Assembly: GCA_019429185.1 (NCBI GenBank)
Contig: JAHYJH010000007.1
Span: 1 to 63,631, forward strand
DNA length: 63,631 bases
Direction: 5' to 3'
Source: Vicingaceae bacterium
GTDB taxonomy: Bacteria; Bacteroidota; Bacteroidia; Flavobacteriales_E; Vicingaceae
Part shown: piece by piece, positions 1-63,631 of the stretch
How positions within the stretch are numbered: the stretch's first letter is position 1
How the letters are laid out: the number at the start of each line of letters is the position of its first letter
Made by a program: the position numbers and the translations under genes
Notes under the pieces: generated by a model
The model's database searches: none
Told to the model about the DNA's origin: nothing
The model's input: only the letters and a program-made list of their open reading frames with translations

Positions 1-157
1 CAAACTTTTTTCTTTAAAATTAAAGAAAACCTTGCATTTACCCCAGTTTAATACCCTCAAGTTATTAACATAATTAACTGAATAAGTGTTAATTAAGTAA
101 TTAAAATGACTTTCTCAGCAAACCCTAGTTAAAAAAGATAAAAAAACAGTAAGTATT

Positions 158-877
158 GTGGGAAAAGAATTTACAACAGAATCAGGATTAAAATATGTTA
201 TCACACATGAAGGCAGTGGCGAAAGAGCTAAAGCTGGCGATAATGTGCAAGTTCATTATACAGGTAAACTAACCAATGACACTGTTTTTGATAGCTCTGT
301 GAAAAGAGGTCAGCCTTTTGGTTTTAAATTAGGTGTTGGTCAAGTAATTAAAGGTTGGGACGAAGGCATTGCCTTGCTTAATGTTGGCGACAAAGCAGTT
401 TTTACTATTCCCTCCGATTTAGCTTATGGATCAAACGGTGCGGGAGGCGTAATTGGACCTAATGAAACATTAATTTTCGAGGTAGAATTATTAAACATTA
501 TTTCTCCGCCCAAGCCTTTTGATGTAGCCGGAAAAGACACAACAACTACAGCATCTGGATTAAAAATTATAAAATTAAACACAACCGAAGGCACACAAGC
601 AGCAGCCAATAAAATGGTGAGTGTGCATTATTCAGGGTATTTGCTAAATGGAAAAATGTTCGATTCTTCAGTAGAACGAAATCAACCTTTTAATTTTGCT
701 TTAGGACAAGGAAAGGTAATAAAAGGTTGGGACGAAGGCATTGCTCTTTTAAAAGTAGGCGAAAAAGCTCGATTAATTATTCCCGCTAATTTGGCTTATG
801 GAGTCAATGGAGCAGGCGGAATTATTGGTCCTAATGAAACATTAGTTTTTGATGTGGAATTATTGGGTGTTCAGTAA
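158..877 (+). CDS. Tandem-domain FKBP-type peptidyl-prolyl isomerase
   Basis: This is a cytoplasmic prolyl cis-trans isomerase with two FKBP domains in a row, about residues 5-112 and 130-239. Each domain shows the VHY(T/S)G strand, a FDSS turn, the VIKGWDEGI motif and a LAYG...GPNETL(I/V)F(D/E)VELL ending. The halves are clearly internal duplicates. No signal peptide or membrane segment is seen, so a folding or chaperone role in the cytoplasm is likely. The start is a GTG; the frame is open back to about 110 without an ATG, so the true start could be slightly upstream. The 3' end overlaps the convergent epimerase gene by 18 bases. Confidence 0.9.
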   Translation: MGKEFTTESGLKYVITHEGSGERAKAGDNVQVHYTGKLTNDTVFDSSVKRGQPFGFKLGVGQVIKGWDEGIALLNVGDKAVFTIPSDLAYGSNGAGGVIGPNETLIFEVELLNIISPPKPFDVAGKDTTTTASGLKIIKLNTTEGTQAAANKMVSVHYSGYLLNGKMFDSSVERNQPFNFALGQGKVIKGWDEGIALLKVGEKARLIIPANLAYGVNGAGGIIGPNETLVFDVELLGVQ

Positions 878-1903
878 AAAAAGCATTTTATTTTTTAGTT
901 GAATACTGTCATCTAATTCGATGCTTTTGTTTACAATTTGAAATCCTTTAAATGGATCATTTTTAGTTAGAAAAGGGGCATCTAAATCTGCCATAGCACA
1001 TTGAGAAGCTAATACACTAGCAGTAGCTATTCCCAATGAAGATTCAGACATACATCCCAAAAGTTTCATAAATTTTTGTCCATTATTCAATGGAGTAAAG
1101 TCTATCATTTGTTGTGCCTGAAACAGACCACCACATTTCATTAGTTTAATGTTTACACCGGAATAGGCTTCATGAAATTGAATTAAATCATCCAACAGAC
1201 AAATAGATTCATCAGCAATAATAGGTAAAGCGGTTCTTTGTTTGAGCCAATAATGTCCTTCATGATCAGTGTCCTTTAAGGGTTGCTCAATTAATATACA
1301 TCGCCATTTTTCTAATGCTGAAATTAATTTAATTGCCTTTTCTTTGTTGGAATATCCTTGATTAATGTCTATACAAAAAGAGCTATCGGTTTTGTTTCTT
1401 ATTGCTTTCACAAAATCTAAATCATCATCAGAACCTGTTAATTTCAATTTGAAATGAGTAAAATGTGTTGCTAAATTTAATTTTTCTTCAATAAAATCAA
1501 AATCATTTTTAGTGATGGTGAGTGTGAGAGCAGGTGATGAATTAGTTGGAAGAAAGAAATCCGATAATTTTTTACCCTTGGCAATGGCATACCAATGTAA
1601 AATGGCTGTTTGCAAGGCACAAGAAGCTGCAGGATGTTCTGCTGAAAAGGGAATGTTTTCTGGATTTTTAAAAGGATTGTTGGTTGCAAGTAAAGAAAAC
1701 ACGTGTTCTTTCTGTGTTTCTATCCATTTTTTTACTGAATCAACGGTTTCTTTTCTATATGGAGGAGGTGATGCTTCACCAAAAGCAACAATGCCTTCAA
1801 ATTCAATTTTCACAAATGCCAACTGTGTTCCTTTTCGTGTTCCGTGAGCCAACGCAAAGGGATGAATAAATTCTAAAAAGTACGGATGGACACTTATTTT
1901 CAA
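860..1903 (-). CDS. Dipeptide epimerase, enolase superfamily (L-Ala-D/L-Glu epimerase type)
   Basis: This enolase-superfamily enzyme probably epimerises dipeptides such as L-Ala-D-Glu released from peptidoglycan. The muconate-lactonizing/epimerase fold is supported by the catalytic KxK in FKLKL, the metal ligands Asp (CIDIN), Glu (LIEQP) and Asp (IADES), and the second catalytic lysine in IKLMKCGG. Length (347 residues) fits the family. It is convergent with the FKBP gene. The exact dipeptide specificity cannot be read from sequence. Confidence 0.87.
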   Translation of the reverse strand: MKISVHPYFLEFIHPFALAHGTRKGTQLAFVKIEFEGIVAFGEASPPPYRKETVDSVKKWIETQKEHVFSLLATNNPFKNPENIPFSAEHPAASCALQTAILHWYAIAKGKKLSDFFLPTNSSPALTLTITKNDFDFIEEKLNLATHFTHFKLKLTGSDDDLDFVKAIRNKTDSSFCIDINQGYSNKEKAIKLISALEKWRCILIEQPLKDTDHEGHYWLKQRTALPIIADESICLLDDLIQFHEAYSGVNIKLMKCGGLFQAQQMIDFTPLNNGQKFMKLLGCMSESSLGIATASVLASQCAMADLDAPFLTKNDPFKGFQIVNKSIELDDSIQLKNKMLFLLNTQ

Positions 1904-2045
1904 ATTGATTTCAGATTATATTTCTTATTTCCACATTTCCTATTTTCGAGTATTTGGTCTTCCATCCTCACATTTCACCCTTTGTGTTTCCCTCAAGGGA
2001 AAAGGCAAACGCACATTGCCAATTTCCCATTTCCTATTTCTTATT
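1904..2045. other. Non-coding stretch between the epimerase and the repeat downstream of alaS
   Basis: AT-rich spacer with pyrimidine-rich tracts (repeated CATTTCCTATTT-like words) lying between the epimerase start and the repeat element after alaS. I see no credible gene or RNA here. Confidence 0.4.
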
Positions 2046-2175
2046 TAGTGTCTTTGATAAGAAACTTCCAAAGACGAGGCTTTCGATATTTTTGATTCTA
2101 AGGAGTTTACTTGTGTAAATGACTGAATCAAAAATGAGAATAACGAAGTATTTGGGAGTTTTCTTGCAAAGACTA
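2046..2175 (-). repeat. Copy D of a stop-codon-adjacent inverted-repeat element (downstream of alaS)
   Basis: Read on the minus strand the element begins TAGTCTTTGCAAGAAAACTC, whose TAG is the alaS stop codon, and ends in ...ATCAAAGACACTA, so the ends form imperfect inverted repeats. Internally it has CTTCGTTATTCTC and ATTCAGTCAT-TTAC-ACAA-GTAA-ACTCCT, matching the interior of the copy at 39849-39994. It is the most diverged of four copies in the window. All lie downstream of a gene, starting at or within a few bases of the stop codon. Confidence 0.65.
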
Positions 2176-4980
2176 TTTGATAAAACTCAATGCTTTTTCC
2201 ATAGCTGCATCCAAACCATTTAAGTTTGTACCACCCGCTGTCGCAAAAAATGGCTGTCCACCGCCACCACCTTGCATTTCTTTTGCAGCTTCTCTGATAA
2301 TATTACCTGCGTGTAATTTTCTTTCGGTAGCTAAACTGTCAGAAATGGCAATAGTTAAATTGGGTTTGCCATTAATTTCTGCACCCAATACCAAATACAA
2401 ATCAGCTATCTGGGCTTTTAACTGAAAAGCCAAATCTTTAATGGTTGCTGCATCAACAGCAGTTAGTTTTTTTGTAATGACATTTACTCCATTACTATTT
2501 TTTACTTCATTCAGCAATTCTTCTTTAATGGCTTTTGCTTGTTCTTTTCCTTTCTGCTCCTCTTCTTTAAGCATGGCTTTTTTGATGTTATTCAATTCAT
2601 CAATAATAGTTGCATCCAACTTAATTTTTGTAAAATCGGCAATTGCATTACTCAACACATCTATTTGTAGCGAACCATTTGAAGGAGAAATTATATTTAA
2701 AGTAGGCATATCACTCACTTTAGCGTATTGTTGCAGTAAATTATGCTGAGCAATAGTTATTTTGTTTTTAATTTCATCGGTTATCAATCCTGCTAATGGA
2801 TGTTTGGTAATGGTATCAATTTTTTCTTTTAGATAGTTCGCAGCACCTTTTGATGTAACTGCTTCAATTCTTCTGATTCCTGCTGCAACAGAGCCTTCCG
2901 AAGTAATTTTAAACAACTCAATTTCTTTAGTGTTGTTTATGTGAATTCCTCCACACAATTCTTTCGAATCTCCAAACTGAATCATACGTGGTTTATTACC
3001 ATATTTTTCGCCAAACAACATCATTACTCCTTGCTCTTCAGCTTCTTCAATAGGAATTTCTCTGTGTTCGTTTAAGTTGATAGCAGCTTGAATTTTTTCA
3101 TTCACAAAGTCTTCTATTTGTTGTAATTCTTCTTCACTTACTTTTTGGAAATGAGAAAAATCGAAACGTAAATAATCGGCATTTACCAACGAGCCTTTTT
3201 GTTCTACATGCGTACCTAAAATTGTTCTAAGTGCTTGGTGTAGTAAATGTGTTGCTGAGTGATTAGCTGCGGTTAGTTTTCTTTTTGATGAATCAACTTT
3301 AGCTTCATATAAATTTGCACCATCACTATAATGCTCAGGAAGTGTTTTAGTAATATGTACAATTAAGTTATTTTCTTTTTTAGTATCAATAATCTCAATT
3401 TGTTCAAATTTATTTTTGATGTAACCAGTATCACCAACTTGTCCACCACCTTCGGGATAAAATGGTGTTTTATTAAAAACTAATTGATAAAAATCTTCAT
3501 CTTTAACACTTACTTTACGGAATCTTGTAATAACAATATCATCAACATTTGTAGTGTCGTAACCTACAAACTCATTTTCTGAAGCATCACTTGGATTGTC
3601 AACCCAATCTCCCGTTTTAAGCGTTGTTGCTGCTCTTGAACGCTCTTTTTGTCTCAACAATTCATTAGCAAATTCTTCAAAACCAAATTCGAACCCATTT
3701 TCTTTGGCTAATAATTCTGTTAAATCTTTAGGAAAACCAAAGGTATCGTACAGCTCAAAAGCAAATGGACCATCAATCTTTTTATCTTTAGAATTAGCTA
3801 CATAATTTTCAAAACGTTGAATTCCTTTAGCCAATGTTCTTAAAAAACTTTCTTCTTCCTCTCTAATCACATTTGTAATTAATTCTTGTTGATTAACCAA
3901 CTCAGGAAAAAATGCTCCCATTTGTTGAACTAAAATTTCTACCAACTCATAAATAAAAGCCTCTTTAAGGTTTAGGAAACTGTATCCATATCTGATGGCC
4001 CTTCTTAAAATTCTACGAATAACATATCCGGCTCCATTGTTTGAAGGTAATTGTCCGTCTGCAATAGAAAAAGCAACTGCTCTCACATGGTCGGCAATAA
4101 CACGAATAGCTACGTCTGTTTTATGTTGTGTATCTAAAGAGTTTTTATAAGGAATACCCGAAATCTGAGCTATTTTGTCGGTTAATGGAGAAAAAACATC
4201 GGTATCGTAATTCGATTTTTTACCTTGCAACACCATTGCCAATCGTTCAAAACCCATTCCTGTATCCACATGTTTGGCAGGAAGTGGTTTTAATTTTCCA
4301 TCAGCCATACGGTTAAACTCCATAAACACTAAATTCCATATTTCAATAACTTGTGGATGGTCGTTATTTACCAAGTCTTTCCCTGGAATTTTAGCAATTT
4401 CTTCATCGCTTCTAATGTCCACATGAATTTCAGAACAAGGACCACATGGGCCTGTATCGCCCATTTCCCAAAAGTTATCTTTTTTATTGGCTTTTAAAAT
4501 TTTATCCGTTGTCAGTCCGTTTTTTTCTAAAAGATCTTTCCAAAGCCCAAAAGCTTCCGTATCTTCAGGAGTTCCATCTGCTGCATCGCCTTCAAAAACG
4601 GTAAAATACAACCTGTTTTTATCAATTTTATATATATCTACCAACAACTCCCAAGCCCATTCTATCGCTTCTTTTTTAAAATAATCTCCAAAACTCCAGT
4701 TGCCTAACATCTCAAACATAGTATGATGATACGTATCTACACCCACTTCTTCTAAATCGTTGTGCTTACCCGAAACACGCAAACATTTTTGGGTGTCAGC
4801 AATTCTTTTGTGCACAATAGGAGAATTGCCCAAAAACAAATCTTTAAACTGATTCATTCCGGCATTGGTAAACATCAACGTAGGGTCATTTTTTATCACC
4901 ATAGGAGCAGAAGCTACAATTTTGTGGTTTTTTTGTTTGAAAAACGTTAGGAAAGTATCACGAATTTCTTGAGATTTCAT
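2173..4980 (-). CDS. alaS: Alanine--tRNA ligase
   Basis: Class II aminoacyl-tRNA synthetase that charges tRNA-Ala in the cytoplasm. Features in order: an N-terminal catalytic domain with FEMLGNWSFGDYF and TGPCGPCSEIH, then NLVFMEFNR; an editing domain with HSATHLLHQ and CGGIH (zinc site H..H..C..H); and a C-terminal DHHA1 domain with GGGGGQPFFATAGG. I place the start at the ATG before KSQEIRDTF (935 residues); a longer frame to 5109 adds 43 residues that do not resemble AlaS and run into the promoter region. The stop codon TAG lies at the edge of a repeat element. Confidence 0.97.
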   Translation of the reverse strand: MKSQEIRDTFLTFFKQKNHKIVASAPMVIKNDPTLMFTNAGMNQFKDLFLGNSPIVHKRIADTQKCLRVSGKHNDLEEVGVDTYHHTMFEMLGNWSFGDYFKKEAIEWAWELLVDIYKIDKNRLYFTVFEGDAADGTPEDTEAFGLWKDLLEKNGLTTDKILKANKKDNFWEMGDTGPCGPCSEIHVDIRSDEEIAKIPGKDLVNNDHPQVIEIWNLVFMEFNRMADGKLKPLPAKHVDTGMGFERLAMVLQGKKSNYDTDVFSPLTDKIAQISGIPYKNSLDTQHKTDVAIRVIADHVRAVAFSIADGQLPSNNGAGYVIRRILRRAIRYGYSFLNLKEAFIYELVEILVQQMGAFFPELVNQQELITNVIREEEESFLRTLAKGIQRFENYVANSKDKKIDGPFAFELYDTFGFPKDLTELLAKENGFEFGFEEFANELLRQKERSRAATTLKTGDWVDNPSDASENEFVGYDTTNVDDIVITRFRKVSVKDEDFYQLVFNKTPFYPEGGGQVGDTGYIKNKFEQIEIIDTKKENNLIVHITKTLPEHYSDGANLYEAKVDSSKRKLTAANHSATHLLHQALRTILGTHVEQKGSLVNADYLRFDFSHFQKVSEEELQQIEDFVNEKIQAAINLNEHREIPIEEAEEQGVMMLFGEKYGNKPRMIQFGDSKELCGGIHINNTKEIELFKITSEGSVAAGIRRIEAVTSKGAANYLKEKIDTITKHPLAGLITDEIKNKITIAQHNLLQQYAKVSDMPTLNIISPSNGSLQIDVLSNAIADFTKIKLDATIIDELNNIKKAMLKEEEQKGKEQAKAIKEELLNEVKNSNGVNVITKKLTAVDAATIKDLAFQLKAQIADLYLVLGAEINGKPNLTIAISDSLATERKLHAGNIIREAAKEMQGGGGGQPFFATAGGTNLNGLDAAMEKALSFIK

Positions 4981-5045
4981 AGTTGTTGAAAGTGTTAAAT
5001 AAATACTAAAATTTCTACTGAAAGAATATCTGCTATTAAAATTAT

Positions 5046-5053
5046 TATATTTG
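5046..5053 (+). promoter_or_regulatory. Candidate -7 box for the M23 peptidase gene
   Basis: TATATTTG matches TAnnTTTG 24 bases before the ATG at 5077. No clear -33 TTG was found at the usual distance, so support is partial. Confidence 0.35.
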
Positions 5054-5054
5054 T

Positions 5055-5084
5055 CAAAAGTAGTACATAAATTGGAATGGCAAA
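5055..5084 (-). promoter_or_regulatory. Candidate alaS promoter (Bacteroidota type)
   Basis: On the minus strand TACTTTTG at 5055-5062 matches the -7 box TAnnTTTG, and TTTG at 5081-5084 lies 18 bases upstream as a -33 box. It sits 75 bases upstream of the alaS start and interleaves with the promoter of the divergent M23 gene. Confidence 0.45.
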
Positions 5085-6048
5085 AGTAAAATACAGATAC
5101 AATCCACATACATTAAGTTACGACAAAATTAAGCTAACTTGGAAACAAAAATTAGCAAGATCGTTTTATTTTCTTAGTGCAAGTTTTGTTGTTGGAGTTA
5201 TTATATATGGTGTTGTTTATTCATTTGTGGATTCTCCGAAGGAAAAGCAACTAAAAATAGAAAATGCCCAACTTATTAGTCAGTATGAATTGCTGAATAA
5301 AAAATTGGAAAAAATTAATGTTGTTTTGGAAGACGTTCAAAAACGTGATGATAACATTTATCGTGTAATTTTTGAAGCAGAACCTATTCCTACTGAAATT
5401 AGAAGAGCTGGCTTTGGAGGAGTGAATCGATATGAACAATTAGAAAGTTTTAGCAATGCAGATTTAATTATTTCAACAACAAAGAAAATTGATCAACTTT
5501 CAAAACAATTGTACATTCAATCAAAATCATTTGATGAAGTATTTAAAATGGCAAAGAATAAAGAAAAAATGTTAGCATCAATTCCTGCAATTCAGCCTGT
5601 ATCTAATGAAGATTTAACCCGAATGGCAAGTGGTTTTGGTTATAGAACCGACCCTGTTTATAAAACAACTAAATTTCATGCAGGTATGGATTTTAGTGCT
5701 TCAACAGGTACTCCAATTTATGCAACGGGTGATGGAACGGTTATTCAGGCGGATGCTGAAGCTACGGGATATGGAAATCATGTACGAATTAATCATGGAT
5801 ATGGCTACATTACCCTTTATGCTCACATGAGTGAAATCAGTGCTAAAGTTGGGCAAAAGGTAAAGCGAGGTGACGTGATAGGGTATGTAGGAAGTACAGG
5901 AAAATCCGTTGGACCTCATTGCCATTATGAAGTGAGAAAAAATGATATTCCTATTAATCCTGTAAATTTTTATTTTAATGATCTATCGCCCGAAGAATTT
6001 GCTAAAATGGTAGAACTTTCTAATACACCAACACAATCATTTGATTAA
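5077..6048 (+). CDS. M23 (LytM/MepM-type) peptidoglycan endopeptidase
   Basis: Zinc endopeptidase that cuts peptide cross-links in peptidoglycan. A short cytoplasmic N-terminus is followed by one membrane segment (about residues 27-48, FYFLSASFVVGVIIYGVV), a coiled-coil-like stretch (about 55-95), and a C-terminal LytM domain with the HxxxD pair in FHAGMDFS (about 201-205) and HCHYEV (about 282-284). The active site thus faces the periplasm. It is divergent from alaS. The last 18 codons and the following bases are duplicated 2.4 kb downstream at 8376, next to the BtuF-like gene. Confidence 0.92.
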   Translation: MAKVKYRYNPHTLSYDKIKLTWKQKLARSFYFLSASFVVGVIIYGVVYSFVDSPKEKQLKIENAQLISQYELLNKKLEKINVVLEDVQKRDDNIYRVIFEAEPIPTEIRRAGFGGVNRYEQLESFSNADLIISTTKKIDQLSKQLYIQSKSFDEVFKMAKNKEKMLASIPAIQPVSNEDLTRMASGFGYRTDPVYKTTKFHAGMDFSASTGTPIYATGDGTVIQADAEATGYGNHVRINHGYGYITLYAHMSEISAKVGQKVKRGDVIGYVGSTGKSVGPHCHYEVRKNDIPINPVNFYFNDLSPEEFAKMVELSNTPTQSFD

Positions 6049-6088
6049 TAATAAAGTCCTATTTTAAACTTTAATGTTGTTTTTACTT
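5993..6088 (+). repeat. Left copy of a direct duplication flanking the NlpC-CapA gene
   Basis: The 3' end of the M23 gene plus about 40 following bases, starting AAGAATTTGCTAAAATGG, recurs at 8376-8471. The copy here keeps the coding part intact, while what follows the stop looks like a decayed version of the first codons of the BtuF-like gene at 8431. Confidence 0.7.
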
Positions 6089-6401
6089 TCAAAAAATATG
6101 TTTAAGATGGCATTAAAAACGGAAAAATCTGCTATTAAATATCTCGGACTTGGCTAAGATGATAAATTACGATTTAATTAAAAATTAAAAACTTAATAGC
6201 TATCTGTTTACAAAATTTGTTACTACTCATGTATCTAATATTTTGATTGTCAATATTTTGTATGTACTTAATAATCAAACATATATTATTTTAACCATTT
6301 TTGTAAGACTTCGTTAAAAATAATCATAAAATATTAAATATTAAGATGTTACAATTAAATGTACCTACCTGAGTAGTAACCAAAATTTATATTAAGTTTC
6401 G
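6089..6401. other. Non-coding AT-rich stretch downstream of the NlpC-CapA gene
   Basis: About 310 bases between the duplicated M23 tail and the end of the convergent NlpC-CapA gene. Very AT-rich. No ORF, RNA or strong hairpin was recognised. Confidence 0.4.
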
Positions 6402-8048
6402 TTAGTTAATTTCTTTAAAAATACTTCCATCATTGTTAATGATAAGTTTACATTCTGGAATATCAACTTTTGTCAATTTTATAATTTCTTTCAAAGCATT
6501 GTTATTATAATCAACAACAGGTCCTCCTTCGCCAGTTTGTTTAATAGAATAAATTTTACCCTTTATAAATTTTCCATTTTTATCTATATCTAACTCAATG
6601 ATTGGACTAATACCATTAGGTCCAGAAAGATTAAATCGACCATAGGTAGCAAAATTACCTAAACTATATGCAATAAATCTATCCTTATATAAATCTACTG
6701 CTCTTGTAACATGAGGTCCGTGACCGAAAATAACATCTGCACCAGCATCAATAGCCATTCTTGCAAATTCATAAGGATTTCCACGATTCTCACCTAAAAA
6801 TATCTCATATTCTCTGGTGATATGATTCTTAGCAGAACCTTCTGCCCCACCATGAAAGGAAACTATTACAATATCACTAACTGTATCTAAATGAGAAATT
6901 ATTTTTCTTGCATTTGAATAATCATTAATTCTTATAGTGCCAGTATTAGGAGCAAAAGCTACAAAACCATACTTAATTCCATTTTTTTCAAAAGTTGTGT
7001 ACGGACACTCTTCCAAACCTGCATACGAAATTTCTTTTTCTTTTAAAATTCTTATCGTGTTTGCTGTGCCAACACTTCCAAAATCTCTGATATGATTATT
7101 GGCTATACTTAATAAATTAAACTCTGCTTCTACTAAGTAATCAACATAGTGATCTGGCATTTTAAAGGCATAACAAACATCTGGGTTTGAACATTTTTTA
7201 ACAGTACCTTCGCCTGTTAAAAAAACACCTTCTAAGTTACCAAACGATATGTCCCCTTTATTAACAATCTCTTTTACTGGTTGTAAAATATTTTTTCCGT
7301 CATTAGGCGGTAAATAACTGCTATTAGGATAATTTGTGCCTATCATTATATCACCCACTCCAATTATTTTAACAGTCTTGGGTTTAAAATTAATAGAATC
7401 AGAACTTATTGAATAATCCATTATAATAGTTTCATTTTTATCTGTATTCATCTTTACTGAATCTATAGCAATTTCTTTTGAATCAAATATTAAAGACTCT
7501 AATGAAGTTAATTGAGGTAGTCTTCCTATATATAAAAGTCTAGAGGTATAATATTCGTTGCTATTATATTTCTCTACAATTATACCTCTAACACAACTAT
7601 GCATCATCTCAATTATACCACCATCTACTGAAGTAACCATAGAAACATGACCTATTTTTTCATTTTTGATATCTCTCCCTTTAAAAAACATCAAATCTCC
7701 TTTATTAACTTCTGACAAGTTTATCTTTTCTGTAACATTCGCAATAGAAGCTGATGATTTGGGCAAATCTAACCCATTGTGTCCATATACATAACTAATA
7801 AAACCTGAACAATCTAGGATATTACCATCAGGAAGCTTGTGGCGATAAGGTTTTCCCAAATATTCTTTTCCGAAATTAATAATCATATTAATTTTATCCA
7901 GTGATATATCTGAACTATCAATATTTACAAACAAACTTTCATTAGAAAAAGAACTAGTTAGCAATGTTTTTGCACTATAATTTATATTTGAAATTAAGAC
8001 GCACAATATTAATTGTACAATCAAAAAAGATTCATTTTTTTTTTTCAT
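6402..8048 (-). CDS. NlpC/P60 peptidase fused to a CapA-type (PGA_cap) metallophosphatase-like domain
   Basis: A secreted two-domain protein with an N-terminal signal or anchor (residues 1-26). Residues about 55-170 form an NlpC/P60 cysteine peptidase, with the catalytic Cys in LDCSGFISYVYG (about 79), GDLMFFKG and the His in IGHVSMV. Residues about 220-490 form a CapA / poly-gamma-glutamate biosynthesis domain with GVGDIMIG, NLEGVFL, SIANNHIRDFG, SFHGGAEG and IFGHGPHV, a calcineurin-like metal-site pattern. It probably acts on cell-wall or amide-linked polymer substrates outside the cytoplasm. The gene lies alone on the minus strand between two copies of the M23 3' end, so it looks like an insertion into an older M23-BtuF pair. 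Confidence 0.85.
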   Translation of the reverse strand: MKKKNESFLIVQLILCVLISNINYSAKTLLTSSFSNESLFVNIDSSDISLDKINMIINFGKEYLGKPYRHKLPDGNILDCSGFISYVYGHNGLDLPKSSASIANVTEKINLSEVNKGDLMFFKGRDIKNEKIGHVSMVTSVDGGIIEMMHSCVRGIIVEKYNSNEYYTSRLLYIGRLPQLTSLESLIFDSKEIAIDSVKMNTDKNETIIMDYSISSDSINFKPKTVKIIGVGDIMIGTNYPNSSYLPPNDGKNILQPVKEIVNKGDISFGNLEGVFLTGEGTVKKCSNPDVCYAFKMPDHYVDYLVEAEFNLLSIANNHIRDFGSVGTANTIRILKEKEISYAGLEECPYTTFEKNGIKYGFVAFAPNTGTIRINDYSNARKIISHLDTVSDIVIVSFHGGAEGSAKNHITREYEIFLGENRGNPYEFARMAIDAGADVIFGHGPHVTRAVDLYKDRFIAYSLGNFATYGRFNLSGPNGISPIIELDIDKNGKFIKGKIYSIKQTGEGGPVVDYNNNALKEIIKLTKVDIPECKLIINNDGSIFKEIN

Positions 8049-8375
8049 TATTTTCTGTTATCAAAGTTTTATTTTTTCACTAAATAATGTTAACTAACAT
8101 TACATATTACAAAAATATACTTTATTTATAAGTTTTTTATCATTGTAATCCTATTTATAATTAAGGTAGATTCTTGAAGTCCATTAGCTAACAATAATTA
8201 GTATCCTGTTTATTGTTCATACAATGTAATATACAATCACACAAGCAATGTGATTTTTTTCTGTAACTTCGCTTTATACAAAAATACTAAAATTCTTTGC
8301 TTAAAGACGAGGTTTTTTTCTCGGTAAAAGATAATAAAATGTTAATTTTTAGTACGCTTTCAAATAAAAAAAACA
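8049..8375. other. Non-coding stretch upstream of the NlpC-CapA gene
   Basis: About 330 AT-rich bases. On the minus strand TATTTTTG at 8110-8117 fits a -7 box about 60 bases upstream of the NlpC-CapA start. No gene was seen. It ends at the second copy of the M23 3' end. Confidence 0.35.
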
Positions 8376-8471
8376 AAGAATTTGCTAAAATGGTAGAACT
8401 TTCTAATGCATCACTTCAATCACTCGATTAATGACAAACTCCGATTTTAAACTTTGGTGCAGGTATGTTTT
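8376..8471 (+). repeat. Right copy of the direct duplication: M23 3' remnant running into the BtuF-like gene
   Basis: The remnant encodes EFAKMVELSNASLQSLD and a TAA that overlaps the next ATG as TAATG, which is the arrangement expected of a translationally coupled M23-BtuF pair. It matches 5993-6088 closely but with many substitutions, so the duplication is not recent. Confidence 0.7.
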
Positions 8472-9588
8472 TACGTTTTCATGTCTTATTTTATTTCTAA
8501 ACGCTTGTGAAGAAGCAAAAAAAGAAACAGATGGATTAGATGGAAAATCTATTCAGAAACATATTGTTTCTTATGCCAAAGGATTTAGTATTGTATATTT
8601 TGATGATTTTAAAGTCATAACGCTTCATTCGGCTTGGAAAGGCGAAAATAAACCTATAAAATATGTGCTTTATAAAAATGAAAAACCATTGAGTATTGAT
8701 GGTATATTCATTAAAACACCAATAAAATCAATAGCTTGTTTGAGTTTAACTCACATAGCTTTTTTAGAAAAATTAGGATTACAAAATTCAATTATTGGTC
8801 TCTCTGGATGTAATTATGTGAGTAGCCCAGCAATAAAGAAAAGAATTGAAAACAAAGAAATTAATGAAGTAGGACAGCATGAAGTTGTAAATTATGAGTT
8901 ATTAGTAAATATGAATCCAGAAGTAATTATGGCTTATGGAATAGACCAAACTTCAACAACAAAAATTAATAAGTTAAAAGCAATGGGGTTAACCACAGTT
9001 TTGAATGCAGAATACTTGGAAAATCACCCATTAGGACAAGCTGAATGGATAAAATTTATAGCTGCATTTTATAATGAAGAAGACAAAGCCGATTCTATTT
9101 TTAATAATATAGAACAAGAATATCTGAAATTACTTGAAATAACAAGTAAAATTAAAAATAAACCAACTGTTTTTTCAGGCATACCATGGAATGGAGCTTG
9201 GTATGTGCCTGGAGGATTGTCTTTTCAAGCTCAACTTTTTAAAGATGCTGGAGCAACTTATTTGTGGGCAGATAATCAGGAAGAACGAAGCTTTGTGAAA
9301 AGCAAAGAAATTATTTTAGATGAAGCATTGAATGCTGATTTTTGGTTGAATGTGAATGCGTATCATTCCATTCATGAAATTATTGAAACAGATAAGGTAT
9401 TACAGAACTTCAAGGCATTGAAACAACAACAAATTTATAATAATAATTTGAGGGAAAATGCAGCCGCAGGGAATGATTATTGGGAATCAGGAGTAATTAA
9501 TCCACATATTGTGTTGAAAGACTTGATTAAAATTTTTCACCCAGAATTGGTAGAGCATGAGTTGTATTATTATAAGAAGTTGGAGTAG
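8431..9588 (+). CDS. ABC transporter substrate-binding lipoprotein, BtuF/FhuD type
   Basis: A periplasmic binding lipoprotein for a metal chelate such as cobalamin or a siderophore. The signal peptide ends at a lipobox LNAC (Cys about 26). The mature part has the TroA/BtuF-type fold: IKSIACLSLTHIAFLEKLG, a middle YELLVNMNPEVIMAYG, a long linking helix around 215-245, and a C-terminal lobe with FKDAGATYLWAD. No permease or ATPase lies nearby, so the ligand is unknown. The ATG overlaps the TAA of the preceding M23 remnant, suggesting this gene once sat directly behind a full M23 gene. Confidence 0.85.
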   Translation: MTNSDFKLWCRYVFTFSCLILFLNACEEAKKETDGLDGKSIQKHIVSYAKGFSIVYFDDFKVITLHSAWKGENKPIKYVLYKNEKPLSIDGIFIKTPIKSIACLSLTHIAFLEKLGLQNSIIGLSGCNYVSSPAIKKRIENKEINEVGQHEVVNYELLVNMNPEVIMAYGIDQTSTTKINKLKAMGLTTVLNAEYLENHPLGQAEWIKFIAAFYNEEDKADSIFNNIEQEYLKLLEITSKIKNKPTVFSGIPWNGAWYVPGGLSFQAQLFKDAGATYLWADNQEERSFVKSKEIILDEALNADFWLNVNAYHSIHEIIETDKVLQNFKALKQQQIYNNNLRENAAAGNDYWESGVINPHIVLKDLIKIFHPELVEHELYYYKKLE

Positions 9589-9640
9589 AGGTAAAGTACT
9601 TAGGAATGCCTTAAGTACTTAGAGTTGAGAGTTATTTAAT

Positions 9641-10090
9641 TCAGGAAATATTTTTCACTTTCAAGCTCCATTCAAATTTCATTTCTGTTACCACTTCATT
9701 TTCTTCATCTATTCCTGTGGATTTCATCCAAAAAGAAATCCCTTCACCAGTTTCTATTGATTTGTTTAAAGCTTCGTCAATTAATTTTCCATCTGTGCAA
9801 GTGAAATTAATTTGCCCTTTGGCTTTTTTCAGAAAAGTACTTTTTTGATGTGTAACCAACATAGATACTTTTTTGTTGCTGGTTTTAATTTTCTGGAGTA
9901 CCAAAGCTCCAGTACTTAGTTCTGAAGCCATAGCCAATACTGCAAAATAGATAGAGCCAAAAGGATTTTGGTTTATCCACCGATGTTTTACAGAAGTAAT
10001 ACAACTGTTTTCTTGCAATGATTTTACTCGAACGCCTGAAAAAAAGGCATTAGGAAGTTTTAGAAATAAAAATAAATGAAGTTTGAACAT
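9641..10090 (-). CDS. DUF4442 hotdog-fold (thioesterase-like) protein
   Basis: A single-domain protein of 149 residues. The NPFGSIYFAVLAMASELSTGAL helix and the following strands resemble the DUF4442 family, a hotdog-fold group related to PaaI-type thioesterases. A role with acyl thioesters is plausible but not shown. It lies between the BtuF-like gene and the pigment cluster, separated from the latter by a repeat element, so cluster membership is uncertain. Confidence 0.75.
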   Translation of the reverse strand: MFKLHLFLFLKLPNAFFSGVRVKSLQENSCITSVKHRWINQNPFGSIYFAVLAMASELSTGALVLQKIKTSNKKVSMLVTHQKSTFLKKAKGQINFTCTDGKLIDEALNKSIETGEGISFWMKSTGIDEENEVVTEMKFEWSLKVKNIS

Positions 10091-10210
10091 GAGCTGCTAA
10101 TTTGGAGTGTAATGAACGAAATTAATACTTTTTATTTGGTCGAGTATAGCTACATTATATCCAAAAATCAATTTCAATCGTCTTTAGTAATTATTAAAAA
10201 AACAACTAAA

Positions 10211-10346
10211 TAGTGTCTGTCCATAAAGTCGAGAGTTTGGTTTAGAACTGAGCGAAGCGAACTCACGAACACAACTAAAAAACAATTTAATATTGTGAGT
10301 AATGTTCGAGAATAACGAAGATATCGGACATTATGGACAAACTCTA
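10211..10346 (-). repeat. Copy A of the stop-codon-adjacent inverted-repeat element
   Basis: Ends are TAGTGTCTGTCCATAAAGTC (left, plus strand) and TAGAGTTTGTCCATAATGTC (right end, read on the minus strand), imperfect inverted repeats of each other. The right end supplies the TAG stop of the halogenase-like gene at 10344. The first 41 bases from the stop side are identical to the copy at 39849. The middle differs and carries a GTGAGTTCGCTTCGCTCAGT-type hairpin that resembles part of the copy at 50992. Confidence 0.8.
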
Positions 10347-11573
10347 AATAGACTGTTTTAAACGCACCACTTTAGCTAAAGTTGGTAATATTGTTTTGTG
10401 TTTTTTGATGAATGGATTTGTTGTGTCCCAAACATAGCCAGCCAAAACAGAGCAAATTTGTTTTTTTATTTCTGGATTAATTTCATCTGAAAAAAAGATG
10501 GTTTGCAAATCTCCATTATACCAGCCTTGCACATAGCTTCTAAAAACATTTACTCCTTTTTTTACTTCATTTTCGTAGTCCGTTTCCCAATCTACTTGTT
10601 TACCAGAAAGTTGTTGGTAGGTTAATTTTGCAGCCAACAAGCCTGAATAAGTTGCCAATGTTACACCTGAAGAAAAAACAGGGTCTAAAAATTCCGTACT
10701 GTTTCCACATAATACATAACCATTGCCATACATTTGTTTCACTCCTATGGAATAACCTAATATGGTGCGTGGCTCAAATACGAGTGAAAGATCAGTAAAA
10801 CGCCCTTTTAAGTTTTCGAAATTTTGTATAAAGTTTTTAAATTTCTCACCGTTGTTTAATGAAAATTCTTTGATTAATTCATTTTTTCCTACAACACCAA
10901 CGGAGGTTTGTCCATCGGAAAAAGGAATTGCCCACAACCATGCTTCATTATCGTTAAAAGCATGAATAAAGATATTGTTACCTGCTTTTTCTGTTCTGTT
11001 TTTATCAACAACATGCGTGAATATGGCTCCTCTGGTTTCTAAATCAGAAGGTTCATTCAAATCTAACAATGAGGGTAATACTCTTCCATAACCACTGGCA
11101 TCAATAACAAATTTTGCTTTTAGGATTGTGTTGTTTCCATATTCATCTTCATATTCAACCAATTGTGTATCAGAAGAAAATTTAACTTTTTTTACGGTTG
11201 AATTAAAACGAACTTCAACGCCTTTTTTCTGAATTTCATCAACTAAAGTTTTATCAAATAATGCTCGTTTTACTTGCCACGTCCATTCCCAACCTTTTGT
11301 ATGCTGTTCCGAAAATAAAAAATCACATTTAGCATCTTCTTTATAAAATGCAGCACCTGTTTTTTTTTGAAATCCAATTTTTTTTACTGCTTCAAGTAAA
11401 TCAGCTTCTTCAAGGTGATCCATGCAATGCGGGAGAAGGCTTTCTCCGATAACAAATCTCGGAAAGGTTTCTTTTTCAAGAACCAACACATTTTTTTTCA
11501 TTTTATTCAAATAGGCAGCGGCAACAGCTCCTGCTGGACCAGCTCCAATAACTACTACATCATAAACTTGCAT
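10344..11573 (-). CDS. FAD-dependent oxidoreductase, flavin halogenase-like (flexirubin cluster)
   Basis: A cytoplasmic flavoenzyme of the tryptophan-halogenase / geranylgeranyl-reductase superfamily. It has an N-terminal GAGPAGA FAD motif (residues 10-16), then PRFVIGESLLP (about 38-48) and a central WLWAIP (about 213-218), which fits the WxWxIP signature of flavin-dependent halogenases. Many flexirubins are chlorinated on the aryl ring or resorcinol, so a halogenase role fits. An alternative is oxidation or aromatisation of the dialkylresorcinol precursor. It is the third gene of a minus-strand operon, 1 base after the CrtI-like gene. Its stop codon lies in a repeat end. Confidence 0.78.
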   Translation of the reverse strand: MQVYDVVVIGAGPAGAVAAAYLNKMKKNVLVLEKETFPRFVIGESLLPHCMDHLEEADLLEAVKKIGFQKKTGAAFYKEDAKCDFLFSEQHTKGWEWTWQVKRALFDKTLVDEIQKKGVEVRFNSTVKKVKFSSDTQLVEYEDEYGNNTILKAKFVIDASGYGRVLPSLLDLNEPSDLETRGAIFTHVVDKNRTEKAGNNIFIHAFNDNEAWLWAIPFSDGQTSVGVVGKNELIKEFSLNNGEKFKNFIQNFENLKGRFTDLSLVFEPRTILGYSIGVKQMYGNGYVLCGNSTEFLDPVFSSGVTLATYSGLLAAKLTYQQLSGKQVDWETDYENEVKKGVNVFRSYVQGWYNGDLQTIFFSDEINPEIKKQICSVLAGYVWDTTNPFIKKHKTILPTLAKVVRLKQSI

Positions 11574-11574
11574 G

Positions 11575-13104
11575 TTAGCTATTTTTTACTTTATTAATTA
11601 ATTGATGTTTATCTAAAAATTCAAAACAAGTAACAAAAGCACCTATGGTAACTCCTAATATGCCATGAAGCACAATGTTTTGACCTGTTAATGATAAATT
11701 TTTAATTTTTGTTTTTGAATTGATTGATGTTTTGATGGGATTATTACAATCTCTAATAATTCCGTACATTGCTCCAGTTTTATCTCCTATATAATCCCTA
11801 AAAGTAAGTGGTGTTGAGCTATGTACACTTTTTATTTTTGATTTTATACCTGGAAAATCTTCTTCGAGAACATCAATTATTTTTTGCTCTTTTTGGTGTT
11901 TAAATTCTTTGTAGTCTTTTCCTCTATCCCCTTTATTTGCTATTGTATTTTTTGTGTTTGCCCATTTTTTAGTTTCCTCACTATCCATATAAACCATAAC
12001 AGACATACTTTCGGCAAATTTTTTGCTTTTTGAACTGGCTGGAGTGCAGGCAAAATATGCTTTTGGCCAATTTTCTTGGGTATAATTAATACTATCCCAA
12101 ACATCATCAGTTTTAAATTGATAGATATTGTAGTTCAAATAAGGAAAACTTTTTTCTTTAAAAACGATATGAACTATAAATGAGGAGGAGGAGTTTTCTA
12201 AATTTTGTACTCGTTTTGTGTATGCCTTTAGGAATTTGTCTTCTCCAAAAATATCTATGGTTGTTGATGGATGAGCATTGGAAATAAAATGTTTTCCTCT
12301 TACTGTTTCTCCAGTGCTAAGAATTACTTCGCTAATCTTACCCACTTCATTGTAATTAGCCCCAACAACTTCTTTTCGTTTGTATATTTCACCTTTCATT
12401 TCACGAATAGACTTACTCAAATGTATGGCTATTTGAGAACCTCCATCTTCTAACCGATAAGCTCCTATTAAATAACTATTTATTACTAAGGCATGTACAT
12501 ACCAAGGTGTGCTTTCTTTTATTCCGGCATACAATCCATTGGTGCCAGCCAACACATTTTGCAACAATTTATTTGAAGTGATGGAGGCAATATAATCATA
12601 AGCATTTATACTCAGTAAATCTAAATTATCGAGGTGCGTTGAGGTTGTAATGGTTTTTAAGTTATATAAATGAAAATCCAAACAAGTAGCTTGTAATTTG
12701 TTGCAATATTCGTTTATTGCTGCTGCTTCATCTGGAAAATCTTTTAATAGTGTTTTTTTGAAATTATCGTATCCTTGAGCATGTTTAAATGTTTTGCCAT
12801 CATTGAACCGGATAACATCAAAACCATCTTCATCCAATTTTTTTAATTTTAGTTTTCCTATCAATCCAAAATATTTGAAAAATTGATGTAAGTTTTCACC
12901 TTCGTCTAAACTACCAATGTAATGTACACCTGTATCGAAAATGCATTTATCTCTGCTAAAAACCTGAAGATTGCCACCAATTTGATGGTTTTTTTCTAAC
13001 ACAACAACACGATAGCCTTCCGAAGCAAGAATATAAGCACACGCCAACCCTCCTAAACCACTGCCAATGATTACAAAATCATATTCTTTTTTATTGAAAG
13101 ACAT
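11575..13104 (-). CDS. CrtI/CrtISO-like FAD-dependent desaturase or isomerase
   Basis: A phytoene-desaturase-family flavoprotein. Its Rossmann motif FVIIGSGLGGLACAYILASEG lies at about 9-30, followed by VVVLEKN. The GGNLQVF and FDTGVHYIG segments are typical of carotenoid isomerase-like (CrtISO/RetSat) members, and the C-terminal SLTGQNIVLHGILGVTIGA closes the FAD site. In flexirubin clusters such enzymes probably act on the polyene or its ring; the exact reaction is unknown. It lies 3 bases after the MMPL fusion gene and directly before the halogenase-like gene, and is paralogous to the gene at 38258. Confidence 0.83.
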   Translation of the reverse strand: MSFNKKEYDFVIIGSGLGGLACAYILASEGYRVVVLEKNHQIGGNLQVFSRDKCIFDTGVHYIGSLDEGENLHQFFKYFGLIGKLKLKKLDEDGFDVIRFNDGKTFKHAQGYDNFKKTLLKDFPDEAAAINEYCNKLQATCLDFHLYNLKTITTSTHLDNLDLLSINAYDYIASITSNKLLQNVLAGTNGLYAGIKESTPWYVHALVINSYLIGAYRLEDGGSQIAIHLSKSIREMKGEIYKRKEVVGANYNEVGKISEVILSTGETVRGKHFISNAHPSTTIDIFGEDKFLKAYTKRVQNLENSSSSFIVHIVFKEKSFPYLNYNIYQFKTDDVWDSINYTQENWPKAYFACTPASSKSKKFAESMSVMVYMDSEETKKWANTKNTIANKGDRGKDYKEFKHQKEQKIIDVLEEDFPGIKSKIKSVHSSTPLTFRDYIGDKTGAMYGIIRDCNNPIKTSINSKTKIKNLSLTGQNIVLHGILGVTIGAFVTCFEFLDKHQLINKVKNS

Positions 13105-13107
13105 ATT

Positions 13108-16100
13108 TTATGATTTTTTTAAGATAAAAAGTACGTTAGATGTTTTTTTTGAATGTTGAATTAACTCACAGGTAAATCCATTTTCTTGAGCAAAGGTGTA
13201 AATATATTTTGAAGAAAAAAAATGAAAATCTTCTTCTTTTTTATTAAAACCAAAAAATTTGGTAGATAGTTTTTCCGAAAGCTCTGTGTTTTTATGTTTT
13301 TCGCTAAAATCGGTAATGCCATCACGAATTAAAATAATTCCTTTTTCATTCAAATTTGAAGCACATTTTTTGAGCAGTTGAAGTTGTTTTTCTTCTGAAA
13401 AATAGTGTAAAACGTCATTTAATAAAATTGCATCTTGCTTTTCAAAAGTATAGTCCAACACATTGGCATATTCAAATTTTAAATTGTCAGTTTTGTCAAA
13501 TCCGTTGGCTGCAATACTAATTTTTTCGGCATCGTAATCCAATCCTATTAGTTGCCTATTTTCATCTTTATAATGTAGAAAGTAAGACAAATAACCATAG
13601 CCACAACCCACATCTAAAATGGTGTTTTTATCTTTAAGTAAGGTATTATAAAAATCATAATTTTTGGCTTCCATTTTCCATTTTATTTTTATATACCATT
13701 CAGTAACAGGTCCTTTATAAGCATAATTTGCAAAAACTCTTGAAAACAATCCGGCACTATTTTCTTGCTCATCTTTAAATTGTAAAAATTCTTTTTTATA
13801 ATAAGTTGAAATAGATTTTGTTCTTCGTCCGAAATCATCTCCCCAAGTGAGGTTGTTGGCTTTAATTCGAGGGAGTATTTTTATATTTAACGAACCATGT
13901 TTAACAAAATATTCTGATTTTGGCAACACATAAGAAGCTCCATGAATTAACACCGGTGTAATGTCTAAATTTAATTCTTGAGCCAAGAAAAATGCTCCTT
14001 TATGAAACCTCCTTATCGTGTCATTTTCTGACCTGGCTCCTTCAGGAAAAATAACGATAGAATATCCATTATCAATTCTAGATTGTATAATTTTTAAGTT
14101 TTCTTCAGGGCTTTTGCCTATGTAAATATATCCAACATATCGAACAATAGGACCGAACAATATGGAATTGTAAACCCAGTCTTTTACTACAATAATAACT
14201 TTTGGAGTGAGCATAATTAGCAGTAAAATGTCTAAAAAAGAAGTATGATTAGAAATAATAATGGAGGGTTTTTTGAAATCTAAATTTTCTTTATTGAAGA
14301 TTCTTTTTTTAACGTGAAATGCTGAATAAATTACGCTTCCCGCAGAAATTGAAAGTACGGAATTTAATAAATAACGCTTATTTTTTTTAGGTATTGGCAA
14401 TAAAAGTAAAATAAGCAACACAACATAAGCGACTAAACAACCTACAACAAACCACGAAAATTCAAAAACTGAAACAATAAATGCAATGAATGAAACAGGT
14501 GTTTTTTTGTGATTTACTCTGTTTTGTATAAACAAATTAAATAACAACGGTTGCACAACTATTGAGATAAATAAGATGCATCCAATTCCAAGTACACTAA
14601 TAATAGATATTGAATTGATTGCCGGATGTTTGGCAAAAAATAGTACTCCTAAACCAACCATAGTGGTTATTGCAGATAAAACAATTGCTTGATTGTAAGC
14701 ATTTAAAGAGTTCTTTTTGTATTTGTATTTGGTTAATAATCCATCTGTTATAAAAATACTAAAATCATCACCTAAACCAAAAATGAATGTAGCGATAACA
14801 ATATTTACAAAATTGAAATTGATATTGAAAATAGAAGCTAATCCTAAAATCCATATCCAACTTATTACCATTGGAATAAAAGTGAAAAGCGTCAATTCTA
14901 TTCTTCCATAAATGATTAATAAACTAAAGAAAACCAATAATGAAGTAACGAGTAGAATAAAATTAAAATCATTTTTAACGGTTGCTAACAAATCAACCGC
15001 AATTTCAGATTTATTAAAGACAAACACATTGTTTATTTGTTCAATTTCCGTTTGCACTTCAGCAATAAATTTTTTATCAACAATAATTGAGCTTACAATG
15101 GTTGTTTTTTCGGGTTTTATATTGATGAGTTTATCTATTTCAAATAATTTTATCAACTGTTCATTATCAATATTAACATGGTTTAGCGTTGTTGAATCTG
15201 AAATCCAATTTCTAAAAGAGTTAAAAGCATTTTCGCTAAAACCTAAACTATCAGAAATGGGATTAAAAGTGGTAAATAAGTCTTTTTTACGAGTTGACCA
15301 AAAATTCTCCCAAACTGAAAATTTATGTGTTGCTATGGAATCAGGAATAATAAATTTACTTATTGATAAAGATGATTTTATTTTATTTTCAGCTTCTAAT
15401 TGTTGAATTTTTTGGTAGAGGTTGTAATTAGAAATATTGGCTTGTTCAAAAGTGGTTGCTTCAGCAAAAACGAATAGTTTCTTTTCATTTTCAGGATTTA
15501 TTCCAACAAATTTTTCTTCCTTATCTTTTAAATCTTGTTGATGATAACTTAGATTATCAATGTTTCCATCAAATTTCACATTGAAAGAATGATAAAGGAA
15601 AAAACCTGTTAAAATTAGTATTATAACCAACAAAATGGAGTTAGTTTTTTTTGAAAATGTTATCGGAATATTAAAATTTAGGGTGCTTATTTCGGTAGGT
15701 TTGAATTTTATTAATTTTAATATAACCGGCAAGCAAATTAATGTAAAAAACAAAGCACCTAAAATACTTAATGCGGCAACCAAACCAAAATCTTGAAGGA
15801 TAGTTGAGTTGGTAAACAAAAGAGCTATAAAAGCCATAAATGTTGTAGCTCCACCTGTTAATAATGGAAAAGCAATATCATTAATTGTTTCTTCAATTGA
15901 TTTTGAATGTTGCAGATGCGTGAAAAAATGAAAGCAGAAATCAATTACAATTCCAAAAACTACAGCTCCGGTTGCCAGTGAAATTCCAGAAATTTCACCT
16001 TTAAAAAAACCAATGAATCCTAGTGCAAACAAGCCGCCAAAAAGAACAGGAAGCATGAAAAATATTGGAATAAATAACTTTCGGTAAACCACAAAAAGAA

Positions 16101-16941
16101 TAAAGAGGATGCTAATTAACGTAATTATAATGGTTAAAAAAGAATCTTTTTTTATTTGAACACTATTTTCAGCACTTATCATAAATGTGCCAAAATAGTC
16201 CATCGTGTTTTCTGGATGAATGGAGTTCCATTTCGATTTAAAATGATTCAACCCTTCATACAATGCCACATTTTTTTTATTGTCTGAAATAGCAAAATTG
16301 GGCCGGGCAGTGATAAAAAGAAACTTTTTATCGTCCGAAAAAACAAACCCATTTTCAATGGTAATGTTTGAAAAATTGGTGTTTTTTTCAAGTGTTTTAA
16401 AAAAATCACTCGAAATATAAAGCGGGTCATTAAGTATAAACGCTTTTAAAACAAAACCACTAGGCGATAATAAGTTTTGCTGAGCATGAATTAAACTTGC
16501 TCTAATTGTATCTTCTAAAATTTTATTTTCAATCGATTCATAATAAGCATCTGAAATGAAAACAGGGAAATTTTGGTGGTAATAAGCATATACTTCTTTT
16601 TCAACATCTGGTCGTTGAACAACCAAATTGCTTATTAAGTCTTGAACAGAAGTTGAAATGGAATCTGAAAAAATGGTAGTGAGATTTTCAATTTCTTCCT
16701 CAGCTGTTTCGGAAACAGCAATAGAAATAATGAGTTGATTGCTTAAATTTTCTTGATCAATAAATTTAAAAAAGTTAGCGTAAGCATTTCCCTTTGGAAA
16801 GGTTGAAAAAATATTTTCATTCAAACTTAATTTAGAGACACCGTAAGAAAGCACACTTAAAATGGCAATAATTAGTAATCCGAAAACATATTTTCGGTTA
16901 GATAAGAAATAGATAAGCTGATTTATTCCTTTTCCTAGCAT
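13108..16941 (-). CDS. MMPL/RND exporter fused to a PlsC-type acyltransferase and a SAM methyltransferase
   Basis: A triple fusion of 1277 residues. Residues 1 to about 800 form an RND/MMPL exporter with two halves, each a membrane helix plus periplasmic loop followed by a bundle of helices (about 265-410 and 660-800). Residues about 880-1060 form a 1-acylglycerol-3-phosphate-acyltransferase-type domain with ISNHTSFLD (HX4D, about 896) and FPEGARS (about 967). Residues about 1095-1277 form a class I methyltransferase with ILDVGCGYGYLSY (about 1108). It likely exports or installs the pigment in the outer membrane; the acyltransferase and methyltransferase could finish it before export. It is the first gene of the minus-strand operon. 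Confidence 0.88.
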   Translation of the reverse strand: MLGKGINQLIYFLSNRKYVFGLLIIAILSVLSYGVSKLSLNENIFSTFPKGNAYANFFKFIDQENLSNQLIISIAVSETAEEEIENLTTIFSDSISTSVQDLISNLVVQRPDVEKEVYAYYHQNFPVFISDAYYESIENKILEDTIRASLIHAQQNLLSPSGFVLKAFILNDPLYISSDFFKTLEKNTNFSNITIENGFVFSDDKKFLFITARPNFAISDNKKNVALYEGLNHFKSKWNSIHPENTMDYFGTFMISAENSVQIKKDSFLTIIITLISILFILFVVYRKLFIPIFFMLPVLFGGLFALGFIGFFKGEISGISLATGAVVFGIVIDFCFHFFTHLQHSKSIEETINDIAFPLLTGGATTFMAFIALLFTNSTILQDFGLVAALSILGALFFTLICLPVILKLIKFKPTEISTLNFNIPITFSKKTNSILLVIILILTGFFLYHSFNVKFDGNIDNLSYHQQDLKDKEEKFVGINPENEKKLFVFAEATTFEQANISNYNLYQKIQQLEAENKIKSSLSISKFIIPDSIATHKFSVWENFWSTRKKDLFTTFNPISDSLGFSENAFNSFRNWISDSTTLNHVNIDNEQLIKLFEIDKLINIKPEKTTIVSSIIVDKKFIAEVQTEIEQINNVFVFNKSEIAVDLLATVKNDFNFILLVTSLLVFFSLLIIYGRIELTLFTFIPMVISWIWILGLASIFNINFNFVNIVIATFIFGLGDDFSIFITDGLLTKYKYKKNSLNAYNQAIVLSAITTMVGLGVLFFAKHPAINSISIISVLGIGCILFISIVVQPLLFNLFIQNRVNHKKTPVSFIAFIVSVFEFSWFVVGCLVAYVVLLILLLLPIPKKNKRYLLNSVLSISAGSVIYSAFHVKKRIFNKENLDFKKPSIIISNHTSFLDILLLIMLTPKVIIVVKDWVYNSILFGPIVRYVGYIYIGKSPEENLKIIQSRIDNGYSIVIFPEGARSENDTIRRFHKGAFFLAQELNLDITPVLIHGASYVLPKSEYFVKHGSLNIKILPRIKANNLTWGDDFGRRTKSISTYYKKEFLQFKDEQENSAGLFSRVFANYAYKGPVTEWYIKIKWKMEAKNYDFYNTLLKDKNTILDVGCGYGYLSYFLHYKDENRQLIGLDYDAEKISIAANGFDKTDNLKFEYANVLDYTFEKQDAILLNDVLHYFSEEKQLQLLKKCASNLNEKGIILIRDGITDFSEKHKNTELSEKLSTKFFGFNKKEEDFHFFSSKYIYTFAQENGFTCELIQHSKKTSNVLFILKKS

Positions 16942-17135
16942 TTTAACAAATTTTGACTATTTTTTTCAATATGCAAACTAAATTAAATTTCTATAATAAT
17001 TTAGTGTTTATTCAATATAAATAAATTCAATTAAAAAATAAGATAAACAATTTATTATCAACATTTTATTAAAATAATTAAGAATTTAAGTTTCTAATAG
17101 CTCAAAATAATTTTTATAAAGTTTGTTAAAATATA

Positions 17136-17143
17136 TACATTTG
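17136..17143 (+). promoter_or_regulatory. Candidate -7 box for the main pigment operon
   Basis: TACATTTG matches TAnnTTTG 33 bases before the ammonia-lyase ATG in the 234-base divergent intergenic region between the two arms of the cluster. The -33 element is not clear. Confidence 0.4.
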
Positions 17144-17175
17144 TCCCTTTTATTTAAAACCTGTCTAAATAGCAA

Positions 17176-18702
17176 ATGCAAAGATTAACAATAGAACAAG
17201 CCCAACAAATTGTTTTTAAAGGAAAGGATATTGAGTTAACTCAACACACCATCGAAACCATAAAAAAATCTTTTGTTTTTTTAACTTCTTTTTCTAAAGA
17301 CAAAATTATATATGGAATTAATACAGGTTTTGGACCAATGGCTCAATTTAGAATAGAGCCAGAAGAACTGAATCAATTGCAATATAATTTAATTAGAAGT
17401 CATGCCAGTGGCTCTGGAAATGTGCTTTCTCCAACTTATGTAAGAAGTGTTATTTTAGCACGGTTAAATGCGTTTCTACAGGGAAATTCAGGAATTAGCC
17501 CTGAAGTTGTTTCACAGTTGCATCTATTTCTAAAACATAACATTATACCAGAAATATTCGAACATGGAAGCGTAGGAGCTAGTGGCGATTTGGTTCAACT
17601 TTCTCATTTAGCTTTAGCATTGATAGGTGAAGGATATGTGTATGAAAATAACGAGCGAGTTAAAACAAGTGAGGTATTAAAAAAACATAAAATAGAACCA
17701 CTAAAACTAAATTTAAGAGATGGCTTAGGAATTATTAACGGAACATCTTGCATGACAGGAATAGCCGTTGTTAATCTTACTTATGCCAAAAGATTATTAA
17801 CGCATGCAATCACAGCCTCATCAATAATTAATGAAATTATTGAATCTTTTGACGATTCTTTTTCTAAAGAATTAAATGCAGTGAAGTTGCATCCCGGTCA
17901 AAATTACATTGCCAAAGAAATGAGGGAGTTTTTGAAAGATAGCAAGCTAATTAGAAAACGAGAAGAACTATTTAAAGACGATGCTGAATTACAACGAAGA
18001 GAATTTAAAAAGAAAATACAAGAGTATTATTCCATTCGGTGTGTGCCGCAAATTTTAGGCCCCATAATTGACACGCTTAATTATGCCGAAAATGTTGTGG
18101 AAAATGAGCTAAATTCTACGAACGATAATCCAATTATAAATTTAGATGTCCAAAATGTTTTTCATGGAGGTAATTTTCATGGAGATTATATTTCATTAGA
18201 AATGGATAAGGTGAAAATTAGTTTAACAAAACTATCCATGCTAATGGAACGCCAATTAAACTTTTTATTAAACCATCGATTAAATGATAAATTTCCTCCA
18301 TTTTTAAATGCAGGTAAACTCGGTTTAAACTTTGGATTTCAAGGCATACAATACACTGCTACATCAACAACTGCCGAAAGTCAAGCGTTGAGTAATTCTA
18401 TGTATGTTCATAGTATTCCAAACAACAACGACAATCAAGATTTAGTGAGCATGGGAACAAATAGTGCGTTGATGGCAAGGCAAGTGTTGGAAAATACGTA
18501 TCAAGTTATGGCAATTCATTTAATGGCTATTTGTCAAGCAATAGATTTACTTAGCGAAGATGAAAAGTTAGGATTATCATCTAAAACAAAAAAAGTATAT
18601 GCTAAAATTAGAAAAATAGCTACTTTTATAACCGATGATATTTCTCAAGCAGAGGCAATACATCATGTAACTAAATTTATAAAAGAAAATTCACTCGTTT
18701 GA
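17176..18702 (+). CDS. Aromatic amino acid ammonia-lyase (probably tyrosine ammonia-lyase)
   Basis: An MIO-dependent lyase that removes ammonia from tyrosine or histidine. The Ala-Ser-Gly that cyclises to the MIO group is at residues 135-137 in GSVGASGDL. YGINTGFGP, the NDNPI segment and the QD region near SIPNNNDNQD are also present. The RSHASGSG segment resembles the flavobacterial tyrosine ammonia-lyase of flexirubin clusters more than histidase. The 4-coumarate product would be the polyene starter unit. It is the first gene of the long plus-strand operon. Confidence 0.88.
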   Translation: MQRLTIEQAQQIVFKGKDIELTQHTIETIKKSFVFLTSFSKDKIIYGINTGFGPMAQFRIEPEELNQLQYNLIRSHASGSGNVLSPTYVRSVILARLNAFLQGNSGISPEVVSQLHLFLKHNIIPEIFEHGSVGASGDLVQLSHLALALIGEGYVYENNERVKTSEVLKKHKIEPLKLNLRDGLGIINGTSCMTGIAVVNLTYAKRLLTHAITASSIINEIIESFDDSFSKELNAVKLHPGQNYIAKEMREFLKDSKLIRKREELFKDDAELQRREFKKKIQEYYSIRCVPQILGPIIDTLNYAENVVENELNSTNDNPIINLDVQNVFHGGNFHGDYISLEMDKVKISLTKLSMLMERQLNFLLNHRLNDKFPPFLNAGKLGLNFGFQGIQYTATSTTAESQALSNSMYVHSIPNNNDNQDLVSMGTNSALMARQVLENTYQVMAIHLMAICQAIDLLSEDEKLGLSSKTKKVYAKIRKIATFITDDISQAEAIHHVTKFIKENSLV

Positions 18703-18762
18703 TATGAAATAGCCACGTGCAAAAGCATACAACAAGTGATGAAGATAATATGGTGTATTCCT

Positions 18763-18794
18763 CCCGATTCCGATAGCTATCGGAACTATCGGGA
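18763..18794. repeat. Nested palindrome between the ammonia-lyase and ketoreductase genes
   Basis: TTCCGATAGCTATCGGAA (18768-18785) is a perfect 18-base palindrome set inside TCCCGAT...ATCGGGA arms. The core CCGATAGCTATCGG recurs at 51200-51213 inside a repeat element. It could act as an attenuating hairpin or be a small interspersed repeat. Confidence 0.6.
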
Positions 18795-18822
18795 TACATA
18801 TAAAAAACAATAGAATCAACAT

Positions 18823-19557
18823 ATGAAAAATTGTGCATTAATAACAGGAGCATCAAGAGGATTAGGAAAAGCAATTGCAATTCAACTAGCCTTGGATAAT
18901 GACTTACATATTTTAATCAATTATTCTTCTAATGAAAAAGCTGCAGAAGAAACATTAAGTGAAATTGTTAAAAATGGAGGCACTGCCGAAATTCTTAAAT
19001 TTAATGTGCAAGATAAAGAAAATGTGGATAAAGCTTTAGATGAATGGTTTGCTAAAAATCAAGATAAATTTATAAGCGTTTTGGTTAACAATGCTGGGAT
19101 TACCAGAGATGGACTTTTTATGTGGATGCCCGAAAAAGATTGGGATGATGTGATAGATGTTTCTGCAAAAGGAATGTTTAATGTTACACAAAAATTAATT
19201 CAACCTATGTTACGAAAAAGACAGGGAAGAGTAATCAATATTGCATCTTTATCAGGATTAAAAGGAGTTCCTGGTCAAACTAATTATTCAGCAGCAAAAG
19301 GAGCAATGATAGGGGCAACAAAAGCCTTGGCTCAAGAAGTAGCAAAACGAAACATAACCGTTAATGCAGTTGCTCCTGGTTTTATTAAAAGCGATATGAC
19401 AGCTGAATTTAATGAAGATGAATATAAACAATTAGTCCCTTTAAATCGTTTTGGAAACCCCGAAGAAGTAGCACATTTAGTTAGTTTTTTAGCATCAGAA
19501 AAAGCAGCATACATAACGGGAGAAATTATTAATATTAACGGAGGAATTTATTCATAA
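18823..19557 (+). CDS. 3-ketoacyl-ACP reductase (FabG-like SDR)
   Basis: A short-chain dehydrogenase that reduces the beta-keto group during polyene chain extension. It has the NADP motif TGASRGLG (residues 8-15), NNAG, the catalytic Ser in IASLSG, YSAAK (Tyr/Lys) and a GxxxTxxxxxE-type end. Length (244) is typical of FabG. The stop overlaps the next ATG as TAATG. It is comparable in role to the ketoreductase of bacterial aryl polyene clusters. Confidence 0.92.
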   Translation: MKNCALITGASRGLGKAIAIQLALDNDLHILINYSSNEKAAEETLSEIVKNGGTAEILKFNVQDKENVDKALDEWFAKNQDKFISVLVNNAGITRDGLFMWMPEKDWDDVIDVSAKGMFNVTQKLIQPMLRKRQGRVINIASLSGLKGVPGQTNYSAAKGAMIGATKALAQEVAKRNITVNAVAPGFIKSDMTAEFNEDEYKQLVPLNRFGNPEEVAHLVSFLASEKAAYITGEIININGGIYS

Positions 19558-20777
19558 TGGAACATAGAGTTGTAATAACAGGCATGGGAATCTATTCTTG
19601 TTTAGGTGAAAACTTAAATGAGGTAAGAGATTCCTTATTTCAAGGAAAAAGTGGTATCATTTACGATGAAATAAGAAAAGATTTCGGTTTTAGGTCGGCA
19701 CTGACAGGAATGGTAAAAGACCCAGATTTAACTCAATTTTTATCGAGAAGACAACGAATAGGAATGCACCAACCGGCAATGTATGCCTATATGGCAACAA
19801 AAGAAGCCGTTGAAAATGCAGGATTAGATATAGATTTTTTAGAAAAAACTGAAACAGGATTAATCTATGGCAATGATAGTACAGCTGGCTCAGTTGGAGA
19901 AACTATTGATAGAATTAGAGAGAAAAATGATACAACCCTTGTTGGAAGCGGTGCTATATTTCAAAATATGAATTGTACTGTTAACATGAACATTTCAACA
20001 ATTTTTAAATTAAAAGGAATAAATTTCACATTGAGTGCAGCTTGTGCCTCAGGCTCACATTCCATAGGAATGGGATATTTGTTAATAAAACAAGGCTTAC
20101 AAGAACGTGTGATTTGTGGTGGAGCTCAAGAAATTAACCCAACAGCAATGGGTAGTTTTGATGGATTAAGCGTTTTTTCCATTAAAGAATCTACTCCAAC
20201 CAAAGCTTCCAGACCATTTGACAGAGACAGAGATGGCTTAATTCCCAGTGGAGGAGCCGCAACAGTAATTTTAGAATCTTACGAATCTGCAATTAAGAGA
20301 GGTGCACCTATTTTAGGCGAATTGATAGGTTACGGATTTTCATCAAACGGAGATCATTTATCCAATCCAAACATCGATGGACAACATCGTTCATTAAATA
20401 TGGCATTAAAACAAGCCAATATCGATGCTAATAAAATTGATTATATCAATGCTCACGCAACATCAACTCCAGCAGGAGATAGTGTTGAAGCAGAGGCTAT
20501 TCATGGAGTTTTTGGAGGAAAAGTTGCCGTAAGTTCAACCAAATCAATGACCGGACACGAATGTTGGATGGCTGGAGCCAGTGAAGTAGTGTATTCCATG
20601 TTGATGATGCAACATAATTTCATTGCTCCGAACATAAATTTTGAAAATCCTGATGATACCTCAGTAAAAATTAATATTATTGCAGAAACTAAGCAACAAA
20701 AAATAAACTGTTTCCTTTCAAATTCATTTGGTTTTGGAGGAACTAATTCCAGTTTAATTATTAAAAAGATAGATTAA
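19557..20777 (+). CDS. Beta-ketoacyl-ACP synthase (FabF/KAS II-like)
   Basis: A condensing enzyme with an intact Cys-His-His triad: C163 in AACASG, H300 in NAHATST and H334 in MTGHECW, plus the C-terminal NSFGFGGTN loop. It likely extends the polyene or the fatty precursor. It overlaps its neighbours by one base on both sides (TAATG), so it is tightly coupled with the ketoreductase and the ACP that follows. Confidence 0.92.
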   Translation: MEHRVVITGMGIYSCLGENLNEVRDSLFQGKSGIIYDEIRKDFGFRSALTGMVKDPDLTQFLSRRQRIGMHQPAMYAYMATKEAVENAGLDIDFLEKTETGLIYGNDSTAGSVGETIDRIREKNDTTLVGSGAIFQNMNCTVNMNISTIFKLKGINFTLSAACASGSHSIGMGYLLIKQGLQERVICGGAQEINPTAMGSFDGLSVFSIKESTPTKASRPFDRDRDGLIPSGGAATVILESYESAIKRGAPILGELIGYGFSSNGDHLSNPNIDGQHRSLNMALKQANIDANKIDYINAHATSTPAGDSVEAEAIHGVFGGKVAVSSTKSMTGHECWMAGASEVVYSMLMMQHNFIAPNINFENPDDTSVKINIIAETKQQKINCFLSNSFGFGGTNSSLIIKKID

Positions 20778-21025
20778 TGAATAGAGAAACCATAATAGAA
20801 ACGGTAAAGGATTTTTTATCCGATGAATTTGAAGTTGATAAATCTAAAATTCAACCTGATGCTAATTTACAAGAAACGCTTGATTTAGATAGTTTAGATT
20901 ATGTAGATTTAGTAGTGGTTATTGAAGAAAATTTTGGGTTTAAAGTAACTGGTGAAGATTTTGTTGGTATAGCTACTTTTGATGATTTTTATACGCTTGT
21001 AGAAAAAAAATTAGCCGAAAAATAA
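20777..21025 (+). CDS. Acyl carrier protein 1
   Basis: A small acidic carrier protein. The phosphopantetheine serine lies in LDLDSLDYVDL (Ser about 39). It differs from the two other ACPs of the cluster (24638 and 46191), which resemble each other. It overlaps the KS gene upstream and is followed after 3 bases by the acyltransferase. Confidence 0.92.
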   Translation: MNRETIIETVKDFLSDEFEVDKSKIQPDANLQETLDLDSLDYVDLVVVIEENFGFKVTGEDFVGIATFDDFYTLVEKKLAEK

Positions 21026-21028
21026 TAA

Positions 21029-21895
21029 ATGAGCAAATGGAGTGGTAAAAGTAAAGGCAGTGTGCTGGGGTATCGAATATTTTTGAGTGTTATAAAGATT
21101 TTTGGATTACCATCTACTTATTTTTTACTAAAAGCGGTTACTTATTTTTATTATAAATTTGACACAAAAAGTAGAAATTCTATTGAAGAATTTTACTTGA
21201 ACAGCTTAAAATTTGACATCAAAAAAGCGAAAAAAATAACAAGAGAAAATTTTTTTTATTTTGGTCAAACTTTGGTTGACAGAGCTGCATTTTTGATAGG
21301 AAAAGATAAAAAATTCACTTTCGATTTCAACAATGAGCAATGCTTAATTGATTTACGAAACGAAGGGAAAGGAGGAATTTTGTTAAGTGCTCATGTTGGT
21401 AATTGGGAAACCGCAGGGAATCTTTTAACTTCCAGAATTACATCAACTATTAATGTGTTGATGTTGGATGAAGAAGAAAAAAAAATTAAAAAATATTTAG
21501 AAGTTACAACAGGCGGTTCAAAATTTAATATCATCCCAATTAGAAATGATTTAAGCCACGTAATTAAAATACACAATGCACTGTCTAACAATGAATTTAT
21601 TGCCATACATGCTGATAGATATATAGAAGGAGCAAAATTTATTGAATTGGATTTTTTTGGTAAAAAAGCAAAATTTCCATTAGGACCTTTTATTGTTGCT
21701 TCAAAATTTAACGCTCCTGTAACTTTTGTTTTTGCAGTTAAAGAAAAAAGATATCATTATTTATTAAGTGCAACAACACCAATTAAAGATAAACAAACAC
21801 CAGAAGAAATAGCCGAAAAATTTGTAAAGGAATTTGAAAATAAAATTTTAGCACATCCCGAGCAATGGTTTAATTATTTTGATTTTTATAAATAG
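21029..21895 (+). CDS. LpxL/HtrB-family acyltransferase
   Basis: A membrane-associated lipid A-type acyltransferase. The family motif H(x4)E appears in SAHVGNWETAG, followed by a PLGPF segment and the C-terminal HPEQWFNYFDF. An N-terminal hydrophobic segment (about 15-40) anchors it. Because it sits directly after an ACP gene in a pigment operon, it probably transfers an ACP-bound acyl or polyenoyl chain to a pigment head group rather than to lipid A; this is inference. Confidence 0.87.
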   Translation: MSKWSGKSKGSVLGYRIFLSVIKIFGLPSTYFLLKAVTYFYYKFDTKSRNSIEEFYLNSLKFDIKKAKKITRENFFYFGQTLVDRAAFLIGKDKKFTFDFNNEQCLIDLRNEGKGGILLSAHVGNWETAGNLLTSRITSTINVLMLDEEEKKIKKYLEVTTGGSKFNIIPIRNDLSHVIKIHNALSNNEFIAIHADRYIEGAKFIELDFFGKKAKFPLGPFIVASKFNAPVTFVFAVKEKRYHYLLSATTPIKDKQTPEEIAEKFVKEFENKILAHPEQWFNYFDFYK

Positions 21896-21916
21896 AATCT
21901 TCTATGTTGTAATCCA

Positions 21917-21938
21917 ACAAGGGGTCATGACCCCTTGT
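21917..21938. repeat. 22-base perfect palindrome
   Basis: The arms ACAAGGGGTCA and TGACCCCTTGT meet at the centre in the 102-base gap between the acyltransferase and the dehydratase. It could form a stem that modulates readthrough in the operon. It lacks a T tract on either side, so a classic terminator is unlikely. Confidence 0.6.
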
Positions 21939-21997
21939 CAAAACACGAATAATAAAAACTATAAATAAATTAGACCTTACAGACAGACACATAAATA

Positions 21998-22414
21998 ATG
22001 TTATTAAATAAAGAAAATATCACAGAAATAATACCACAAAAGGCACCTTTTGTTATGGTTGATAATTTAATAAGTGCAGATGAACATGGGTTTAAATCGT
22101 CATTTCAAGTGAGAAAAGATAACATTTTTTTTAAAGATGAAAAACTTCAAGAACCTGCATTGATAGAAAACATTGCTCAAACAGTTGCCGCAGGCTTTGG
22201 ATATGTGGACAGACAGGTTGGAGGTGAACCAAAACTTGGATTTATTGGAGCAATATCTAAATTAAAAGTGCACGCTTTACCAACATTAAATTCAGAAATT
22301 ATTACCATTATAAAGCACCTCTATCAATTTGAAAATGTGTATTTAGTGAAAGGAGAAAATTTTTGTAAAAACCAATTATTAGTTGAATGTGAAATGAAAA
22401 TAGTTGTACAGTGA
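21998..22414 (+). CDS. Hotdog-fold 3-hydroxyacyl-ACP dehydratase-like protein
   Basis: A short hotdog protein (138 residues). IIPQKAPFVMVDNLI resembles the start of FabZ/FabA-like and aryl-polyene dehydratases, and EPALIENIAQTVAAGFGY matches the long central helix with Glu. It most likely dehydrates the 3-hydroxyacyl-ACP to build the conjugated chain. It overlaps the next gene by 4 bases. Confidence 0.82.
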   Translation: MLLNKENITEIIPQKAPFVMVDNLISADEHGFKSSFQVRKDNIFFKDEKLQEPALIENIAQTVAAGFGYVDRQVGGEPKLGFIGAISKLKVHALPTLNSEIITIIKHLYQFENVYLVKGENFCKNQLLVECEMKIVVQ

Positions 22415-22836
22415 AAGAATTAATTGCCGAATTAGAGTTTGATATTAGGTTTAGCGAAACCGATGCTATGGGAGTTGTTTGGCACGGAAACTACCTGAAA
22501 TATTTTGAAGATGGGAGGGAAGCCTTTGCAAAAAAACATGGAATGAGCTATTTAGAAATTCATTCGCACCACTATTTTGTTCCTATAGTAAAATCGGAAA
22601 TCAACCATAAATCACCAATTTATTATGGGCAACGAGCAAAAATAATAACTAAAATGATTCCTAGCAAAGCGGCTAAAATAATTTTTGAGTACGAAATTAT
22701 TAATTTATCAACGCAATTAATTAGTGCAAAAGGAAGAACAATACAAGTCTTTTTAAGAGAAAAATCAAGAGAATTAGAATTACAATTTCCCACTTTTTAT
22801 TTAGATTGGGAGAAAAAAGTTGGAGTTAAAAAATGA
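22411..22836 (+). CDS. Acyl-CoA/acyl-ACP thioesterase, 4-hydroxybenzoyl-CoA thioesterase type
   Basis: Hotdog thioesterase with the signature SETDAMGVVWHGNYLKYFEDGREAF, where the Asp after ET is catalytic. It may release or proofread acyl chains in the pigment pathway. It starts with GTG overlapping the dehydratase stop (GTGA). Its own stop overlaps the ATG of a short repeat-borne ORF. Confidence 0.87.
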   Translation: MKELIAELEFDIRFSETDAMGVVWHGNYLKYFEDGREAFAKKHGMSYLEIHSHHYFVPIVKSEINHKSPIYYGQRAKIITKMIPSKAAKIIFEYEIINLSTQLISAKGRTIQVFLREKSRELELQFPTFYLDWEKKVGVKK

Positions 22837-22961
22837 AACGAGCCATGCTAAAAAGTTTAACACACAGGAGAATGATTATAGGCTTTGTGCGTTGGATTCC
22901 CCTCTTGAGAGGGGCAGGGGTGTGTAACTATAAAAATATAAACACATGCAAACATTTATAG
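22833..22961 (+). repeat. MKRAML repeat/small ORF, copy 1
   Basis: A 42-codon frame starts ATGA-overlapping the thioesterase stop and begins MKRAMLKSLTHRRMIIG. A close copy lies at 40117-40197 (MKRAMLKIITHRKMIIG), and both are followed by AATATAAACACATG, which supplies the next gene's start codon. It is either a small conserved peptide, a leader, or a duplicated intergenic segment. The second half here holds a palindrome CCCCTCTTGAGAGGGG (22899-22914), which looks like a later insertion. Confidence 0.6.
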
Positions 22962-24031
22962 GTGCTGAAAATATTATTTCGCCTTTAGGAATAACTGCTG
23001 AAGAAAACTTTAATTCTATTAAGAAGAATAAGAGTGGCATAAAACAAGTTGAAAAAATTGGTTTTGGCAAAGAAGACTTATACCTATCTAAAATTAATGA
23101 AGAAAATCCCAAAAATTTCTTTTATTACTTATTATCCCAATGCTTACAATCAATAATCAAGGAAGCAAAACCTAGAATTATTGAAGCAAACGATACGATA
23201 GTAATTATAAGCACCACCAAAGCCGATATTTTAGAGAATTTATCATCACCAATGATACAACCTGTTCATCAACTCATTAAAGAATTTAAGTTGAAACACA
23301 CGCCAATTGTTATATCAAACGCTTGCATTTCTGGTGTGTTGGCAATGAATGTTGCTAATGATTTTATTCAATCAAACACCTATAAAAATGCTTTTGTTGT
23401 TGGTGCGGATATCGTGAGCGACTTTGTGCTTTATGGGTTCCAATCGCTATATGCAATTAGTGATGAACCTTGTAAACCTTTTGATAAAAATAAAAAAGGA
23501 ATTACGTTGGGAGAGGGAGCTGGAGGTGTTTTGATGTCGTCCGATTCAACTGTTTTTAAAGCACCTTTTTTTGAGTTTGTAGAAGGTACATCAGCCAATG
23601 ATGCGAACCATATTTCAGGACCTTCACGAACTGGAGAAGGACTTTTTAGAACGGTAACCAAAACATTAAAACTAGCTGGAGTTGATAAGGAAAATATAGA
23701 CTTTATTTCGGCACATGGAACTGCCACCATTTTTAATGATGAAATGGAATCCATTGCTTTCGACAGATTAGGAATGACTAATATTCCTCTCAATAGTTTG
23801 AAAGGTTATTTCGGACATACATTGGGCGCTTCGGGGCTAATTGAAACTGCAATTTGCATCCAATCATTAAGAAATAATGTAGTAATAAAAAGTGAGGGGT
23901 TTGATGAAATAGGAACATCAAAAGAACTCAATGTGTTAACTCAAAACTTGGAAACAGAAGTGCATACAATTCTAAAAACAGCATCAGGGTTTGGAGGTTG
24001 CAATGCTTCATTAATTATTAGAAAATTATGA
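22946..24031 (+). CDS. Beta-ketoacyl-ACP synthase (catalytically complete)
   Basis: A condensing enzyme of 361 residues. The triad is intact: C127 in SNACISG, H257 in SAHGTAT and H291 in GYFGHTLG, with SGFGGCNA near the C-terminus. By position it may pair with the half-length ketosynthase-like protein that follows, as an active KS with a chain-length factor does in aryl polyene clusters. The start lies 12 bases after a conserved AATATAAACACATG context. Confidence 0.87.
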   Translation: MQTFIGAENIISPLGITAEENFNSIKKNKSGIKQVEKIGFGKEDLYLSKINEENPKNFFYYLLSQCLQSIIKEAKPRIIEANDTIVIISTTKADILENLSSPMIQPVHQLIKEFKLKHTPIVISNACISGVLAMNVANDFIQSNTYKNAFVVGADIVSDFVLYGFQSLYAISDEPCKPFDKNKKGITLGEGAGGVLMSSDSTVFKAPFFEFVEGTSANDANHISGPSRTGEGLFRTVTKTLKLAGVDKENIDFISAHGTATIFNDEMESIAFDRLGMTNIPLNSLKGYFGHTLGASGLIETAICIQSLRNNVVIKSEGFDEIGTSKELNVLTQNLETEVHTILKTASGFGGCNASLIIRKL

Positions 24032-24636
24032 CAAATTACATTACATCATACTGTCATATTTTATCAGATGAATGTTGGGTTAATGGAAAAAAAATAGCAT
24101 TACAAGACTCAGATGATGATATAACTAAACAATTATATAATTACTTAGAAATGGATTATCCTAAGTTTTTTAAAATGGATAGACTTTCTAAAACGGCTTT
24201 TTTAGGAGCTGAATTAATTAAGAATAATAATTTAGCACTATTGAATTATAAAGATGATGAGGTAGGATTGTTGTTTTCAAACCCAATTTCAAGTGCAGAA
24301 ACAGATCTTAATTTCCTGAAATCCTATCAAAATGGAGGAATGCCAAGCCCAGCTTTGTTTGTTTATACCTTACCTAATATTCTGTTGGGCGAAATAGCTA
24401 TCAGAAATAAATGGTATGGAGAAAGTGTTTTTACAGTAAGTGAAAATTTTGATGCAGCATATTTTTTAAGTTATTGTAATATGCTATTAAATAAATGCCA
24501 AGAAGCCGTTTTGTGTGGTTGGATAAAAAACAATGAAACTTTCTTGTTTTTAGTTGAAAAAGAAGACGTAAATCAACTAAATTTACAATTGAGTTTAGAG
24601 CAATTAAATAAAATATACCTTAAAAAAATAAAATAA
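24028..24636 (+). CDS. Truncated ketosynthase-like protein (beta-ketoacyl synthase N-terminal family)
   Basis: 202 residues that resemble only the N-terminal half of a ketosynthase. SPALFVYTLPNILLGEIAIRN corresponds to the helix before the active site, but the position of the nucleophile reads SENFDAAYFLSYC without the usual Cys-Ser/Gly. It fits the Ketoacyl-synt_2 type of protein seen in aryl polyene clusters, proposed as a chain-length partner. It overlaps the upstream KS by 4 bases (ATGA). Confidence 0.7.
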   Translation: MTNYITSYCHILSDECWVNGKKIALQDSDDDITKQLYNYLEMDYPKFFKMDRLSKTAFLGAELIKNNNLALLNYKDDEVGLLFSNPISSAETDLNFLKSYQNGGMPSPALFVYTLPNILLGEIAIRNKWYGESVFTVSENFDAAYFLSYCNMLLNKCQEAVLCGWIKNNETFLFLVEKEDVNQLNLQLSLEQLNKIYLKKIK

Positions 24637-24637
24637 T

Positions 24638-24892
24638 ATGGACAATATTAAATTACAATTAAAACAACAAATTATTGAACAATTAAATTTGGAGAGCGTT
24701 AGTGTTTCTGATATTGCTGACGATATGCCCCTTTTTGGTGAAGGGTTAGGATTAGATTCCATTGATGCACTTGAGTTAATTGTTTTAATGGAAGGCAATT
24801 ACAACATCAAACTTCTAAATCCAGAAGAAGGGAAAAGTGTTTTTCAATCAATCAACACCATGGCAGATTACATTGCAAAACATAAAAAGTAA
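24638..24892 (+). CDS. Acyl carrier protein 2
   Basis: The phosphopantetheine site is GLGLDSIDALELIVLME (Ser about 41). It is a close paralogue of the ACP at 46191: both begin with a QLKQQIIE-type segment and end with an INTMADxI motif. It starts 1 base after the preceding gene's stop. Confidence 0.92.
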   Translation: MDNIKLQLKQQIIEQLNLESVSVSDIADDMPLFGEGLGLDSIDALELIVLMEGNYNIKLLNPEEGKSVFQSINTMADYIAKHKK

Positions 24893-24912
24893 TTTATAAA
24901 AGTTGATTTGAA

Positions 24913-26094
24913 GTGATGAAGGTTAATATTACAGGCATAGGAATAATATCTGCAATTGGATTAAATGTGCATGAAAACTTTCAATCATTAAAAAGCAAAA
25001 TTTCTGGAATAAAAGAAAATACTAATTTTTTTGAGAAAGACAAGCTGCTGTTAGGTCAAGTTCAACAAACAAACGATGAATTGGAGCAGCAATTAGGGGT
25101 AAGCAAACCCATTTCAAGAACCTCTTTACTTGGATTGGTTGCAGCAAAAGAGGCATGGGCTGAAAACAATCCAAATACCTTAATTAGAACTGGAATTATA
25201 TCCTCAACATCAGTTGGAGGAATGGACAACTCAGAACAGTATTACAACAATAAACTAAAAGGAGAACAAGCTGATATTTCTTTAATTGTAACCCATGACA
25301 ATGGAAATACAACAGAAAAAATAGCATCAGCATTAGGTATTTCAGGCTACATAAATACACTTTCTACTGCTTGCTCTTCGGCAGCCAATGCCATTATGCT
25401 TGGCGCTAGATTAATTCAACAAAACAAATTAGATAGAGTTTTGGTAGGAGGTACTGACAGCTTAACTAGTTTTACAATAGAAGGCTTTAAATCCTTGATG
25501 ATTTATGATGAAAATTGGGTAAAACCTTTTGATCAAAACAGAAAAGGTCTGAATTTAGGAGAAGGTGCAGGGTTTTTAGTGTTGGAAAATGACAAAAGTA
25601 TTCAACTTACAAAAAACAAAGCATTAGCAGAATTAGTAGGATGGAGCAATGCAGCCGATGCTTACCACCAAACAGCTTCCTCACCCGATGGAAAAGGAGC
25701 AACATTAGCAATTCAACAAGCATTAGATAAAGCTAAATTAAAACCAGAAGAAGTTTCTTATATCAATGCACATGGAACAGGAACTCCAAACAATGATTTA
25801 TCAGAATCTGTAGCACTCAAAACTATTTTTAAAGATAAAATTCCGCCTTTTAGTTCAACAAAAGCATATACTGGACATACATTGGCAGCATCAGGAGCTA
25901 TAGAAGCGGTGTTTTCTGTTTTAGCACTTCAACACAATGTTATTTTTCCTAATTTAAACTATACAACACCAATTAAAGAAACGCTATTAGAACCAAAAAC
26001 AGAATGGATTACCAATAAACAAATAAACATTGTTTTGTCCAATTCATTTGGTTTTGGAGGAAATAATTCAACACTAATTTTTAAGAAAGTTTAG
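24913..26094 (+). CDS. Beta-ketoacyl-ACP synthase (FabF-like), module 1
   Basis: An active condensing enzyme with C154 (TACSSA), H287 (NAHGTGT) and H322 (YTGHTLA) and C-terminal NSFGFGGNNS. Together with the ACP before it and the degenerate KS after it, it forms an ACP-KS-CLF triad that is repeated at 46191-48688. Confidence 0.92.
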   Translation: MMKVNITGIGIISAIGLNVHENFQSLKSKISGIKENTNFFEKDKLLLGQVQQTNDELEQQLGVSKPISRTSLLGLVAAKEAWAENNPNTLIRTGIISSTSVGGMDNSEQYYNNKLKGEQADISLIVTHDNGNTTEKIASALGISGYINTLSTACSSAANAIMLGARLIQQNKLDRVLVGGTDSLTSFTIEGFKSLMIYDENWVKPFDQNRKGLNLGEGAGFLVLENDKSIQLTKNKALAELVGWSNAADAYHQTASSPDGKGATLAIQQALDKAKLKPEEVSYINAHGTGTPNNDLSESVALKTIFKDKIPPFSSTKAYTGHTLAASGAIEAVFSVLALQHNVIFPNLNYTTPIKETLLEPKTEWITNKQINIVLSNSFGFGGNNSTLIFKKV

Positions 26095-26095
26095 T

Positions 26096-27076
26096 ATGTA
26101 TTTTATCAATGCTTGTTCGTCCATATCGCATCAATCTTCTTTTAGAAATAAACTGTGGATGAACGAATTACAACCTTTGTTGGATTCGAGTACGCTAATT
26201 TCACCCGATTATAAAGAATTTGTTGATGCAGCTAGTTTGCGAAGAATGAGTACTATTTTACGAATGGGATTAGCTTGTGCCAAAGACTGTGTTCAACAAG
26301 CCGATATTGAAAATCCTGATGCTATTATTGTAGGAACAGGATTGGGATGCTTAACAGATACTGAAAAATTCTTGAAAAATACAATTACAATTAGTGGACT
26401 AATTCCTCCAACATCATTTATACAATCTACGCACAATACCATTGCTGGACAAATTTCTTTAGCACTAAAAAATCATAATTACAACATGACGCATACTCAA
26501 AATAGTTTGTCGTTTGAACACGCTTTAATTGATGCAATGTTGTGCTTGAATGAAGGGAAAAACGCTGTTTTGGTAGGTGCTGCAGACGAGAAAATACCAT
26601 TGATGGATGAATTGGCAGAAGCATTTGGAAAAAGTGAAATTGCACAAAAAATGACTTCCGGAGCTTCATTTTTTATGTTATCGAACACACAAAACAGCAC
26701 AACAAAAGCTGCGTTAATAGACAGTTGTGCCATAGGACTTAATGCTGCGAGTAACGATGAAGTTATTACTCGTTTTCTAAAAAATAATCACCTATTATTG
26801 AGTGATATAGATTTAGTGTTGTTTAGTACTTACGGAACTCAACAACTAGAAGAAGTAAGTAAATTAGTTCACCCAATTCCCGTTTTGTCGATAGAAAAAT
26901 ATAGTGGTTATCACTTTACTACTGCTGCTTTTGGAATGCACTTGGCTACTGAAATTCTAAATCAGAAAGCTAATTTTTTAAGCTCAAATACAACTCCAAT
27001 TAAAAAAGTTCTTGTGTATAATAATTTTGGAAATAAAAATATAGGATTAACTTTACTTCAAGCCATTGAAACATAA
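26096..27076 (+). CDS. Degenerate ketosynthase, chain-length-factor-like, module 1
   Basis: Ketosynthase fold without active-site residues. The nucleophile region reads MTHTQNSLSFEHAL, where an active KS has a Cys, and the first His region reads FSTYGTQQ. SxxxxxFxxTAAFGMH replaces the second His motif. It probably forms a heterodimer with the KS encoded 1 base upstream and sets chain length. It is paralogous to 47654-48688. Confidence 0.82.
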   Translation: MYFINACSSISHQSSFRNKLWMNELQPLLDSSTLISPDYKEFVDAASLRRMSTILRMGLACAKDCVQQADIENPDAIIVGTGLGCLTDTEKFLKNTITISGLIPPTSFIQSTHNTIAGQISLALKNHNYNMTHTQNSLSFEHALIDAMLCLNEGKNAVLVGAADEKIPLMDELAEAFGKSEIAQKMTSGASFFMLSNTQNSTTKAALIDSCAIGLNAASNDEVITRFLKNNHLLLSDIDLVLFSTYGTQQLEEVSKLVHPIPVLSIEKYSGYHFTTAAFGMHLATEILNQKANFLSSNTTPIKKVLVYNNFGNKNIGLTLLQAIET

Positions 27077-27830
27077 CATTGCTATAATTACAACTTGTGC
27101 AACACTAATTCTATTAGTGTTTTTTTTGCATGAATTCATTTATATGAAATGGGTTATTATTGGAGTAATTTTACTATTTTTAATAATAGTTGCTATTGGA
27201 ACAAGTTTCATTCAACTGAATTATTTTGTTGAAAGTATCAACAAAGGAAATAATAAAGGAATTGCTCTGACTTTTGATGATGGACCACACGCTGCAATTA
27301 CATCACAAATTTTAGCCATTTTAGAAAAAGAAAACATCAAAGCAACTTTTTTTGTGATTGGAAATAAAATTGAAAAAAATGCAGCATTATTAAAAAAAAT
27401 TGATACCGAAGGTCATAATATAGGCAACCATTCATTTAGTCATAATAAACTGACAACCATTCGTTCAACAAAAAAATTAAAAGAAGATATCTTAAAATGC
27501 AATCAACTTATAGAACAAGTTATAGGTAAAAAGCCTGTGTTTTTCAGACCTCCATTTGGCATAACAACTCCTCGATACAAAAGAGCATTAAAACAGCTTA
27601 ACCTACAATCTATTGGCTGGTCTATTCGATCATTTGATACTCAATCAAAAAATAAAGAAGTTCTTTTAAAAAAAATAACCAAGCAAATTGCTGATGGTTC
27701 TATTCTTTTATTGCACGATACACAACAAATTACACTTGATGTTTTGCCAGACATTATTCAATTTTGTAAGATAAACGGTATAAATATTGTTCCTTTGCAC
27801 GAATTAATAAATTATCAACCTTATGCGTAA
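27066..27830 (+). CDS. Polysaccharide deacetylase (NodB domain)
   Basis: A carbohydrate esterase family 4-type protein. Two hydrophobic N-terminal segments precede a NodB domain with TFDDGPH (catalytic Asp and metal Asp), GNHSFSH (metal His pair) and RPPFG. It removes acyl groups from amino sugars or related substrates at the membrane; such genes are often seen in flexirubin clusters, but the substrate is unknown. A TTG start overlapping the previous gene is assumed; a shorter ATG start lies at 27144. It is the last gene before the inserted cassette. Confidence 0.82.
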   Translation: MKHNIAIITTCATLILLVFFLHEFIYMKWVIIGVILLFLIIVAIGTSFIQLNYFVESINKGNNKGIALTFDDGPHAAITSQILAILEKENIKATFFVIGNKIEKNAALLKKIDTEGHNIGNHSFSHNKLTTIRSTKKLKEDILKCNQLIEQVIGKKPVFFRPPFGITTPRYKRALKQLNLQSIGWSIRSFDTQSKNKEVLLKKITKQIADGSILLLHDTQQITLDVLPDIIQFCKINGINIVPLHELINYQPYA

Positions 27831-27957
27831 GGTTACTAGTTATCAATCATTGTAAAAAAACAACCGTACAAATGCACATTTGGTTTTTGCTACACACGGA
27901 TAGAGAAACGAATAAAAAAAAAGTAAATTTGACAATTGGAAAATTGAAAGAATATAA

Positions 27958-28262
27958 ATGACAACAAAAACAGAAACAAAACAGTTTCAATATGAAATAC
28001 AAGCTTACCAAGAGGACTGCGTAAATAACATTATTAGTCTTTTTGAAAGCCTTCGCCAAAAAGCAAATTTTGTTAATGTGCTGACGGCACACAAGGCTAC
28101 ACTTCTTCAACGGCAATCCCCGAAAACGAAAAAGCTAAAATTGACTTTGCCAAAAAATACTTTAAAGCATTAGACGAACATTATAAAAACCAAAACATTA
28201 AAATTTCATTTAAAGAATGCATTTCAACTTCAAAATTATCTGAATTGATAAAAAACACTTAA
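27958..28262 (+). pseudogene. Remnant of a type III-like restriction helicase gene
   Basis: The first 45 codons (FQYEIQAYQEDCVNNIISLF) resemble the N-terminus of type III restriction/DEAD-box subunits. The frame then shifts at about 28083, and the other frame continues with IPENEKAKIDFAKKYFKAL to a stop at 28260-28262, like the C-terminus of such proteins. The helicase and nuclease core is absent. The best explanation is an internal deletion joining the two ends. It is a different family member from the intact subunit at 60582. Confidence 0.55.
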
Positions 28263-28265
28263 TTA

Positions 28266-29252
28266 ATGGAAAGCAACATCATTATATACAATACCCAAGA
28301 TGGTAAAGCAAATGTGGCTCTTTACGCAAAAGATAATACAGTTTGGATGAACCAAAACCAATTGGCTGAACTTTTTGACACCTCTAAGCAAAACATAGGA
28401 CAACATATTTCAAGTATACTGAAAGATAACGAGTTAGATATAAATTCAGTTGTAAAGAATTACTTTACAACTGCCGCTGATGGCAAGCAATATGAGGTAA
28501 TGTTCTATAGTCTTGAAATGATTTTGGCTATTGGATTTAGGGTGCGCAGTAAAAGAGGCACTCAATTTAGAATTTGGGCTAACCAAAACCTAAAAGAGTA
28601 TATGATAAAGGGCTTTTTGATGGATGATGAACGCTTGAAAAACCCAGACGGCAGACCCGATTATTTTGATGAATTGCTAGAGCGTATTCGTGAAATACGA
28701 ACTTCCGAAAAAAGATTTTATCAAAAAGTAAAAGATTTACTGGCTTTGAGTAGCGATTATGATGCTACGGATAAAGCCACACAACTATTTTTTGCTGAAA
28801 CGCAAAACAAACTGCTTTTTGCCGTTACCAAACAAACCGCAGCAGAATTGATTGTGTTAAGAGCAAATGCGAATTTGCCAAATATGGCTCTTACTTCTTG
28901 GGCTGGTAGTAAAGTAAGAAAACAAGATATTATTATTGCTAAAAACTACTTAAACAAAGACGAGATAGATACCTTAAACCGTCTGACAATTATTTTTCTT
29001 GAAACTGCCGAACTAAGAGTAAAAGAACGAAAGGACATTACGCTACAGTTTTGGCGAGAAAATGTAGATCGTATTTTGCAGTTTAACGATAAAGAAATAC
29101 TTAAAAATGCAGGGGCTATTTCGCACCAACAAATGGAAGAACAAATAAAATTTGTTTACGAACAATTTGATAAAAAACGTAAAGAATTTGAAGCCAAACA
29201 AGCCGATTTAGAAGATTTAAAAGCATTAGAAGAAAAAATCAAAAAGAAATAA
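28266..29252 (+). CDS. RhuM-family protein
   Basis: A virulence RhuM-type protein (328 residues) with N-terminal IIYNTQDGKANVALYAKDNTVW, WMNQNQLAELFDTSKQNIGQHI (helix-turn-helix-like) and a central LEMILAIGFRVRSKRGTQFRIWAN. A charged coiled-coil tail occupies about 285-328. These proteins are common on mobile and restriction islands; the molecular function is not settled. It follows the restriction remnant by 3 bases, so the two likely formed one unit. Confidence 0.87.
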   Translation: MESNIIIYNTQDGKANVALYAKDNTVWMNQNQLAELFDTSKQNIGQHISSILKDNELDINSVVKNYFTTAADGKQYEVMFYSLEMILAIGFRVRSKRGTQFRIWANQNLKEYMIKGFLMDDERLKNPDGRPDYFDELLERIREIRTSEKRFYQKVKDLLALSSDYDATDKATQLFFAETQNKLLFAVTKQTAAELIVLRANANLPNMALTSWAGSKVRKQDIIIAKNYLNKDEIDTLNRLTIIFLETAELRVKERKDITLQFWRENVDRILQFNDKEILKNAGAISHQQMEEQIKFVYEQFDKKRKEFEAKQADLEDLKALEEKIKKK

Positions 29253-29405
29253 TGAAAGATCAAGATTTTATTCAAGCCAACGCATACAGCCACACACATT
29301 GCCAAGCCACACCAATCAATGCTTGGAAAAGAGTGTCTCTGTCCAACCCCACGCCCAAAACAACAGACAAACCCACGGACGAAAAAGAACTCCGAAGCGA
29401 TAACT

Positions 29406-29517
29406 GCACCTACACGCAAGCAGGGGTTCAGTGCTTCTATAAAAAAGAAGTGCTAAATTCAAGCGTTGTGCATCTAATGAAGTTTGGTGTCGAAAATCCC
29501 CACCTGCGTGTAGGTGC
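29406..29517. repeat. Inverted repeat forming the right end of cassette 1 (attC-like)
   Basis: GCACCTACACGCA at 29406-29418 pairs perfectly with TGCGTGTAGGTGC at 29505-29517 across an 86-base spacer. The outer edge runs directly into GCAAAACATTAT and the lolA signal peptide. The size and layout resemble a foldable recombination site, but integron attC consensus boxes are not clearly present. Confidence 0.7.
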
Positions 29518-30148
29518 AAAACATTATAGTGCATTTATTATATTTATTGTATTATTTTTTTCAGCAACATTAAATGCTCAAGAAAAAAAGGCATTAACCA
29601 ACCCTGAAAAATTTAAAACCGAACTCAAACTTCAAGCGAAAGAAACTAAAACAATTGTAGCTTCTTTTACCCAAGAAAAATTCATGAGTTTTATGAAAGA
29701 ACCCCAGCTATCGGAAGGTATATTTTACTATGAAAAAGCAAATAAAATGAGATGGGAACAAAATTTACCCACCAATTATGTGCTATTAATTAATGAAGAA
29801 ACTGTTCGGATTAAAGATAATGGAAAAGAAAAAAACATGAAAGGAGCAAACAAAATGATGAGTAAAATCAATACCTTAATGCTGGGATTAGTAAATGGGG
29901 ATATCATTGAAGATAACTCATTTACAACAAATTATTTTGTCTCTGATACTTATTATATTGTGCAACTGATTCCCAAACAGAAAAGACTGCAATCTATTTT
30001 TAACACCATAGAACTTTCTTTTTCTAAAACAACAACAAGACTAAAAGTACTTACCTTTTATGAAAGTGCAGAAGATAAAAGTGTAATCAAGTTTTTTGAC
30101 GAAAAGTTTAATCAACCTATTCATTCATCTCTATTTTTAACATTATGA
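29477..30148 (+). CDS. LolA-like outer membrane lipoprotein carrier protein
   Basis: A periplasmic LolA-fold carrier. Its hydrophobic signal segment YSAFIIFIVLFFSATLNA is followed by the LolA-like FTQEKFMSFMKEPQLSEGIFYYEKANKMRWEQ. In pigment clusters it probably chaperones the hydrophobic product or cluster-specific lipoproteins to the outer membrane. The frame is open back to 29252, but the part before the signal segment is translated cassette DNA. I place the start at ATG 29477, which adds a 14-residue foreign N-terminus; the original start was probably MKHYSAF, lost at the cassette junction. The stop overlaps the next ATG (ATGA). Confidence 0.8.
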   Translation: MKFGVENPHLRVGAKHYSAFIIFIVLFFSATLNAQEKKALTNPEKFKTELKLQAKETKTIVASFTQEKFMSFMKEPQLSEGIFYYEKANKMRWEQNLPTNYVLLINEETVRIKDNGKEKNMKGANKMMSKINTLMLGLVNGDIIEDNSFTTNYFVSDTYYIVQLIPKQKRLQSIFNTIELSFSKTTTRLKVLTFYESAEDKSVIKFFDEKFNQPIHSSLFLTL

Positions 30149-30531
30149 TATTGCTTAAAAATGATTTTTTTGAAATTGAAAAGTTAGCACATTCAACAGG
30201 GTTAATTGTTTCAACCATTAAAATAAATTCTTTACACACCATATTTGATGGACATTTCCCCAATAATCCAATTACACCAGGAGTTGTGCAATTACAAATA
30301 ACTAAAGAAGTTTTAGAAGATGTTTTTCAACAAGAATTGCAATTAAAAGAAATGAAAAATTGCAAATTTTTAGCCATTCTAAATCCAACTGAAACACCCA
30401 TTTTTGATTTAGAGATAAATTATGAAACGATAGATGATGTTGCTTTTCAGGTTTCAGCGAAAGGAACTACAGCTAATGAAAGTAAAACTTTCTTTAAATT
30501 TACAGCCAAATATGAAATGAATCATGAATGA
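30145..30531 (+). CDS. FabZ-like 3-hydroxyacyl-ACP dehydratase
   Basis: Hotdog dehydratase with the FabZ signature FDGHFPNNPITPGVVQLQ, where His is catalytic. It is the second dehydratase of the cluster, the other being at 21998, and aryl polyene pathways typically use two. It is coupled to lolA by a 4-base overlap. Its stop overlaps the ATG of an inserted KilA-N gene. Confidence 0.88.
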   Translation: MILLKNDFFEIEKLAHSTGLIVSTIKINSLHTIFDGHFPNNPITPGVVQLQITKEVLEDVFQQELQLKEMKNCKFLAILNPTETPIFDLEINYETIDDVAFQVSAKGTTANESKTFFKFTAKYEMNHE

Positions 30532-31352
30532 GTAAAACAAAAAAAATAAATGTAAAAGGCATTGAAATAACAATTTTTGCCCAGAATGAGATTGATTTTA
30601 TCAGTCTAACTGATATGACTGGAGGCTTCAAAGAAGGAAGTGGACTAATTGGAAAATGGATTACCAATAAAAACACGTTGGAATATTTAGGTATTTGGGA
30701 AAAAATAAACAATATTAATTTTAATTACCCCGAATTCGGGGTAATTGTACAAGAAGCTGGTGTAAACAGATTCATAATGTCCGTAGGTCAGTGGGTTGAC
30801 AGAACAAGTTCTAAAGGAATGGTAGTAAAAGCTGGAAGATATGGAGGAACGTATGCACATAAGGACATTGCTTTTCATTTTGCAATGTGGCTAAGTCCTG
30901 AATTTCAGATATACTTGATAAATGAATTTCAACGATTAAAAAATAACGAAAGTAACCGCCTTAATCTCGAATGGAATTTACAACGCACACTTGCTAAAGT
31001 AAATTATAAAATCCATACAGATGCTATCAAAGAAAATTTAATTCCAGAAACACTTTCCAAAAAACAAACGGCTATCATTTATGCCAATGAAGCTGATGCT
31101 GATGTGCTCAATATGGCACTTTTTGGAAAAACAGCACAGCAATGGCGAAACGAAAATTCTGATGTAAAAGGCAATGTAAGAGATGTCGCAACTATTCAAC
31201 AGTTGGTGTTTTTATCAAATTTAGAAAGCATTAATGCGTTGTTAATCAAACAAAACATCAACCAACAAAAACGACTGAAGCAACTTAACGAAATTGCTAT
31301 TTCGCAAATAAAATCGCTTTTAAGCAATAATATAATTAAAAATATAGTATAA
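30528..31352 (+). CDS. KilA-N domain DNA-binding protein inserted in the pigment operon
   Basis: A phage- and virus-related KilA-N/Bro-type protein of 274 residues. The KilA-N domain occupies about 10-135, with ISLTDMTGGF, LIGKWITNKNTLEYLGIWE and GRYGGTYAHKDIAFHFAMWLSPEFQIYLINEF. The C-terminal half is helical (KIHTDAIKENLIP onward). It has no known role in pigment synthesis. It overlaps the dehydratase stop as ATGA, so it is translationally coupled as if part of the operon. A perfect 24-base palindrome lies inside the gene, and a TTCCTGA-CA-TCAGGAA hairpin follows it. Confidence 0.85.
   Translation: MSKTKKINVKGIEITIFAQNEIDFISLTDMTGGFKEGSGLIGKWITNKNTLEYLGIWEKINNINFNYPEFGVIVQEAGVNRFIMSVGQWVDRTSSKGMVVKAGRYGGTYAHKDIAFHFAMWLSPEFQIYLINEFQRLKNNESNRLNLEWNLQRTLAKVNYKIHTDAIKENLIPETLSKKQTAIIYANEADADVLNMALFGKTAQQWRNENSDVKGNVRDVATIQQLVFLSNLESINALLIKQNINQQKRLKQLNEIAISQIKSLLSNNIIKNIV
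30723..30746. repeat. Perfect 24-base palindrome inside the KilA-N gene
   Basis: The arms AATTACCCCGAA and TTCGGGGTAATT abut with no spacer and encode NYPEFGVI, within a part of the KilA-N domain that varies between relatives. It may be a small inserted element that kept the frame, or a binding site for the protein itself. Confidence 0.6.
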
Positions 31353-31358
31353 ATCATT

Positions 31359-31374
31359 TTCCTGACATCAGGAA
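31359..31374. repeat. Short hairpin after the KilA-N gene
   Basis: TTCCTGA-CA-TCAGGAA, a perfect 7-base stem with a 2-base loop 7 bases after the KilA-N stop. It may mark the right edge of the inserted gene. Confidence 0.5.
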
Positions 31375-31441
31375 TGTGATAGGAGCAAGGAAAGGTGCGG
31401 AAAATAGTAGCAAATTAAAACCAACATCACAAGTAGTTTCA

Positions 31442-32608
31442 ATGAAAAATGAAGTTCAACATATTAATTCAGAAAAATCAATTGTTGATTTAAACTATTG
31501 TGTAATAATTCCTACCTATAATAATGCTAACACGTTAAAAAGAGTAATAGACGGAGTATTAGTTCATGCTGAAAATGCACCAATAATAGTAGTTAATGAT
31601 GGAAGTTCTGATGATACCTCTTCTATCTTAAAAGACTACAACAACAAAATAGACATCATTACCAACGAAGTCAATTTAGGTAAGGGAATTTCATTACGAA
31701 AAGCGTTTAAACATGCGTTTGAAAAAGGAATTAAATATGCCATAACTATAGATTCTGACGGACAACATTATCCTGAAGACATCCTTCTTTTTATTGATGC
31801 TGCCAAAAATAATCCTGGTGCTTTAATTATGGGTTCTCGAAACATGGCTCAAGCAGGAGTTCCTGGAAAAAGTTCATTTGGAAATAAATTTTCTAATTTT
31901 TGGTTCAAAATAGAAACAGGAATTACCTTACCCGATACACAAACAGGCTTTCGGTTATATCCTTTAGAGCCAATTTCTCAACTAAAACTCTTTACCACTA
32001 AATTTGAAACAGAAATTGAAGTGATTGTAAAATTAGCTTGGAAAAAGGTTGAAATTATTCCTATCGAAATTAATGTATTATACGATTCAGAAGAACGGAT
32101 TTCACACTTCAGACCATTTAAAGATTTTACAAGAATAAGCATCCTAAACACTTATTTAGTAACACTTACCTTGTTGTATTACTTACCGTTAAGAGTACTT
32201 GCCGTTATTAAAAAAGAAGCCCTTAAAAAAGAAGAAACGAATCTTAGAAAATCTGTATCAATAGGCTTTGGTGTTTTTATGGGAATTTTACCCATTTGGG
32301 GTTTTCAACTGTTAGTTGGTATTCCGTTGGCAGTACTGTTTAAATTAAATAAAGTACTGTTTATTTCTGCTGCAAACATTAGTATTCCTCCTGCAATTCC
32401 ATTTATAATTTATTTTAGTTACCTCATAGGTGCCCCATTTTTTGAAAATAACGCACCCATTACTTCTTGGAATAATTTAACTTTAGAAGCCATTCATATA
32501 AATTTTGTTCAGTACTTTTTAGGAGGAACATTATTAGCAGTTGTTACCGGAGCTTTATTTTTTATTACCGCATTCATTTTCCTGAAATTAGTTAGAAAAA
32601 AAGCCTAA
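31442..32608 (+). CDS. GT2 glycosyltransferase fused to a DUF2062 membrane domain
   Basis: The N-terminal family 2 glycosyltransferase has VIIPTYNNANTL, VVNDGSSDDT, ITIDSDGQH (DxD-like) and TGFRLYP, much like dolichol-phosphate mannose synthases. The C-terminal DUF2062 membrane domain (about 285-385) has several helices. Such fusions are regular members of aryl polyene and flexirubin clusters. I start at ATG 31442; an open GTG frame at 31376 adds 22 residues from the KilA-N junction that look non-native. Confidence 0.87.
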   Translation: MKNEVQHINSEKSIVDLNYCVIIPTYNNANTLKRVIDGVLVHAENAPIIVVNDGSSDDTSSILKDYNNKIDIITNEVNLGKGISLRKAFKHAFEKGIKYAITIDSDGQHYPEDILLFIDAAKNNPGALIMGSRNMAQAGVPGKSSFGNKFSNFWFKIETGITLPDTQTGFRLYPLEPISQLKLFTTKFETEIEVIVKLAWKKVEIIPIEINVLYDSEERISHFRPFKDFTRISILNTYLVTLTLLYYLPLRVLAVIKKEALKKEETNLRKSVSIGFGVFMGILPIWGFQLLVGIPLAVLFKLNKVLFISAANISIPPAIPFIIYFSYLIGAPFFENNAPITSWNNLTLEAIHINFVQYFLGGTLLAVVTGALFFITAFIFLKLVRKKA

Positions 32609-32613
32609 AAAAC

Positions 32614-34317
32614 ATGAATAAAAAGAACAACAGATTTCGTTTTCTTAAACTTTCTTTAAAATTAATAGGGATATTATTGTTTTGCTTTATCGTTTATTTT
32701 GTTTGGGACATTAGAATGCCTACGCCTCCTATTGACGAACGGTTTACCTTGGGACAATATAAACGAATTGAAGTTGCTCCTAACCATTTTGTAGTAGGTA
32801 ATTGTTGGTTAAAAAAGAATGATTATGGAATTTGGGAAATGTATATTGAAGGAGAACCTTATGAAAGAGGTTTGATTTATGGAGTATTGGCAGAAGAATT
32901 AATGGAAAAACAAGAAGTACATTTCGTAAATCAAATCAACGAAATTGTACCTAACAGATTTACCCTTTTTTTTCTGAAAATGTTTGTAGCTTGGTTTAAT
33001 CGAGACATAGACCAATATGTTCCAAAAGAAAATTTAACCGAAATTTATGGAGTTTCACAATCATTTTCAGATAAATACAATTATATAGCTCCTAAATATT
33101 ATCGAATTTTAAATTACCATGCAGCCCATGATATCGGTCATGCCCTTAAAGATTTAAGCTTAGTTGGCTGTACTTCTTTTTCTGTAAATAATAATTTATC
33201 TGCTGATAGTTCGCTACTTATTGCTCGGAATTTCGATTTTTATATGGGAGATGAATTTGCAGAAGATAAACTTATTTTGTTTGTAAAACCTTCCGAAGGA
33301 TATGGCTTTGCATCTTACTCTTGGGCTGGATTAACTGGTGTTGTATCTGGCATAAACGAAAAAGGGTTGACCGTAACTTTAAATGCTTCAAAATCTGAAA
33401 TACCAACTGGAGCAAAAGATCCTATTTCGTTATTGGCTAGAGAAATTTTACAATATGCAGCAAACATAAATGAGGCAATTGCAATTGCTGAAAAAAGGGC
33501 TGTTTTTGTTTCGGAATCATTGCTTATTGGTTCTTCAGAAGATAATAAATCTGTTGTAATTGAAAAATCGCCAGAAAAAATAGACGTGTATGATGCTAAT
33601 GAAGAACTTGTTGTTTGTGCTAATCATTACCAAAGTGCTGTTTTTCTGAATGATTCTGCTAATGTGCTGAATATTAAAAACAGTGATTCAAAGCATCGTT
33701 TTGATAGATTAACTCAATTGTTACAACAAAACTATCCTATTGATATTTTAAAAGCAACTCAAATTTTAAGAGACAAAAATGGAATAAATAATGAATTTAT
33801 AGGTTACGGTAATCCAAAAGCTATCAACCAATTAATGGCACACCATAGTATCGTTTTTAAACCACATCAACAACAATTTTGGATTTCCACGCAACCCTAT
33901 CAATTAGGTAATTTTATTGGTTATAATTTAACTGATGTGCTAACTAAAAAAAACAGCTCAGATAATATTTATATAGATTCTTTAACCATTGCTTCTGATA
34001 ATTTTCTTAATTCTGATGCTTATAAAAAATATGAATTATTCAAAAAAATTAAACAACGTATTCAAAAGCAAGTTTTATTAAATGTCCCTTTTTCGTTGAA
34101 TGAGACACAAGAAAAGCAATTTATCCAAACCAACCCTAAAAGCTATATAACCTATATGACTTTAGGTGAATATTTTGAGAAATTAGGAGATTATAATAAA
34201 GCAATTTCTTATTATCAAACAGCATTGAATTACAGTGTTGCATCTAAAGATGAAGAAGAGATAATAAAAAAGAAGATAGAAACTTGTAACAAACAAATCA
34301 ATAAAAATGGAAACTAA
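32614..34317 (+). CDS. C45/choloylglycine-hydrolase-type Ntn hydrolase with C-terminal TPR
   Basis: A membrane-anchored protein (one helix at about 12-32) whose catalytic domain resembles acyl-CoA:6-aminopenicillanate acyltransferases. The candidate nucleophile is Cys186 in LVGCTSFS, followed by ARNFDFY and GVVSGINEKGLTVTLNA. These enzymes cut themselves so that the Cys becomes N-terminal, and then act on amides or acyl thioesters. Two TPR-like helices (GEYFEKLGDYNKAISYYQ) end the protein. It could transfer or hydrolyse acyl groups on the periplasmic side. Confidence 0.8.
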   Translation: MNKKNNRFRFLKLSLKLIGILLFCFIVYFVWDIRMPTPPIDERFTLGQYKRIEVAPNHFVVGNCWLKKNDYGIWEMYIEGEPYERGLIYGVLAEELMEKQEVHFVNQINEIVPNRFTLFFLKMFVAWFNRDIDQYVPKENLTEIYGVSQSFSDKYNYIAPKYYRILNYHAAHDIGHALKDLSLVGCTSFSVNNNLSADSSLLIARNFDFYMGDEFAEDKLILFVKPSEGYGFASYSWAGLTGVVSGINEKGLTVTLNASKSEIPTGAKDPISLLAREILQYAANINEAIAIAEKRAVFVSESLLIGSSEDNKSVVIEKSPEKIDVYDANEELVVCANHYQSAVFLNDSANVLNIKNSDSKHRFDRLTQLLQQNYPIDILKATQILRDKNGINNEFIGYGNPKAINQLMAHHSIVFKPHQQQFWISTQPYQLGNFIGYNLTDVLTKKNSSDNIYIDSLTIASDNFLNSDAYKKYELFKKIKQRIQKQVLLNVPFSLNETQEKQFIQTNPKSYITYMTLGEYFEKLGDYNKAISYYQTALNYSVASKDEEEIIKKKIETCNKQINKNGN

Positions 34318-35584
34318 TCTAATCCAAAACAAAAATAACCATCATCTTCAACATCAAAAATTGCAAAATTTGGTGAAGTATGTAAGTATTAATTCTACGT
34401 ATTATAAACGCTTATTTTCAAAACACAAGATAGATGTAACTACCATTAATACGGTAACTGATTTAACAAAAATACCTTTTACAACAAAAGATGATTTAGC
34501 CAATTTTAATGATGATTTTTTATGTGTTGATAAAACGCAAATTGCTGATTTTGTAACTACTTCTGGAACGATAAGCGACCCTGTAACTTTTTATCTTACA
34601 AAAAATGATATAGATAGGTTAGGTAATAATGAAGCAGCAGCATTAAATTGTGCTGGAGGAACATCGGACGATATTTATCAATTAATGACTACGCTAGACA
34701 AACGATTTATGGCTGGTTTAGCTTATTATTTAGGCGTTAGTAAGTTGAATGCTGGAGCAGTAAGAGTTGGTCCTGGAGCTCCTTACTTGCAATGGGAATC
34801 CATCAGACGATTTTCACCTACCGTTTTAATAGCCATACCTTCTTTTATTCCAAAACTAATTGAATATGCAAAAGAAAACAGCATTGATTTTAAAAGTTCA
34901 AGTGTGCAAGCTATCATTTGCATTGGAGAACCCATTCGGAATGCCGATTTTACACCCAACGAATTAGGAAAGCGTATTCTATCGCAATGGGATGTGAAAT
35001 TATATTCAACGTATGCTTCCACAGAAATGGGGGCAGCTTTTACAGAGTGCAACGAAGGAAAAGGCGGACACTTAAATCCCGACATTTTGATACTTGAAGT
35101 AGTAGATGAAAAAGGAAACCATGTTGCTAATGGAGAGTTAGGAGAAGTAGTTGTTACTACCTTAGGAGTGGAAGGAATGCCCTTATTAAGATATAAAACT
35201 GGCGACTTGTGCCATGCTTATTATACACCATGTAATTGTGGGAGAACAACTCCCCGACTTGGTCCAGTTATGGGCAGAAAACAACAAATGATAAAATTTA
35301 AAGGAACTACTATTTTTCCTACAGCTATTTTTGATGTATTGGATATGATGGCTGAAATAACTATTTATCAAGTAGAAGTGTCAAAAGATGAATATGGCAA
35401 TGATTTAATAAGTATATTGCTGCCAAAAGAAATAGAAACTCCAGATTTTCAACATAAAATAACTTCATTATTCAAATCGAAATTAAGAGTAACACCTCAA
35501 TATCGTTTTATTGAAACCAGCATTTTAACTAACCAAGTATTTAAAGAAGAAAAAAGAAAACCAGAAAAATTGATTTATGTTTGA
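34307..35584 (+). CDS. PaaK-like AMP-forming acyl-CoA/ACP ligase
   Basis: An adenylate-forming ligase close to phenylacetate-CoA ligases. It has VTTSGTISDPVTFYLT (P-loop), YSTYASTEMGAAF (motif 5), LLRYKTGDLC (the Asp of A8) and MGRKQQMIKFKG, followed by a small C-terminal domain. It likely activates the 4-coumarate starter made by the ammonia-lyase and loads it on an ACP. It overlaps the upstream gene by 11 bases. Confidence 0.87.
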   Translation: METNLIQNKNNHHLQHQKLQNLVKYVSINSTYYKRLFSKHKIDVTTINTVTDLTKIPFTTKDDLANFNDDFLCVDKTQIADFVTTSGTISDPVTFYLTKNDIDRLGNNEAAALNCAGGTSDDIYQLMTTLDKRFMAGLAYYLGVSKLNAGAVRVGPGAPYLQWESIRRFSPTVLIAIPSFIPKLIEYAKENSIDFKSSSVQAIICIGEPIRNADFTPNELGKRILSQWDVKLYSTYASTEMGAAFTECNEGKGGHLNPDILILEVVDEKGNHVANGELGEVVVTTLGVEGMPLLRYKTGDLCHAYYTPCNCGRTTPRLGPVMGRKQQMIKFKGTTIFPTAIFDVLDMMAEITIYQVEVSKDEYGNDLISILLPKEIETPDFQHKITSLFKSKLRVTPQYRFIETSILTNQVFKEEKRKPEKLIYV

Positions 35585-35586
35585 GC

Positions 35587-36438
35587 TTAATTTTCCAACC
35601 ATTCAACCTTTTCAGATTCACTCTGTTTCTTTTCTACTTCTTTTCGTTGAGCAACTTTTGTAGGATATCCAAAGTTATAAATAACACCGACTGCTAATGA
35701 TGAAGTGAAAATCTGATCTATAGTATAACTATTAGGAGAAATTGTTTCAGGACCGAAAGAAAAAAAATCATCTTCTAAATTAATTTGTAAATTAATAGCA
35801 GGTTCAAAATAAACACTAAACAAATTATTAATTTTATATTCAACAGATGTTTTGGGTGATACGTTAAATCCAATATCCTTTTTATTTGTAGTAATAACAC
35901 CTTCAATCATTTCTGAAGGTAAAGATGAAAAGGAATTGTAATTTTTTTCTATAGGTTCAGTCAATCGGATAACATGGCTGTAAGAATAAATTCTAATGCC
36001 AACATTAAGTCCCATTGATAGTTTAATTTTTTCTGTTTTTAAGAGGTATTGATTCCATTCAATGAGAATGGGAATCATAGTTAAGTTTCCGAATTCTTCT
36101 GTATAAGTACATGTGTCACACGATCTAGGATATGATGATTTATCATCGCTATCTAATCTAAATCTAGGCAATCCACTACCTTTCAAGGTCTTTTCACTAG
36201 GAGAAAATGAATGATAACCCACACTCAATCCTAATGAAAGTTTCCTCAACTCATAAAATCCACCAACTTTTATTCCTAATGTAGGTTTATAACCAATATT
36301 TCCTTCAAGAACAATAGGGATTTCAAGACTTGGAGTAACCATCAATCTAAATTGAGCTTTTCCAACAACACCCATAAATAGTATTGCTATTACAAGTACT
36401 ACTTTTAATTTATTTTTAAATTTGGGCAGCATATTCAT
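35587..36438 (-). CDS. Outer membrane beta-barrel protein (uncharacterised)
   Basis: 283 residues with a signal peptide (about 1-28, VLVIAILFMGVVGKA) and alternating strands through most of the length (LGLSVGYHSF, MGLNVGIRIY, SVYFEPAINLQIN), ending in YNFGYP plus a charged tail. It looks like a PorT/OmpW-type eight-strand barrel, but no family is certain. It is transcribed against the surrounding pigment operon, 1 base after the gene upstream, so these two form their own unit. Confidence 0.7.
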   Translation of the reverse strand: MNMLPKFKNKLKVVLVIAILFMGVVGKAQFRLMVTPSLEIPIVLEGNIGYKPTLGIKVGGFYELRKLSLGLSVGYHSFSPSEKTLKGSGLPRFRLDSDDKSSYPRSCDTCTYTEEFGNLTMIPILIEWNQYLLKTEKIKLSMGLNVGIRIYSYSHVIRLTEPIEKNYNSFSSLPSEMIEGVITTNKKDIGFNVSPKTSVEYKINNLFSVYFEPAINLQINLEDDFFSFGPETISPNSYTIDQIFTSSLAVGVIYNFGYPTKVAQRKEVEKKQSESEKVEWLEN

Positions 36439-36439
36439 C

Positions 36440-38134
36440 TTATTTTAAATTTACACGAGTTAAACTGCCAGTTTCTGTTCCTTTTGTCATTGGTTTAGTA
36501 AAAACTTCAAACACAACTTCATATTTACCATAAGAGACACTATTAAAAATGTTAAATTTATTTGTTTGTTTATTCTGAATTTGTTCAACATCAAAAAGTG
36601 CTGCTTTATTTATTCTTCCAGAGGTAGTATTTATTTTATGAGCCATCAAATAACCGTGATTACCATCGTCATTCAATTCAGCTGGAGTTTTATCGTAAGG
36701 AAGTGTTAGATTTTTTAATTGATCTACAAAGAAAATATAAATCTCACCATCTCCTTCATGCAGTTTAAAAGATAAACCTCTTCTGCGTAAACCTAAGAAA
36801 TCAACTCTGTTTGTTGTTTCTTGTTTTTTTGCTAATTTTTTAATCCATGCATTTGTACCATCAGCATTAAACTTTGAAATTAATACATCGTTATATAACA
36901 TGTGTTCACTTATTGTTGATGTAAATACAGCTCCACCAGGTATTGGAAGGGGAATTACATAATTTCGAAAAATGGGTGTTTGTTGCTCTCCAATCAAAAT
37001 CATTCCTCCATCTTTGTCAAGTATTAAATGCTCTGGAGTTAGACTTTTCATTGAAGGCTTCCATTTACTTCCATATCTCTTTAACATAGAATTATTAAAA
37101 TTAACTTTACTTGCTTTAAGGTTTTGATGCACTATTTCAGTTGGAATAGATAACGTATCTATCTTTCGAATAGAATCTAATATGTTAAATTTGAATATGC
37201 TGCTAGGATCGTTAAATTTTGATAACTTTCCAACAACAGATGAATATCCTGCAACAATAAGTTGTTCATTACTAATTGGGAAGAATTTGAAAGAATTGAT
37301 GTGATATCCAGAATCTAATTCAATTTTAGATTTACTGTAGATTCCTGTTGTTGTTCCTATTTTAAAAATCTCTATATCATAATTAATAGCTCCACTTGCT
37401 GTTATTTTAAACATGGGTCCGTATTTATCTCCGCTTTTTCTGCTTTTTTTATTTCTATAAACATACGAAGCCAAATAAATATTATGCTGATTGTCAATTG
37501 CAAAATCAACATTTTCTATTTGAAGTCCACTATAAGGCATTTCAATTTCTTTTTCCGAAACTAAATTAAAATCACGGTCAAAAACTTTATAACCTATCGC
37601 AACATTCGCAATTAATTCCTTTTTCTTTTTTTTATATTGAACCACAAAACGATCTTGATCTAATGTAGAAGTAAAATCGAAATTATCCACAAAATCATGC
37701 TTAGACAAAATTGCTGTTACATCTCCTTTTACAGTCATTAGAAGCTTCGTTTTTTCAAAAGAACAACTATCTACATTAATTTCTTTCAGGTATAACTTTT
37801 CTTCAATTATTGTGTCGTTGTCAACGAGGGTGGAATAGAAAAGATATATACGATTATTGAATTTTAGCACATCTTCTACCTGAACATTTTTAGGAAATCC
37901 TTGAAAATTTTTTGAGTTGATTAATGTAAGTGAATCAAGACTAAAGGTTTGTAAAATGATGTTCTCTCGATAAAAATTAACTGCGAGCATAACATCATCA
38001 AGCGTAAAGTACTTTTTAAACCCCGTTGAAAATCCCTGATAATTTCTACCAGAACTGATGCCTGTTTTTTGTCCTTTTACTGCCTGAAAAAGCACTAAAA
38101 AAAGCACTAAAATAATGGTCTTATTTAATTTCAC
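36440..38134 (-). CDS. Secreted protein of unknown function
   Basis: 564 residues with a signal peptide (ILVLFLVLFQAVKG) and strand-rich sequence, including repeated VxFAIDNQHNIYLASYVY and LDKDGGMILIGEQ segments that suggest a beta-propeller-like fold. No catalytic motif is visible. It is first in a two-gene minus-strand unit with the barrel protein, suggesting a shared envelope role unrelated to pigment synthesis. Confidence 0.65.
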   Translation of the reverse strand: MKLNKTIILVLFLVLFQAVKGQKTGISSGRNYQGFSTGFKKYFTLDDVMLAVNFYRENIILQTFSLDSLTLINSKNFQGFPKNVQVEDVLKFNNRIYLFYSTLVDNDTIIEEKLYLKEINVDSCSFEKTKLLMTVKGDVTAILSKHDFVDNFDFTSTLDQDRFVVQYKKKKKELIANVAIGYKVFDRDFNLVSEKEIEMPYSGLQIENVDFAIDNQHNIYLASYVYRNKKSRKSGDKYGPMFKITASGAINYDIEIFKIGTTTGIYSKSKIELDSGYHINSFKFFPISNEQLIVAGYSSVVGKLSKFNDPSSIFKFNILDSIRKIDTLSIPTEIVHQNLKASKVNFNNSMLKRYGSKWKPSMKSLTPEHLILDKDGGMILIGEQQTPIFRNYVIPLPIPGGAVFTSTISEHMLYNDVLISKFNADGTNAWIKKLAKKQETTNRVDFLGLRRRGLSFKLHEGDGEIYIFFVDQLKNLTLPYDKTPAELNDDGNHGYLMAHKINTTSGRINKAALFDVEQIQNKQTNKFNIFNSVSYGKYEVVFEVFTKPMTKGTETGSLTRVNLK

Positions 38135-38257
38135 TTCAAATTTATTTTAATTAAACACTAAGGTTAACAATATTAATTACAATATTTGTATCAAATAAGG
38201 TATAAGATTAAGCTAACTTAATATCCTTATTATTGCAAATGTAACATTCTATATTAA

Positions 38258-39847
38258 ATGAGTAAAAAAAATTATACTCCGTTTTCAAAAAGCATCGATT
38301 TTTCTGGAGTTGACCATATAGTGGTTGGTTCTGGAATGGGAGGTTTAACTGCAGCTACTTGGTTAGCAAAAGCTGGTGAAAAAGTAGTAGTTTTTGAACA
38401 ACATTATGTTCCAGGTGGGTTTACTCATAGTTTTAAAAGAAAAAATAATGCTCAATGGGATGTTGGCGTTCATTATGTTGGCAATGTTGGTAAAGAAGGT
38501 TCGCTCAGAAAATTATTTGATTTTTTAACAGGTAAAAAACTCGAATGGGAATCGATGGGAGAAACTTACGATGTGGTTTATATTGGTAATGATAAATATG
38601 AATTTAAAGCAGGAAAGGAAAATTTTAGAAAACAGCTTAAAATATATTTTCCTAACGAAACAAAAAGTATAGATGCCTATTTAAAACTAATAGATAGAGC
38701 CAATAGAATGGGCAATGTGTTTTTCTTTGAGAAAATATTTAAACCTATTTTAAGCAAATCATTGGGATATCTTATAAGAAAAAGATATGGAGTTTATTCT
38801 GGAAAAACTACAGCAGAAGTGTTAAACAAAATAACAGCTAACAAAAGATTGTTGGCAGTACTTTGTGCTCAGTGCGGAAATTACGGACTAACTCCCAAAC
38901 ACAGTAGTTTTGCTGCACACGCTATGGTTGTTGGTCATTTTATGGAAGGAGGTTATTATCCAACAGGTGGAGCAAGCCAAATTGCCAATAAAACAATAGA
39001 TACCTTAAATGAAAACGGAGGAGCAGTTTATATTAACGCAAAAGTAGATGAAATAATTATCGAAAAAAACCGAGTGCAAGGCGTGAATATAGAAGGTGCA
39101 TTTATTCCTTGTAAAAGTGTTATAAGTAATGTTGGTATAACCAATACCTTTACTAAATTACTTTCAGAACCAGCAAGAAAAAAGTGTAACATTGATTTAA
39201 AAAATGTTTCGCCTTCTAATGCTCATTTGTGTTTGTATTTAGCATTAACAAAATCTGACGCAGCATTAAATTTACCGAAACACAATGTTTGGTATTTCGA
39301 TAATGAAAACATTGATGCTACATTTGATGGAATTACACTTGAAAACGCACCAGAAAAATTTGCCTACATTTCATTTCCATCAGCAAAAGATTTGCTTTGG
39401 CAAGAAGAACATCCAAATACAGCAATTATTCAAGCATTATCAGTAGGAAATTACGAATGGTTTAAGCAATATGAAAATTCATCATGGATGAAACGAGATG
39501 AAGCTTATGTTAAAATAAAAAAAGATTTTGAAAATGCAATGTTAGAAAGGCTCTACACCTTATTTCCTCAAATTAAAGGCAATATATTAGTTACAGAGGT
39601 TTCTACACCACTCTCAACCAAGCATTTTTCAGCATATCAACATGGTGAAATTTATGGATTAGAACACACGCCAACTCGTTTTTCACTTCCATTTCTCCGA
39701 CCCGAAACTAAAATTAAAGGATTGAGACTTACTGGGCAAGATATTACTTTGGTTGGAGTTGCAGGAGCAATGCTTTCAGGAATGTTGTGTGCCATTACTA
39801 TCTTAAAATTTAGAGTAGCAGCACTTTTTAAAGAAATGGGGCAGTAA
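38258..39847 (+). CDS. CrtI/CrtISO-like FAD oxidoreductase 2
   Basis: A phytoene-desaturase-family flavoprotein with the FAD motif VVGSGMGGLTAATWLAKAGE (about 22-41), FEQHYVPGGFTH, DVGVHYVGN and C-terminal LTGQDITLVGVAGAMLSG. It is paralogous to 11575-13104 but not a close copy. It starts a new plus-strand segment after the two minus-strand genes. A repeat element begins 1 base after its TAA stop. Confidence 0.85.
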   Translation: MSKKNYTPFSKSIDFSGVDHIVVGSGMGGLTAATWLAKAGEKVVVFEQHYVPGGFTHSFKRKNNAQWDVGVHYVGNVGKEGSLRKLFDFLTGKKLEWESMGETYDVVYIGNDKYEFKAGKENFRKQLKIYFPNETKSIDAYLKLIDRANRMGNVFFFEKIFKPILSKSLGYLIRKRYGVYSGKTTAEVLNKITANKRLLAVLCAQCGNYGLTPKHSSFAAHAMVVGHFMEGGYYPTGGASQIANKTIDTLNENGGAVYINAKVDEIIIEKNRVQGVNIEGAFIPCKSVISNVGITNTFTKLLSEPARKKCNIDLKNVSPSNAHLCLYLALTKSDAALNLPKHNVWYFDNENIDATFDGITLENAPEKFAYISFPSAKDLLWQEEHPNTAIIQALSVGNYEWFKQYENSSWMKRDEAYVKIKKDFENAMLERLYTLFPQIKGNILVTEVSTPLSTKHFSAYQHGEIYGLEHTPTRFSLPFLRPETKIKGLRLTGQDITLVGVAGAMLSGMLCAITILKFRVAALFKEMGQ

Positions 39848-39848
39848 T

Positions 39849-39994
39849 TAGAGTTTGTCCATAATGTCCGATATCTTCGTTATTCTCGACTTTTAAATCA
39901 GTCATGTACGAAAGTACACTCCTGATTTTCAAGTCATCGAAACCTCAATCTCGAACATTCTGCCTCAAACTCTCGACTTTAAAGACAGACATTA
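39849..39994 (+). repeat. Copy B of the stop-codon-adjacent inverted-repeat element
   Basis: Begins TTAGAGTTTGTCCATAATG next to the CrtI-like stop and ends CTCGACTTTAAAGACAGAC-ATTA, imperfect inverted repeats. The interior AATCAGTCATG-TAC-GAAA-GTA-CACTCCTGATT forms a stem-loop. A further partial end (GAGTTCGTTCATAAAGTCGG) follows at about 39998. Confidence 0.8.
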
Positions 39995-40116
39995 ATTAGA
40001 GTTCGTTCATAAAGTCGGCAGTCTTCAATTTTCAGTCAGCAAAGGTTTCTGTAATGCATTGCTTTTTGCTCATTGTCCATAATTATTTCTAATAATAGTA
40101 CTAAATTTGCAGCATT

Positions 40117-40197
40117 ATGAAACGAGCCATGTTAAAAATTATAACACACAGGAAGATGATTATAGGCGACTTCCATCTGACCAAATTAATACAATAA
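40117..40197 (+). repeat. MKRAML repeat/small ORF, copy 2
   Basis: A 26-codon frame, MKRAMLKIITHRKMIIG plus nine residues, nearly the same at the nucleotide level as 22833-22885. It is followed by AATATAAACACATG, which gives the start of the next gene, as in copy 1. Confidence 0.6.
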
Positions 40198-40207
40198 ATA
40201 TAAACAC

Positions 40208-40687
40208 ATGAAAATAAGTTTTTTTGTATCAATTGTTTTATTTGTTTTTTTTTCGAGTCAGTTATCTGCTCAAGAAAAAATGGATAAACAGCATTTTTAC
40301 AACATAATTTCTTCTGAAAATTTGGAGTTGATTGATGCCGAAATCATTAAAATGAATGCAGCTTCTAAATCAACATTTAATCCTTATAAAGGAGCTTTAT
40401 TAATGAAAAAAGCAGGATTAGAAAAAAATCCAACAGAAAAATTAAAATTTTTTAAAGAAGGAAAACTATTGCTTGAAACAGCCATAAACAATGACAACCA
40501 AAACGTGGAATTACGCTTTTTAAGATTAATTATACAAGAAAATGCTCCCAAATTTTTAGGTTATCATTCAAACATAAAAGAAGACGTAAATTTTATTCAA
40601 GAAAATAGTAATAAACTTTCTACTGTTTTAAAAAACATACTACTCGATTATTCTGAAACATCAAAAGAACTAAAACTGAATGAATAA
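40208..40687 (+). CDS. Small secreted protein of the pigment cluster (function unknown)
   Basis: 159 residues with a clear signal peptide ending SSQLSAQE, then helical, charged sequence (EIIKMNAASKSTFNPYKGALLMKKAGL). It may be a periplasmic helical-repeat protein. It overlaps darA by 8 bases, so it is almost certainly part of the pigment operon. Confidence 0.7.
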   Translation: MKISFFVSIVLFVFFSSQLSAQEKMDKQHFYNIISSENLELIDAEIIKMNAASKSTFNPYKGALLMKKAGLEKNPTEKLKFFKEGKLLLETAINNDNQNVELRFLRLIIQENAPKFLGYHSNIKEDVNFIQENSNKLSTVLKNILLDYSETSKELKLNE

Positions 40688-41585
40688 AAGAGTATTATTT
40701 CTATATTTTACGCAATCAGGGCAATTAAGAGAAATTGTAAATAGATTTTCACAACCTTTTCTAGAGGCAGGTTTTTTATGTGATGTTGTGCGTGTTTTTC
40801 CTGAAAATGCATTTCCTTTTCCATGGAAAATGGATCAGTTTTTTGAAGTAATGCCAGCTTGTGTGTTGGAGCAACCAACTACATTAAGTCAGATGAGTTT
40901 TAAGTACGATAAATATGATTTGATTGTGTTTGCTTACCAACCTTGGTTTTTATCACCAAGCATACCTGCAACATCATTATTTTTCAACGAAGAACTAAAA
41001 AAAAGAATTAAAGATACACCAGTTGTTACGTTAATTGGGTCAAGAAATATGTGGATTAGTGCCCAGGAAAAAATAAAAAGACAACTAAAAAATGTTGGAG
41101 GATTGCTTAAAGGAAACATTGTTTTGGTTGATAAACATAGTAATTTAACAAGTTTAGTTACTATAATTTATTGGATGAAAACTGGAAAAAAAGACAAATA
41201 CCTAGGTATTTTCCCTAATCCAGGCGTAGCCCCAAGCGACATAGATAGCACAAAACTATATGGAGAAACAGTAGTGGAAGCATTAAAAAACAATACATTA
41301 AATAACCTACAAGAACAGTTGATAGAGCAAAAAGCGGTTGAGGTAAAACCAAATTTAATGTTCGTAGAAACTCGTGGAGCTGTGTTATTTAAATTATGGG
41401 CAAATTTTATTGAAAAGAAGAAAAATAAAACTTTTTGGTTGCGTATATTCAAATATTATTTGTTTATTGCAATTTTTCTTGTTGCACCAATCGTTATAAC
41501 AATAAATACACTTATTTTTAAACCTTTCATAATTAATAAAATTAAACATAAAAAAAATTACTTTTTACAAACAGAATTAGCGTGA
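40680..41585 (+). CDS. darA: Dialkylresorcinol condensing enzyme DarA
   Basis: Recognised from the N-terminal VLFLYFTQSGQL, a flavodoxin-like start typical of DarA proteins. It continues with FAYQPWFLSPSIPATSLFFN, VVTLIGSRNMW and a membrane helix near the C-terminus (about 258-285). With DarB it makes the dialkylresorcinol (or cyclohexanedione precursor) half of flexirubin. darB follows 1 base after its stop. Confidence 0.87.
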   Translation: MNKRVLFLYFTQSGQLREIVNRFSQPFLEAGFLCDVVRVFPENAFPFPWKMDQFFEVMPACVLEQPTTLSQMSFKYDKYDLIVFAYQPWFLSPSIPATSLFFNEELKKRIKDTPVVTLIGSRNMWISAQEKIKRQLKNVGGLLKGNIVLVDKHSNLTSLVTIIYWMKTGKKDKYLGIFPNPGVAPSDIDSTKLYGETVVEALKNNTLNNLQEQLIEQKAVEVKPNLMFVETRGAVLFKLWANFIEKKKNKTFWLRIFKYYLFIAIFLVAPIVITINTLIFKPFIINKIKHKKNYFLQTELA

Positions 41586-41586
41586 A

Positions 41587-42741
41587 ATGAAGAACGGTAA
41601 CAATAATGTATATATTAATAAATCAGCTATTTATTTGCCAAATCAACCTGTTTCAAATGATGAAATGGAAGATTATCTTGGAATAATAAAAGAGATAAAA
41701 ACAAGTTCAAAAAAAATTGTTTTACGCAATAATGGAATAAAAAATCGTTATTACGCTATTGATAAATTAGGAAAAGCAACCCATACCAATGCTGAAATGA
41801 CTGCATTAGCAGTTAGAAAATTAGTTGAAGACAATACCAATGAGTTGAAAAATGTTGAGTTATTAGCTTGTGGCACATCATCACCAGATCAAATGATGCC
41901 TTCACATGGAGTAATGGTACATGGTTGGTTGCCAGAAACTTCAGCAATAGAAGTAGTTTCACCTTCAGGAAATTGTTGCTCAGGAATGCACGCATTAAAG
42001 TATGCCTACCTTTCCATAAAATCGGGAGAGGTTGAAAATGCAATTTCAACTGGTTCAGAAAGATTATCAAGAGTGTTAAGAGCCGACACATTTAATGAAG
42101 AAGTGGAACAACTTATTCAATTAAAAAAAGACCCATTCATCAGTTTTGAAAAAGAATTTTTGCGTTGGATGTTATCCGATGGTGCTGGAGCATTTTTTCT
42201 TTCCAATAAAAAAAATGAAACAGGTTTGAGCATACGAATAGATTGGTTAGAAAGTGTTTCTTATGCACATGAAAAGGAAACTTGTATGTATATGGCGAGT
42301 GAGAAATTGGAAGACGGAACATTGAAAGGATATATGGACTTTGATGCTGAAGAAATTATCTCTAAATCTGTGCTTAGTATGAAACAAGACACAAAATTAT
42401 TAGGTGAAAATATTGTGCATTTAGGATTTGACAAACTCAAAACTATATGTGAAAAAAGAAATTTTAATGTTGATGAAGTTGATTATTTTTTACCACACCT
42501 TTCTAGCGAGTTTTTTCGTTCAAAAATTGCTCAAAAATTAATTGATAACCAAATGGAAATTCCAGCAGCGAAGTGGTTTACCAATTTAAGTGCTGTTGGT
42601 AATGTTGGTGCAGCGTCTGTTTATTTAATGATAGATGAGCTTCTTAATGCTGGAAAACTTAAGTCTGGAAATAAAATTATGCTTGCCGTTCCTGAAAGTG
42701 CCCGATTTTCTTATGTTTTCGGATTACTAACTGTTTGTTAA
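41587..42741 (+). CDS. darB: DarB, KAS III-like ketosynthase of dialkylresorcinol synthesis
   Basis: A FabH-like condensing enzyme joining two acyl units to form the resorcinol ring. The Cys of the Cys-His-Asn triad is C131 in GNCCSGMHA, the His is in FLPHLSS, and the Asn is in GNVGAAS. It lies 1 base after darA. The C-terminal ends directly at the next ATG. Confidence 0.88.
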   Translation: MKNGNNNVYINKSAIYLPNQPVSNDEMEDYLGIIKEIKTSSKKIVLRNNGIKNRYYAIDKLGKATHTNAEMTALAVRKLVEDNTNELKNVELLACGTSSPDQMMPSHGVMVHGWLPETSAIEVVSPSGNCCSGMHALKYAYLSIKSGEVENAISTGSERLSRVLRADTFNEEVEQLIQLKKDPFISFEKEFLRWMLSDGAGAFFLSNKKNETGLSIRIDWLESVSYAHEKETCMYMASEKLEDGTLKGYMDFDAEEIISKSVLSMKQDTKLLGENIVHLGFDKLKTICEKRNFNVDEVDYFLPHLSSEFFRSKIAQKLIDNQMEIPAAKWFTNLSAVGNVGAASVYLMIDELLNAGKLKSGNKIMLAVPESARFSYVFGLLTVC

Positions 42742-43155
42742 ATGAAGAAAAACAACATTCCACAAGATAAAAGTGCCTTGGAAAACTACACCAAAGACAT
42801 TTGTTATGCCTTGGATGAGAAAGGCAATTATACCACTGTTGCCAGTAGTGGATGGGAAGTGAAATCAACAGCATTAGATGTAACTTGGGATGAAATAAAA
42901 GAAAGAATATCAACTATTAAAAACAAAGCAATTGCAGGAGAAGTAAGTCCCATTCTATTTTTTATGGAACTCAAATTAATGGATATAAAAACATTAGCAG
43001 CCTATACAGGTTTTTGGTCATGGCAAGTAAAAAAACACCTGAAACCAACTAATTTTAAAAAACTATCTGAAAAAAAATTACAGAAATATGCTTCGGTTTT
43101 TGAAGTTAGTGTTGAAACATTAAAAACAATGGAGCTTGATGAAAATAAACTTTAA
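42742..43155 (+). CDS. Small conserved protein with an XRE-like helical C-terminus
   Basis: 137 residues. The first half (SSGWEVKSTALDVTWDEIKE) is of unknown fold. The second half (MDIKTLAAYTGFWSWQVKKHL to LQKYASVFEVSVETLKTM) has the spacing of a Cro/XRE helix-turn-helix. It starts at the base after the darB stop and overlaps the next gene, so it belongs to the pigment operon. It could be a regulator or a protein partner; neither is shown. Confidence 0.65.
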   Translation: MKKNNIPQDKSALENYTKDICYALDEKGNYTTVASSGWEVKSTALDVTWDEIKERISTIKNKAIAGEVSPILFFMELKLMDIKTLAAYTGFWSWQVKKHLKPTNFKKLSEKKLQKYASVFEVSVETLKTMELDENKL

Positions 43156-44155
43156 CCACATCCAAACAGCTCATTGTGAGAATGGAGTTACCGTAAATTT
43201 ACTTCAACATGCAGGCGTTTCTCAAATTACAGAACCACTTGCTTTTGGAATAGGCTCAGGATTATTTTACATTCATATTCCATTTTTAAAAGTAAATAAT
43301 GGACCTGCAATATCTTTTAGAACAATGCCTGGTTTGATTTTTAAAAGAACTTGCAAAGCACTTCAAATACCAGTTGTTAGGCAAAAATTCCGTTCAAAAG
43401 AGGAAGCTCAAAAGGTATTAGACAATTGTCTGAAAAACGGACAACCAACAGGCTGTCAGGTGGGAGTTTATTATTTAACCTATTTTCCTAAAGAATACCG
43501 TTTTCATTTCAATGCACACAACATCATTGTTTTTGGGAAAGAGGAAGACAATTATTTAATTAGTGACCCAGTAATGGAAGATTTCACAACACTTTCTTCC
43601 TATGAGTTGGAACGTGTTCGCTTTGCAAAAGGAATGTTGGCTCCTAAAGGACAACTCTATTATCCTAAAGCAACTAAAAGTTTTGATGAAAAATTACTTC
43701 AATCTGCCATTCAAAGTGGGATTAAAAGAAATGTGAGAGATATGCTTCATATTCCTGGTAATGTTGCAGGCGTAAGCGGAATTAACTATACGGCAAATAA
43801 AATCAGGAAATTAAGAGATAAATTAGGAGTGAAACAAGCTGGGCTTTATCTTGCACAGTTAGTGCGTATGCAGGAAGAAATTGGAACTGGAGGAGGAGGA
43901 TTTCGTTTTATTTATGCTGCTTTTTTACAACAAGCTCATCAATTTGTTGCTAATGACAATTTATTGAAAATTTCTGAACAATTCACGCAATCAGGAGATT
44001 TGTGGCGTTCGGCTGCAGTTCAAGCATCAGGAATTTACAAAGGAAGAATTACCGCTCAATCAGATTTTAATGAAATGGCAAATTATTTAGATGAAATAGC
44101 CCTGCTCGAGAAAGATGCTTTTAAAAATCTTTCAAAAATGAAATGGAATAACTAA
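43139..44155 (+). CDS. BtrH-like acyltransferase (BtrH_N plus DUF4872)
   Basis: 339 residues by the longer TTG start; I use the ATG at 43139 (338 residues). The N-terminal half has AHCENGVTVNLLQHAGV, FGIGSGLFYIH and LISDP, fitting the BtrH_N domain with a Cys-His-Asp-type site. The C-terminal half (about 180-330) fits DUF4872. BtrH moves an acyl group from an ACP to an acceptor in butirosin synthesis, so this is a good candidate for joining the polyene to the resorcinol; that is inference. It is coupled to both neighbours. Confidence 0.78.
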   Translation: MKINFNHIQTAHCENGVTVNLLQHAGVSQITEPLAFGIGSGLFYIHIPFLKVNNGPAISFRTMPGLIFKRTCKALQIPVVRQKFRSKEEAQKVLDNCLKNGQPTGCQVGVYYLTYFPKEYRFHFNAHNIIVFGKEEDNYLISDPVMEDFTTLSSYELERVRFAKGMLAPKGQLYYPKATKSFDEKLLQSAIQSGIKRNVRDMLHIPGNVAGVSGINYTANKIRKLRDKLGVKQAGLYLAQLVRMQEEIGTGGGGFRFIYAAFLQQAHQFVANDNLLKISEQFTQSGDLWRSAAVQASGIYKGRITAQSDFNEMANYLDEIALLEKDAFKNLSKMKWNN

Positions 44156-44904
44156 TGCAGGAAATGTCCATACATATTGAAAATCTAAGCTATAGTTATA
44201 AAGGTCAATTAGGAAATACACTTTCCGATATTAATTTAAAAATTGAAGCAGGTTCAACAATTGGGCTTTTTGGTCCAAATGGTGCAGGAAAAACAACCTT
44301 AATGCACTTAATGACAGGTATTTTAAAAAATAATAACGGAACAATAACGCTGTTTGGTTCAAAAGTGGGAGCAAGGCACAAGCAAACAAACAATTTATTT
44401 GGTTTTGTTCCTCAAGATTTTTCTTTTTATCAAGAATTAAGTCCTATTGAAAATTTACAATTCTTTGGAACTTTTTATGGACTTTCAAAACAAAAAATAG
44501 CCCAACGCACAGAAGAATTATTAACCGTGTTTGGATTAACAGAAGTAAGCAAAAAACCTGTTTCAACATTTTCGGGCGGAATGAAAAGAAAAGTAAATTT
44601 AGCTATTGGAATTATTCATCAACCAAAAATAATTTTTTTGGATGAACCTACAGTTGGTGTTGATGTGCAATCGAGATGTGCAATTATTGACTATATAAAA
44701 AAACTAAATAAGCAAGGAGCAACACTTGTTTATACATCGCATCAACTCAGTGAAGCAGAAGATATTTGTGAGAAAATTGTATTGATAAATGAAGGCAAAA
44801 TTATTGCTTTTGAAGATATATCAACACTTTTAGCAAAACACAACGAAAAAAACTTAGAAAATCTTTTCCTAAAACTTTCTAAAGAAACCATTTCTAATGT
44901 ATAA
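44155..44904 (+). CDS. ABC transporter ATP-binding protein
   Basis: A complete ATPase domain: Walker A GPNGAGKTT, Q loop VPQDF, signature FSGGMKRK, Walker B IIFLDEPT and switch His in YTSHQL. It is the ABC-2 exporter type and pairs with the permease that overlaps it by 8 bases. It probably exports a pigment precursor or related lipid. Confidence 0.93.
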   Translation: MQEMSIHIENLSYSYKGQLGNTLSDINLKIEAGSTIGLFGPNGAGKTTLMHLMTGILKNNNGTITLFGSKVGARHKQTNNLFGFVPQDFSFYQELSPIENLQFFGTFYGLSKQKIAQRTEELLTVFGLTEVSKKPVSTFSGGMKRKVNLAIGIIHQPKIIFLDEPTVGVDVQSRCAIIDYIKKLNKQGATLVYTSHQLSEAEDICEKIVLINEGKIIAFEDISTLLAKHNEKNLENLFLKLSKETISNV

Positions 44905-46180
44905 ACTTTGGGCTTGTATAATAAAAGACGTTAAGTTAATTACACGAGATTGGGTAGGACTTTCCTTGATGTTTGTTATGCCTATATTGTTAGTAATTGT
45001 TATTACAGCACTTCAGGCTGGTACTTTTGAGTTGGTAAACGAAAATAAAGTTCCATTGTTGATTCAAAATAACGACAATGATGCAATTAGCTTGGAATTA
45101 GAAAATACACTCGAAAAAATAGGAATTTTTAAAATTATTGAATTAGATAAAAAAACTTCTAAAGAAACTATTGCTGAAAAAATGAAAGAAACAGAGGCTT
45201 TGGTTACAATTTTAATTCCTGAAAATTTCTCAACGCAAGTTCAACATAAAGTAGCGGATTTCACTAAAAATACCTTGCAAGAATTTGGGTTGGAAGCGGA
45301 AAAAATACCTCAAAACAACAACTTATTAATTAATGAACTTACGTTGTATTATCATCCGGTTTTACAAGAGTCATATCGAAAAAATTTACTTAATGCCATT
45401 AGAAGTGCAGTTCAAGTAGTTGAAAGCAAACAAATTATTAGCACCATATACAGTTCTATTAATGAAACAGCCATGCCCGATTATATTTTAAACAATTTTG
45501 AAACGCAGCAAATTCACATTAATGAAATTCCAGTTTCTCGTGATGGGAGTGCCGTAATTCCTAATGCTTCTCAACACAATGTTCCTGCATGGACTATTTT
45601 TGCTATGTTTTTTATTATTACCTCACTTGGAAGTGCTGTAGTTAAAGAAAAAAATAGTGGAAGTAGTTTGAGACTAAAAACACTACCAACCAATTTTTTA
45701 ACAACTATATTTTCGAAACAAATTACCTATTTGCTAGTAGCCATGAGCCAAGTTTTTGTGATATTTTCTACAGGCGTATTTCTGTTTCCATTTTTAGGAT
45801 TGCCAGCACTAAATATTCCAACCGATAGTGTTGGGTTAATTTTGGTTTCATTGATAAGCGGATGGTGTGCGGTTAGTTATGCAATAGTGGTTGGTGTTTT
45901 TTCCGAATCGCAAGAGCAAGCAAATGGTTTTGGAGCTATTTCAGTAGTAATTCTTGCTGCATTTGGAGGTATTTTAGTTCCTAAATTTGCCATGCCCGAA
46001 TCGTTTATGTTCTTTTTAAAAATTTCTCCCATGCATTGGAGTCTTGAATCTTATTATGGATTATTTTTAGAAGGTGGAAAATTTAGTGATATTGTAAATA
46101 ATGTAATACCTTTGCTACTTATTACCATATTTCTTCAAATAATAGCTTATGTAGGTTTAAAGAAAAACAATTTAATTTAA
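44897..46180 (+). CDS. ABC-2 type transporter permease
   Basis: 427 residues with one N-terminal membrane helix (about 20-42), a large extracytoplasmic domain (45-225), and five C-terminal helices (about 228-425), including GSAVVKEKNSGSSLRLKTLP. This is the typical layout of ABC-2 export permeases. It overlaps its ATPase gene. Confidence 0.9.
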   Translation: MYKLWACIIKDVKLITRDWVGLSLMFVMPILLVIVITALQAGTFELVNENKVPLLIQNNDNDAISLELENTLEKIGIFKIIELDKKTSKETIAEKMKETEALVTILIPENFSTQVQHKVADFTKNTLQEFGLEAEKIPQNNNLLINELTLYYHPVLQESYRKNLLNAIRSAVQVVESKQIISTIYSSINETAMPDYILNNFETQQIHINEIPVSRDGSAVIPNASQHNVPAWTIFAMFFIITSLGSAVVKEKNSGSSLRLKTLPTNFLTTIFSKQITYLLVAMSQVFVIFSTGVFLFPFLGLPALNIPTDSVGLILVSLISGWCAVSYAIVVGVFSESQEQANGFGAISVVILAAFGGILVPKFAMPESFMFFLKISPMHWSLESYYGLFLEGGKFSDIVNNVIPLLLITIFLQIIAYVGLKKNNLI

Positions 46181-46190
46181 AAAAACAAGA

Positions 46191-46460
46191 ATGAATAAAG
46201 AGCAACTTAAAGCACAACTAAAACAGCAAATAATAGAATCACTTAACCTTATAGGGGTAAAACCAGAAGATATAAAAGATGATACCATTCTTTTTGGAGA
46301 AGAATTGGGTCTTGATTCGATAGATTCATTAGAATTAATCGTTTTATTGGAAAGAAAATATGGAATTAAAATCAATGATCCAAAAGAAGGTAGAAAAGTA
46401 CTTATTGACATAAACACTATGGCTGATTTTATTGAACAAAATAGCTCAAAACAAAATTAA
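46191..46460 (+). CDS. Acyl carrier protein 3
   Basis: The phosphopantetheine site is LGLDSIDSLELIVLLE (Ser about 43). It is paralogous to the ACP at 24638 and starts the second ACP-KS-CLF triad. Confidence 0.92.
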   Translation: MNKEQLKAQLKQQIIESLNLIGVKPEDIKDDTILFGEELGLDSIDSLELIVLLERKYGIKINDPKEGRKVLIDINTMADFIEQNSSKQN

Positions 46461-46461
46461 T

Positions 46462-47649
46462 TTGGAACGCATTTTCATAACAGGAATAGGAATAATAACT
46501 TCTTTAGGAGAATCACCTGATGAAAATAGAATTGCCCTTAAACAGGGAAAATGTGGAATAACGGATTTAGAACTCGTTCAAACTCGATATGCAGGTAAAA
46601 TACCATTCGGTGAAATTAAAATTAATACCGAAACATTAAAAAACCAATTAAAAGCCACTGAATCAGGGGTAACTCGAACATCACTTTTAGCTCTTCATGC
46701 ATTTGAACAAGCCATTAATGATGCTAAGCTTTCAGTTCGTGAAATAACAAGTAGTGAAACTGCTTTCATCAATGCCTCAACAGTTGGAGGAATGTGTTTG
46801 ACAGATGAACTCTATAAGGATGCAAACAATTTGTCAATAAAATCTTCATACTTATCTTCCTATGATTTTGGTTCGGTAGCTATTTATTTGCAACAACGCT
46901 ATCAAATTAGAGGAATAGTTAACTCGATAAATACAGCCTGTTCTTCATCAGCAAATGCAATTATGTATGGTGCAAGATTAATTAAAAATGGATATGCCAA
47001 AAGAGTTATTGTTGGTGGAACTGATAGTATAGCCAAATTTACCTTAAATGGGTTTAATTCACTCATGATTTTATCGCCCGAAATTTGTACACCATTTGAT
47101 AATAATAGAAAAGGATTGAATTTAGGTGAAGGAGCCGCATATCTTGTGTTGGAAGCAGAAGAAACCTGTAAATCAAAGCATGTTTATGCTGAACTTACTG
47201 GTTTTGCTAATACCAATGATGCTTTTCATCCTTCATCACTCTCTATCGAAGGAGATGGACCTTTTTTGGCGATGAAAAACACACTTGATGTTGCTAACCT
47301 TACTCCATCTAAAATTGATTTTATAAATGCACACGGAACAGGTACCGAAAATAATGATGAGGTAGAAAGCAGAGCCATGCTACGACTTTTTGAAAAAGTA
47401 CCTTCTTTTGCATCAACAAAATCTAATATTGGACACACACTCGGAGCGAGTGGTGCTATTGAAGCAGTTTATAGTGTGTTGAATATTATGCATCAAGAAA
47501 TTTATCCCAATCTTGGCTTTGAAAATCCAATAGAATCAACTAAGTTAACCCCTGTTTTATCATACTCAAAAAAAGAAATTTCGCACGTACTTTCAAATTC
47601 GTTTGGTTTCGGAGGAAATTGCTCATCACTTTTGTTTTCTAAAATTTAA
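46462..47649 (+). CDS. Beta-ketoacyl-ACP synthase (FabF-like), module 2
   Basis: An active condensing enzyme with C160 (TACSSS), H291 (NAHGTGT), H325 (IGHTLG) and NSFGFGGNCS (numbered from 46462). A TTG start giving MERIFITGIG is assumed, 1 base after the ACP stop; a TTG at 46432 would overlap the ACP by 29 bases. It is the paralogue of the KS at 24913. Confidence 0.9.
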   Translation: MERIFITGIGIITSLGESPDENRIALKQGKCGITDLELVQTRYAGKIPFGEIKINTETLKNQLKATESGVTRTSLLALHAFEQAINDAKLSVREITSSETAFINASTVGGMCLTDELYKDANNLSIKSSYLSSYDFGSVAIYLQQRYQIRGIVNSINTACSSSANAIMYGARLIKNGYAKRVIVGGTDSIAKFTLNGFNSLMILSPEICTPFDNNRKGLNLGEGAAYLVLEAEETCKSKHVYAELTGFANTNDAFHPSSLSIEGDGPFLAMKNTLDVANLTPSKIDFINAHGTGTENNDEVESRAMLRLFEKVPSFASTKSNIGHTLGASGAIEAVYSVLNIMHQEIYPNLGFENPIESTKLTPVLSYSKKEISHVLSNSFGFGGNCSSLLFSKI

Positions 47650-47653
47650 GGTT

Positions 47654-48688
47654 ATGCTTTACATTCATTCAACATCCTGTATTTCTGCCCAACATACTTT
47701 TGATGATGTGAATTTTGATGTACTAAATCCAGTAGTAGAAAATAAATTAGTGGCTGTTGAACCAAACAGTAATCAAATTCCAAACGCTGTATTAAGAAGA
47801 ATGGGTAAAGCGGTTAGAATGGGTATTAAAGCAGCCTTATCCATTGTTAATAATCAATCTGAATTAAAGGGAATTATCATTGGAACAGCCAATGGAGGAA
47901 TGGAAGATTGTATTAAATTTTTAAATCAAATTATTGATTACGATGAAGGAACACTAACGCCAACGAATTTTGTACAAAGTACAGCAAATAATATTGCAGC
48001 ACAAATTGGTTTGTTTACATCAAATAAAAATTATAACATTACGCACGTTCATCGTGGATTGGCTTTTGAAAATGCGGTTATTGATGCCATGATGTTGGTT
48101 AAGGAGCATCCAAACTCAACATTTTTACTTGGAGGAGTTGATGAAATATCAACCTATAATTATACCATATCATTATTAGATGGTCTTTATAAAAATGAAG
48201 AAGGGAAAAATAATGATTTATACGAAACAGAAACTGCTGGATCTGTTGCTGGTGAAGGTGCTGCAATGTTTTTGGTTAATGGAAAAAAGCAAAACGCACA
48301 AGCAACATTAAAAGCAATACAAACTATTCACACTACTGATGAAATAACCGTAGAAGCTAACTTGAAAGATTTTTTAGCAACCCATTTAGCTGATGGCGAA
48401 AAGTTAGATTTATTTTTATCAGGCGAAAATGGCGATTCTAGATTAAGTAAATACACCAAAATAACCGAAAAAATAGCTGATATCACAACGCTTAGATACA
48501 AACACCTAACAGGTGAATTTCCTACAGCTTCGGCACTTTCGCTATGGTTTGCTTGTAATTTTATTGAAACTCAAAAAGTGCCAACTAATATGGTAAAATC
48601 TGGTTCAATACCAACTGAAATAAATACCATTTTAATTTATAATAACTACACCGGAATTCAACATAGTTTTATGTTGGTAAGCCGATAA
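47654..48688 (+). CDS. Degenerate ketosynthase, chain-length-factor-like, module 2
   Basis: 344 residues from the ATG before LYIHSTSCIS (the longer open frame lies within the preceding gene). The nucleophile region reads ITHVHRGLAFENAV with no Cys, and the usual His motifs are absent (LFLSGENGD, RYKHLTGEF). It probably pairs with the KS encoded 4 bases upstream. It is the paralogue of 26096-27076. Confidence 0.82.
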   Translation: MLYIHSTSCISAQHTFDDVNFDVLNPVVENKLVAVEPNSNQIPNAVLRRMGKAVRMGIKAALSIVNNQSELKGIIIGTANGGMEDCIKFLNQIIDYDEGTLTPTNFVQSTANNIAAQIGLFTSNKNYNITHVHRGLAFENAVIDAMMLVKEHPNSTFLLGGVDEISTYNYTISLLDGLYKNEEGKNNDLYETETAGSVAGEGAAMFLVNGKKQNAQATLKAIQTIHTTDEITVEANLKDFLATHLADGEKLDLFLSGENGDSRLSKYTKITEKIADITTLRYKHLTGEFPTASALSLWFACNFIETQKVPTNMVKSGSIPTEINTILIYNNYTGIQHSFMLVSR

Positions 48689-48722
48689 AATTTATTAAAT
48701 TTATACCTTAAAATTAAAAATT

Positions 48723-49739
48723 ATGAAATTAAAATTAACAACAGCTTTACTATTTATTGTTTTTAGTATGCAAACTTATGGTTAACAACACGTTGCTATG
48801 TTTAAGAATGGTGCTAAATGGGGGTTTATAGACATAAAAGGCAATGAAATCGTAAAACCACAATACACTTATTGCCGAAATTTTTATGGTGAGTTGGCTA
48901 AGGTAAAAAAGAATACATTTATCAACATCAAAGGAGAAGTTATAAAAGTTGAAAAGCGAATTATTAATTCACACCATTGTTTTGAAGGATTGGCAGCCGT
49001 TAAATCGAACATACTTTGGGGATACATGGATGTGAATGGAAAAATAGTTATCCCTCAAAAATATAAAACGGTTACTGACTTCAATAATGGATATGCTATT
49101 GTATCTAATAAAGAAGGAATTTTTATCATAGACAAACAAGGTAATGAGAAAATTGTTAAAGGAGGTAGTGAAATTAAGCTGTTTAAAAAGTTTTCAGAAG
49201 AAATGGCTGTTATTAATGTGAAAGATAAATTTGGGTTTTTAAACACAGAAGGAGCTATTCAAATAGAACCTAAATATATTACAGTTGGACAATTTGAAAA
49301 CGGGGTTGCTTGGGTTAGAACAAAAGACAACAAAGTAGGTTTTGTTGATAAAAAAGGAGTGTGGGTTATTGAGCCTAAATACATAGCCGCTTCTAATTTT
49401 GATCTTAAAAGCGGTATTGCAATGGTTAGAACAAAAAATGGATGGGAATATATAAATTTAAAAGGCGAAACTATCCCAATTAAAGATTCAACTATTGAAA
49501 GTTTTAAAAAGTTTGAAGATGGAGTTGCTTTAGCAAAAAGCAATGGACTTTGGGGCTATCTTTCTCCTGACGGTAATTGGTTGATTAAACCACAATTTGA
49601 TAGTTTTGTAACTTCTTTCTTTAATGATTATGCTAGGGTAAAAAAGGATGGAAAATGGGGGGTAATCAATAAAAAAGGAGAATGGGTTTTACAACCTGAA
49701 TATAAATTTCTTAAACCTTTTTATATAGTTCCCAATTAA
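48723..49739 (+). pseudogene. WG-repeat secreted protein with a premature stop after the signal peptide
   Basis: The ATG at 48723 opens a signal peptide (LTTALLFIVFSMQTYG) that meets TAA at 48783-48785. The same frame then continues HVAMFKNGAKWGFIDIKGN through about seven WG-type repeats (for example KWGVINKKGEWVLQPEY) to 49739. A single CAA-to-TAA change at the expected cleavage site would explain it. An internal ATG at 48798 could give a protein without a signal peptide. It could also be a sequencing error. Confidence 0.75.
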
Positions 49740-49758
49740 ACCATTGATGAAAAAGTTG

Positions 49759-50823
49759 TTATTTCTTGCAAATCAATAAAGAGCTGCTAACTCCAATACC
49801 ATCAATTTCTTCAATAGAATTAAAACCTGCTTGTTTAACTAATTTTTTAAACAAATCGGAGTGATACATTTGGCTATTTCCATTGGCTATGTTGGTGAAA
49901 TATAACGATGTCATTTGAAGACAAAAAGCAGATACTTCAAATTTTTGTCTATCCCAAAAATGCTCTAAAATAATCACTTCACCATTTTCATTCAATGCTT
50001 CATGGCATCTTTTTAAGATGGAAACAATTTCATCTTCCGAAAAGCAATCTAAAAACTGACTCATCCAAATAACGTCATATTCTTTGGGTAGTTTGTTCGA
50101 TTCATCTAAAATATTCATTTCATAAAAAGAAACCCTTTCCGCATTTTTATCCTTTTTGATGTTTTCTTGAGCCATTTTTAATTGTCCTGGCAGATCAACT
50201 AATCCCATGTGAACAGTATCGGAATAATTGATGCACTTCAATGCCCACTTACCCGTATTTCCTCCAATATCTAAAATTCGTTTAGGATTATTTTTAAAAA
50301 CATGTTTAAAAACGGCATCAAAAGAATAGTCGGAATAATAATGATCAAATTTAAACCAACTTTCTTTTTGTTGTTCAGTTAGAGAGGAAAGACCTTCATA
50401 AATAGTTTTCCATGCGCCTAATTCTTTCAGTCCAGTTGGTTTTCCTGTTACAATTGAATTTTCGAGGTCAAACATACCTTTATAACAAATGTCATGAACA
50501 AAGTCTAAATTGGCAGTAGTCATATCATCATTCATGATATAAAATCCAGCTAGTGTTAGCTTGTATTTATCCTCATTTAACGTAATTAATTGTATGCCTA
50601 AACCAGCTTCAATCAACACCCGAACTCCATAAGTAGAGAGGTTAGCTTTTTCTACAATTTTTTCAAACGAAATGCCACTTCTTCCCTCAGCTTTAATGAT
50701 GGCTAAAATTCCTAAGTTTCGAAGTGTTCTTGCTGCCTGAAACACAATTGGAGCAAATGCTATTTGTTGTGCATATATTTTTGCCTCCAACGCATTTTTT
50801 TCATCTATTTTGAAATAATCCAT
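49759..50823 (-). CDS. SAM-dependent O-methyltransferase-like protein
   Basis: 354 residues. The N-terminal winged-helix dimerisation region (about 15-90) and the C-terminal methyltransferase domain have ILDIGGNTGKWALKC (motif I), GLVDLPGQLKMA, YDVIWMSQFLDCF and GEVIILEHFWD. This is the layout of plant-like and polyketide O-methyltransferases. It could methylate a phenol of the pigment aryl group. It lies at the right edge of the cluster on the opposite strand. Confidence 0.83.
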   Translation of the reverse strand: MDYFKIDEKNALEAKIYAQQIAFAPIVFQAARTLRNLGILAIIKAEGRSGISFEKIVEKANLSTYGVRVLIEAGLGIQLITLNEDKYKLTLAGFYIMNDDMTTANLDFVHDICYKGMFDLENSIVTGKPTGLKELGAWKTIYEGLSSLTEQQKESWFKFDHYYSDYSFDAVFKHVFKNNPKRILDIGGNTGKWALKCINYSDTVHMGLVDLPGQLKMAQENIKKDKNAERVSFYEMNILDESNKLPKEYDVIWMSQFLDCFSEDEIVSILKRCHEALNENGEVIILEHFWDRQKFEVSAFCLQMTSLYFTNIANGNSQMYHSDLFKKLVKQAGFNSIEEIDGIGVSSSLLICKK

Positions 50824-50868
50824 AAGTTATGTTTAATGAAGTTGTTTAAAGTCCAATTTAAAAAAGCC

Positions 50869-50899
50869 CAAAGATATAGTTATTTCTTAAAACAGCAAA
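50869..50899 (-). promoter_or_regulatory. Candidate promoter of the methyltransferase gene
   Basis: On the minus strand TATCTTTG (50869-50876) is a -7 box and TTTG (50896-50899) a -33 box with a 19-base gap, about 46 bases upstream of the start. Both match the Bacteroidota consensus. Confidence 0.5.
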
Positions 50900-50942
50900 T
50901 CCAAATGAATTTCATTTGGATTTGTTTTTTTTTGTTTTTTTA
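50897..50942 (+). terminator. Hairpin followed by a T tract
   Basis: Arms AAATCCAAATGAA and TTCATTTGGATTT with a one-base loop, followed on the plus strand by TTTTTTTTTT. It looks like an intrinsic terminator for plus-strand transcripts, though no plus-strand gene ends close by. It overlaps the -33 box of the opposite promoter. Confidence 0.45.
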
Positions 50943-50991
50943 ACTTAAATTGGAACTAAAAATTATAGGATAATGCTTAATTAGTGTCTGT

Positions 50992-51285
50992 CTATAAAGT
51001 CAAGAGTTTGAGGCAGAATGTCCGATTTATTCAAAGTATCTATTGTTTTTAAAGGTTTTACTCATTGTTGTTTATTTTTTTTATAGGTATTACCCACTTC
51101 TGATTATTTTTTTTATAAGTGTGAGTGAACTCACTTTGTTCGGTTCATGAGCTCACTTCGCTCGGTTCTTCGTTATACTCGACCTTCAAATCAGTCATCC
51201 CGATAGCTATCGGGGCTCCTGATTTTCAGTTCATCGAAACCTCGAACATTATAGTTCAGCCTCTTGACTAAATGGACAAACTCTA
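50992..51285 (-). repeat. Copy C of the stop-codon-adjacent inverted-repeat element (longest)
   Basis: Ends are TAGTGTCTGTCTATAAAGTC and, on the minus strand, TAGAGTTTGTCCATTTAGTC. The latter starts 5 bases after the hicB stop. The interior carries AAATCAGTCAT-CCCGATAGCTATCGGG-GCTCCTGATTTTC, the same stem as copy B with a different loop, plus a GAGCTCACTTCGCTCGGTTC segment shared with copy A. At about 294 bases it is twice as long as the others, and its hairpin segment is inverted relative to its ends. Confidence 0.75.
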
Positions 51286-51290
51286 TTTAG

Positions 51291-51695
51291 TTATATTTGA
51301 ATATGACTTAACTCTTTACCAAAATCTACAATGCCTTCCAAAATTCGCTTTGCTTGTCGTTCTGAAGGTTTTTTTATACCATTTACGTATTGAATTAATA
51401 AACTTTTATTCATTCCTATACGCTTTGCAAATCCACTTGCATTAATACTTTGATAAAGGTTAAAAACCTGTGCAACATCTAATTTTAATTCAATATTAAA
51501 ATCTCCTTGAAGATTTATGGGAATGTGTTCTCCATCTTCTTTCATTCCTTCAATTTGAAATTGAATAGCTTCTTTTATGTTGCTTTTAACTTCATCTAAG
51601 CTGTTACCAAAACTAACACAACCAGGTAATTCAGGTATATATGCTGTATAGCCTTCAGAGGCTTTTTCAACTATTATTTTTACTGCTTTTTTCAT
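51291..51695 (-). CDS. HicB-family antitoxin-like protein, orphan
   Basis: The N-terminal HicB fold (GYTAYIPELPGCVSFGNSLDEVKSNIKEAI) is followed by a C-terminal helix-turn-helix (about 90-120, SGFAKRIGMNKSLLIQYVNG). No HicA-type ORF is seen on either side, so it is probably an orphan antitoxin or a solitary regulator. The C-terminal end abuts a repeat element. Confidence 0.8.
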   Translation of the reverse strand: MKKAVKIIVEKASEGYTAYIPELPGCVSFGNSLDEVKSNIKEAIQFQIEGMKEDGEHIPINLQGDFNIELKLDVAQVFNLYQSINASGFAKRIGMNKSLLIQYVNGIKKPSERQAKRILEGIVDFGKELSHIQI

Positions 51696-51797
51696 TAAAT
51701 TTCTTTTTTTTGGTAACTAAAATCACATTCATTTTCCAATTCGCCTCAAGCGGAGGTTTCGGTATAAACATGAACAGTATTGAGTCGGTTACAAAAA

Positions 51798-52622
51798 TCA
51801 CAACGAAACTGCTGCTTTTATGTGCGGGTGAGGATTGTAGTTTACCAATTCAAAATCATCATAGGTAAAATCAAAAATATTTTTTATTGCAGGATTTATT
51901 TTCATAATCGGTAGTTTTTTTGGTTCACGTTGCAATTGAATGTTGGCTTGCTCCATGTGATTGTTATAGAGATGAACATCGCCAAAAGTGTGAACAAATT
52001 CGCCATATTCGAGGTCGCAAACTTGAGCAATCATCATAGTAAACAAGGCGTAAGAAGCAATGTTAAAAGGGACACCTAAAAAGGTGTCGGCACTTCGTTG
52101 ATAAAGTTGGCAAGAAAGTTTTCCGTTGGCAACATAAAATTGAAAAAAAGCATGACAAGGAGGAAGAGCGGCTTTTCCGTTGGCAACATTTTCGGAAAAA
52201 GAAACTGAAGTATCAGGTAATACACTCGGATTCCAAGCAGAAATCAGTAATCTTCTACTGTTAGGATTGGTTTTTATTTGTGTTATCAAATCCGAAAGTT
52301 GGTCAATTCCATCACCATTCCAGTTTCGCCATTGGTAGCCATAAACAGGGCCTAAATCGCCATTTTCGTTTGCCCAACCGTTCCAAATATTCACTCCGTT
52401 TTCTTTGAGGTAATTGATGTTAGTATCTCCTTTTATAAACCACAACAATTCGTGAATAATTGATTTTAGATGTAGTTTTTTTGTTGTTAGACATGGAAAT
52501 CCTTCATTCAAATCGAAACGCATTTGATAGCCAAAACAACTCAATGTTCCTGTTCCGGTTCGGTCGCCTTTTTGAACTCCGTTAGCTAAAATATGATCTA
52601 AAAGTGAAAGGTATTGTTGCAT
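51798..52622 (-). CDS. thyA: Thymidylate synthase
   Basis: Makes dTMP from dUMP with methylene-tetrahydrofolate. It has [30 protein letters not shown], the nucleophile in [34 protein letters not shown] and a C-terminal [10 protein letters not shown] ending. I use the ATG before QQYLSLLDH (274 residues). It is longer than the E. coli enzyme by about ten residues, mainly from [11 protein letters not shown] before the active Cys. Confidence 0.96.
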
Positions 52623-52640
52623 AGTATTTTTTTTTAGCAA

Positions 52641-52931
52641 AAGTCGATTAAAATTTATTTTTTTTCAATGGTTGTTAATACATTTTGATAACTAATAAGC
52701 GATGTTAAGGAAATTAAGGATTTATTCCCTCCGCTACACCCAATCCGCCTGAGGCGGAGAGTGCCAACATTACCATGTGCATAGGCTCCCTTTAGGGATT
52801 AAGGGTGTGCGAGAGCCTTTAAATTTTCTATACAACTATTTGTAAAACATTGAAAATAAGTTTATTAAAAAAAATAAAAAAAGAGTTGTATAGGAGTAAC
52901 AATATTTTTAAATCCTATGAATATGCTTTCG
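52641..52931. other. Intergenic stretch with short repeats
   Basis: No gene. It holds TCCGCCTGAGGCGGA (52744-52758, near-palindrome) and a CTCCCTTTAGGGATTAAGGG segment of the kind scattered between genes in Bacteroidota, probably parts of interspersed repeats. Confidence 0.4.
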
Positions 52932-54590
52932 TTAATTTAACTTTACTCTTTTTAAATTTAATAAGTTAATAGGATTGATACCCAAGTCGGTAACATTTTT
53001 TTGCGTTAAACGAACCAGTACGTCATAATACAATGGAACAATAGGAGCTTCTTCAATTACAATTTTATCCATTTTTTGATACAAATAATAGCGTGTAGAG
53101 TCATTAATTTCTGATTGTGATAATTTATAAAGCCGATCAAACTCAACATTACTAAAATGCGTATAATTCGGTCCATGTGGAGTGAAGTTTTTACTATAGA
53201 ATAATGCCAAATAGTTTTCAGCATCAGGATAATCGGCTATCCATGATTTTCTAAAAAAATTAAGTTTGGAGCGGGCAACTAATTCTCTGTGAGCACTGGC
53301 ATCAACAATATCAACTTTGGTTTTTATTCCAATTTCGCCTAATTGATGTTGAATGTATTCGCACAAATCGATATAATTTGCAGTGGTATGTAAGGTAATT
53401 TCAGGAAGTCCTTTTCCTTCGGGATAACCAGCTAAATACAATAATTCTTTTGCTTTTTCTGGATTGTAGTTATATCCAACAACAACTTCTTCATTATAAG
53501 AAGGAAGTCCTTTAGGGACAAATCCAGCAAATGCAGGAGTACCAATGTTTTTTCTTAAATGAGCTATCATTTGTTTTCTATCAAAACCATAGTTAATGGC
53601 TTGCCGAACAAATTTTTTGCGGAGCGGACTTTTGGCAACGATATCAAGATCTTCATCAATTAAAATCCCTAAATATTCTGTGTTAAGATAAGGATTGCTT
53701 AACATGGTTATTTTGTTTTCGTATTCTTTTTTCAATGTGCCTTCTGTGGTAAATATACTTTCTTTATTGTCACCATCTCTTCCTGAGATAAATTCCAATT
53801 CTCCATTCAGAAATTTTAAAAACTCCATTTCTTTATCTTTCACAAAAGAAATTGAAATGGCATCAATGTAAGGCATGGTACTTCCATCAGCATCTTTTTC
53901 AAAATAGCTGTTGTTTTTAAGTAAGACTAATTTATTGTTTTCGTCCCAAACTTTAAATTTAAAAGGACCTGTTCCAATAGGGTTGCTTCTGTAATCATTT
54001 TTGTAATAGTCAACTACTTCATGAGCTACAACAGCACAATATTGCATGGTAAGTATTCCTAAAAAAGGGGGGAATGCTTCTGTTAAATAAATTTTAAGTG
54101 TGCTATCATTGATTGCTTCAAAAGGTTGATAATTATTTTCTTCTCGATAGTCAATGTTATTGAATATCCATGCTCCAGGAGATGCATTTTTTGAATCTAA
54201 AATTCTATTGAAACTATAAACAAAATCTGATGCAACAACCTTTCTGCCTTTTCCATCTTTAAAAAGATCATGGTCGTGAAAATAAACATCACTACGTAGG
54301 TAAAATGTGTAAACAGTGCCATCTTCCGAAATTTCCCAATGCGTTGCAATGGATGGTTTTATGGCTAAATTATCATCCATCTGTATAAGTCCATTATAGA
54401 GGTGATTACAAGCCCAAATGTTTTCAGGATTTCGAGAAAATGCAGGGTCTAAGGAAGTTATCCCTGCTGCTTCATTATACCTAAAAATTTTTAAATTATC
54501 TTTTGAATTTTCAGAAGAATTAGAACAAGAAAACAATAAAAAGATAGTAAATACAGTTAAAAAAAGTTGGCTTTTCATAGTGAGTTTCAT
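52932..54590 (-). CDS. OppA/DppA-like peptide-binding lipoprotein
   Basis: Extracytoplasmic solute-binding protein family 5. It has a signal peptide with lipobox LLFSC, then the family opening (AAGITSLDPAFSR), WEISEDGTVYTFYLR, VKDKEM, and C-terminal YYLYQKMDKIVIEEAPIVPLYY. It binds peptides or related solutes in the periplasm. No permease genes lie next to it. Confidence 0.92.
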   Translation of the reverse strand: MKLTMKSQLFLTVFTIFLLFSCSNSSENSKDNLKIFRYNEAAGITSLDPAFSRNPENIWACNHLYNGLIQMDDNLAIKPSIATHWEISEDGTVYTFYLRSDVYFHDHDLFKDGKGRKVVASDFVYSFNRILDSKNASPGAWIFNNIDYREENNYQPFEAINDSTLKIYLTEAFPPFLGILTMQYCAVVAHEVVDYYKNDYRSNPIGTGPFKFKVWDENNKLVLLKNNSYFEKDADGSTMPYIDAISISFVKDKEMEFLKFLNGELEFISGRDGDNKESIFTTEGTLKKEYENKITMLSNPYLNTEYLGILIDEDLDIVAKSPLRKKFVRQAINYGFDRKQMIAHLRKNIGTPAFAGFVPKGLPSYNEEVVVGYNYNPEKAKELLYLAGYPEGKGLPEITLHTTANYIDLCEYIQHQLGEIGIKTKVDIVDASAHRELVARSKLNFFRKSWIADYPDAENYLALFYSKNFTPHGPNYTHFSNVEFDRLYKLSQSEINDSTRYYLYQKMDKIVIEEAPIVPLYYDVLVRLTQKNVTDLGINPINLLNLKRVKLN

Positions 54591-54655
54591 TACAAATAAA
54601 TAAAAATATTTTATATTGTAATGTTAAGCAAACAAAAGAGAGTCAAATAAATCAA

Positions 54656-55204
54656 TTACTTGTTCTTTTCAACACTTTTTTTAACAAAATTGTTAATTGT
54701 GTGAATAATGTTTTTGGCTTGTTTTTCATTCAATTCTATTCCAAATGGAATGGTTTGGTTATTAGAGTCAAACGAAATGGTATATTTATTAATACTCCAA
54801 TAATTACTGTTGATAGCGTGAACAAAATTATCTTTATATTTGATGAGTTGGAAATTTTTAACATCTTCAATAGGGTAAGTTTCAGTAATTCCTCTATTTC
54901 CAATTTTTTTAGAAAGAATAATATTGTTGTTCTCAATAGTAAAAATTTCAGAGCCATATTTTCTCCATCGAAAAGCATAAATGACTTTAAATTCAAAAAA
55001 CAACCAAAAAGCTATATAAACTCCAAAAAACAATTTTGTTTCCATTGGGTAATCAACAAAAAACTGACTCAAAATAGCAATTCCACAAATAGAAAACAAC
55101 ACAATCCATAGTAATAAAAGTTGTTGTTTCTTTTCATCATAAAAGGCATTAATTATAATAGTAAGTGTGTTGTTTTCATCTGAAATATTTATTTTATGCG
55201 GCAT
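54656..55204 (-). CDS. Membrane protein of unknown function (PH-like C-terminus)
   Basis: 182 residues from the ATG before PHKINIS (an upstream in-frame ATG would add 16). Two membrane helices (about 33-52 and 58-76, LLLLWIVLFSICGIAILSQF) are followed by a soluble strand-rich domain with IEDVKNFQLIKYKDN, like bacterial PH or photosystem-assembly type domains. Function is unknown. Confidence 0.65.
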   Translation of the reverse strand: MPHKINISDENNTLTIIINAFYDEKKQQLLLLWIVLFSICGIAILSQFFVDYPMETKLFFGVYIAFWLFFEFKVIYAFRWRKYGSEIFTIENNNIILSKKIGNRGITETYPIEDVKNFQLIKYKDNFVHAINSNYWSINKYTISFDSNNQTIPFGIELNEKQAKNIIHTINNFVKKSVEKNK

Positions 55205-55252
55205 AGTAAATTTATTTTTAACAAAAATAATTATAGAATATCTGAAAGGCAT

Positions 55253-55260
55253 TATCTTTG
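55253..55260 (+). promoter_or_regulatory. Candidate -7 box upstream of 55317
   Basis: TATCTTTG fits TAnnTTTG 57 bases before the start; no clear -33 box was found. Confidence 0.35.
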
Positions 55261-55316
55261 TAATTAAAGTTATAAATTATTAATTTTATAAACTTAAAAT
55301 AATCTATAAAAAAAAC

Positions 55317-56240
55317 ATGAAAAAAATAATATTCTATTTAATAGCATTTTTGCTAATGGCTTTGAAAATTGATGCTCAAGACAAGAAAATAACTGATCTT
55401 AATTTTTTGTATGTAGATGAAAAATATGATAAATTGGTTGATAAATCAGTTTCTCTTATGCTAAACGATACCTATAAAAGACATCCCATGCCTTATTTGT
55501 ATGCCGCTTTAGGATTAATGGAAATGTCTAAAAAACCAGAAAAATTTAGTGTTGGAGAAAAAGATACTGATTTTCCAAAACCACTCAAAGATGCAGAAAA
55601 ATATATCTATAAGTATTTAAAAGCAGAGGAAAAGGCCCAAAAATATTTTCCCGATTATGAATCAACAATTGGAGATTATCAAGAATTTTTCATTCAAGTG
55701 GCTGATACAGCAAATAAATTAGGACAGCATTTATTTTTAATGGAACAACAAAGAAAGGCTGCAAATGAATATAAAAACGCTTTCAAAGCAATTCCAACTG
55801 ATTATGTGCTTTTACTGTGGCAAGGGATATGTGAAATTAAATCGTTGAATACTGTTGAAGGAGATAAAAATGTAAAAGAAGCTCTTAAATATATTGATGA
55901 AAACTATAAACCATCTCCAGCAACAGCAGGTGTTTTAGCTCATGGAATGTTAATTTTAGAAGAATATTTTACGCAAAATGGAGACAGTGAAAATGCGGCA
56001 AAAACAAAAAAGCTAGTAGAAGTTTTTAAAAAAGACGATCCAGACGATTTGGATAAGAAAAAAATGGAAGATCGTAAAGAAAAAGCCAAAGAGAAAGATA
56101 AAGTAATGAAAAAATTCTATAGTGATGAAGATGATGAAGACAATGTAGAAATAAAAAAAGGCAAAGTTAGGGTTGAAGGTGCTGAAGAGGCAGAGAAAAA
56201 ATTAGATGAAATAGAAAAAGAAGCTGAAGATGAAAACTAA
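55317..56240 (+). CDS. Secreted helical-repeat protein with an acidic/basic tail
   Basis: 307 residues with a signal peptide ending KIDAQD. The central part (about 20-230) has TPR-like helices (AANEYKNAFKAIPTDYVLLLWQ). The last 75 residues are a highly charged coiled coil (KKKMEDRKEKAKEKDK). It lies 37 bases upstream of the M1 peptidase gene in the same direction. Confidence 0.7.
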   Translation: MKKIIFYLIAFLLMALKIDAQDKKITDLNFLYVDEKYDKLVDKSVSLMLNDTYKRHPMPYLYAALGLMEMSKKPEKFSVGEKDTDFPKPLKDAEKYIYKYLKAEEKAQKYFPDYESTIGDYQEFFIQVADTANKLGQHLFLMEQQRKAANEYKNAFKAIPTDYVLLLWQGICEIKSLNTVEGDKNVKEALKYIDENYKPSPATAGVLAHGMLILEEYFTQNGDSENAAKTKKLVEVFKKDDPDDLDKKKMEDRKEKAKEKDKVMKKFYSDEDDEDNVEIKKGKVRVEGAEEAEKKLDEIEKEAEDEN

Positions 56241-56277
56241 TTAAGCAGCTTTTTTTAACAGAAATAAAAAAATTTAA

Positions 56278-58212
56278 ATGAAAAATACTGTTTTACTATT
56301 AGGTATATTCTTTTTTTTTCCAAGTATATTTTTTGCTCAAACTTTTTCAAATCAAGATTTTGATGATTTGATTTTAAATGAATCTAAAGGATTTTCTAAA
56401 TTCAAAAATACAAACAAAGGCGTTCCTCAAGCGAGTAATTATGATTTGAAATTTGCTAGATTAGCATGGGAAGTAAATCCTGAAATTTATTACATAAAAG
56501 GAAAAATAACTTTTCACTTCCTTCCTTTAGTTACTAATTTTAATGACATTTATTTTGATTGTTCTAATGCACTTACCATAGATTCTGTTGTTTATAATTC
56601 CAACACATTATCGTTTAATCAATTATCAGGGAGTGTACTTCAAATAGTATTACCAGCAACACTACCTATAAATACGTTAGATTCTATTACTATCTTCTAT
56701 CAAGGAGCTCCAGTTGTTTCTACTAACGGATTTGGTTCATTTGAACAAGGATCTCACAATAACGATAGCATAATTTGGACTTTATCCGAACCTTATGGAG
56801 CATTAGATTGGTGGCCTTGTAAACAAGATTTAACAGATAAAATAGATTCAATTTCTGTTTTAATAACCACACCATCACAATATAGAGCCGCTTCTCATGG
56901 CTTATTGGTAGCAGAAACTATAGTTGGTTCCAACACAACGTATCATTGGAAACATAATTATCCAATTGCTGCTTACCTTATTTCATTAACCGTAACTAAC
57001 TTTTCTGTTTATGTAGATACAGTAACTTTAAGCACAGGTTTGCTTCCTGTTGTAAATTACGTTTTTCCAGAAGACTCATTATCTTGGGCTTCAGCTACTC
57101 CCTCAATAGAACCCATATTTCAACTATTCGACACACTTTTTGGAGCATACCCTTTTATGAATGAAAAATATGGACATGCTCAATATGCACGTGGAGGAGG
57201 GATGGAACATCAAACTATGAGTTCTATGAATAATGTTAGTTTTGACTTAATGGCACATGAATTGGCTCATCAATGGTTTGGAGATAAAGTAACCTGCGGA
57301 AGTTGGGAAGAAATATGGCTAAATGAAGGTTTTGCAACTTACCTTACCGGATTGGCTCAAAAAAATATTATACCAAGCCTTTGGTGGTCATGGAGGCAAC
57401 AAACACTTGCTAACATTGTGTCATTGCTAGACGGTTCTGTGTTTAATACCGATACTTCAAATGTTAGCAGAACTTTTAATGGAAGATTAACCTATAGAAA
57501 AGGAGCTTATTTATTAAGAATGTTGGAATGGAAATTAGGTGAACAACTTTTTTTTCAAGGAGTCAGAAATTATTTAAGTGACCCTAATTTGGCATACAAC
57601 TATGCTAAAACAACTGATTTAAAAACACATTTAGAAACAGTTAGTGGGCAAAATTTAACTGAATTTTTTAATGATTGGTATTATGGTGAAGGACATCCTT
57701 CTTATCAAATAACTTGGATTCAAACAGGTAATTCTGTTACTTTTAATGTTGCTCAAACACAATCTCATCCTTCTGTTTCTTTTTTTGAAATGCCAATTCC
57801 TATTTATGTAAAAGGGCAGGGGCAAGACACTACTTTTGTGTTTGAACATCAATTTTCAGGGCAACAATTCACAGCCAGCATTCCTTTTGCTATTGATTCT
57901 GTTTTTTTTGACCCAGAATTATGGTTGATTTCAAGTAATACATTAATTACTTCTATAGAGAAAACAGAACAAGTTGCTCCTAAAGTTACTGTTTATCCTA
58001 ATCCAGCGTTTTCAACATTAAATGTAAGTACAAATGAATTTTTAAAAGAGATAACTGTTTTTAATATGGAAGGAAAGCAACTAATTCAAACTACATTATT
58101 TGTAGGGATAAATAATTATGAATTGGATATTTCTCAACTGGCTGCAGGAAATTACATCGTTGAAATAAGAACAAATACCACTACTGTTAAAAAGAAGTTA
58201 CATAAAATGTAA
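56278..58212 (+). CDS. M1-family aminopeptidase with a type IX secretion tail
   Basis: Secreted zinc aminopeptidase (644 residues). It has a signal peptide, an N-terminal beta-saddle domain, GGGMEHQTM (substrate N-terminus recognition), HELAHQW with zinc ligands H327 and H331, and WLNEGFA with Glu about 350. The last about 85 residues (VYPNPAFSTLNVS to AGNYIVEI...KKLHKM) form a T9SS type A sorting domain. It is likely exported to the cell surface or medium by the T9SS, which supports placement in the Bacteroidota. Confidence 0.95.
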   Translation: MKNTVLLLGIFFFFPSIFFAQTFSNQDFDDLILNESKGFSKFKNTNKGVPQASNYDLKFARLAWEVNPEIYYIKGKITFHFLPLVTNFNDIYFDCSNALTIDSVVYNSNTLSFNQLSGSVLQIVLPATLPINTLDSITIFYQGAPVVSTNGFGSFEQGSHNNDSIIWTLSEPYGALDWWPCKQDLTDKIDSISVLITTPSQYRAASHGLLVAETIVGSNTTYHWKHNYPIAAYLISLTVTNFSVYVDTVTLSTGLLPVVNYVFPEDSLSWASATPSIEPIFQLFDTLFGAYPFMNEKYGHAQYARGGGMEHQTMSSMNNVSFDLMAHELAHQWFGDKVTCGSWEEIWLNEGFATYLTGLAQKNIIPSLWWSWRQQTLANIVSLLDGSVFNTDTSNVSRTFNGRLTYRKGAYLLRMLEWKLGEQLFFQGVRNYLSDPNLAYNYAKTTDLKTHLETVSGQNLTEFFNDWYYGEGHPSYQITWIQTGNSVTFNVAQTQSHPSVSFFEMPIPIYVKGQGQDTTFVFEHQFSGQQFTASIPFAIDSVFFDPELWLISSNTLITSIEKTEQVAPKVTVYPNPAFSTLNVSTNEFLKEITVFNMEGKQLIQTTLFVGINNYELDISQLAAGNYIVEIRTNTTTVKKKLHKM

Positions 58213-58588
58213 TTAGGAGTTGATACGAAATAAACTATATATTTGTTTGATTAAATTTTTAACAAAAAAAAATACACGCAAGTGGTGAAAAACGCTAATA
58301 AAAATACAAAATGCTATAAAACAATATCTTATAATATTTTCACATCTTCGTGTAAGGCGGAAATACACGCAAGTATGCGTAAACCGAGATGTTGTGCGTC
58401 AGTGTAAAAAGCCAACGCTCGGTCAAGCACATTTGGTTTTTGCCGACACACAAAGCCAATGCTGAAAAACCAAAAGAGCTTGCCCTTTCCCACCGCACCT
58501 GAACAGAATATTTACATTATATACACAGTTTTTTGAGATATTTAAAATAAACTGACTAAATTAGCGGCTGACAAAATAACGTCTAACA
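58213..58588. other. Non-coding left end of cassette 2
   Basis: 376 bases without a gene, less AT-rich than the neighbours. It holds the AAATACACGCAAGT direct repeat and several imperfect inverted repeats built from GCCAACGCTC- and CACACAAAGCCAATGC-like words, a composition shared with the right end at 63219-63480. Confidence 0.5.
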
Positions 58589-58789
58589 ATGAACAGAATT
58601 AAGGAAGTGTTGGAACAGAAAGGAATTAAGCAGACTTGGTTGGCAGAAAAACTTGGGAAAAGTTACAATATGGTAAACGCTTATGCTCAAAACCGACAAC
58701 AACCACGCTTGGAAACCTTGATGGAAATAGCGGAAATTTTGGACATTGACGTGAAAGAATTGATAATCTCGAATAAAGAAAAGAAATAA
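58589..58789 (+). CDS. XRE-family regulator of the type III RM system
   Basis: A 66-residue Cro/C1-type helix-turn-helix (KQTWLAEKLGKSYNMVNAYA, then METLMEIAEILDIDVKELI). It lies 1 base before mod, so it is probably a controller that times expression of the modification and restriction genes. Confidence 0.9.
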   Translation: MNRIKEVLEQKGIKQTWLAEKLGKSYNMVNAYAQNRQQPRLETLMEIAEILDIDVKELIISNKEKK

Positions 58790-58790
58790 T

Positions 58791-60578
58791 ATGCCAACAC
58801 TCAATTGGATAGGAAAAGAAAAAGTGGTAAGCCACCACCAAGATGTGCCATACAGAGTTTTGGAACACAAATACGGATTTACAGCAGAGAAAGGAGAACA
58901 ATCCGAATCCACCAACAGCGGAAACAAAATCATACACGGAGATAATCTTGAAGCCTTAAAAAGTTTGTTACCCGAATACGAAGGAAAAATAAAGTGCATC
59001 TACATTGACCCACCTTACAACACAGGTAAAGAAGGTTGGGTATATAATGACAGTGTAAATCATCCCAAGATTTTGAAATGGTTAGGTGATGTTGTAGGAA
59101 AAGAAGGTGATGATTTATCAAGACACGATAAGTGGTTATGTATGATGTACCCACGAATTCAGTTGCTTCATAAACTTTTAAAAGATGATGGCATTATCTC
59201 AATACACATTGACGAAAATGAATATCACAATCTAGTGATTGTATTAGAAGAAGTTTTCGGAAAAAAGAACAATTTAGGAACTATTATTTGGGACAAGAAA
59301 AACCCAAAAGGTGACTCACAAAAATTATCTTATCAGCACGAAAGCATAATTGTTTTTTGTAAAAATGCTGATTTGGTGAAAGGAAACGTCAAACGCAAAA
59401 AAAAGAACGCAAGGAAAATCATTGAGTTTTCTAAAAAAGTATTTGCAAAAATTGGCAAAGAATCTTATCCCGAAGACATTCTACAACTTTGTAAAAAGTA
59501 TAAGCTAGACAAAGCTTTTTTCAATGAGCATAAATTTATTTATGATTTAGAAACCGTAAACAAAGAATTTGCTGATTGGATAAATGCCCAAGATTTTAGT
59601 GGTGGTGAAAAGGCATACAAATTCATTGATGAAAATGGCGAAGTATATCAATCAGTCTCTATGGCTTGGCCAAACAAGAAGCAAGCACCTGATGAATATT
59701 TTATTCCTTTAGTTCATCCAATAACCAAAAACGAATGTCCTGTACCTGAACGTGGATGGAGAAATCCACCTGACACAATGAAATCATTATTAGCCAAAGA
59801 TTTGATATTGTTTGGTAAAGATGATTCTACACAACCCCGAAGAAAATATTTACTTAAAGAAAATATGTTTGAAAACATAAGTTCCTTGATTGGCTTTGGT
59901 GGTAGTGATGATGATTTTCAAAAACAAATTGGAATAAAATTAGAAAATCCTAAACCTTATGTGTTTGCAACTGAATTGGTAGATTGGTTTTCAGAACCCG
60001 ATTCAATTGTATTAGATTCTTTTGCAGGGTCGGGAACAACCGCACACGCAGTTTTGAAACTTAATAGTGAAGATGAAGGTTCTCGTAAATTTATTCTTAT
60101 TCAATGTGACGAATATGATAAAGACGGAAATGTTGTAAATGTGTGTGAAGATGTAACCACCAAAAGAATAAGAAAAGTTATTACAGGTTATGGAAAAGGA
60201 GCTAATACAGTAAAAGGACTTGGTGGCAATTTTGATTATTTTGAAATAGGTTTACCACTATTTGATGAAAACCAAAACCTAAACGAGCAAGTTGGCTTGG
60301 CGAAAATCAGAGAATACATTTGGTTTTCGGAAACTCGAACTTCATTTAAAGAGCCCAACAAAGAACCTTATTTTTTAGGAAAGAAAGACGAATCGGCTTA
60401 CTATTTCATTTATGAAAAAGACCGACTTACAACTTTAGATTATGATGCTTTGGAACTCATTAAAACTAAAGGTGAGCAATATGTTATCTATGCCGATAAT
60501 TGCTTGTTACCAAAAGAATTTATGGCAAAGAAGAATATCATTTTCAAAAAAATACCAAGAGACATCACAAGATTTTAA
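58791..60578 (+). CDS. Type III DNA methyltransferase (Mod)
   Basis: N6-adenine methyltransferase of the beta class. The catalytic DPPYNTG (about residue 73) comes before the SAM motif DSFAGSGTT (about 410), and the long middle part carries the target recognition region. The DPPY motif and order fit type III Mod proteins. It methylates one strand of an asymmetric site and guides the Res subunit encoded 3 bases downstream. Confidence 0.93.
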   Translation: MPTLNWIGKEKVVSHHQDVPYRVLEHKYGFTAEKGEQSESTNSGNKIIHGDNLEALKSLLPEYEGKIKCIYIDPPYNTGKEGWVYNDSVNHPKILKWLGDVVGKEGDDLSRHDKWLCMMYPRIQLLHKLLKDDGIISIHIDENEYHNLVIVLEEVFGKKNNLGTIIWDKKNPKGDSQKLSYQHESIIVFCKNADLVKGNVKRKKKNARKIIEFSKKVFAKIGKESYPEDILQLCKKYKLDKAFFNEHKFIYDLETVNKEFADWINAQDFSGGEKAYKFIDENGEVYQSVSMAWPNKKQAPDEYFIPLVHPITKNECPVPERGWRNPPDTMKSLLAKDLILFGKDDSTQPRRKYLLKENMFENISSLIGFGGSDDDFQKQIGIKLENPKPYVFATELVDWFSEPDSIVLDSFAGSGTTAHAVLKLNSEDEGSRKFILIQCDEYDKDGNVVNVCEDVTTKRIRKVITGYGKGANTVKGLGGNFDYFEIGLPLFDENQNLNEQVGLAKIREYIWFSETRTSFKEPNKEPYFLGKKDESAYYFIYEKDRLTTLDYDALELIKTKGEQYVIYADNCLLPKEFMAKKNIIFKKIPRDITRF

Positions 60579-60581
60579 GTT

Positions 60582-63218
60582 ATGGAATTAAAAAGTTATC
60601 AGCGAAAAGTAATTGAGAATCTTGAAGAATACTTAGGGTATGTTCAGGAGCATAAAAGTTTAGCCAAAGCTTTCAATCAATATTGGGAAGATAAAATCGG
60701 CTTCTACAATCCCTTGGACGGTACAGGAATGGAACCCTACAAAAACAACATTCCAAATGCAGCCCACGTTTGCGTGAAAGTACCAACAGCAGGCGGGAAA
60801 ACTTTTATTGCCGTTAATGCTTTACATACCATTTTTTCTGCTTACGATTCTACAAAACCCAAAGCCGTAATTTGGTTAGTTCCTTGGAGTAATTTATTAC
60901 AACAAACGGTAAATACCCTTTCCAATCCTGAACATCCTTATCGTCAAAAACTCAATTCGCTTTTTAACAACAGAGTAGAAATTTATCAAAAAGCAGATTT
61001 GTTGCAAGGTTCAAACTTCAACCCAACGGTGGTAAAAGACCAGTTGAGCATTTTTGTAATGAGTTTTGCCAGTTTAAGAGCCAACAATAAAGAAGATAGA
61101 AAAGTATTTCAAGAAAATGGGCAGTTAGAAGCCTTTGTTTCACAATACAAAAACAACGAACATATTTTGAGTGGTGTTGATGATACAGCATTAATAAATG
61201 TTTTGCGTTACCTCAATCCTGTTTTGGTAGTGGACGAAAGCCACAACGCAGAAAGTGATTTGAGTGTTGATATGCTCAAAAATTTGAATCCGTCTTTCAT
61301 TCTAGACTTAACTGCAACACCAAAAGCCAATAGCAATATCGTAAGTCTTGTTCCTGCCATTGAACTGAAAAAGGAACATATGGTAAAACTTCCTGTAATC
61401 GTTTATAACAACCACGACAAAACGGAAGTAATAAACAACGCTTTACACTTACAACGTAAATTGGAAAATCTTGCCAAAAAGCAAGAAGCCGAAGGCGGTA
61501 AATACATTCGTCCGATTGTTTTGTTTCAAGCACAACCAAAAACCAAAGACGACAACACCACTTTTGAAAAACTGAAAGAACAATTATTAGGTTTAGGTAT
61601 TCCCGAAAGTCATATCAAAATCAAAACTGCCAATATTGATGAATTGAAAGGCATTGATTTAATGAGCAAGGAATGTGAAGTGCGTTATATCATTACCATT
61701 AATGCATTAAAAGAAGGTTGGGATTGTCCGTTTGCATACATTTTAGCATCATTAGCAGATAAATCAAGCTCGGTGGATGTGGAGCAAATTTTGGGTCGTG
61801 TGTTGCGTCAGCCTTATGTACAGAAACACAAATCATTTCAATTAAACCTTTCCTATGTTTTAACAGCTTCGGCAAAGTTCAACGAAACTTTACAGAGCAT
61901 TGTAAAAGGATTGCAAGAATCAGGTTTTAGTGAAAAAGATTATCGCAAAGTGGATAAGATGACGGAAGAAGAAAAGAAAACGGTTACAACTGACCCAGTC
62001 GAATCTTTCTTATTCCCAGAGCAACAAGCCGAAGAACAAGAAGAAACGATAGACAAAAACAGAGTAACCTTTGACCCAAATGCAGACGAAGAAGAAACGG
62101 AAACAACTTCGGTAATTACAGAAATTGAAACCATTGCAGAAGAGCAAAACCGACAATTAGAAGAGCAAATTAAAGAACAGGAAAAACAACCTGTTGACGA
62201 AAATATATTTCAAGAAATGGGCACAAAAGTAAAACGGTATAAGGTCAAAGAATCCAACAAGGAATTCATTGACAAAATTGAGTTTCCGCAGTTCTTCATT
62301 AAAGTAACAGCAAGCGACATTTTCGGCACAGAAGAAGAATTACTAAATCGTGAATCCTTGCTCAAAGATTTTAAACTTTCAGACGAAGACATCAAAATAG
62401 ACTTTGACCAAATTTCATCTGACTTGTATAAAATTGACTTAGAAGAATCTAAAAAGAACGAGTACCGACCTTCTTTTACCAAGATTGAAGATAGTATGGT
62501 AAAAGACCCAATTGCAGAATACATTTTAGCCAAACCTAAAGACAATCAAATAACTGACATCACATATCAAATGATGCAGATTATTGGAAATATGTACCCA
62601 ATTCCCGACCAAGAAATCAAGGTTTACATTGGGCGTATTTTGAAAAGTATGAACACCGAACAACTTCGAGATATTTTGGTAAGAAAGTGGAGTTATACGG
62701 ATAAAATAAAAGGTAAAATTCGCCAATTGGCTGACTCATATGCAGAAGGTCGTTTTATGGACTTATTGAAATCTAAAAAAATAAACACTAAAGCAAATTG
62801 GAAATTAGGGAATGAAATAGTGCCAGGTAATACAGGCTCTTCCATTGGTAATTCACTTTACGAAAGAGAAGGCTCAATGAACGGATTTGAAGAACGAGTT
62901 GCAATGGAAATCGGAACTTCCTCAAATGTTGCCTTTTGGCATAGAAACTTAGAACGTGGAAAAGGATTTTACATCAATGGATTTAAAGCCAACCACTACC
63001 CTGACTTTATTATGCAGACAAAATCGGGAAAGACGATTTTAATAGAAACCAAAGGCGACCATTTAGACGGTTCAGACAGTGAAGCAAAATGCCGACTTGG
63101 AAACGAATGGGAAAGGCAAGCAGGAAATGACTTTGCCTATTTTATGGTTTTCGACAAGAAAGAAATTAAAGGAGCATACACGTTGGACAAAGCAAAGGAA
63201 TTGATAAGTAAAATGTAA
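60582..63218 (+). CDS. Type III restriction subunit (Res)
   Basis: An ATP-dependent restriction subunit (878 residues). It has Walker A VPTAGGKTF (about 66-75), DESH (about 217), TATPK (about 245), motif VI QILGRVLRQ (about 400), a very acidic linker (about 470-550), and a C-terminal PD-(D/E)xK nuclease with YPDF and LIETKGD (about 806-827). With Mod it forms the cutting complex against unmodified DNA. All key motifs are intact, so it is probably active. Confidence 0.93.
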   Translation: MELKSYQRKVIENLEEYLGYVQEHKSLAKAFNQYWEDKIGFYNPLDGTGMEPYKNNIPNAAHVCVKVPTAGGKTFIAVNALHTIFSAYDSTKPKAVIWLVPWSNLLQQTVNTLSNPEHPYRQKLNSLFNNRVEIYQKADLLQGSNFNPTVVKDQLSIFVMSFASLRANNKEDRKVFQENGQLEAFVSQYKNNEHILSGVDDTALINVLRYLNPVLVVDESHNAESDLSVDMLKNLNPSFILDLTATPKANSNIVSLVPAIELKKEHMVKLPVIVYNNHDKTEVINNALHLQRKLENLAKKQEAEGGKYIRPIVLFQAQPKTKDDNTTFEKLKEQLLGLGIPESHIKIKTANIDELKGIDLMSKECEVRYIITINALKEGWDCPFAYILASLADKSSSVDVEQILGRVLRQPYVQKHKSFQLNLSYVLTASAKFNETLQSIVKGLQESGFSEKDYRKVDKMTEEEKKTVTTDPVESFLFPEQQAEEQEETIDKNRVTFDPNADEEETETTSVITEIETIAEEQNRQLEEQIKEQEKQPVDENIFQEMGTKVKRYKVKESNKEFIDKIEFPQFFIKVTASDIFGTEEELLNRESLLKDFKLSDEDIKIDFDQISSDLYKIDLEESKKNEYRPSFTKIEDSMVKDPIAEYILAKPKDNQITDITYQMMQIIGNMYPIPDQEIKVYIGRILKSMNTEQLRDILVRKWSYTDKIKGKIRQLADSYAEGRFMDLLKSKKINTKANWKLGNEIVPGNTGSSIGNSLYEREGSMNGFEERVAMEIGTSSNVAFWHRNLERGKGFYINGFKANHYPDFIMQTKSGKTILIETKGDHLDGSDSEAKCRLGNEWERQAGNDFAYFMVFDKKEIKGAYTLDKAKELISKM

Positions 63219-63367
63219 AGCCCACGCTATTTGTAAGCACATTTAAAAGCCGCACCAGCCAACGCTCGACCAAAGCTTTTAAAAGAGCTTCCAAAGCCAA
63301 CGCAAGACAGAAACGACATTGAAAAACGAGATGAAAAAAGAACACCGAACGCACAACAATGGCTATA

Positions 63368-63480
63368 CGTAATGCGGGCAAAAGTGCTGATATGAAAGTA
63401 ATTACATTAAATAAACTAACAGCTAAACGGAAAGTGAAGTACCTTGAAATCCCGCACTACGCAAAGCGGCAAAACGTTAC
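63368..63480. repeat. Inverted repeat forming the right end of cassette 2 (attC-like)
   Basis: An 11-base arm pair with one mismatch (63368-63378 and 63451-63461) spans about 94 bases and ends in GCAAAACGTTAC. The last 34 bases match the 34-base end of cassette 1 at about two of three positions, with conserved AAATCCC at one side and GCAAAAC(A/G)TTA at the other. Confidence 0.65.
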
Positions 63481-63631
63481 TTCTAGAATAGATAATTAGT
63501 TTAAGGTGGGTTCTAAAAATTCATTTTTTTCATTTTGATTTAAAGAAAATCGTAGAACCCATTTACCAATTTTCCTAAATCACTACAAATGTACATTATT
63601 TTTTCATAAAACTTACTGTTTTAATCGCCAA
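63481..63631. other. Non-coding flank after cassette 2
   Basis: AT-rich sequence to the window end. No gene was recognised. Confidence 0.4.

Follow-up and report, generated by a model that had tools for sequence, protein, structure and literature searches.

Flexirubin is an orange, chemotaxonomic pigment of many Bacteroidota. The flexirubin dialkylresorcinol (DAR) has been produced heterologously from darA and darB of C. pinensis (PMC3992019), and free dialkylresorcinol is made by P. chlororaphis, whose cluster has been described as darA, darB, darC, darS and darR (PMC6403133). A hybrid of polyene and DAR, arcuflavin, has been described in Azoarcus, with the ester bond predicted from MS; in Azoarcus sp. 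BH72, the gene darE (azo0290) is given as a "BtrH-like peptidase", with no function assigned to it in the available text (PMC3949708). This darE stands after darB-darD and before an ABC gene, a position like that of the darH gene described below; the two are likened by annotation and position only, and the comparison matters because Azoarcus belongs to a different phylum. Within the open-licence literature, outside which most subscription papers lie, we found no paper assigning the flexirubin ester step to a BtrH-type protein.

BtrH itself has been described as the acyl carrier protein:aminoglycoside acyltransferase of butirosin biosynthesis (PMC10318531; PMC8430323), in agreement with the preliminary description of this locus, where BtrH was said to move an acyl group from an ACP to an acceptor. 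It acylates the C1 amine of the aminoglycoside (PMC8430323), whereas for DarH, which has the N-terminal Pfam domain BtrH_N in common with BtrH by family description and was compared with it via that domain only, the proposed acceptor is a phenol and the proposed donor a polyene. Of the lincosamide enzymes CcbD and LmbD, the second is known from the paper only, with no LmbD structure among our matches. In CcbD, a catalytic Cys drives a ping-pong reaction with a carrier-protein-tethered acyl group, which the acceptor nucleophile then attacks; the enzyme accepts various fatty acyl groups and forms an amide by means of Cys and a His with Glu (PMC12945683), whereas Cys/His/Asp and an ester are proposed for DarH. 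CtaG, of closthioamide biosynthesis, has been proposed to move 4-hydroxybenzoyl from CtaH to the chain on CtaE (PMC6772006); its carrier-bound donor, as proposed, is a point of likeness, and its proposed peptidyl transfer a point of difference from the proposed ester of DarH.

The window analyzed here is a 63,631-nucleotide stretch of a Vicingaceae bacterium genome (contig JAHYJH010000007.1), in which an open reading frame with an ATG start at 43139 and a stop codon ending at 44155 on the (+) strand is darH, encoding 338 amino acids. BtrH_N (PF14399; 165.4 bits, E 1e-48, gathering score 29.7) and DUF4872 (PF16169; 191.9 bits, E 9.8e-57, gathering score 28) were both detected by Pfam scan with scores far beyond chance, confirming the frame and the two domains reported previously. 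Together these domains (residues 13-145 and 157-332, in the numbering of the 339-residue frame from 43136) span nearly all of DarH, and the gene is the sole BtrH_N match of the whole genome at E <= 0.001. Furthermore, the NCBIfam equivalog NF053550, "BtrH-related acyltransferase DarH", was matched at 465.6 bits against a cut-off of 300, over positions 1-324 of the 325 of the model, and all 63 sequences of our DarH alignment (A3) match the same family. Since NCBIfam already names NF053550, from which no difference was found, DarH is a member of a known family; the family name gives no donor, acceptor or reaction, and what is added here is a specific, testable role.

As previously stated, darH belongs to a darA/darB operon, being part of a tight same-strand series, hyp-darA-darB-darG-darH-ABC-permease-ACP, with gaps of -8, 1, 0, -17, -1, -8 and 10 nt. 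The dialkylresorcinol-forming ketosynthase gene darB (41587-42741, +) scored above its cut-off (NF053539, 609.9 bits vs. 550), while darA (40680-41585, +), whose product matches no Pfam or NCBIfam model, owes its name to synteny and to the published operon order (PMC3949708, Table 1). Downstream of darH, an ABC transporter ATP-binding protein (44155-44904, +; PF00005) and an ABC-2 type permease (44897-46180, +; PF12698) are encoded by reading frames separate from darH, without fusion, and are followed by an ACP gene (46191-46460, +; PF00550). This ACP starts 2.0 kb after darH, behind the two ABC genes, which corrects the earlier statement that darH lies next to an ACP gene. The small gene adjoining darH, and overlapping it by 17 nt, is darG (42742-43155, +), encoding a small protein with a Cro/Xre-like HTH region (NF053545, 189.8 bits vs. 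170). DarG was considered as an ACP and rejected on the basis of its NF053545 match, its HTH-like region and the lack of a DS motif. Matches of the HTH-like C-terminal part to HTH_26 were weak, occurring at E <= 0.1 in 13 of 42 homologues with a best E of 3.1e-4, and the DarG profile had one weak match to solved structures (E 0.0084). In the predicted model, block-mean pLDDT was 93-97 for residues 61-130, and short HTH matches top the fold search, none of them at E <= 0.001.

The polyene cluster around the dar operon is the flexirubin cluster, with FlxA, FlxB, LolA2, FlxY, DarB, DarG and DarH all above their NCBIfam cut-offs. The gene flxA (17176-18702, +) encodes a tyrosine ammonia-lyase, the marker of the polyene half (NF053541, 799.8 bits vs. 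700), and flxY (34307-35584, +) a putative acyl-CoA ligase (NF053551, 619.7 bits vs. 520); FlxB reached 400.5 bits (cut-off 340) and LolA2 168.5 bits (cut-off 125). Three ACP genes with a DS motif (phosphopantetheine-site) are present within the window. One of them, in the polyene cluster (24638-24892, +; profile match, DS motif), may encode the carrier of the finished polyene acyl chain, and the ACP of the dar operon is 60% identical to it over 81 amino acids. The cluster further encodes an LpxL-like acyltransferase (21029-21895, +; PF03279), an MMPL exporter that also carries, by fusion, a PlsC-type acyltransferase domain and a methyltransferase domain (13108-16941, -; domain scan), and a C45/AAT-type autoproteolytic acyltransferase or hydrolase (32614-34317, +; NF040521, 220.3 bits vs. 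85; PF03417), all three being rival candidates for the ester step. The C45 protein and the published FlxW are candidates beyond those of the preliminary description.

The structure of DarH was modeled with AlphaFold2 from 63 aligned sequences and compared by Foldseek and VIA-align; the model was confident (mean pLDDT 88.7, pTM 0.88). The best solved full-length match was CtaG (9qvl; Z 24.1, 3.5 A over 295 residues), together with AziU3 of azinomycin biosynthesis (chain 8gs1_D of the AziU2-U3 complex, Z 23.3; 7wuw_C, named AziU3, Z 21.6) and CcbD (9dkr_B, Z 22.1). These matches span residues about 5-334 of DarH, the top three alignments (9qvl, 8gs1_D, 9dkr_B) covering 295-304 residues at 11-13% identity; AziU3, too, has its full-length fold in common with the DarH model. 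No further family came close to the papain-like transferases CtaG, AziU3 and CcbD among the fold matches listed; the next ones, led by C39 peptidase domains, had Z 14.2 over 132 residues, within the N-terminal half of DarH. Sequence searches of solved structures with the single DarH sequence or with a profile (A2) returned coiled-coil designs and other chance matches, and the fold search was used instead; with the A2 profile, AziU3 chains and a C39-like peptidase appeared only at E about 0.6, and CtaG and CcbD were absent at E <= 10.

Cys13 (codon TGT, 43175-43177, +, with M1 at 43139), His127 (43517-43519, +) and Asp143 (43565-43567, +) are invariant in all 63 aligned DarH sequences of A3 and in all 10 of A2, an alignment that includes four paralogues 24-29% identical. 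We infer from this conservation that they would form the catalytic set of DarH, with Cys13 as the proposed nucleophile, His127 as the proposed base and Asp143 as the proposed third residue. In the model, whose numbering is one less, the first helix runs from 12 to 23, and Cys13 lies at its N-terminus. The PDB holds the CtaG variants C11A, H128A and D144N, which suggests that CtaG relies on an identical Cys/His/Asp set with almost equal spacing (117 and 16 residues, against 114 and 16 in DarH). In the DUF4872 part, an E..GTGG..FR signature (E246-R256; 43874-43906, +), invariant in 10/10 sequences of A2, is proposed as an acceptor-site or structural motif.

Among at least 573 confirmed relatives of DarH, the best 80 were kept, and 62 of these had at least 5 kb of sequence upstream and 6 kb downstream. 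DarG was found within 114 nt upstream of DarH in 79 of the best 80 loci, the exception (L177) being a contig cut off at that point. In the 62 judged loci, DarG was present in 62, DarB within 6 kb in 60 and DarA in 57, while an ABC gene (within 6 kb downstream), the permease and an ACP were found in 56, 54 and 53, respectively. Proteins combining BtrH_N and DUF4872 also occur away from dar genes, e.g., on an Acinetobacter plasmid beside a TetR regulator and two thioesterases. A plasmid search for dar-type DarH yielded none, all 51 records being below 60% identity and 44 of them from Acinetobacter.

The distribution of these genes was assessed in 296 Bacteroidota genomes of completeness 90 or more, taken in a single even draw. 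Above the cut-offs, DarH was present in 23 genomes, DarG in the same 23, DarB (scored for at most 6 candidates per genome) in 24 and FlxA in 25, the sets being nested. Any match to DarH was found in 24 genomes, in 11 of 140 genera; because these genomes are related, the counts are not independent events. At E <= 1e-60, FlxA matched 204/296 genomes, presumably through ordinary histidine ammonia-lyases; the polyene marker was counted solely where FlxA exceeded its curated cut-off (25 genomes). One genome (G238) had DarB and FlxA above the cut-off without DarH and another (G118) FlxA alone; neither of them gave a match to DarA (E <= 1e-6) or to BtrH_N. As the 19.9 kb around the DarB of G238 hold no other dar gene, it looks like a lone gene and not like a resorcinol operon missing DarH.

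For DarA, C45, LpxL, MMPL-PlsC and the permease, the search covered 25-30 chosen genomes. DarA was matched in 25/30, namely the 23 genomes with DarH plus G298 and G299, and the ABC permease in 23/30, the same 23 as DarH, the match in G017 being weak (27% identity). In the genomes tested, DarH goes with DarA and not with polyene genes alone. Co-occurrence alone cannot single out DarH, because the 23 genomes that have it are also those with DarG and the ABC permease, and the choice among DarG, DarH and the transporter therefore rests on the fold and the conserved residues. As none of the 296 Bacteroidota has DarB above the cut-off without FlxA, the expectation that DarH occurs where both halves are present was tested from one side only, and the other side rests on published work.

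Several sequences were set aside in these counts. DarB proteins below the cut-off (G254, G276 and a second copy in G182) were not counted as dar operons, no other dar gene occurring in the stretches of 5.7-19.9 kb around them, and BtrH_N+DUF4872 paralogues below the DarH cut-off (G158, G210, G265, G269) were not counted as DarH, no dar genes being found in the surrounding stretches, where the neighbours of three of the four were scanned. Locus L185 (genome G297, metagenome-assembled, completeness not given) carries darG-darH without a DarB or DarA match, while DarB is present in the other 8 of the 9 locus genomes checked alongside. In G017, darG and darH lie on a different contig from darA-darB and are still together.

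We consider it probable that the flexirubin ester is made by DarH, acting as a papain-like acyltransferase that depends on a carrier protein. By analogy with CcbD and CtaG, we infer its donor, acceptor and ester chemistry as follows. A polyenoyl-ACP supplied by the flx polyene machinery would dock on DarH, and Cys13, activated by His127/Asp143, would take up the polyenoyl chain as an acyl-enzyme thioester. This thioester would then be attacked by one phenolic hydroxyl of the dialkylresorcinol, the product of DarB and DarA, and the aryl ester would be set free. DarG, whose gene immediately precedes darH, would act as a dedicated partner of DarH or as a regulator; the operon's ABC transporter probably handles flexirubin or a precursor of it. 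DarH probably acts after the resorcinol is made, since darA and darB of C. pinensis suffice for it in a heterologous host and P. chlororaphis makes free dialkylresorcinol. Weighing against an ester role, the structural relatives of DarH with described chemistry form amides and not aryl esters. The darG-darH pair of L185 with no DarB or DarA match, the BtrH_N+DUF4872 proteins in other settings and the published proposal of FlxW also count against it.

The LpxL-like protein or the PlsC-type domain could instead transfer the polyenoyl chain from ACP to the resorcinol, with DarH doing something else. Both were named as competitors in the preliminary description, and both belong to acyltransferase families encoded in the cluster; the LpxL-like and MMPL-PlsC queries were each matched in 24 of the 25 polyene/dar genomes searched. 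Their relatives, however, also occur in polyene clusters without resorcinol genes, which counts against their standing as competitors. G118 and G238, in which neither DarA nor DarH was found, both have the LpxL-like protein, and MMPL-PlsC was full-length in G238, the match in G118 covering residues 14-808 only, i.e., the exporter part with the PlsC part absent. In the aryl polyene cluster of E. coli CFT073, where no match to the dar proteins was found, an LpxL-like domain (24% identity, 110 bits) falls at a gene whose annotation reads glycosyltransferase, and the cluster also has a gene for a lysophospholipid acyltransferase. Late intermediates build up in apeD and apeJ mutants of that strain, and a role in coupling the polyene to its lipid anchor has been proposed for the two enzymes (PMC8253772). 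For marine Flavobacteriia, acyltransferases of the AAT, lipid A and phospholipid types have been grouped with the polyene genes, apart from darA/darB (PMC5932025). Conversely, the LpxL-like and PlsC-type proteins had no match in G099, which has darA-B-G-H and FlxA; the LpxL-like, C45 and MMPL-PlsC proteins were all missing in this genome only, and these absences were counted once, and lightly, because one assembly gap could explain all three. The LpxL-like, PlsC-type and C45 enzymes thus probably serve to make or anchor the polyene, and ester formation by an LpxL-like or PlsC-type enzyme is unlikely.

DarH might also serve the dar operon in an accessory capacity, for instance in C39-like processing or quality control on behalf of the neighbouring ABC exporter, or might acylate a target other than the resorcinol. 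The N-terminal fold common to DarH and C39 peptidase domains, the ABC gene downstream of darH in most judged loci and the HTH-like region of DarG are consistent with such a role. Yet the full-length fold matches of DarH are CtaG, AziU3 and CcbD, and not peptidases, and darG-darH stay paired where no ABC gene was found within 6 kb (6/62 loci) and in G269, where the permease is elsewhere; a role of this kind is decidedly unlikely.

AAT-family enzymes exchange acyl groups, and the C45 gene lies directly before flxY in the window and near flxY in other loci examined, so it could be asked whether the C45 protein makes the ester. It was found in 27/28 genomes, including G118 and G238, in which neither DarA nor DarH was found, and was not found in G099, which has both; we regard ester formation by this protein as very unlikely. 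FlxW, which Schoner et al. call "ligase-like", is the sole suggestion found in the open-licence literature for the enzyme joining polyene and dialkylresorcinol, but we hold it to be the least probable of all; the available text gives no test of FlxW alongside it (PMC3992019).

In brief, no result of this analysis refuted DarH as the ester-forming enzyme. As a ranking, the earlier proposal of DarH as the ester candidate is well supported by its predicted fold, its Cys/His/Asp residues, its linkage to DarA and the occurrence of relatives of the two named rivals in polyene clusters that lack resorcinol genes; the argument from an adjacent ACP was inaccurate and the co-occurrence was not specific to DarH. 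Because co-occurrence fails to separate DarH from DarG and the ABC transporter and the ACP argument was inexact, that interpretation was supported in part only. A more speculative version, which we hold to be possible and rather doubtful, is that DarG and DarH together form a two-protein aryl-ester synthase passing the polyene from ACP to the phenol, with DarG as an obligate HTH-fold partner and not a DNA-binding regulator; if true, chemistry of the CcbD/BtrH type would reach beyond amides to esters. For DarH as the acyltransferase of the ester step, a single candidate with named catalytic residues narrows the joining step of flexirubin. If this role is true, DarH would offer a means to esterify phenols with acyl chains bound to a carrier, and it would explain why polyene clusters without dar genes give no flexirubin.

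In the flexirubin polyene operon of the window, a RhuM-family gene at 28266-29252 (PF13310, 356.1 bits) is placed between the deacetylase and LolA genes, and a KilA-N gene at 30528-31352 (PF04383, 70.3 bits) lies between those encoding the dehydratase and the glycosyltransferase. The order deacetylase-LolA-dehydratase-glycosyltransferase, considered as gene order and not as spacing, recurs in several other loci (e.g., L127, L139, and L158). Within the open reading frame listed for LolA2 (29252-30148), the match to the LolA2 model is confined to residues 95-295, and the true start of this gene is probably downstream of the listed one.

In genome G238 (loci L086 and L087), the polyene cluster carries FlxA, the tyrosine ammonia-lyase, together with the LpxL-like, C45, and MMPL-PlsC genes, all three encoding candidate ester-forming enzymes; a DarB-family gene is located on a different contig, and searches of this genome for DarA, DarG, and DarH returned no match. 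In G285, the match to an MMPL-PlsC-like reading frame (contig C12, 42660-46358) runs through two internal stops.

On three Bacteroidota plasmids, from Phocaeicola, Prevotella, and Bacteroides (L196, L197, and L198), the genes for DarB-type ketosynthases were found immediately 3' of a TetR or HTH regulator, and the displayed stretches contained no further annotated dar genes. Plasmid matches to the BtrH_N-type protein were mostly from Acinetobacter (44 of 51); in one such plasmid (L201), a BtrH_N protein, whose DUF4872 domain is taken from the annotation of another record, has as its neighbours one TetR regulator together with a pair of PaaI thioesterases.

The dar operon of the window has its own ACP-KS-KS-like set (46191-48688), and only a single set of this kind was visible in each of five dar stretches retrieved from elsewhere (L096, L097, L098, L101, and L105). 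Since its ACP is 60% identical to the polyene ACP at 24638 and its KS 45% identical to the polyene KS at 24913, the dar-operon set may be a duplicate of the polyene genes.
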